A DNA stretch of 21,678 nt from a virus. Every line of letters starts with the position of its first letter. Position 1 is the stretch's first letter. The DNA lies in the IMG/VR virus record IMGVR_UViG_3300005262_000098, positions 1 to 21,678 of that record. One strand, written 5' to 3'. Under the pieces are notes generated by a model. It was not told the origin of the DNA, ran no database searches, and saw only the letters and a program-made list of their open reading frames with translations. Positions 1 to 21,678 of this stretch are shown here, in pieces. Position numbers and translations under genes: made by a program.

Positions 1-480
1 ATGATGCGTTGGCCGTCCGATGGCCCTACCAGCGGCAACGATGATGACGATTGGAATATGGATGGCGGCCTTGAGGCTTGGAACACCGAGCCGAAGAAGA
101 AGGTCGCCATAAACTACCCCGGCTTCAACACTACCCGCGATCCTATGAAGGAATATTACGATCGGCTTGGGTTCGATCCAGCTACGATGGAACATGCGGA
201 CTTGGTAAGGCTCGAGGACGAAGCTCATCAGCGGTGGCTTGCTGAGGTCCCGAGCTTGCCGCTGAACAAACTTGAGAGAAAGGTCATGGCGCAACTCGCT
301 GCGACGGGAGCGAACGTAAAGATCTCATCGAAGGAGCTTAAACACTGTGGTCCAGATACAGAGGAGCGCCTGTTGGCTCGGGGTTTCATCAAGACCTTCC
401 CGATGGTGAAGTTCCCTGATCGGGTCGGATTCTACATGTTGACCGAGGCAGGCTATGGGGAATGGAAATCTCGGCAATGA
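1..480 (+). CDS. Hypothetical protein, C-terminal winged-helix-like
   Basis: This is an open frame of at least 159 residues that touches the left edge, so the true start may lie upstream. The N-terminal 30 residues are acidic with an Asp run (DDDD near residue 14). The last ~70 residues look like a small winged helix: helices around LERKVMAQLAATG, a likely recognition helix, then LLARGFIK and a beta hairpin ending YMLTEAGYGEW. That ending is common in small winged-helix proteins. I do not recognise a family or function. It overlaps the next gene by ATGA, so the two are probably translated together as part of the left early or regulatory cluster. Confidence 0.6.
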   Translation: MMRWPSDGPTSGNDDDDWNMDGGLEAWNTEPKKKVAINYPGFNTTRDPMKEYYDRLGFDPATMEHADLVRLEDEAHQRWLAEVPSLPLNKLERKVMAQLAATGANVKISSKELKHCGPDTEERLLARGFIKTFPMVKFPDRVGFYMLTEAGYGEWKSRQ

Positions 481-689
481 CCAAGCGAGCCATATTCACC
501 AATGCTGAACTGAAACGAATGGCCGATTTGGCAAACTCCGAAGGCGTCGTGGTCGAGCTTGAGCGAGAAGGTTCAATTATTCGCGTGATGCCCTTTAGGT
601 CTTCTCACGTCATCAGACCAAAGGCATCACGGGAAAGAGAGGCCGAAACAGCTTTAGTCGAATGGCTCGCAAGCCAAGAGCATAAGTGA
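477..689 (+). CDS. Small protein, tandem paralogue 1 (MTRAAF type)
   Basis: The protein has 70 residues. I chose the ATG at 477 because it overlaps the previous stop as ATGA and gives an N-terminus, MTKRAIFTNAELKRM, like that of the following gene. The pattern is a helix with small residues (ADLANSEG) followed by a beta strand pair around VVVELEREGSIIRV. Similar small proteins starting MTRA.F are, as far as I recall, frequent in Rhizobiales prophages and islands near excisionase-like genes; their function is unknown. It is the first of three related proteins in a row. An upstream start at 462 is possible but less likely. Confidence 0.65.
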   Translation: MTKRAIFTNAELKRMADLANSEGVVVELEREGSIIRVMPFRSSHVIRPKASREREAETALVEWLASQEHK

Positions 690-696
690 GGTTGTC

Positions 697-1002
697 GTGA
701 CCCGTGCAGCTTTCCGTCAAGCTGACATCGAGCGCATAATCCGGGCAGCAAAGGCGGCCGGTGCCATAGTGCAGATCGACCTGCGGACGCTCGTGGTGAC
801 AATCCATCCTGACAGAGCTGATGGAATCAAAATCCCAGCGAGTATGGCGCCAGACGGCCCAGAGAACTGGGATGACCTACAGCCGGAAGACTTCACGTCA
901 TTGGCCGAATGGCAGGCGTGGAGAGATCGAGAACGTGTTCGCGAAACGGCGGCCGCCCAAAGCTCACCCAAGCGAAGACTTGGCCGCAGACCGAAGACAT
1001 AA
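697..1002 (+). CDS. Small protein, tandem paralogue 2 (MTRAAF type)
   Basis: This 101-residue protein starts at GTG 697, seven bases after the previous stop. Its first 40 residues (MTRAAFRQADIERI..., AKAAGAIVQIDLRTLVVTI) match the layout of the proteins before and after it: an amphipathic helix, then a two-strand hairpin. It has an extra C-terminal part rich in Trp, Asp and Glu (ENWDDLQPEDF, EWQAW) and ends in a basic tail (RRLGRRPKT). The family occurs in rhizobial prophages without known function. The acidic-aromatic middle and basic tail might mediate protein or DNA contacts, but that is a guess. Confidence 0.65.
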   Translation: MTRAAFRQADIERIIRAAKAAGAIVQIDLRTLVVTIHPDRADGIKIPASMAPDGPENWDDLQPEDFTSLAEWQAWRDRERVRETAAAQSSPKRRLGRRPKT

Positions 1003-1044
1003 GGTGAACTTCATTCCTTGTGATGATTGCGCTGGAGATCCGAA

Positions 1045-1230
1045 GTGGAAAGCGAACGATATAGTTGGAGAAGGGCAGCGATTCGCATGGCAGCCGATGT
1101 CGCCAAGGAGAAGGATGTAATCATCAGACTCGAAAGGGACGGCTCCATCACCGTATCGCCCGCTGACATTTCCGCCACCGATGCATTGAGAGAGTTCATT
1201 GCTTCAAAGACAGATCCAGAAATTTTCTGA
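1045..1230 (+). CDS. Small protein, tandem paralogue 3
   Basis: This protein of about 61 residues repeats the pattern of its two upstream neighbours: a basic helix (RRAAIRMAADVAKEKD), then IIRLERDGSITVSP, which resembles VVELEREGSIIRVMP in the first copy. I prefer GTG 1045 because a GGAGA sequence at about 1034 gives good Shine-Dalgarno spacing and the start then aligns with paralogue 1. TTG 1027 and ATG 1087 are alternatives. The C-terminus (ATDALREFIASK) resembles the ETALVEWLASQ end of copy 1, so copies 1 and 3 look closest to each other. The function is unknown. Confidence 0.55.
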   Translation: MESERYSWRRAAIRMAADVAKEKDVIIRLERDGSITVSPADISATDALREFIASKTDPEIF

Positions 1231-1243
1231 GGCCCTGGTATCT

Positions 1244-1579
1244 ATGGTAGACGACCAAATCGGCGATGATGACCCAATTCCGCTAGCTGTCGCCGCCAAG
1301 ATTCTTTTCCGCGGAACGGTGACAAAATCCTCGCTGCGCACTGAGGCGCGAAAGGGCAACCTTGAAGTTATTCGAATTGCTAACAAGGACTTCGTGACGA
1401 AGCGGGCCGTTCGGAGAATGATCGAGCGGTGCACTATCCCAGCGAAGGAACTGCCGGCAACTTCATCGCCGAGGACAGAGAATTCTCCAGTAACAGCCCA
1501 GGAGGCATTGCGTTGGCGCCTCAAGGCCAGACGCGAAGGTAAGTTGTCAACAAATGATCAGAGCGGGAGTTCGAAATGA
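1244..1579 (+). CDS. Excisionase-like helix-turn-helix protein
   Basis: The protein has 111 residues. The first 70 carry a short MerR/excisionase-like DNA-binding layout: DPIPLAVAAKILF as first helix, SSLRTEARKGNLEVIRI as recognition region and wing, then KDFVTKRAVRRMIERC. Proteins with this exact layout are common beside integrases of Rhizobiales prophages and islands. The rest is a polar tail rich in Ser, Thr and Lys. ATG 1244 is preferred because it precedes the conserved domain directly; a longer start at 1199 would overlap the previous gene. Its stop overlaps the next start as ATGA. Likely role: excision or transcription control, by inference from the fold only. Confidence 0.6.
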   Translation: MVDDQIGDDDPIPLAVAAKILFRGTVTKSSLRTEARKGNLEVIRIANKDFVTKRAVRRMIERCTIPAKELPATSSPRTENSPVTAQEALRWRLKARREGKLSTNDQSGSSK

Positions 1580-1797
1580 CGAATAAGATCATCGATACAA
1601 ACTCGTTTGCCGATCGGTTTCTCAAGCTCCGCGAGGTCAAAGTGATGACTTCGCTTGGGTCGACAACGATCTATAAGATGATGAACGAGGGCAGATTCCC
1701 GAGGCCCCGCCAGTTAGGGCCGGCGTGCGTTCGGTGGATGGAATCCGACATTGAAAAATGGATGGAAGATCTTCCGATAAGAGGGACTGAACGGTAG
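1576..1797 (+). CDS. AlpA-family phage regulator
   Basis: This 73-residue protein fits the AlpA-type winged helix throughout its length. It reads FLKLREVKVMTSLGSTTIY (first helix and turn), then KMMNEGRFPRP (recognition helix and the typical G.FP.P turn), the wing RQLGPACVRW and the closing helix ESDIEKWMEDL. AlpA proteins are small activators or excisionase-like factors that bind DNA near prophage promoters and attachment sites. It overlaps the upstream HTH gene by ATGA and is followed after two bases by another candidate DNA-binding protein, so the three probably act together. Its target site is not visible. Confidence 0.8.
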   Translation: MTNKIIDTNSFADRFLKLREVKVMTSLGSTTIYKMMNEGRFPRPRQLGPACVRWMESDIEKWMEDLPIRGTER

Positions 1798-1799
1798 CC

Positions 1800-2174
1800 G
1801 TGGTTGATGAACCTGGGCGCGTGCGTCTCGAGGATATGATTGGCCACGATGAGTTGGTTGAAAAATACGACTGGCTTAGCGGTCAGATGCTCAACAAGTG
1901 GAAGAGCACCGGGGCAATCAGGTTCTTCCATGGCGCCCGAGGAAAGGTCATGTACCCGCTGCAAGACGTGGAAGCGGCATTGAACGCCGATCTGCAGCTA
2001 GGAGAAGCCGTTGCTCCCGGGCAGAAACCGGTGATGACAAGCCAAGGAAAGATGGTACCTGCGTCTTCAACAATGTCCGAAGCCGACCAAATCAGAGAAC
2101 GCATGTTCCGTGAAAGCTTAGTACCAAGGAATCGGCGCAACAGTGGCACGATAGGCGGGAGGACTCGAAAATGA
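1800..2174 (+). CDS. Helix-turn-helix protein, excisionase-like
   Basis: This 124-residue protein starts at GTG 1800, just after the AlpA-like gene. Residues ~12-65 show a short winged-helix layout: HDELVEKYDWLSGQMLNKWKSTGAI as helix-turn-helix, FFHGARGKVMYPLQDVEAAL as wing and last helix. The YPLQDVEAAL ending is typical of excisionase and MerR-like small DNA-binding proteins. The C-terminal half is polar and probably disordered, with a basic end (RNRRNSGTIGGRTRK). No catalytic motif is visible. It is the last gene of the left cluster; a 122-base gap follows. Confidence 0.6.
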   Translation: MVDEPGRVRLEDMIGHDELVEKYDWLSGQMLNKWKSTGAIRFFHGARGKVMYPLQDVEAALNADLQLGEAVAPGQKPVMTSQGKMVPASSTMSEADQIRERMFRESLVPRNRRNSGTIGGRTRK

Positions 2175-2296
2175 TCCCTGGCGACTTTCGCAAGTCCTAG
2201 TCTACAAGCCGACCGTAACCTAAGGGAGAATTCTCGCCATCGACATTCGCGCTAAATGTCAGCATGATGGTCTCACCTACCCTAGGGAAAGTTATT

Positions 2297-2662
2297 ATGC
2301 GTATTCCAATACTTGGCATTGCTGCGGTTGTCTTCTTGAGCTCGACCTCTCTGAGCTTTGCGGTCACATATCGCGCGCTATCGTCATTTCCTCAGCAGAC
2401 GAGGGATATTTATATCGCCGGCGTTGGTGAAGGAGTCTTCTGGTCGAATGCCGCAGCTCAGAGCCATGGAGATCCAGGTATGTATTGCCCGCCCCTGAAG
2501 CTGGGTATTACCGGAAATCAATATGTGAAACTTCTCGACGACTATGTTGCCGACAAGGCGCATTACCGATCGGATTTTTCGCCCCCGGACTCAGAGGTCG
2601 GGTTTCTTATGATCCTTGCATTGACCGACGCTTTTCCCTGTACGAATGGTCAGGGCAACTAA
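2297..2662 (+). CDS. Exported small protein, Rap1a/Tai-like
   Basis: The ATG at 2297 lies behind AGGGA and gives 121 residues. Residues 1-22 form a clear signal peptide (hydrophobic core, SFA before the predicted cut). The mature ~99 residues hold two Cys (64 and 115), enough for one disulphide. The layout DIYIAGVGEGV, then YCPP, then a predicted helix, then ILALTDAFPC resembles the Rap1a/Tai immunity fold, where the second Cys sits in a F.C ending. That family includes periplasmic immunity proteins of T6SS effectors, but many members are uncharacterised. No effector partner is visible here. The family match is by eye and moderate. Confidence 0.6.
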   Translation: MRIPILGIAAVVFLSSTSLSFAVTYRALSSFPQQTRDIYIAGVGEGVFWSNAAAQSHGDPGMYCPPLKLGITGNQYVKLLDDYVADKAHYRSDFSPPDSEVGFLMILALTDAFPCTNGQGN

Positions 2663-2681
2663 GAACTTGGGGAAGTATTCG

Positions 2682-2999
2682 ATGCGGTCTTTATTCTTGG
2701 GCATGGGACTCGCACTTGTCACCGTCCCAGCACTCGCGAAGCAAGAATCGGAGTTTGTTGAAAAGGTTGCTATCTTGGCCGTCGGTCAAGGTGTCTGCGG
2801 AATGCCGGTGGATGACGGCGGAGCCATGCAGATGGCTATAGGCTCGGCAATGATCCAACTGGCAATCAGCAAGGACGCCGTCATCGCGCGTGCAAGGAAA
2901 CGTGCCCATCGCATTGTAGACGACATACAGCTGCACCGAACTCAAAACACGTTCTGCCATGCATTCACCTACTATCTGCAGAACGGCTATCCGCGCTAA
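2682..2999 (+). CDS. Exported small protein, unknown
   Basis: This 105-residue protein starts 20 bases after the previous stop. Residues 1-19 are a signal peptide (MRSLFLGMGLALVTVPALA). The mature part has two Cys (39 and 92) and a long helical middle (AMQMAIGSAMIQLAI, then ARARKRAHRIVDDI). It is not obviously similar to its upstream partner except in size, export signal and Cys pair. I chose the internal ATG because it begins the signal peptide; the upstream in-frame start at 2646 would overlap the previous gene. The family is not recognised. The tandem arrangement suggests two periplasmic proteins made together. Confidence 0.6.
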   Translation: MRSLFLGMGLALVTVPALAKQESEFVEKVAILAVGQGVCGMPVDDGGAMQMAIGSAMIQLAISKDAVIARARKRAHRIVDDIQLHRTQNTFCHAFTYYLQNGYPR

Positions 3000-3030
3000 T
3001 GGCCCTGTCGACGTTGCAGGAGTGGTGATC

Positions 3031-3255
3031 GTGCGCGTTGCACCCGATGTCACTTTACGATCAGTCGCGCTCAGTCTTCCCGATCCTGTCGTGGATGGCC
3101 GGGATCGCGCGGCTTGCGCGGCCTGGTACGGAGCGGTGGTTCTGTGTCGCGCAGCAGTGGGCGAGATGACTTACGAGGAAGCTTTGTCATGCCCGCAGTC
3201 CAGCAGACAAAGCCGAGGGAGTCGAGTCGGAACAACGTTTCGCTTGCGTGGTTAG
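3031..3255 (+). CDS. Possible small protein, unknown
   Basis: This possible 74-residue ORF starts at GTG 3031 with AGGAG at about 3018-3022. Its middle, RDRAACAAWYGAVVLCRAAVGEM followed by TYEEALSCP, has three Cys and looks like a helix pair, which is more protein-like than a chance frame. The ends are low in recognisable features and the C-terminal 20 residues are basic and polar. It directly follows the two exported proteins but has no signal peptide itself. It may be a chance ORF. Confidence 0.3.
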   Translation: MRVAPDVTLRSVALSLPDPVVDGRDRAACAAWYGAVVLCRAAVGEMTYEEALSCPQSSRQSRGSRVGTTFRLRG

Positions 3256-3309
3256 CTCATAGGTGGCTGGGTGGTCGGCCACCATGGCGTTGGCCTGAGG
3301 CTACGTCAT

Positions 3310-3342
3310 GCCCGCCGCCTCCACTCATCGCGGGCGGCGGGC
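3310..3342. other. Perfect 10-bp GC-rich hairpin
   Basis: An inverted repeat with arms GCCCGCCGCC and GGCGGCGGGC around a 13-base loop lies between the small ORF ending at 3255 and the converging DUF6894-type gene. There is no T run on either side, so it is not a classical intrinsic terminator. It could still separate converging transcripts. Confidence 0.4.
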
Positions 3343-3365
3343 GCTGTCACGTGAGGCTTCACTGA

Positions 3366-3596
3366 TCAGTCGAGCACAAATCTAAAGGGTAATGTCAGGA
3401 CGACATTGCCGCTTTCGTCGGTAACCTCAAACCGCATCCCATCGATAGGGTCGCCATCAAGCACCATATCCGCAATCATTTCCCGGGCAGCTGTAAATGC
3501 TTCCTTTTTGGCCGCCTCGACGTCGGGAAAATCGACGCCTTGATCGTCCGGGCTGAAGATGTCGCCACTACGGATATGGAAATAATACTTTGGCAT
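3366..3596 (-). CDS. DUF6894-type small protein
   Basis: The protein has 76 residues. The pattern MPKYYFHIRSGD, then DDQGVDFPDVEAAKKEAF, then a helix and a final strand pair FEVTDESGNVVLTLPF matches DUF6894, a short family very common in Rhizobiales. Members are single-domain proteins of 70-90 residues with no established function. The start at 3596 is the family's conserved MP.YYF start; the frame stays open to 3809 but the extra residues do not look like the family. The gene points against its neighbours, so it is a separate transcription unit. Confidence 0.75.
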   Translation of the reverse strand: MPKYYFHIRSGDIFSPDDQGVDFPDVEAAKKEAFTAAREMIADMVLDGDPIDGMRFEVTDESGNVVLTLPFRFVLD

Positions 3597-3841
3597 GCCG
3601 CTGAAACTGATCAACCGATGGTTTGTTCCGGTACCCAACTCTTGACGGCGGCGTCTGATGGCGTTCCCCTTGCAAAGCGAGGCTAGGTCATCCACGCCGT
3701 CTACACTCACCAGCGGCAGGGCGCCACCTGAGAAGGCCATTTGGCTGCTCGCCTCGCAACACCTGGGAACATTTTCTCTAGTGAAATGTTCGGTCGGCAA
3801 GGAGATCAACCACCTTCCTGTTCAACTGGTTCGGTTTCCCC

Positions 3842-3884
3842 GGCCCGCCGCAAAGCAGGATTCCCTCAGAGCCCGCGGCGGGCC
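3842..3884. other. Perfect 10-bp hairpin
   Basis: The arms are GGCCCGCCGC (3842-3851) and GCGGCGGGCC (3875-3884), with a 23-base loop. There is only a short TT after the stem on the + strand. It resembles the hairpins at 3310-3342 and 4001-4027 in stem length and GC content. Its role is unknown. Confidence 0.4.
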
Positions 3885-4000
3885 TTCCGTCGATATCTCG
3901 TTAGGAACAAAGCTCGGGGAGCAGAGTTTGGTGCATGCGAGTGCCGGGTGTGCGGAACTCGCGGCTACGTCGGCAATCACCAAGTCTGACGGCGCAGCCA

Positions 4001-4027
4001 GGCCCGTCGCTTGGGGGGCGACGGGCC
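4001..4027. other. Perfect 10-bp hairpin, terminator-like stem
   Basis: The arms are GGCCCGTCGC (4001-4010) and GCGACGGGCC (4018-4027), with a 7-base loop. No T run follows on either strand. It lies 45 bases before the frameshifted small gene at 4072, so it may close an upstream transcript or structure the leader of that gene. Confidence 0.45.
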
Positions 4028-4071
4028 GAACGAACTTTGACCGTGTCGCCTGATATCACTACAGTTTAGAA

Positions 4072-4309
4072 ATGAGCGATATTCTCCCCCCCCCCCCTCG
4101 TCAGCAAAGATCATCCCGACCGGCATCTCTGTTGCCAGTTCGCATTGCATGGCGCGTTCGCCGGTGTTGCTAATAGAGCGGTGGCCGCCGGCTGGTCCGC
4201 AATGGAAATTGCGGCCGCTCTTGTCGACCTGGCAGACAATCATTTGCTGGGGCTTATCACGATCGGCGAAGTTGAAGCCATTGTTGAGGCGATCCGAAAG
4301 CAATCCTAA
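4072..4309 (+). pseudogene. Small helical protein, frameshifted in a C12 run
   Basis: ATG 4072 opens MSDIL and runs into twelve C at 4086-4097. As written the frame then goes wrong. With eleven C the reading continues through PPPLVSKDHPDRH, a Cys pair (HLCCQF) and a strongly helical C-terminal half (ANRAVAAGWSAMEIAAALVD, NHLLGLITIGEVEAIVEAI) to TAA 4309, giving 78 residues. The downstream frame is clearly protein-like, so this is one gene with a single-base change. It could be a sequencing error, a true loss, or a slippage-controlled switch. I do not know the family. No good Shine-Dalgarno is visible. Confidence 0.6.
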
Positions 4310-4400
4310 TTTTCTTGCGAGCGGCGGGAACATATTCGCCAGACCGCGGTTCGAACATCAGCGAACTCTTTAGTTCGTCCCGCGGCGTCGCCTCCGCGGT

Positions 4401-4435
4401 AGCCCGTCACGCGCCGGTGACGGGCTTTTATTTTG
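4401..4435 (+). terminator. Intrinsic terminator, + strand
   Basis: A perfect 10-bp stem (AGCCCGTCAC and GTGACGGGCT) with a 6-base loop is followed directly by TTTTATTTT. It would end transcription coming from the small gene at 4072-4309 and separate it from the gene starting at 4493. A smaller hairpin (CGAACT, AGTTCG, 4362-4377) stands just before it. Confidence 0.75.
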
Positions 4436-4492
4436 CCCATCTTGACTCTCTTCCTTCCCCAGAACATTTTGAGAACAAACTACGGAGCTGAA

Positions 4493-4804
4493 GTGGCCGA
4501 GAAAGCGGGTGCGCCGGCTGTCGCGGCGCTGCGATATAAATGGCGGGTGACCTGGCCGAATCCAGAAGACGCGGATAGCCATAAGACGGATTTCTGCGGA
4601 TGGGATGGAGAGATCAGAATAGGCCGGATCAGGCTCGAGTCGGGTGGACCGGTAAAGGGCCTGTGGCAGTGGAGTGGCCAAGGCCCGATAGTCAGGCAGA
4701 GATTGCTACCGCACCAAGGATATGAAGAGACCGCGAGGAAAGCTGCCCGGATGGTCGAGGATTATTACGACCGGCTGATGGCTCACAATGGTGACGACGG
4801 GTGA
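4493..4804 (+). CDS. Hypothetical protein, Trp/Gly-rich
   Basis: GTG 4493 sits 5 bases behind GGAG and starts right after a terminator, giving 103 residues; the longer start at 4433 would begin inside the terminator's T run. The protein reads as a small beta-rich domain (RYKWRVTWPNPE, DFCGWDGEIRIGRIRLESG, GLWQWSGQGP) followed by a helix (EETARKAARMVEDYYDRLM). The pattern of a strand with W.W and a closing helix is common in small rhizobial hypothetical proteins with an unknown role. The SRAP gene starts 49 bases downstream, possibly on the same transcript. Confidence 0.6.
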   Translation: MAEKAGAPAVAALRYKWRVTWPNPEDADSHKTDFCGWDGEIRIGRIRLESGGPVKGLWQWSGQGPIVRQRLLPHQGYEETARKAARMVEDYYDRLMAHNGDDG

Positions 4805-4853
4805 AGACGCGTCCTAGAGGGTGCTGAGGCTAAACGAAAGGGAGAGAGTAGGA

Positions 4854-5597
4854 ATGTGTAACCTCTACAATGTCACTACAAACCAGGAAGCCATCCGACA
4901 ATTCACCAGGGCAATGATCGACAGCATCGGCAACCTACAACCATCGCTCGACCTCTATCCCGACCAAATGGGTCCGATCGTCCGGAATACAGGGGCCGGC
5001 CGTGAATTGGCGATGGTGAGATGGGGACTTCCGAGTTCGCAACAGGCGCTCATGCAGGCCACGAAAAAACGCGCCGACAAGCTCCAGGCAAAGGGCACAC
5101 CATTCGACTTCGGCCAGTTATTGAGGATGGAGCCAGATGGCGGCACGACCAACGTCAGGCGCACCGATAGCAAACATTGGACCCGCTGGCTCGGCGTCGA
5201 AAACCGATGTGTTGTGCCATTCACACGGTTTGCTGAACCGGACCACGGAAGCCGTGTGGAGGGAGGCCGCGTTCCGAATGCATGGTTTGCCGTAAACGAT
5301 GATCAGCCGCTCATGTTCTTTGCGGGCATATGGGTGCCGCAATGGCGATCGGTTCGAAAGATCCGGGAGGGGGAGGTTACCGTCGATCTCTATGGTTTCC
5401 TGACAACGGAGGCGAACAGGGTCGTTGGCGAAATCCATGAAAAGGCGATGCCGGTCATTCTTCGGAACGTGGAAGAGATCGAACTATGGATGACTGCCTC
5501 ATGGGAGGAAGCGAAGCGGCTTCAACGTCCCCTGCCGGACGACGAGCTGCTAATGCTCTTCTCGGAAGAGCCTGAGAGGAGCAAGAGCAATGTCTAA
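4854..5597 (+). CDS. SRAP (YedK/HMCES-type) DNA-lesion shielding protein
   Basis: This 247-residue SRAP protein starts at ATG 4854 because the family needs Cys2 after removal of Met1. Cys2 forms a covalent thiazolidine link with abasic sites in single-stranded DNA. Visible family elements are MCNLYN at the start, W57 in MVRWGLP, Asn100 in TTNVRR (substrate-binding Asn/Arg region), Glu128 in FTRFAEP, and His195 in IHEKAMP (active-site Glu and His). The length fits the family (~220-250). SRAP proteins act in the cytosol on replication-associated AP sites and are often carried near prophages or SOS genes. It overlaps the next gene by 8 bases. Confidence 0.93.
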   Translation: MCNLYNVTTNQEAIRQFTRAMIDSIGNLQPSLDLYPDQMGPIVRNTGAGRELAMVRWGLPSSQQALMQATKKRADKLQAKGTPFDFGQLLRMEPDGGTTNVRRTDSKHWTRWLGVENRCVVPFTRFAEPDHGSRVEGGRVPNAWFAVNDDQPLMFFAGIWVPQWRSVRKIREGEVTVDLYGFLTTEANRVVGEIHEKAMPVILRNVEEIELWMTASWEEAKRLQRPLPDDELLMLFSEEPERSKSNV

Positions 5598-5895
5598 ACG
5601 ACTTGATGATCTGACCGAATTGGTACAGGAAATCGACGCTAGGGCGTATGTCAGTGAGATGTTCGCAGCCCAACTTCTATTGCGGGTCGGGCTTCTTTTT
5701 GACAACCCGCGCGGCTTTGTTTCCGAAGTCATCGAGAATGTTCGCCGCGACTTGGTAGCAGGCTTGAGCGGTGTCGGCACCGCGGAGGGTGTTCAAAGAG
5801 GAACGGATGCCGTCAACCACTTGGAGAGCTTTCACCGACGTCTTCAGCCGATTTTGGACGAACTTCCTTCATCGGCCCCGCCGAGCGTAAACTGA
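5590..5895 (+). CDS. Hypothetical helical protein
   Basis: This 101-residue, mainly helical protein starts within the last codons of the SRAP gene (8-base overlap), which points to coupled translation. It reads as helices around LDDLTELVQEIDARAYVSEM, FAAQLLLRVGLLFD, SEVIENVRRDLVAGL and a final LESFHRRLQPILDEL. There are no Cys, membrane segments or catalytic motifs. The family is not recognised. Its only functional hint is the tight link to the lesion-shielding gene. Confidence 0.65.
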   Translation: MSKRLDDLTELVQEIDARAYVSEMFAAQLLLRVGLLFDNPRGFVSEVIENVRRDLVAGLSGVGTAEGVQRGTDAVNHLESFHRRLQPILDELPSSAPPSVN

Positions 5896-5896
5896 C

Positions 5897-6092
5897 ATGA
5901 GCGACGAACAACGACAGACGCTGACACGTGGGCCGACCCTCTACGAACATTACTGCGAAGGGGCCGGCTGCAAGAAATGGGGCGCGCTCGGCTACGATAT
6001 CGGCCCGCGGCGAGACGCGCTGGTTTTGCTTTGAGCATCGCTGGGACGAATACCCCATGCCAAAGGGTGGCGCAGCAAGAGGCTGTTTTTGA
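5897..6092 (+). pseudogene. Small Cys/His protein, frameshifted
   Basis: ATG 5897, one base after the previous stop, opens MSDEQRQTLT, then YEHYCEGAGCKKWGALGYDI, and is cut short by TGA 6034. Removing one C in the CCC at 6004-6006 restores the frame: GETRWFCFEHRWDEYP and on to TGA 6092, giving 64 residues. The restored protein has C...C...C..H spacing typical of a small zinc-binding fold; similar Cys/His small proteins are frequent in rhizobial genomes. The single-base change may be a sequencing error or true decay. It is the second such shift in 2 kb. Confidence 0.55.
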
Positions 6093-6263
6093 CCGCCGGA
6101 CGGCCTGATTTCCACGACATTTTACGAATATCTTGCGCCGGTCCCCTTTGGTAATTTTCACCGCGCTAAAGGGCTGGTTCCCCGGCGTAGGATCGTGATC
6201 CTCGGCCAGCGTAACGTAGAAAATAGCGCTGGCCGAAACACCGCAGGTTCATTGGCGGGACAA

Positions 6264-6300
6264 ACAAAAAAGCCCCTATCCGGGATAGGGATAGGGGCTT
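6264..6300 (-). terminator. Intrinsic terminator, - strand
   Basis: A perfect 12-bp stem (AAGCCCCTATCC at 6270-6281, GGATAGGGGCTT at 6289-6300) with a 7-base loop is followed, read on the - strand, by a run of T (A run at 6266-6271). It is placed to end the - strand transcript that carries the membrane pair at 6804-7807. The G-rich arm repeats GGGATA, so slippage-prone pairing is possible. Confidence 0.75.
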
Positions 6301-6570
6301 GCAGTTATTAGTGTATCCAGCAGTCGGGCGCGGGCACGTCCGACCTGCGTGTATTTTGCATATTTTTATAACAACCACAAGACGTCTATTTCTTCGTCTC
6401 TCTTACCGGGACAGACGCACCGGCGCGACTGGCTTCACGCGACATGGAGAAATCCGTCGCATCGATAGAGCGCGGGAAAATGGAAGGTGCGGGATTATAA
6501 CGCTAGAAATTCACCCTTTGGTAGTATAATATTAGGAAGCGGGCAAGCTCCACTCTTGGGCGCACTAAGT

Positions 6571-6626
6571 GAGCCGGTATCGGTCTCCCGGCTCTGCCTT
6601 CCCCCCAATGAGGTAGAGCCGTTTTC
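6571..6626 (+). repeat. Dispersed hairpin element, copy 1
   Basis: An 11-bp stem (CGGCTCTGCCT at 6589-6599, AGGTAGAGCCG at 6611-6621) is followed by TTTTCCC on the + strand. It is repeated at 9606-9660. One G-T pair is kept in both copies and forms a G-U pair only if the + strand is the RNA. It could be a terminator or a small structured RNA. Confidence 0.55.
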
Positions 6627-6655
6627 CCTCCAGCGAGCCGAGCGATCTGATAACC

Positions 6656-6763
6656 ATGTGGCCGATCGGCAAGAATGTCGGTTCACCGAAAAACGACCGA
6701 CCCGATATCATCGAGCCGATCGAAAAGCGGGCCGGCGACCATCCGGAGCCGACGCTGATATGA
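6656..6763 (+). CDS. Doubtful 35-residue ORF
   Basis: ATG 6656 gives MWPIGKNVGSPKNDRPDIIE and ends at TGA 6763. The composition (Pro, Asp, Glu, Lys) looks more like a protein than chance, and its stop overlaps an ATG that opens a 17-residue frame to 6813. There is no visible Shine-Dalgarno and no known family. Confidence 0.2.
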   Translation: MWPIGKNVGSPKNDRPDIIEPIEKRAGDHPEPTLI

Positions 6764-6803
6764 ACGACGACTTGAAAAAAGACAAATCGCCAGCCACAGA
6801 GCG

Positions 6804-7361
6804 CTATTCCTGATTTTCCTTGATCGGCATTTCTATCGGCGCCTGCAAGCCAGAACGATCTGGAGGCGGTAGAAGTATCGTTGCAACTGTTCCTTGATCT
6901 CCGAGACGATACCGCGCGATAAGCTCGTCAGGGGAAGCCACCAATAAATCAGTCAACCGCTTTTCGAGTGCATCGCGCCACTGTGAGCCGGAACGTATGG
7001 CGCTCTTGATCTGCGAAGTCAAAATCTGGACTTCGCTATTTCGAAGTGCCCAGGCGCGTTCAATAAGATCGGATCTTTGCTCGATCGCACGATATTTGCG
7101 GTCACGAGCGCACAACACCCCAAGCAGGAGTCCGCAGGAGCCCGAAACGGGCGTCACGAAAGGCGCATAGGGCAATAGAGATAACTCGGCAAGCGCGCCA
7201 AACGTGGCTCCCGCAAAGAGGAAGAACCCAAGAACTCCCAAAATCGCGCTCGTGGAAAGATTTGTCGTTTCTCTTGATGCGGTCGATATTGCCTTGAGTG
7301 AGGTTCGCGCTTTTTCGGCAGCTCTGCTCAAATCGACAGTACTCGATTTGAGCAACGACAT
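6804..7361 (-). CDS. Two-helix membrane protein, pair member B
   Basis: This 185-residue protein has two strong membrane segments (about residues 38-62 and 66-86) joined by a short turn. An N-terminal cytosolic helix precedes them (DLSRAAEKARTSLKAIS). The ~95-residue soluble C-terminus is charged and helical (ERAWALRNSEVQILTSQIKS, then WRDALEKRLTDLLVASPDEL). No catalytic motif or known family. Its start overlaps the stop of the upstream membrane gene by one base (TAATG), so the two are translated together. It sits downstream of the lysis genes, where phages often carry exclusion or conversion genes; that role is an inference. Confidence 0.7.
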   Translation of the reverse strand: MSLLKSSTVDLSRAAEKARTSLKAISTASRETTNLSTSAILGVLGFFLFAGATFGALAELSLLPYAPFVTPVSGSCGLLLGVLCARDRKYRAIEQRSDLIERAWALRNSEVQILTSQIKSAIRSGSQWRDALEKRLTDLLVASPDELIARYRLGDQGTVATILLPPPDRSGLQAPIEMPIKENQE

Positions 7362-7807
7362 TAGGCGACCCTCTGGTTCAATACTTCATCATTGACTATG
7401 AAGTCGTCCAAAATGGCTGCTTGCGATGCTTCATAGCTTAGAAGCCGAAGCCGTACAGAAACAACAAAACATGCACAGGCCGCCCACATAACCAAGACAA
7501 GAAAACAAATCAGAACTGTGTGTTCAACATAGAAAGACGGCGAAGTATCTTGGTTTAACAGGCTCCGTCCGGAAAGCAGAAATGCCGTCAGTCCGCTAAC
7601 AAGTAACAAGCAAGAACTCGCGGCCACCATCCAGTAATTCGCAAGCCACCGCAACTGCCGATCTGCCGATTGCTCTATAAATCTCGATTCAGAATTATGG
7701 GCGAAACTAGATGAGAGAGCTTCGAGATCAGCTTTGAGTTGAGCCCGTTCCCGTGACAGCGATTCCTCTCGCCTTTCCTCTTCGCGAGGGCTTTCCTGCT
7801 GGCCCAT
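7361..7807 (-). CDS. Two-helix membrane protein, pair member A
   Basis: This 148-residue protein begins with a very charged coiled-coil-like segment (residues ~4-32, rich in Glu and Arg), then two membrane segments (about 57-81 and 93-117) and a ~30-residue cytosolic tail. GAGGAG stands just before the ATG. It is the first gene of a pair with the next membrane protein, sharing one base at the junction. The shared topology (helix, two membrane spans, helical tail) suggests the two assemble in the inner membrane. I do not recognise the family; a holin role is unlikely because the soluble parts are large. Confidence 0.7.
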   Translation of the reverse strand: MGQQESPREEERREESLSRERAQLKADLEALSSSFAHNSESRFIEQSADRQLRWLANYWMVAASSCLLLVSGLTAFLLSGRSLLNQDTSPSFYVEHTVLICFLVLVMWAACACFVVSVRLRLLSYEASQAAILDDFIVNDEVLNQRVA

Positions 7808-7923
7808 AGCTCCTCACCCTCATCTGCCAAGACATAAATTAACCTAGATTCAACTTGATCGGAAGATAGTATTATTCGAAATGCAGCCGGTGATCGCCAA
7901 CGCGGCTTAAAATCGACGACGAG

Positions 7924-8253
7924 TTACGGCGCCGGCCGTCCACCCTTCACCCACCGCAGCATCGCCTCAAAAAACAGATCGGCGATCCACATCGCGCACA
8001 CGCCAACAACGAAAGCTGTGGCATTCATCGCGGCAACATCCTGTGCAGGCAACGGCCAATTGATAGCGCGAAGATAGAAGAGCACCGGCTCCGTCAGATA
8101 GGCAGCAGCAATAGCTCCGCAGATAGGCGACGCAATAATTTCACGAGTAGTATAACGACGGCGGGACAAACCCCGAAGAATGCCGCCAGACAGGCCCGCA
8201 ACAATAACGCCGGCTTTGATCCCGAGCGCGTCGAAGAAGTCGTTGATGCTCAT
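7924..8253 (-). CDS. Holin-like three-helix membrane protein
   Basis: This 109-residue protein has three hydrophobic segments (about 12-30, 40-62 and 74-94) and a basic C-terminal end (RWVKGGRPAP). The Arg-rich loop after segment 1 (RGLSRRRY) sets the topology. Size and shape fit phage holins that let the endolysin reach the cell wall. It is the last gene of the lysis module and starts in an ATGA overlap with a very short upstream ORF. Holin activity is inferred from topology and context; the family is not identified. Confidence 0.65.
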   Translation of the reverse strand: MSINDFFDALGIKAGVIVAGLSGGILRGLSRRRYTTREIIASPICGAIAAAYLTEPVLFYLRAINWPLPAQDVAAMNATAFVVGVCAMWIADLFFEAMLRWVKGGRPAP

Positions 8254-8312
8254 ATGCTGTCCTTGGAAGACATGAAGACGAGAATTTCCGGCGCGGTAGC
8301 CGGACCAATCAT
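8250..8312 (-). CDS. Possible 20-residue ORF linking holin genes
   Basis: ATG 8312 overlaps the stop of the 29-residue ORF upstream (ATGA), and its own stop overlaps the start of the holin-like gene (ATGA). The product would be MIGPATAPEILVFMSSKDSI. It may serve only to carry ribosomes to the holin start. The same frame is open up to 8438 but the longer version overlaps two other genes. Confidence 0.35.
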   Translation of the reverse strand: MIGPATAPEILVFMSSKDSI

Positions 8313-8398
8313 AGAACTGAATGCCACGCCAGCAGCATGAAGGCCGCCAGCGTGTTTGCTGTGAACAGAAATCCGATCAGAAGAAGCGCGGATTTCAC
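8309..8398 (-). CDS. Possible 29-residue membrane peptide
   Basis: GTG 8398 overlaps the stop of the 63-residue membrane protein (GTGA). The product, VKSALLLIGFLFTANTLAAF followed by MLLAWHSVL, is a single membrane span. Start and stop both overlap neighbours by four bases, which chance rarely produces twice. It could be a lysis-timing peptide or a translational link. Confidence 0.45.
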   Translation of the reverse strand: MKSALLLIGFLFTANTLAAFMLLAWHSVL

Positions 8399-8586
8399 TG
8401 GGGAGGAGTCGGTGGCTGGGGTGGCTTGTTGGGGACAAGCCAGACGAGAATAGGCGTTATGCCCGTCACGATGGCCGTCACGGTCGTTTCATCCAAACCG
8501 ATCCTGCCGGGCCAGATGAGATTGACGATGCCGATGAGCGCCATAACCAGGGCAACGATGGCTTTGTTGTATGCTCCGATGTTCAT
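8395..8586 (-). CDS. Small two-helix membrane protein, holin-like
   Basis: ATG 8586 follows AAGGAG and gives 63 residues: MNIGAYNK, a first membrane span (AIVALVMALIGIVNLI), a short turn (WPGRIGLDETT), a second span (VTAIVTGITPILVWLV) and a Pro-rich end (NKPPQPPTPPQ). Similar proteins of this size lie in many phage lysis cassettes. It follows the lipoprotein gene by 10 bases and is followed by two very short overlapping ORFs and the three-helix protein. A holin or antiholin function fits topology and context but is not proved. The frame open to 8721 is rejected because it overlaps the lipoprotein gene. Confidence 0.7.
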   Translation of the reverse strand: MNIGAYNKAIVALVMALIGIVNLIWPGRIGLDETTVTAIVTGITPILVWLVPNKPPQPPTPPQ

Positions 8587-8596
8587 GAACTTCTCC

Positions 8597-8929
8597 TTAT
8601 TGTGCCGACTTGGCTTCCTGAAGAGCTGTGGAAACGACCGCATAGGCCTGCGCGACGAGCACAACGGCATTGATGACGGTCGTATGGGATGGATCGGTGC
8701 AGATCGTCTCAACGCCGGCATAGGCAGCGTTTTCTTTCGAGACGGTCGAGGCTTTGATTTTTCCGGTCAGCGCGACCGCAGAGAAGGCCGTGTGAGCGGT
8801 TTCGAGAGCTGAGCAGACCTTCGGGAGGTTTTGCTCGATCGCCGTATCCACGGACGTTGTTTGGCATGCGGTGAGGGTAGCGACGAACAGCATGAGGCTG
8901 CCAGCCATCGCGAAATGGAGGATGCGCAT
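8597..8929 (-). CDS. Small lipoprotein in the lysis module
   Basis: This 110-residue protein has a lipoprotein signal: a basic start, a hydrophobic core, and the lipobox LTAC with Cys22. The mature part is Ala/Thr/Val-rich and helical with two further Cys (near CSALETAH and ICTDP). Its place between endolysin and holin-like genes suggests an outer-membrane spanin-type or envelope role, but no inner-membrane spanin partner is evident, and the mature domain lacks the Pro-rich character of Rz1. It may therefore be a separate conversion factor. Lipidation is well supported; the function is open. Confidence 0.7.
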   Translation of the reverse strand: MRILHFAMAGSLMLFVATLTACQTTSVDTAIEQNLPKVCSALETAHTAFSAVALTGKIKASTVSKENAAYAGVETICTDPSHTTVINAVVLVAQAYAVVSTALQEAKSAQ

Positions 8930-8956
8930 GAGGGTGGTCCTTGTTTTTGGGGAGGA

Positions 8957-9448
8957 TCAGGCTTCGTTGTTGGAAACGACGTCGTTGGAATTCACGACAG
9001 GCAATGCTCCAGTCGGCATAGGTTCGCCGGCTGGCCAGCGATAGGAGGTAACGCGGTCAGTCGCGAAAGGCTTGATATTGACGGCGTCCGACTGATTGCC
9101 GCCGAGAACCATGATGTTGCCCTTCTGATCCTTGCCGACGACAAAGCCGACATGGCCGCCGCCGGTGCGCTTGAAGGTGACGACGCAGCCGACGGCCGGG
9201 GCTTTGAGCGAGACGCCCCAATTCTGGTAGGAGAGCGCCAAACCGGATCGGGTGGACTTGATCCCAACGCTTTCGAAAACGAAGCCCACGAAGCCCGCGC
9301 ACCAGGGCGTGGCGTCGTCTCGGAACGGTAGCCCGAGCTTCCCCCACATCTGGACAATTTCCGGGTTGTTACCCGATCCCACGACCTCGTGAAGGCCGAT
9401 ATATTTGCGCGCAAAAGCGAGCCACCGCGGCTCGGTAGCTTGGGTCAT
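8957..9448 (-). CDS. Endolysin, NlpC/P60-like (TIGR02594 type)
   Basis: ATG 9448 gives 163 residues: an N-terminal helix (RWLAFARKYIGLHEVVG), then TPWCAGFVGFVFESVG with the likely nucleophile Cys50, a strand region GCVVTF, and GGGHVGFVVG with catalytic His99. The third polar residue is probably Asn118 in LGGNQSD. This layout matches the TIGR02594 cell-wall peptidase group, often phage endolysins. There is no signal peptide, so release to the periplasm should need a holin, and holin-like genes follow. An upstream start at 9643 adds residues unlike the family. It is the first gene of the lysis module. Confidence 0.85.
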   Translation of the reverse strand: MTQATEPRWLAFARKYIGLHEVVGSGNNPEIVQMWGKLGLPFRDDATPWCAGFVGFVFESVGIKSTRSGLALSYQNWGVSLKAPAVGCVVTFKRTGGGHVGFVVGKDQKGNIMVLGGNQSDAVNIKPFATDRVTSYRWPAGEPMPTGALPVVNSNDVVSNNEA

Positions 9449-9605
9449 GATTATGCTCCGTTTGAATTGGGTTTCTGAAGGGGCGATTGACCGGCCATGA
9501 GGAAATCGTCGATTCCCGACACGTGTCTTCAGTTTGGCTTCATCTTGCGGTGGTAGCAAACCTTGCGCGAGCAAGACGCCCCCCCGGAAAATGCTCGCGC
9601 TGCAT

Positions 9606-9660
9606 GAGCCGTACCCGGGTCCCTGGCCCTGCCTCCCTGCCACGAGGTAGGGCCACTTTC
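9606..9660 (+). repeat. Dispersed hairpin element, copy 2
   Basis: An 11-bp stem (TGGCCCTGCCT at 9624-9634, AGGTAGGGCCA at 9645-9655) is present, with the same flanks as copy 1 at 6571-6626. Compared with copy 1, two base pairs differ on both sides of the stem so that pairing is kept. A CTTTC follows, weaker than the T run after copy 1. Confidence 0.55.
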
Positions 9661-9760
9661 ATCCGGTCAGCTCTTTTCGGGGGATAGCTATATTCCTCAC
9701 CTTGCCGTCCGCTAGAAGGCCGCTAGGTCACGTTACGCAGAGCAGCACTTGGGGGAATCA

Positions 9761-9886
9761 GTGGCTTACGATTGGAGCGGCGTCAGGACGCGCCGAATAA
9801 AGGCATTGAAGGTGGGAATTTCACTGATGATTGCAGCCGCAGCTTTGGCAGGCCCGGCAATGGTGCTGCTTCGCTCGCATCACTGA
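9761..9886 (+). CDS. 41-residue membrane peptide
   Basis: GTG 9761 lies behind GGGGGA and opens VAYDWSGVRTRRIKALKVG, then one membrane span (ISLMIAAAALAGPAMVLL) and a short basic end. A basic N-terminus before a single span predicts an inner-membrane protein with its N-terminus inside. The MAYDWSG..TRR start looks like a small rhizobial membrane protein type I recall but cannot name. It stands alone on the + strand between tail and lysis genes. Confidence 0.5.
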   Translation: MAYDWSGVRTRRIKALKVGISLMIAAAALAGPAMVLLRSHH

Positions 9887-10025
9887 AGCCCGGCCGCGAT
9901 CTGAAACGGCACACGCTACTGTGAATATTAATCTCGCATTTCTGACCCGAGGAGGTTTGCTCTGGTTTGACCCGGCAACGAGCGATCTATTGTGCGCGCT
10001 GGAGCGGGGACCCCAACGCGACGGC

Positions 10026-10069
10026 CGGGAGTCCCGCAGCAACCCTTGGTCGGGAACGTGGGACTCCCG
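10026..10069. other. 10-bp inverted repeat
   Basis: The arms CGGGAGTCCC and GGGACTCCCG pair perfectly around a 24-base loop. It lies just past the end of the tail-fibre gene (10148), on the side where late transcription would leave it, but there is no T run. It could slow or structure the late transcript. Confidence 0.35.
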
Positions 10070-10147
10070 TCATCAAGACTAGAGCTTCGCAGCCGCGGTA
10101 AATCGATCATGTCATTTTTCCATTGGGGATTGGATGCAGGATGCAGC

Positions 10148-12475
10148 TCAATAAATCAGCGTTGCTTCAGCGTTCTCTTGGCCCATGCTTCTGAACTCGA
10201 ACATGTAGTAGCCGACGTTCATTCCGGAGAACGTGAGGTATAGCCAACCTTGTTCTGTCGTCTGTGGGAACCGGGTTTTGTCCAAACCGGTAGGCCCGCT
10301 CAGAGTGGGGTTGTAGGCTGTGAAGCCGACACCGGCTGCGACCGGTTCGACTGCCAGCGGGGTTGACTTGTAAATGACGGACATCACGAGCCCCGCCGCG
10401 GATGTCCCATCCCGCCACAGCAGAAGTTTTGTCACCCCCGTATCGGGGGGAGATGAGGTCGTGGCCACGCATTTTATTGTTACCTCGACAGTGCCGAATG
10501 CAAAGTAGTTGCCGGGGTCCTGCGTGCGACCCATCAGCGCCTTAGGCAATGGAATGCAAACATCGCCGTTGATATCGGCACGGTCGGCCGTGATAGGGCT
10601 GCTAGGCAGCGAGAAAACGAGCAGCTCTTCTTTTGCCGGCTGAAATATGCTGCTCTGTACGCCAACCTCGTCAAGCTGGCGCGGTTCTATGAAGACTTCA
10701 TTGATGAAGACTGTACCGGCGCCTGTCGCCTTGCCATAGAACGTGAATGTTTTCCAGCCACGTCCAACAAAGGACCCTGCATATGTCTTCTTGCCGAGGA
10801 GATAAGTCTTCGCAACATAAGAGGTGGACTCCTGAACAGATTTCTGCCTGGTGCTTTTGAGAACGGCGCGATTGATCGCTTTCCCATCGATCGGCGCCGA
10901 AAGCTCCACCGTCGCACCATCGAACGTACCGCCCGTCAGATAGACGTCTGCGGCTTCGGCATCGAGATAAAACGCCATCGTCCATGCGCTATTTTCGGCG
11001 ACACCCAAAAGCGACGTATTCGACGTAAAGCCCCCATCGCCACTCGCGCCGAATGTGCCGCCCTGACGATAGGAGCCGATGCCTTCCGTGCCCCGGATTG
11101 GCTGCATGTTGACTTCGGAAGAAACTTTTCGAATGCCGGCGGATAGCGCCCCGGACATGGTGAATGACGCGACCGCATCGCCGAACTTGGCATATCCGTA
11201 TTTGTTGAAATGGATGGCGTCGCTGTAGACATCCGTCGGGAGGCAGTACTGATGCACTTCGACGCCTTCAAAGACAGGGCAGCCGTAATGTTCGCCAAGG
11301 GCCTTTGCGAACTGGGCATACTGCGATTGCAAGACGAAACTGTTGTTTAGAGTCTGGGACGGAGGCGTCAGCAGAACGACGCCAATACCCCACATAATAT
11401 CGCGCTGGATCAGCTTCTCGAGATAGGTGCAGTATTCTGCATAGGTGGCACCGTGGGCGCCGTTGGCGTCATTCGTGCCGATCATGATGTAGGAGACGTC
11501 GGCATCCGGCTTATCGGGCCAACGCGTGAAGGCATCCTTCGCCGTGTCACCGGAATAGCCCAGATTGGTCACAGTGATCGTCGCGTTCGTGAGCGCCGCA
11601 AGCCTGTCGTGCATCCTCTGCGGGTATTGAATAGGAGCACGGTCTTCGACAAAACCAGTCGGTGGCGGCAATCGATCTGCGGAGGTGGTGTCCTGACCAT
11701 AAGTCAAGCTGTCGCCACGGGTGACGAAGTTGAACGTCGCGGCGTTCATCAGATTGAAATCGGCTTTGGCCAGAAGCTTTCTATTCCGCAGCGCCATCCA
11801 TGCTTTGTCGCGGTCGTCGCTGACGCGGTACCATGTACGGCCATCCGCTGACGCCGCAAAGTCAAGCGAGCCCGTATTCGTTGCTACAAACAAACCGCCC
11901 TGTTCATCGTCGATCGCAGCAAGCCCGTCGATGATGATTGCGTTTGCGCCTGCTGGTATCGTCTTTTCAGGGAGGCCGGCAACCGTCTCGTAAATCGCTG
12001 CGTCAAACGCAGGCAGTTCACCCGGCTGAACAGCGGTATCGGCCTTTGCACCCTGCTCTTGCGTGGCGGCGTGGATGGCCGCCAAATAGGCTTCGTCATC
12101 GACGGCGTTCGATACGCTTCGGACGAATTCAGAAACGGTAAACGTCGCTGCCTCCCCAATGCCTGTGAAATAGATGGCCTGATCCGCTCCAGGGTTCACA
12201 TCGTTGATTGCTGCCAACGGGGCGCCGATGATCACCTCTTGAATATTGCTCACGAGGTTCGAAAACGAAATCGCCGAGTAATTGTCGATGTCGCTGTCCC
12301 ATGCGAGGAAGAGGGTCTTCGTCGGATTGTCTACCGCCGGCACCTGAACAAGCTGACCAAAATCAGGACGTACGACAACATCCATATTGTTGCGGTCAGC
12401 CGTTAGGCCGTTCGTCGCCGAAATATTGGCCGGGAACCGCGCGACTGCTCGCAACCGAAGTGAGGTTGTGCTCAT
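10148..12475 (-). CDS. Tail protein with SGNH/GDSL esterase domain
   Basis: The protein has 775 residues. Residues 1-~245 look like a virion-attachment region of a type shared by rhizobial phage tail proteins (MSTTSLRLRAVARFPANISA start). Residues ~248-440 form an SGNH hydrolase: block I RGDSLTYG with nucleophile Ser256, block II NLGYSGD (oxyanion Gly), block III IGTNDAN with Asn335, block V DAIHFNKYG with Asp419 and His422. The last ~330 residues are beta-rich and probably bind the receptor or form the trimer. Such enzymes remove acyl groups from capsule or O-antigen during attachment. It starts in an ATGA overlap with the preceding gene and ends the tail operon. Confidence 0.88.
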   Translation of the reverse strand: MSTTSLRLRAVARFPANISATNGLTADRNNMDVVVRPDFGQLVQVPAVDNPTKTLFLAWDSDIDNYSAISFSNLVSNIQEVIIGAPLAAINDVNPGADQAIYFTGIGEAATFTVSEFVRSVSNAVDDEAYLAAIHAATQEQGAKADTAVQPGELPAFDAAIYETVAGLPEKTIPAGANAIIIDGLAAIDDEQGGLFVATNTGSLDFAASADGRTWYRVSDDRDKAWMALRNRKLLAKADFNLMNAATFNFVTRGDSLTYGQDTTSADRLPPPTGFVEDRAPIQYPQRMHDRLAALTNATITVTNLGYSGDTAKDAFTRWPDKPDADVSYIMIGTNDANGAHGATYAEYCTYLEKLIQRDIMWGIGVVLLTPPSQTLNNSFVLQSQYAQFAKALGEHYGCPVFEGVEVHQYCLPTDVYSDAIHFNKYGYAKFGDAVASFTMSGALSAGIRKVSSEVNMQPIRGTEGIGSYRQGGTFGASGDGGFTSNTSLLGVAENSAWTMAFYLDAEAADVYLTGGTFDGATVELSAPIDGKAINRAVLKSTRQKSVQESTSYVAKTYLLGKKTYAGSFVGRGWKTFTFYGKATGAGTVFINEVFIEPRQLDEVGVQSSIFQPAKEELLVFSLPSSPITADRADINGDVCIPLPKALMGRTQDPGNYFAFGTVEVTIKCVATTSSPPDTGVTKLLLWRDGTSAAGLVMSVIYKSTPLAVEPVAAGVGFTAYNPTLSGPTGLDKTRFPQTTEQGWLYLTFSGMNVGYYMFEFRSMGQENAEATLIY

Positions 12476-12819
12476 TGCCTGACTACTCCATCAATGATCG
12501 GCAGTGAGCCCACCAGCTCCTGCTCCGTAATGTCTTCGCGTGTTATCGTGATGCCGATTTGGTAAGTGCCCGGTTCCAGACAGAGCATTTCGGCGGTGGT
12601 AAATCGCCATTGAATGATGCCGAAGGGTGTTAATGTGATGTGACCGTCTTCGGTTGTGCCGACGAGCGAATGACGAGATGGATCTTGCGATCGAACCTCA
12701 AGCCGAGCTTTGAGCCCCGTAAGGTCGTTGATCGTTTCGTTGGTGTCGTCGTCGACTATTTCTATGGTCCCGATCCAATCTGCGCGATTGGATATCGGTG
12801 CGAGATTTGCCTCGTACAT
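12472..12819 (-). CDS. Phage tail-associated protein, beta-sandwich-like
   Basis: This 115-residue protein has alternating strands: WIGTIEIVDDDTNETINDL, then LKARLEVRSQDPSRHSLVG, IQWRFTTAEMLCLEPGTYQI and GITITREDITEQELVGSLPI. Similar proteins in phage tail operons (Ig-like or baseplate-wedge type) carry the pattern L.PG.Y...I. Its exact role is unknown. It starts directly at the stop of the collar gene (TGAATG) and overlaps the esterase tail gene by ATGA, so the three are made together and probably assemble into the host-binding end of the tail. Confidence 0.65.
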   Translation of the reverse strand: MYEANLAPISNRADWIGTIEIVDDDTNETINDLTGLKARLEVRSQDPSRHSLVGTTEDGHITLTPFGIIQWRFTTAEMLCLEPGTYQIGITITREDITEQELVGSLPIIDGVVRQ

Positions 12820-13767
12820 TCAGAGCCTCATGTAGATGGTAAGCGTCTTGGATGGCTGGAGATTATTGTGGGCGAGGCCACCGCCCGCTGGGCTCATTGT
12901 TATGCCCGTAGGCGCGGCAGTCGTATTCAAGCCGCCTGGGATGGGGCCACCTTGAGCAAACGCACCGACGTTGCCCGAGCCAAGCCCGAAGCCCTGAGCG
13001 GTGTTGCCCCAATTGTGGATATGGCCCGGGTCAGAAAGAGCGTGGACGTGGCTGGGTATCTCGGTGAGAGCGAGCGTATGTGCGGTCTCACCGACTTCGA
13101 AGCCAAGCGCAGAGCCGCCGGCGATGATACCGGCCGCTGCGTTGCCCATTGTGTCCATGCCGATAATGGCTTTGCTTCGCCAATCGGGTAGCGTCATCTG
13201 CTTGTTTGCTGACCAATCGGCTCCTGGTGTAGTGCCTCTGCCGCCGAGAACAGCCAGATTTGGGTCGGCGTTCCAAAGATAATTAAACAGCGATTCCGCA
13301 TCGGCGTTGGCGCGTTCTGAGGCCCCTGAGGTCGCAGATCCAACGGTACGGCCATTGCATCGTACGAAACCGGGTCGCAGTCCCTCCCCATACCGAACCA
13401 TCATATCGCCAGTTGTCATTATAGCGTTTGGGTCAACTGGATTGTCGCCGCCACCACCTCCGCCGCCACCCGTGTTTGGGCCAATGATCGGAATGCCATC
13501 GACATCGTAGATGATGACGCCTGCCGCCGTCGTGATGCGCAGGCGATAGAATTGATTAGCCTCGTCGAAGAAAACGGATGGAAAGAAGCCGGCGCCGTCA
13601 GTCTGGACCGGATTCGGGTGCGCATTCGCCGAACCAAGGCCATAGACCTTATAGATAGTGATCGGTGTCGTTGTACCGCCAAGATAGAAATAGGCCTTGG
13701 CGCCGATCAGCGGTTTGCCGTTTTGGTCATGGATCTGCGAGTTCGATAGGTTCCAGAAACCGGCCAT
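12820..13767 (-). CDS. Tail-collar-domain fibre protein
   Basis: The protein has 315 residues. Residues 1-~98 are a beta domain of tail-attachment type (MAGFWNLSNSQIHDQNGKPL, YFYLGGTTTPITIYKVY). A run of eight Gly (100-107) forms a flexible hinge. Residues ~118-315 are a collar-type domain: GEGLRPGFVRCNGRTV, then LPDWRSKAIIGMD, GETAHTLALTEIPSHVH and the end NNLQPSKTLTIYMRL. Collar domains build tips of short tail fibres. The His-rich PSHVHALSDPGHIHNWG stretch may bind metal as in related fibre tips. GGAG precedes the start. The gene is separated from the upstream ejection gene by a + strand gene. Confidence 0.85.
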   Translation of the reverse strand: MAGFWNLSNSQIHDQNGKPLIGAKAYFYLGGTTTPITIYKVYGLGSANAHPNPVQTDGAGFFPSVFFDEANQFYRLRITTAAGVIIYDVDGIPIIGPNTGGGGGGGGDNPVDPNAIMTTGDMMVRYGEGLRPGFVRCNGRTVGSATSGASERANADAESLFNYLWNADPNLAVLGGRGTTPGADWSANKQMTLPDWRSKAIIGMDTMGNAAAGIIAGGSALGFEVGETAHTLALTEIPSHVHALSDPGHIHNWGNTAQGFGLGSGNVGAFAQGGPIPGGLNTTAAPTGITMSPAGGGLAHNNLQPSKTLTIYMRL

Positions 13768-13788
13768 TGGCCACTCCTAACGGAAATG

Positions 13789-13812
13789 AAAAAGGCCCCC
13801 ATTAGCGGAGCC
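13789..13812 (-). terminator. Possible - strand terminator before collar gene
   Basis: Read on the - strand, GGCTCC, a short loop and GGGGCC form a 6-bp stem with one G-U pair, followed by TTTTT (A run at 13789-13793). It is weak, but its place, between the ejection genes and the collar gene, would allow separate control of the host-binding genes. Confidence 0.4.
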
Positions 13813-13892
13813 AGATTGGAAACGGACACTGTGTCGGGTATGGCCTCGGCCAGCCTCTTTTCTTCTTCCCAAAGTTGAGGCATGTTCGCGGC

Positions 13893-14156
13893 ATGTCGAA
13901 CGGCCCAATCATCGATCACGATCCAGACGAACCTAAGAAGGGTTACAAACCCGTTTCTTGGTGGCTAGTCTGGGCAATCATCGCTTTTTGCTGGTGGGGA
14001 TATCTCTCCACCCATACCTTTGATTGGTACGCCGTCGCTGTAGGCCTAGGAACTGGCTGTATGCTGGCGACATGGGCGATCGAAATTACTGGCAATAAAG
14101 TTCCAGAAAACTGGAAGTCTAAGTCGGCGCGCCGAAAACGGGATGCGCAGTTTTAG
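13893..14156 (+). CDS. Two-helix membrane protein, moron-like
   Basis: ATG 13893 gives 87 residues: a charged start (SNGPIIDHDPDEPKKGYKPV), two membrane segments (WWLVWAIIAFCWWGYL and YAVAVGLGTGCMLATWAIEI) and a basic end (WKSKSARRKRDAQF). The first span is unusually rich in Trp. It lies on the + strand inside an operon otherwise on the - strand, ending only 10 bases from the converging ejection gene. That arrangement is typical of morons, extra prophage genes expressed in the lysogen. The family is not recognised; a role at the inner membrane, such as exclusion, is inferred. Confidence 0.65.
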   Translation: MSNGPIIDHDPDEPKKGYKPVSWWLVWAIIAFCWWGYLSTHTFDWYAVAVGLGTGCMLATWAIEITGNKVPENWKSKSARRKRDAQF

Positions 14157-14165
14157 GGATGGCCG

Positions 14166-16295
14166 TCAGTTCTGCCCGATCACTCTTGGAGTCACGATCG
14201 AACTCAGATTGTTCAGGATGGCGGTCGCCATTCCTCTCTTCGCGGTGTCATCCATGGCTTTGCTATTCGCCACCGTGAGAAGGCGCCGGGCAGACTCAGG
14301 ATCAGTTTCCATCAAACTTCTGCCCACGCGCTCAATCACCGCAGGGGGCATTCCCTTTCCTTCGTTGAGTGCCCTCGTGACGGCACCCAGCGCCGCCGCT
14401 TTCCAGTTTCCCTTAAACAAGTTCGTCAAAATGGCTGGATCGAAATTTTTGATTTCATCCATATCAGCCAGATTGTCGGCCGTTCTCGATCCTCCGAGTG
14501 CCTGGTTGGTGGTTTCGAACATGCGTTGCTCCCGTCCCACACGTCGGCCCAACTGATCGCCCTGTCCAGGAGCAGCAAAAGCCGGGAACTCCTGCTGAAA
14601 TTTAGGTGTTATCAGCATCCGCGCCTTGTTTGTCGTGGGCGATGACGCGGCGCTCTCGACTCTGCTGATTAGCGGATCGGCGTAGCCGGCCCGAAATGCG
14701 CTCTGCTGATCCGGCGACAAAACGTTGAATGCTGCAATGTTGTCGTCGGCGCGGACACGACCGCTCGTCGCGGCGCGGCCCGCATCCACCGCATCGATAA
14801 CACCACTCTGACGGGCGAACGTGTCGTTCGCATTCCGATATTCGGGCGACGCTGCGGCGAGAGCCCTATCAACCTGCCGCTGGACTTGGCCGAGCGCAAA
14901 GGCGCGGTTGCCGGCTCCTTGGCTTTCAGCCCTTTGGACCATGTCGTCGAGATCAAGCTTTACGCGGAACAACGAATTGAAATCCGTGACCTGCGAGTTG
15001 CCATCGGACAACATGTTTCGAACGCGCGCCAATGCTCCTTGAATCGTGTCGTAGCCGATGTTGTCCCGCGGGCTGACGATTTGATTGACGCCAGGGCTCA
15101 ATGTCTGATCGATGGTATCGAGGATTGGGGAGACATTGACCGCCCCAGCAGCTTGCCGAGCCGCACCGTAGTTTTGATTGGCATCTGCCGTTCGCACATT
15201 TGTCAGAGCGGTTTGACGCTGCGCCGCCGTATCCGGGGCTTCAAAGCCTTCAGCAAGAGCGTTCGATAGGCGATCGCCCTGCCCCATCTGGCGGTTCAAA
15301 AGCTGGTTGACGACATCCTGACGCGCGTCATTGGGCGTTCTGGCGACAGACGAGAGCATGCGTTGACCCGAATGCCCGAGGGCATCAGCAACGGTATAGA
15401 CACCCTGTCCATCATCCCCAGCGTACTGCAACATGTTGGCAATCTGGTCGGGCGTTCTGCCGGATCGCTCTAGCGCAACTCCAAGCGCCCGATTTGCCGC
15501 AGGCTGCGGATTGACGCGAGAGACGATCGGCGCGGCCAGGGATCGAAGGAAACTGCCACCACCAGCGACGGCATAGGGCGTCGCCGCTCCAAGCGCTAAA
15601 CCGGTGGCAGCGCCGCCAGCCGCATCTTGAAGCCTGTCCAAAAAGCCGCCCTGACCGCTCCCGAACCCCTGAGCGCCACCAAGGATAGCGCCCTCAACCG
15701 CAGACGCCTTGGCGACATTGGCAAGCTTCGCGCCGCTGTTGATTGCATTCGCCGTTGTCGACAGCCCGCTCTTCGCCAGTCCGGCACCGCCAGCAACGCC
15801 GCCCGCCAACTGACCGGCGATGCGATAGCCGGCGCGGTTCTGTGCGTCTGACGTGTCGGTGGCGCGCTCTGCGGCAAGCGCCTTGTCATAGTCGGCGTTC
15901 TTGGTATCGGATGCGAACGGCGCGTCGAGCGTGCGAGCGATGGCGCCCAATGGATTCCACGAGCCGGCATACAGACCGGAGCTATAGTAGTCGTCTGGCT
16001 TCGTCTGAAGCGACAGCGGGCCGCTCTGCAGCTGGGCCGCCAGTTCGTCCGCGCCGCCGAAGCTCAGCGTATCGGCAGCCCCGCGAACGAAAGCATCAGC
16101 CTTTCCCACGGCGCTATCGCGAGGATCTTGCGGCTGCTCGACAGTAGCGTTGACCGTAGGCTGATCTGCCGATGGCACGGCAACGGATTGCCCACGCTGG
16201 CGGACAATCTCTGCAGCAAGCGCCTTGGCTGCGTCGGTATCTCCGGCGGCATCCGCATTGCGGAGCGCGGTTGCGAGCTGATCAAGAGTTGCCAT
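14166..16295 (-). CDS. Large ejection (internal virion) protein
   Basis: This 709-residue protein begins with a helix pair (TLDQLATALRNADAAGDTDA) seen in many podovirus injection proteins. Residues ~156-250 are Gly/Ala-rich and moderately hydrophobic (QLAGGVAGGAGLAKSG, EGAILGGAQGFGSG, ATGLALGAATPYAVAGGG), suggesting membrane insertion. The C-terminal ~450 residues are helical. In P22-like phages such proteins are packed in the head, leave before the DNA and form a channel across the envelope; gp16 and gp20 are examples by position. Sequence similarity to those is not claimed. It overlaps the upstream lysozyme gene by one base (TAATG). Confidence 0.75.
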   Translation of the reverse strand: MATLDQLATALRNADAAGDTDAAKALAAEIVRQRGQSVAVPSADQPTVNATVEQPQDPRDSAVGKADAFVRGAADTLSFGGADELAAQLQSGPLSLQTKPDDYYSSGLYAGSWNPLGAIARTLDAPFASDTKNADYDKALAAERATDTSDAQNRAGYRIAGQLAGGVAGGAGLAKSGLSTTANAINSGAKLANVAKASAVEGAILGGAQGFGSGQGGFLDRLQDAAGGAATGLALGAATPYAVAGGGSFLRSLAAPIVSRVNPQPAANRALGVALERSGRTPDQIANMLQYAGDDGQGVYTVADALGHSGQRMLSSVARTPNDARQDVVNQLLNRQMGQGDRLSNALAEGFEAPDTAAQRQTALTNVRTADANQNYGAARQAAGAVNVSPILDTIDQTLSPGVNQIVSPRDNIGYDTIQGALARVRNMLSDGNSQVTDFNSLFRVKLDLDDMVQRAESQGAGNRAFALGQVQRQVDRALAAASPEYRNANDTFARQSGVIDAVDAGRAATSGRVRADDNIAAFNVLSPDQQSAFRAGYADPLISRVESAASSPTTNKARMLITPKFQQEFPAFAAPGQGDQLGRRVGREQRMFETTNQALGGSRTADNLADMDEIKNFDPAILTNLFKGNWKAAALGAVTRALNEGKGMPPAVIERVGRSLMETDPESARRLLTVANSKAMDDTAKRGMATAILNNLSSIVTPRVIGQN

Positions 16296-18433
16296 TACTG
16301 ACCACCGTATTTTTTCAGAAGATCGTCAACGCTCGGGCCAGAAGCAGGTGCATCAGTGGGAGGCATATAGTCTGAGCCATACATCTGCTTGTAGGCGCCG
16401 GAGAGACGAGCTTTCGCGCCGTCGACATATTGCCTAATGATCTGAAGCTGCTTGCGCAGATCCCCTTCGCTTTGAGCCTGATCGAGCGCCGCAAGATTGT
16501 TCTGCAGGAGCTCGTTCTCTTTGTCGGAAACAGCTCCGAGCGCCCCACCAGTCTTTGATGCCTCGCGCATGGCCTGCAAGACATTGAAGCCGATCTGGCT
16601 TTTCAAGGTGTTCAAGCGTGCCTGGACGCTGGCTGCCTTCCCGCCCGGCATGTTTGGCAACATGCCCTCCCAGCCCGTGACCTTCCCGAGCGCGGGATCG
16701 GAGGAAATATCGTCAACAGATGCTGCCAGGCGATCGAGACCGCTAAGCGTACTGCCGAGCGACGAGCCGGCCGCGACCTTGTTAGCCGCCTGCTCGCCCA
16801 TGTCCGTGCCGGCCTTCCGCTGAAAGGCTTCGCCCTGAACGTCTTTCGATTGGGTATCGATAATCTGCCCGGTCTTGTTGTTGCGTGTGATGACCGACGT
16901 TCCGAGATCGGTATTGCTGACACCCGGCGTGGGCACAAACCCGGAAGGCAAGCGCGTCTGTTGGAACGTGCCATCCTTCGCGAGCTGACCGATAACGGTG
17001 TTGCCGTTGGCATCGGTGCCGTAGATTGGCGCAAGACCATATTCTGTGGCGCCCTGCATGCCTTCGGGCGGCGCGATCCATTGCCCGCTTTCGGCGTCGT
17101 AGAAAGCGCCCTTGCCGTTGCTGAGCAGTTCCTTTTTCGAGCTTGCAAACTTGCCGAGGCTCTGGACTTCACCGGTCGAGGCGTTCGCCCTGGCCAACGT
17201 GCCATCATCGAGCTTCACGAAAGACCACGGCTGAGCCGTCTTTCCCGTCAAGACCTGCTGCCAGAGCTGCAAGCCGACTTGGCGCGTATAGGGATTGCGC
17301 ACCATGGCGGCGATCTGGTCATTGGTGACGTTCTGCCGGGATACGGGCTGTGCCGCGGCAATCGAGCCGGGACCAGCGCTTGCGGCTGGCGCTGCAGCGG
17401 CCTGAGCGGATTGCACGGGCGGCTGCACCGGCGCGGCGGCTGTGGCCGGCTGCGAAGACTGACGATAGGCAGTAGTCACGACGGGATCGACATAACCGGA
17501 GGGCGCCGGCGCCGGACCAAGCAGCGCGTTCAACTGGTCCGGCGTCACCGCGCTGGGATCGAAGTTTGCCGCGGTTGCCGGCGGTGTGGAAGCGGCGGCC
17601 GGCGCGACGGAACCCGTCGTCATGCCATCGGTCGGGTTGAGGCTGGCAACCTGCGTTGGGCGGGCGGGAGCGGAGGCTTGCGGCTGAGCATTGGCGAACT
17701 GCTGAGCATAATAGTTCTGCGTCAGCGCAGCACGGCGCGCAGCCTCGCCGCCAGCCTGGTCATAGCCCTTGAACTTCCAAGCATTCGCCATGATGCTGGC
17801 GGCTTCCTGCGGGCTCTTGGCAGCGTTCAGGCGCTGGACCAGCGTCGGATCTTCTTGCAGGAAGAACTTCGCCTGTGTCGCCGGCGAGATGTTCGACGGG
17901 TCCTCGCCCTGCGCCTGCGCGAAATTGCGCAGATTGGCAAGCCGCTCGTTGCGCCACGACAAGATGCCGCCGGCGGTGCCTGCTTGACCGCTCTGCGACG
18001 GATCAGGCCAAGCCGCATTGACGTTCGCCGGTGACCATCCGCTTTCCGCACGCCCGGTCGCCGCGACTGCGGCCAAACCATAGGGGTTCGTCAGGCCGCC
18101 TTGCTGTATTGTGCCAATAAACTGGTTTTGAATGTCGTTCGGCGTGCCAGCGGACACATTCCCCTGCACCGGCGCCGGGTTCGTGGCGGCAATCTGCTGC
18201 TGAGCTGCAGGCGCGGGTATGGTGCTCTTCTGGCCGAACAGGCGGCCGAGGAAACCCGGTTGCTGCTGGGGCGCAGCCGTGCCGGTGATCGCCGGGATGA
18301 CGTTCTGCTCGAAGGCCTTGTTCTGTGCGGCCGTATCGATCGCATTACCGACCGAATCCTGCAGCGTCTTAAGCCAGGACGTGTCAGCCGTCGGAAGGGC
18401 CGCGATCGGAACGCGAAGACTTGCAATCGCCAT
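16295..18433 (-). CDS. Virion lysozyme / ejection protein
   Basis: The protein has 712 residues. After an N-terminal ~95-residue linker (LPTADTSW near 13, FLGRLFGQ near 61), residues ~103-230 match the phage tail lysozyme domain: NPYGLAAVAATGRAESGWSP with the likely catalytic Glu130, then GGILSWRNERLANLRNFAQ. Residues ~250-360 are an Ala/Pro/Gln-rich spacer. The rest holds beta-rich repeats (WSFVKLDDGTLARANASTGE, GQWIAPPEG) and a helical end (GGALGAVSDKENELLQNNLA). It should cut peptidoglycan during infection and is probably ejected with the DNA. A good Shine-Dalgarno (GGGAGG) lies inside the upstream gene's end. Confidence 0.82.
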   Translation of the reverse strand: MAIASLRVPIAALPTADTSWLKTLQDSVGNAIDTAAQNKAFEQNVIPAITGTAAPQQQPGFLGRLFGQKSTIPAPAAQQQIAATNPAPVQGNVSAGTPNDIQNQFIGTIQQGGLTNPYGLAAVAATGRAESGWSPANVNAAWPDPSQSGQAGTAGGILSWRNERLANLRNFAQAQGEDPSNISPATQAKFFLQEDPTLVQRLNAAKSPQEAASIMANAWKFKGYDQAGGEAARRAALTQNYYAQQFANAQPQASAPARPTQVASLNPTDGMTTGSVAPAAASTPPATAANFDPSAVTPDQLNALLGPAPAPSGYVDPVVTTAYRQSSQPATAAAPVQPPVQSAQAAAAPAASAGPGSIAAAQPVSRQNVTNDQIAAMVRNPYTRQVGLQLWQQVLTGKTAQPWSFVKLDDGTLARANASTGEVQSLGKFASSKKELLSNGKGAFYDAESGQWIAPPEGMQGATEYGLAPIYGTDANGNTVIGQLAKDGTFQQTRLPSGFVPTPGVSNTDLGTSVITRNNKTGQIIDTQSKDVQGEAFQRKAGTDMGEQAANKVAAGSSLGSTLSGLDRLAASVDDISSDPALGKVTGWEGMLPNMPGGKAASVQARLNTLKSQIGFNVLQAMREASKTGGALGAVSDKENELLQNNLAALDQAQSEGDLRKQLQIIRQYVDGAKARLSGAYKQMYGSDYMPPTDAPASGPSVDDLLKKYGGQ

Positions 18434-18436
18434 GAG

Positions 18437-18670
18437 TTAGCCTCCCAGTCGCGTGATCGGCTGCTGAAGTGGATTGATTGCCGCCTGATTAGTGGGCATC
18501 TGATTGAAGAGACGTCCGAGGAATGTGCCGGATAATCCAGATTGCTGCGCTCCGGGTGCGCTCGGTGCCGGTGGGAAATAGCCGGCACCCATCTGTTGAG
18601 GCTGCGAGCCAAGCGCCCCGGCCAATTGACCCATCCAAGAAAAATCTGCCTTTGGAAGAGTGACCGTCAT
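18437..18670 (-). CDS. 77-residue virion protein, related to the lysozyme N-terminus
   Basis: This Pro/Gln/Gly-rich protein starts in a one-base overlap (TAATG) with the preceding gene and ends three bases before the lysozyme gene. Two segments recur in the first 70 residues of the lysozyme protein: LPKADFSW (LPTADTSW there) and FLGRLFNQ (FLGRLFGQ there), in the same order and with a Pro/Gln/Gly linker between them. It may be a virion component sharing an assembly signal with the lysozyme. No enzymatic domain is present, and I know no named family. Confidence 0.65.
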   Translation of the reverse strand: MTVTLPKADFSWMGQLAGALGSQPQQMGAGYFPPAPSAPGAQQSGLSGTFLGRLFNQMPTNQAAINPLQQPITRLGG

Positions 18671-19359
18671 TAGAAGAGCCCTCCCGTGAGCGCCTTCGTG
18701 CCAAGGCTCAAGCCAGTCCCGAGTAGTCCGCTTAGAAAGCTGCCCTGCTGCTGCGCCTGCTGTTCCTTGACTTGCGCCGTGTCGTTGTTGAGGCCCATCT
18801 GACCTTGGGCAACCGAGCTATCGAGGCCAAGGCGATCGTTCGCCGTGTTCTGGTAGAGGTTGGCGACATTGCCGAGCGCGCCCGATGCGCCATTGGCAGC
18901 GCTGAGACCTTGGCCGGAAAGACCATTCAGCCGATCGAGCCAACTGCCATATTCCTGATTGGCAACTCCGGTTCCATATTGGTCGAGAGCCGTCAGCGTA
19001 TTGCCGGAGTTGAGCATGCCGGCCGCCGACGCGCCGCGGAGCGCTGCCTGTGTGCCTTGGTCGAGCGTGAACTGATAGCCGGGACTGGTCTGGAATGCGG
19101 ATGTGGCGGCTGCGTTGCCATCGGCGCCATTCAGGCCGAGCGCATCGGAATACATGCCCGTGGCGCTCTTGCCGGCCGACAAATACGGATCATAGTTGCT
19201 GACGGCCTGGTCAAGCGCACCGGCCGATTTCTGCTCGCCGGTATCGATGACGCTGTTGCCGGCATTCTGAAAGTTGTTGAGGATCGCACCATTCTGGCCG
19301 ATCGCCTTCAACGACGCTTTTCCGATGTTGCCGCCCGTCAGGCTATCGAGAAATCCCAT
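18670..19359 (-). CDS. Ejection-type virion protein, gp7 position
   Basis: This 229-residue protein is Gly, Ala, Asn and Gln-rich with a helical pattern. The start MGFLDSLTGGNIGKAS and the end GSFLSGLLGTGLSLGTKALT are amphipathic or hydrophobic. The centre (SPGYQFTLDQGTQAALRGAS, then GMLNSGNTLTALDQYGTGVA) is a pattern I associate with phage DNA-transfer proteins. It comes before the lysozyme and large ejection genes, like gp7 in P22; sequence similarity to gp7 itself is not evident. A strong AGGAGG lies in the end of the 53-residue gene just upstream. Confidence 0.72.
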   Translation of the reverse strand: MGFLDSLTGGNIGKASLKAIGQNGAILNNFQNAGNSVIDTGEQKSAGALDQAVSNYDPYLSAGKSATGMYSDALGLNGADGNAAATSAFQTSPGYQFTLDQGTQAALRGASAAGMLNSGNTLTALDQYGTGVANQEYGSWLDRLNGLSGQGLSAANGASGALGNVANLYQNTANDRLGLDSSVAQGQMGLNNDTAQVKEQQAQQQGSFLSGLLGTGLSLGTKALTGGLF

Positions 19360-19361
19360 AG

Positions 19362-19523
19362 TCAGCCTCCTAAGGCGGCGATGCGCTGTTCGGCTTCGCG
19401 CAGATGTTCATCGAGGCGCTTCAGATACTGATACCAGTTCTGATTGATGCGGCCGGTTTGCGGGTCCACGAACCGTTCCGTAGGGATCGGCAACTGCGGA
19501 AGGGGTGCGAGTGTGCTAGCCAT
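19362..19523 (-). CDS. 53-residue tail protein in the tail-needle position
   Basis: ATG 19523 overlaps the stop of the gp10-like gene (ATGA), and TGA 19362 precedes the next gene by two bases. The product reads Pro-rich (TLAPLPQLPIPTERFVD), then PQTGRINQNWYQYLKRLDEH, then a helix (LREAEQRIAAL). The G.I...WYQYL pattern is frequent at the start of phage tail and fibre proteins, where it docks onto the tail. In P22 this place holds the tail needle gp26, which is missing here. The full function is unknown. Confidence 0.7.
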   Translation of the reverse strand: MASTLAPLPQLPIPTERFVDPQTGRINQNWYQYLKRLDEHLREAEQRIAALGG

Positions 19524-20947
19524 CAGTTCGAAACCGGCGTTGCTTGCTGTGAGCCGCCCATGATCGACACATAGACGGGATCTGAAACGTCGATGCGCCA
19601 GACGCGCCCATATCGGCTCGACATGCCGGTACGGTTGACCACGACGGGCGTTCGATGCGTCGCCAGCCGGCCAATCTGGCGCTGCAATGGCGTTCCAAAT
19701 GAATTTCCGCCGTCATCCGACCATGAGATTAGGCAGACAGGATCTGTCTCGATCGGCTCTTGTCTGCTCACCAGACCCTGACCAACGATCATGTCGAAGT
19801 CGGCGCGCGGGATGGCGATGCGATCGGGGAAACTAGCGGTCGGAAGGGAAATAGCGCTCAAGACGAGCGGATTGCTGCCTTCCTTGGCATAGTTCGGGTC
19901 GAGCTTCCAAATGTCAGCGGTGGAGCGGTCGCCGATCATCCAGCCGCTGAAGGCCTTCACCGAGCACACGCCGCGCCAATGGTTATCCGGATAGCTCGCG
20001 CGCTCATGCCAGAAGCCGGTTGCAAGCTCGTAGGTCCATGAGAATGTCGGGCCGGTCACCGTTGCCCACATATGGCCCGACGTGACGGCCACCGTGACAT
20101 CGATCGTCGACTTATCCGCGACTGCCTCAATCAGGCGATCGAGATCCGGCGTTGAAATCTTCGTAGGCTGATAGCCGCTGTCCAGTCGATAGACGCCATT
20201 GTCGTCAGCAACGAAGATCAGGCTTGAGTAACCGTCTTCATTGCCGGCCACAGCGAATGTATCGGCCAAGCCCTTCGAAAAGACGGCGGCGCGCGAGAAC
20301 GGCGTACCCGTGGCATTGCCGGCATTCTGCCAGAACTCCATGCCGGACGGCCCGAAGAGTACAAGTTGTTCACCGAAGCCCAAAGCGTTCAGCAGACCGC
20401 CAGGATGGCTTTCCGCTTTGCCGAAATCGAGAGCGCTAACCGCCGTGTCATTGATCGCGGACACGAAATAGCGGCCGTCGCGGATCGCGAAGATGAAATA
20501 GCCATCGATGAAGGAAACACTGATCGGCTGCGGCAGATCACCGTCGGGATAGGCTACGGGCGGCGCATCGCGGGTGACTGTGAAAGCGCCTTCCTCGGTC
20601 ACACAAACGATATCGGGAATTGGAGCCTTGTTATTGCGGGCGAAGGTGACGCGCTTCGTTCCTGTCAGTTCGCCGATATCCGTCACCACGAAGGCACCAG
20701 AGACAAGGTTGACGCGCGAAAGCCGGTCGGCCTGCGCCACGAACAAATCACCGTTGTAAAAGTGAAAGCCGCGGCAGCCGTTATGCGTGGAGGTTGCGAT
20801 CGGTGATAGGCCCGGTGCGCGCCGGCGCGCAAAGCTGTCGCGCGCGCCTGTGTCCAATGGCTCGGCATAGCAGTTGATCAGACGGCCGGAGCCTTCGCCG
20901 GGCCGCGCGCCTGGCGCCGTGCTGGTTGGAAAAACGATATCTGCCAT
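19523..20947 (-). CDS. P22 gp10-like tail hub / DNA-stabilisation protein
   Basis: The protein has 474 residues, matching the ~472 of P22 gp10. It starts MADIVFPTSTAPGARPGEGS with RLINCYAEPL, a pattern seen at the start of this family. The body is a run of beta repeats (FHFYNGDLFVAQADRLSRVN, YFIFAIRDGRYFVSAINDT, FGEQLVLFGPSGMEFWQNAG), as expected of a propeller-like hub. Its end, WSDDGGNSFGTPLQRQIG with RVWRIDVSDPVYVSIMGG, is also family-typical. The protein closes the portal vertex after packaging and carries the tail. It overlaps the upstream gp4-like gene by one base and the next by ATGA. Confidence 0.85.
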   Translation of the reverse strand: MADIVFPTSTAPGARPGEGSGRLINCYAEPLDTGARDSFARRRAPGLSPIATSTHNGCRGFHFYNGDLFVAQADRLSRVNLVSGAFVVTDIGELTGTKRVTFARNNKAPIPDIVCVTEEGAFTVTRDAPPVAYPDGDLPQPISVSFIDGYFIFAIRDGRYFVSAINDTAVSALDFGKAESHPGGLLNALGFGEQLVLFGPSGMEFWQNAGNATGTPFSRAAVFSKGLADTFAVAGNEDGYSSLIFVADDNGVYRLDSGYQPTKISTPDLDRLIEAVADKSTIDVTVAVTSGHMWATVTGPTFSWTYELATGFWHERASYPDNHWRGVCSVKAFSGWMIGDRSTADIWKLDPNYAKEGSNPLVLSAISLPTASFPDRIAIPRADFDMIVGQGLVSRQEPIETDPVCLISWSDDGGNSFGTPLQRQIGRLATHRTPVVVNRTGMSSRYGRVWRIDVSDPVYVSIMGGSQQATPVSN

Positions 20948-21288
20948 CAGAAATAATCCACCGGCAGAACGGAGCCGGGAACATAGGTGGACGGCTTGAG
21001 CTGCCGCAGCGTGTTTTCGGCCGCGGCATTCGATGCCTCATTACGAGGTTGCCCGTAGCTCGGGGCTGCCGTATTGGCGAGGATCGTCGCCAGCGGATTG
21101 ACCACTTCATCGTCGAACTGGTCAGGGTCGTTTGCGCCAAAGATCTGGCGTTGGCTCAGTTCCGCAAGCTTGCCGTCAATTATGCCGTCGATATCCTCGA
21201 CATTCTCGGGCGGCGGGTTCTGCCCTACCCCGCCGTCAGCCTGCAGTAGCTTGAGCGTGGCAAGAATCAAGTCTTGTCTCGTCTTCAT
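20947..21288 (-). CDS. P22 gp4-like head-to-tail connector
   Basis: This 113-residue protein opens with MKTRQDLILATLKLLQADG, then helices (VEDIDGIIDGKLAELSQRQI) and a loop (FGANDPDQFDDEVVNPLATI), ending PSTYVPGSVLPVDYF. The helical start and its place directly before gp10 fit the gp4 connector family, which forms a ring under the portal; P22 gp4 is longer (166), and its extra muralytic part is not seen here. GGAG stands before the start. Assignment rests on layout and gene order more than on strict motifs. Confidence 0.75.
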   Translation of the reverse strand: MKTRQDLILATLKLLQADGGVGQNPPPENVEDIDGIIDGKLAELSQRQIFGANDPDQFDDEVVNPLATILANTAAPSYGQPRNEASNAAAENTLRQLKPSTYVPGSVLPVDYF

Positions 21289-21309
21289 CTCGCCACGCTC
21301 CGCGTCAGA

Positions 21310-21678
21310 TTATGCCGCGACGTATTCGGCCTTGTCCTCGTCGGACAGGGCGTTGAATGCGTCGGCGTCTTCTTTGGTGAGGCCTTCCTTGATCACGTCG
21401 GCGCCGTTCATGATGGCGAATGTGCCATCCGAATGTGCAGAAGCGATAAGAACGACGTCGGCAACCTTCGGCGCCGGTGCCGGTGCCTTGAGCGGCTCTT
21501 TCGGGATATCCTTGTCGGAAACCTCGAAATGTTTGTTGGTGCGGAGCTTGGCCAGCAAGCCGCCTTCGCTCTCGCTGTCGACCTTCTCGACCTTGCCGTC
21601 AAAGAAGGTGTGGCCGCCCATTTCGACGACTTTTTCGTCACCTTTGGGCGCCCGGTAGGTCACGGAGACTTTCACCAT
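21310..21678 (-). CDS. Phage structural-region protein, unknown
   Basis: The ATG is the last triplet of the window, so the 122-residue frame may be complete or continue beyond. The N-terminal half is beta-rich (VKVSVTYRAPKGDEKVVEMG, HTFFDGKVEKVD) with a helix and FEVSDKDIPKEPL. An Ala/Pro linker (APAPAPK) follows, then a second small domain (ADVVLIASAHSDGTFAIMNG, and EDADAFNALSDEDKAEYV). Its place upstream of the gp4-like gene suggests a head or connector accessory protein. The family is not recognised. Confidence 0.6.
   Translation of the reverse strand: MVKVSVTYRAPKGDEKVVEMGGHTFFDGKVEKVDSESEGGLLAKLRTNKHFEVSDKDIPKEPLKAPAPAPKVADVVLIASAHSDGTFAIMNGADVIKEGLTKEDADAFNALSDEDKAEYVAA

Follow-up and report, generated by a model that had tools for sequence, protein, structure and literature searches.

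Is the small gene at positions 4072–4309 of the viral record IMGVR_UViG_3300005262_000098 switched off by a run of C lying just inside its start codon, in the manner of phase-variable genes, or does the run have a more ordinary origin? The whole stretch analysed here (21,678 nucleotides, hereafter the window) had been described in an earlier note, in which the reading frames before and after the run were assigned to one protein on condition that the run had 11 or 14 C instead of the 12 present. The features involved are the following:

4037..4065, plus strand: promoter-like site TTGACC-17-TACAGT (consensus scan); transcription is predicted to begin on the A of ATG 4072 or right beside it
4072..4085, plus strand: start of the small gene, ATG AGC GAT ATT CT (M-S-D-I-L); MSDI is conserved in L077, L006, L007, and L009, where it is joined directly to the same protein body
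4072..4173, plus strand: ORF obtained by translating the DNA with its 12 C, comprising 33 codons and a stop (4171–4173)
4086..4097, plus strand: run of twelve C and frame break; contig IMGVR_UViG_3300003374_000026 starts within it
4098..4309, plus strand: small-gene body, read in a frame of its own, with codons from 4097/4100 and TAA at 4307–4309 (PHROG 37486 family; dN/dS)
4401..4426, plus strand: intrinsic-terminator-like hairpin of 10 pairs followed by TTTATTTT (sequence scan); one BK313 copy has a related hairpin on its downstream side
4854..5597, plus strand: gene for a SRAP-domain protein (SOS response-associated peptidase, YedK-HMCES family; Pfam PF02586, E = 1.3e-21)

The run is made of exactly 12 C, with TATTCT on its 5' side and TCGTCAGC on its 3' side, and is reached 14 bases from ATG 4072. 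Translated from this ATG with 12 C, the DNA reads MSDILPPPPRQQ... for 33 codons, up to a stop. The frame that follows the run, which is the one entered after 11 C, is open across the run as far as the TAA, reads PPPLVSKDHPDRHLCCQFALHGAFAGVANRAVAAGWSAMEIAAALVDLADNHLLGLITIGEVEAIVEAIRKQS and comprises 73 residues from 4088, and the third frame yields an unrelated tail of 91 residues, to 4373. With 11, 8, or 14 C, ATG 4072 falls in frame with the protein-like part, and the lengths proposed for a single protein across the run were thus borne out by the translations, with 8 C fitting as well.

It is evident that C12 is a true outlier, far beyond chance in the window and in the genus. The second-longest C/G run in the window has 7 bases, and the expected number of C runs of at least 12 is 0.0014 per window under a first-order model and 0.0001 under a second-order one. 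Dinucleotide shuffling gave an expectation of 0.24 for C9, and the four overlapping matches were reached in no shuffle. C/G runs of at least 12 were present in only 18 out of 40 Rhizobium genomes, a rough count being ~25 runs in ~270 Mb.

As to what these other long runs look like, none of the ten long C runs inspected in Rhizobium genomes as parallel switches was clearly orthologous or convincingly placed at the start of a gene, and several look like assembly oddities. The very long C/G runs at L111, L104, and L107, which comprise a contig ending in C13 and internal runs of 53 and 34, look like assembly artefacts. In two different Rhizobium genomes (L103 and L105) the same C12 run occurs, alike down to its flanks (ATGTCG on the 5' side) and outside any obvious long reading frame.

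The part after the run had been called protein-like from the letters alone, and this judgment is upheld by homology, by a family profile, and by the positions at which substitutions fall. Compared with Rhizobium plasmid proteins, the frame after the run has its best match at 57% identity over 72 residues (E = 6e-15), and the gene body matches PHROG 37486 (E = 1.3e-12, residues 8–56), the same PHROG that is matched by the intact relatives. A family profile search found members in 146 of 148 Rhizobium genomes, at one to nine per genome; searching genome contigs with the single protein as query gave no match. The best relatives begin MSDI, MIDI, or MTEI and continue unbroken into the same body, and ATG 4072 is thereby linked to the part at 4100–4306. 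Against relatives, dN is ~0.22–0.35 and dS is 1.4 or saturated (0.34 and 1.42 for this copy versus L077), with changes falling mainly on third positions (19/9/44 versus L068, and 22/17/38, at codon positions 1/2/3). Such values show a gene body under purifying selection. The same codon-position pattern is seen in comparisons among intact relatives, and therefore any inactivation would be recent and the body bears no old decay. Judged in this way, the small gene is a real one, of ~78 residues when in frame.

The predicted protein resembles the PHROG 37486/37258 family in the profile match of its body, in its similar length, and in the motifs (D/H)PDR.L.CQ.A and GW...E, and differs from the other inspected members in its poly-C tail and frame break. 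AlphaFold models the protein confidently as two helices (mean pLDDT of 92); the PDB yielded no fold match and no convincing sequence match for it, and Pfam, PADLOC, and NCBIfam no family match.

Upstream, the full arrangement is TTGACC-17-TACAGT-6-ATG, and TTGA is found ~34–38 bases before the ATG in ~30 of 50 rows of relatives (some rows being duplicates), and the closest relatives whose start is intact are among them. These include L006, L007, and L009 (TTGACG-17-GACATT-6-ATG), as well as L077, with a -35 of TTGACG at the same distance, and L068, L075, and L078, with TTGATG. This conserved putative promoter confirms ATG 4072 as the start codon. Since its spacing leaves no room for a Shine-Dalgarno sequence, the mRNA of the small gene is predicted to be leaderless, and apparently is so. 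A class of leaderless transcripts has been mapped in Sinorhizobium meliloti, with 171 leaderless transcription start sites (PMC3616915). The gene shares with the leaderless small-protein genes of rhizobia a promoter spacing that sets +1 at the AUG and the missing Shine-Dalgarno space; unlike them, it has been read from sequence only, and a subfamily of its relatives (L016, L030, L032, and L034) has a GGAGG leader.

Two other accounts of the locus were rejected. One is a restart of translation after the run: the frame after the run has a TGA at 4073–4075 and no ATG, GTG, or TTG from there to the run, and its first ATG lies in the middle of the gene. The other is a chimeric join at the run, rejected because in relatives this start, promoter, and body are contiguous.

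The relatives inspected do not share the run. Within the first 75 nt of about 50 of them the longest C/G run is 6, and none of these start regions has a C12-like tract; in place of the poly-C there are mixed proline codons or other residues (CAACCTCCTCGC, CCATCACCCCCG, and CCGCCGCCTTCC, the last one at the run position in the nearest DNA relatives, those of BK313). Being absent from all the relatives inspected, the tract is therefore private to the lineage of the window. The earlier note had held that orthologues without the C run would speak against a switch, and this is what every relative inspected displays. On these comparisons, the absence rules out a conserved ancestral switch and leaves a lineage-specific one possible. 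The tract is located in a variable, proline-rich tail ahead of the conserved (D/H)PDR.L.CQ motif; gaining or losing whole codons would be cheap there, and a shift of frame would abolish the protein.

Several of the relatives are broken in other ways. Copies in Rhizobium sp. BK313 (L045/L129, L126, and L127) lack the start codon, lack most of the coding sequence, or are split by ~1.3 kb; a copy with frame breaks is common to R. freirei, R. leucaenae, and two R. lusitanum (L049–L052), and the CB3060 and NXC24 plasmid copies retain the C-terminal half only (L066 and L067). Because several relatives are broken by unrelated lesions, the gene is dispensable, and with one to nine family members in a genome the loss of one is tolerable. 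Both points speak for ordinary gene decay, in which the 12-C form is a fixed and recent loss-of-function frameshift whose reversal is rare and irrelevant. We regard this as unlikely for the copy in the window, which has no second lesion and still keeps the codon-position pattern of a selected protein, and whose C12 tract is by its nature revertible.

In BK313, copies of the 3.3–4.5 kb region of the window lie on one replicon (G002:C1, at ~909–911, 975–977, and 1003–1004 kb), with the small gene broken differently.

The length of the run can also be viewed through a second assembly. Pattern scans with the upstream and downstream flanks retrieved IMGVR_UViG_3300003374_000026 (37,466 bases) as the only other record of the same DNA. 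It corresponds to positions 4091–21678 of the window with 0 mismatches (~17.6 kb) and begins inside the C run, with seven C. Both records may come from related samples, and the independence of the two assemblies is uncertain; our literature search found no paper naming metagenome 3300003374. By our own estimate, the chance of a random contig end within these 12 bases is ~3 in 10,000, so the run itself probably broke this assembly. A contig of an isolate Rhizobium genome (L111) also ends in such a run, of C13. A contig end at the run is expected where reads disagree on its length, and is compatible with biological and with technical disagreement alike.

A technical origin would mean that the true run has 11 C (or 8 or 14), miscounted during assembly or library PCR, that the gene is intact, and that nothing is OFF. 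It would suit a body under purifying selection with no other lesion and with promoter and start intact, as well as the break of the other assembly at the same run. Illumina sequencing is reported to introduce spurious homopolymer indels, which in one metagenome data set were estimated to have affected up to ~1% of the genes, although most of the trouble lies above 14 bases (PMC8808543), and Taq PCR of a G10 tract yielded 9, 10, and 11 (PMC1891110). Set against this is the identity of the two assemblies over the remaining 17.6 kb, from which the general error rate appears low; moreover, even an allele with 11 C would be an extraordinary slippage-prone tract. All in all, we consider a miscount a strong alternative, if less likely than not.

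Could the 12-C allele still give some protein? A +1 slip of the ribosome on CCC-CCC-CCC-CCU, or slippage of RNA polymerase in the run, might produce a low level of the full-length form. With CCC in the P site, a +1 shift would enter the CUC GUC frame directly, and CC[C/U]-[C/U] is the classical +1-prone motif, CCC-C at codon 2 having given at most 1% of +1 shift in E. coli (PMC4519876). Here the run starts at codon 5 (it is at codon 2 that shifting comes most readily), native m1G37 keeps shifts of this kind down, relatives have no conserved slippery site, and the expected output is at most ~1%, all of which makes recoding very improbable.

The reading that we prefer, with a probability of roughly 0.42, is that of a genuine, recently arisen, and lineage-specific slippage-prone tract in a functional gene, which is OFF at 12 C and reversible by slipped-strand mispairing. 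In the lineage of the window, the variable proline-rich N-terminal tail would have turned into a pure C run, which on reaching 12 C would have put the body out of frame and this copy OFF. Slipped-strand mispairing at replication would then change the length of the run, the loss of one C or the gain of two (11 or 14 C) giving active protein, and 10, 12, or 13 C giving none. As a long C run in a reading frame is prone to such mispairing, the locus should behave physically as a translational ON/OFF (phase-variable) one. Three parts of this reading are inferences: the run truly has 12 C, its length differs between members of the population, and a switch here is of consequence for the element. Switching rates may be much lower in a rhizobium with mismatch repair.

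How far, then, does the locus have the shape of a phase-variable gene that the earlier note had seen in it? One part stands: there is a real small gene, split by the run just inside its true start, and OFF as written. The other part, reversible switching, is putative. Like a contingency locus, the tract is longer than chance would give and lies inside a true gene whose frame is set by its length; unlike one, it is neither conserved nor present at other lengths among close relatives, and since no relative carries it there is no sign of a switch that has been selected and kept. Nor does the small protein show surface, modification, or restriction features, as the products of phase-variable genes typically do. 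The label "phase-variable" is no more than plausible for this copy, and on these comparisons it describes no ancestral trait of the family.

Elsewhere, C/G tracts of at least 8 switch genes in Campylobacter (PMC6321876), and in Bordetella, a high-GC genus, G/C tracts vary within single-colony cultures (PMC1891110). The locus is similar to the intragenic poly-G/C phase variation of Campylobacter, Neisseria, Helicobacter, and Bordetella (tcfA/bapC) in having a long stretch of C or G early in a reading frame, whose length means ON or OFF and for which slipped-strand mispairing is presumed. It departs from them in that a single length is known from one assembly, in that the tract is absent in the relatives inspected, and in that the gene is a small one of phage or plasmid type in Rhizobiaceae, not a surface or modification gene.

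The element itself extends past the end of the window in IMGVR_UViG_3300003374_000026, where structural genes are followed by an integrase next to a fragment similar to a tRNA 3' end (L027). With this arrangement it looks like a prophage, and specifically like a Rhizobiaceae phage or prophage. The tRNA-like sequence, GGTCACAAGTTCGATCCTTGTCACGCCCACCA, is directly beside the integrase, without a full tRNA (L027:4050–4320; ~36.05–36.32 kb of that contig), and is probably an attachment site of the prophage. The left attachment site was not found, which limits how far the prophage can be taken to extend over 1–4085. A gene for an AlpA-type regulator or excisionase (1576–1797; PF05930, E = 3e-18) lies far from the integrase, which has an excisionase-like neighbor of its own in the second contig, and a second element may abut the prophage. 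On the minus strand, 10148–12475 encodes a large tail-region protein with motifs, read by eye, like those of GDSL/SGNH hydrolases (GDSLTYG, GTND, and DAIHFN).

The SRAP gene of the window is carried by the prophage, and genes of the same family also lie near or after small-gene relatives on plasmids of Rhizobium, as well as in further records; other relatives adjoin ligD, exonuclease III, or imuA genes. Given these neighbors, a role in DNA damage or DNA handling is the best guess, and the gene context suggests such a link for the small protein. Only one LexA box (GTTC-N7-GTTC or GAAC-N7-GAAC) was found, at 4462, downstream of the terminator. A bolder version of the preferred reading, which we hold to be quite doubtful, is that in a rhizobial phage or prophage a small, SRAP-linked gene with a leaderless mRNA has recently come under a poly-C contingency switch, so that lysogens or particles would differ in making a DNA-damage-associated protein.

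If the run is fixed or was miscounted, the lesson is one of caution, a single long C run having ended a contig in one assembly and split a conserved gene in the other. A contingency switch of this kind, if true, would be unusual for a mobile element of a soil symbiont. A length that truly varies would mean that slippage-based switching exists in Rhizobiaceae, and does so on a temperate element; it would also give direct access to a very widespread, uncharacterised family of small proteins that adjoins SRAP genes.
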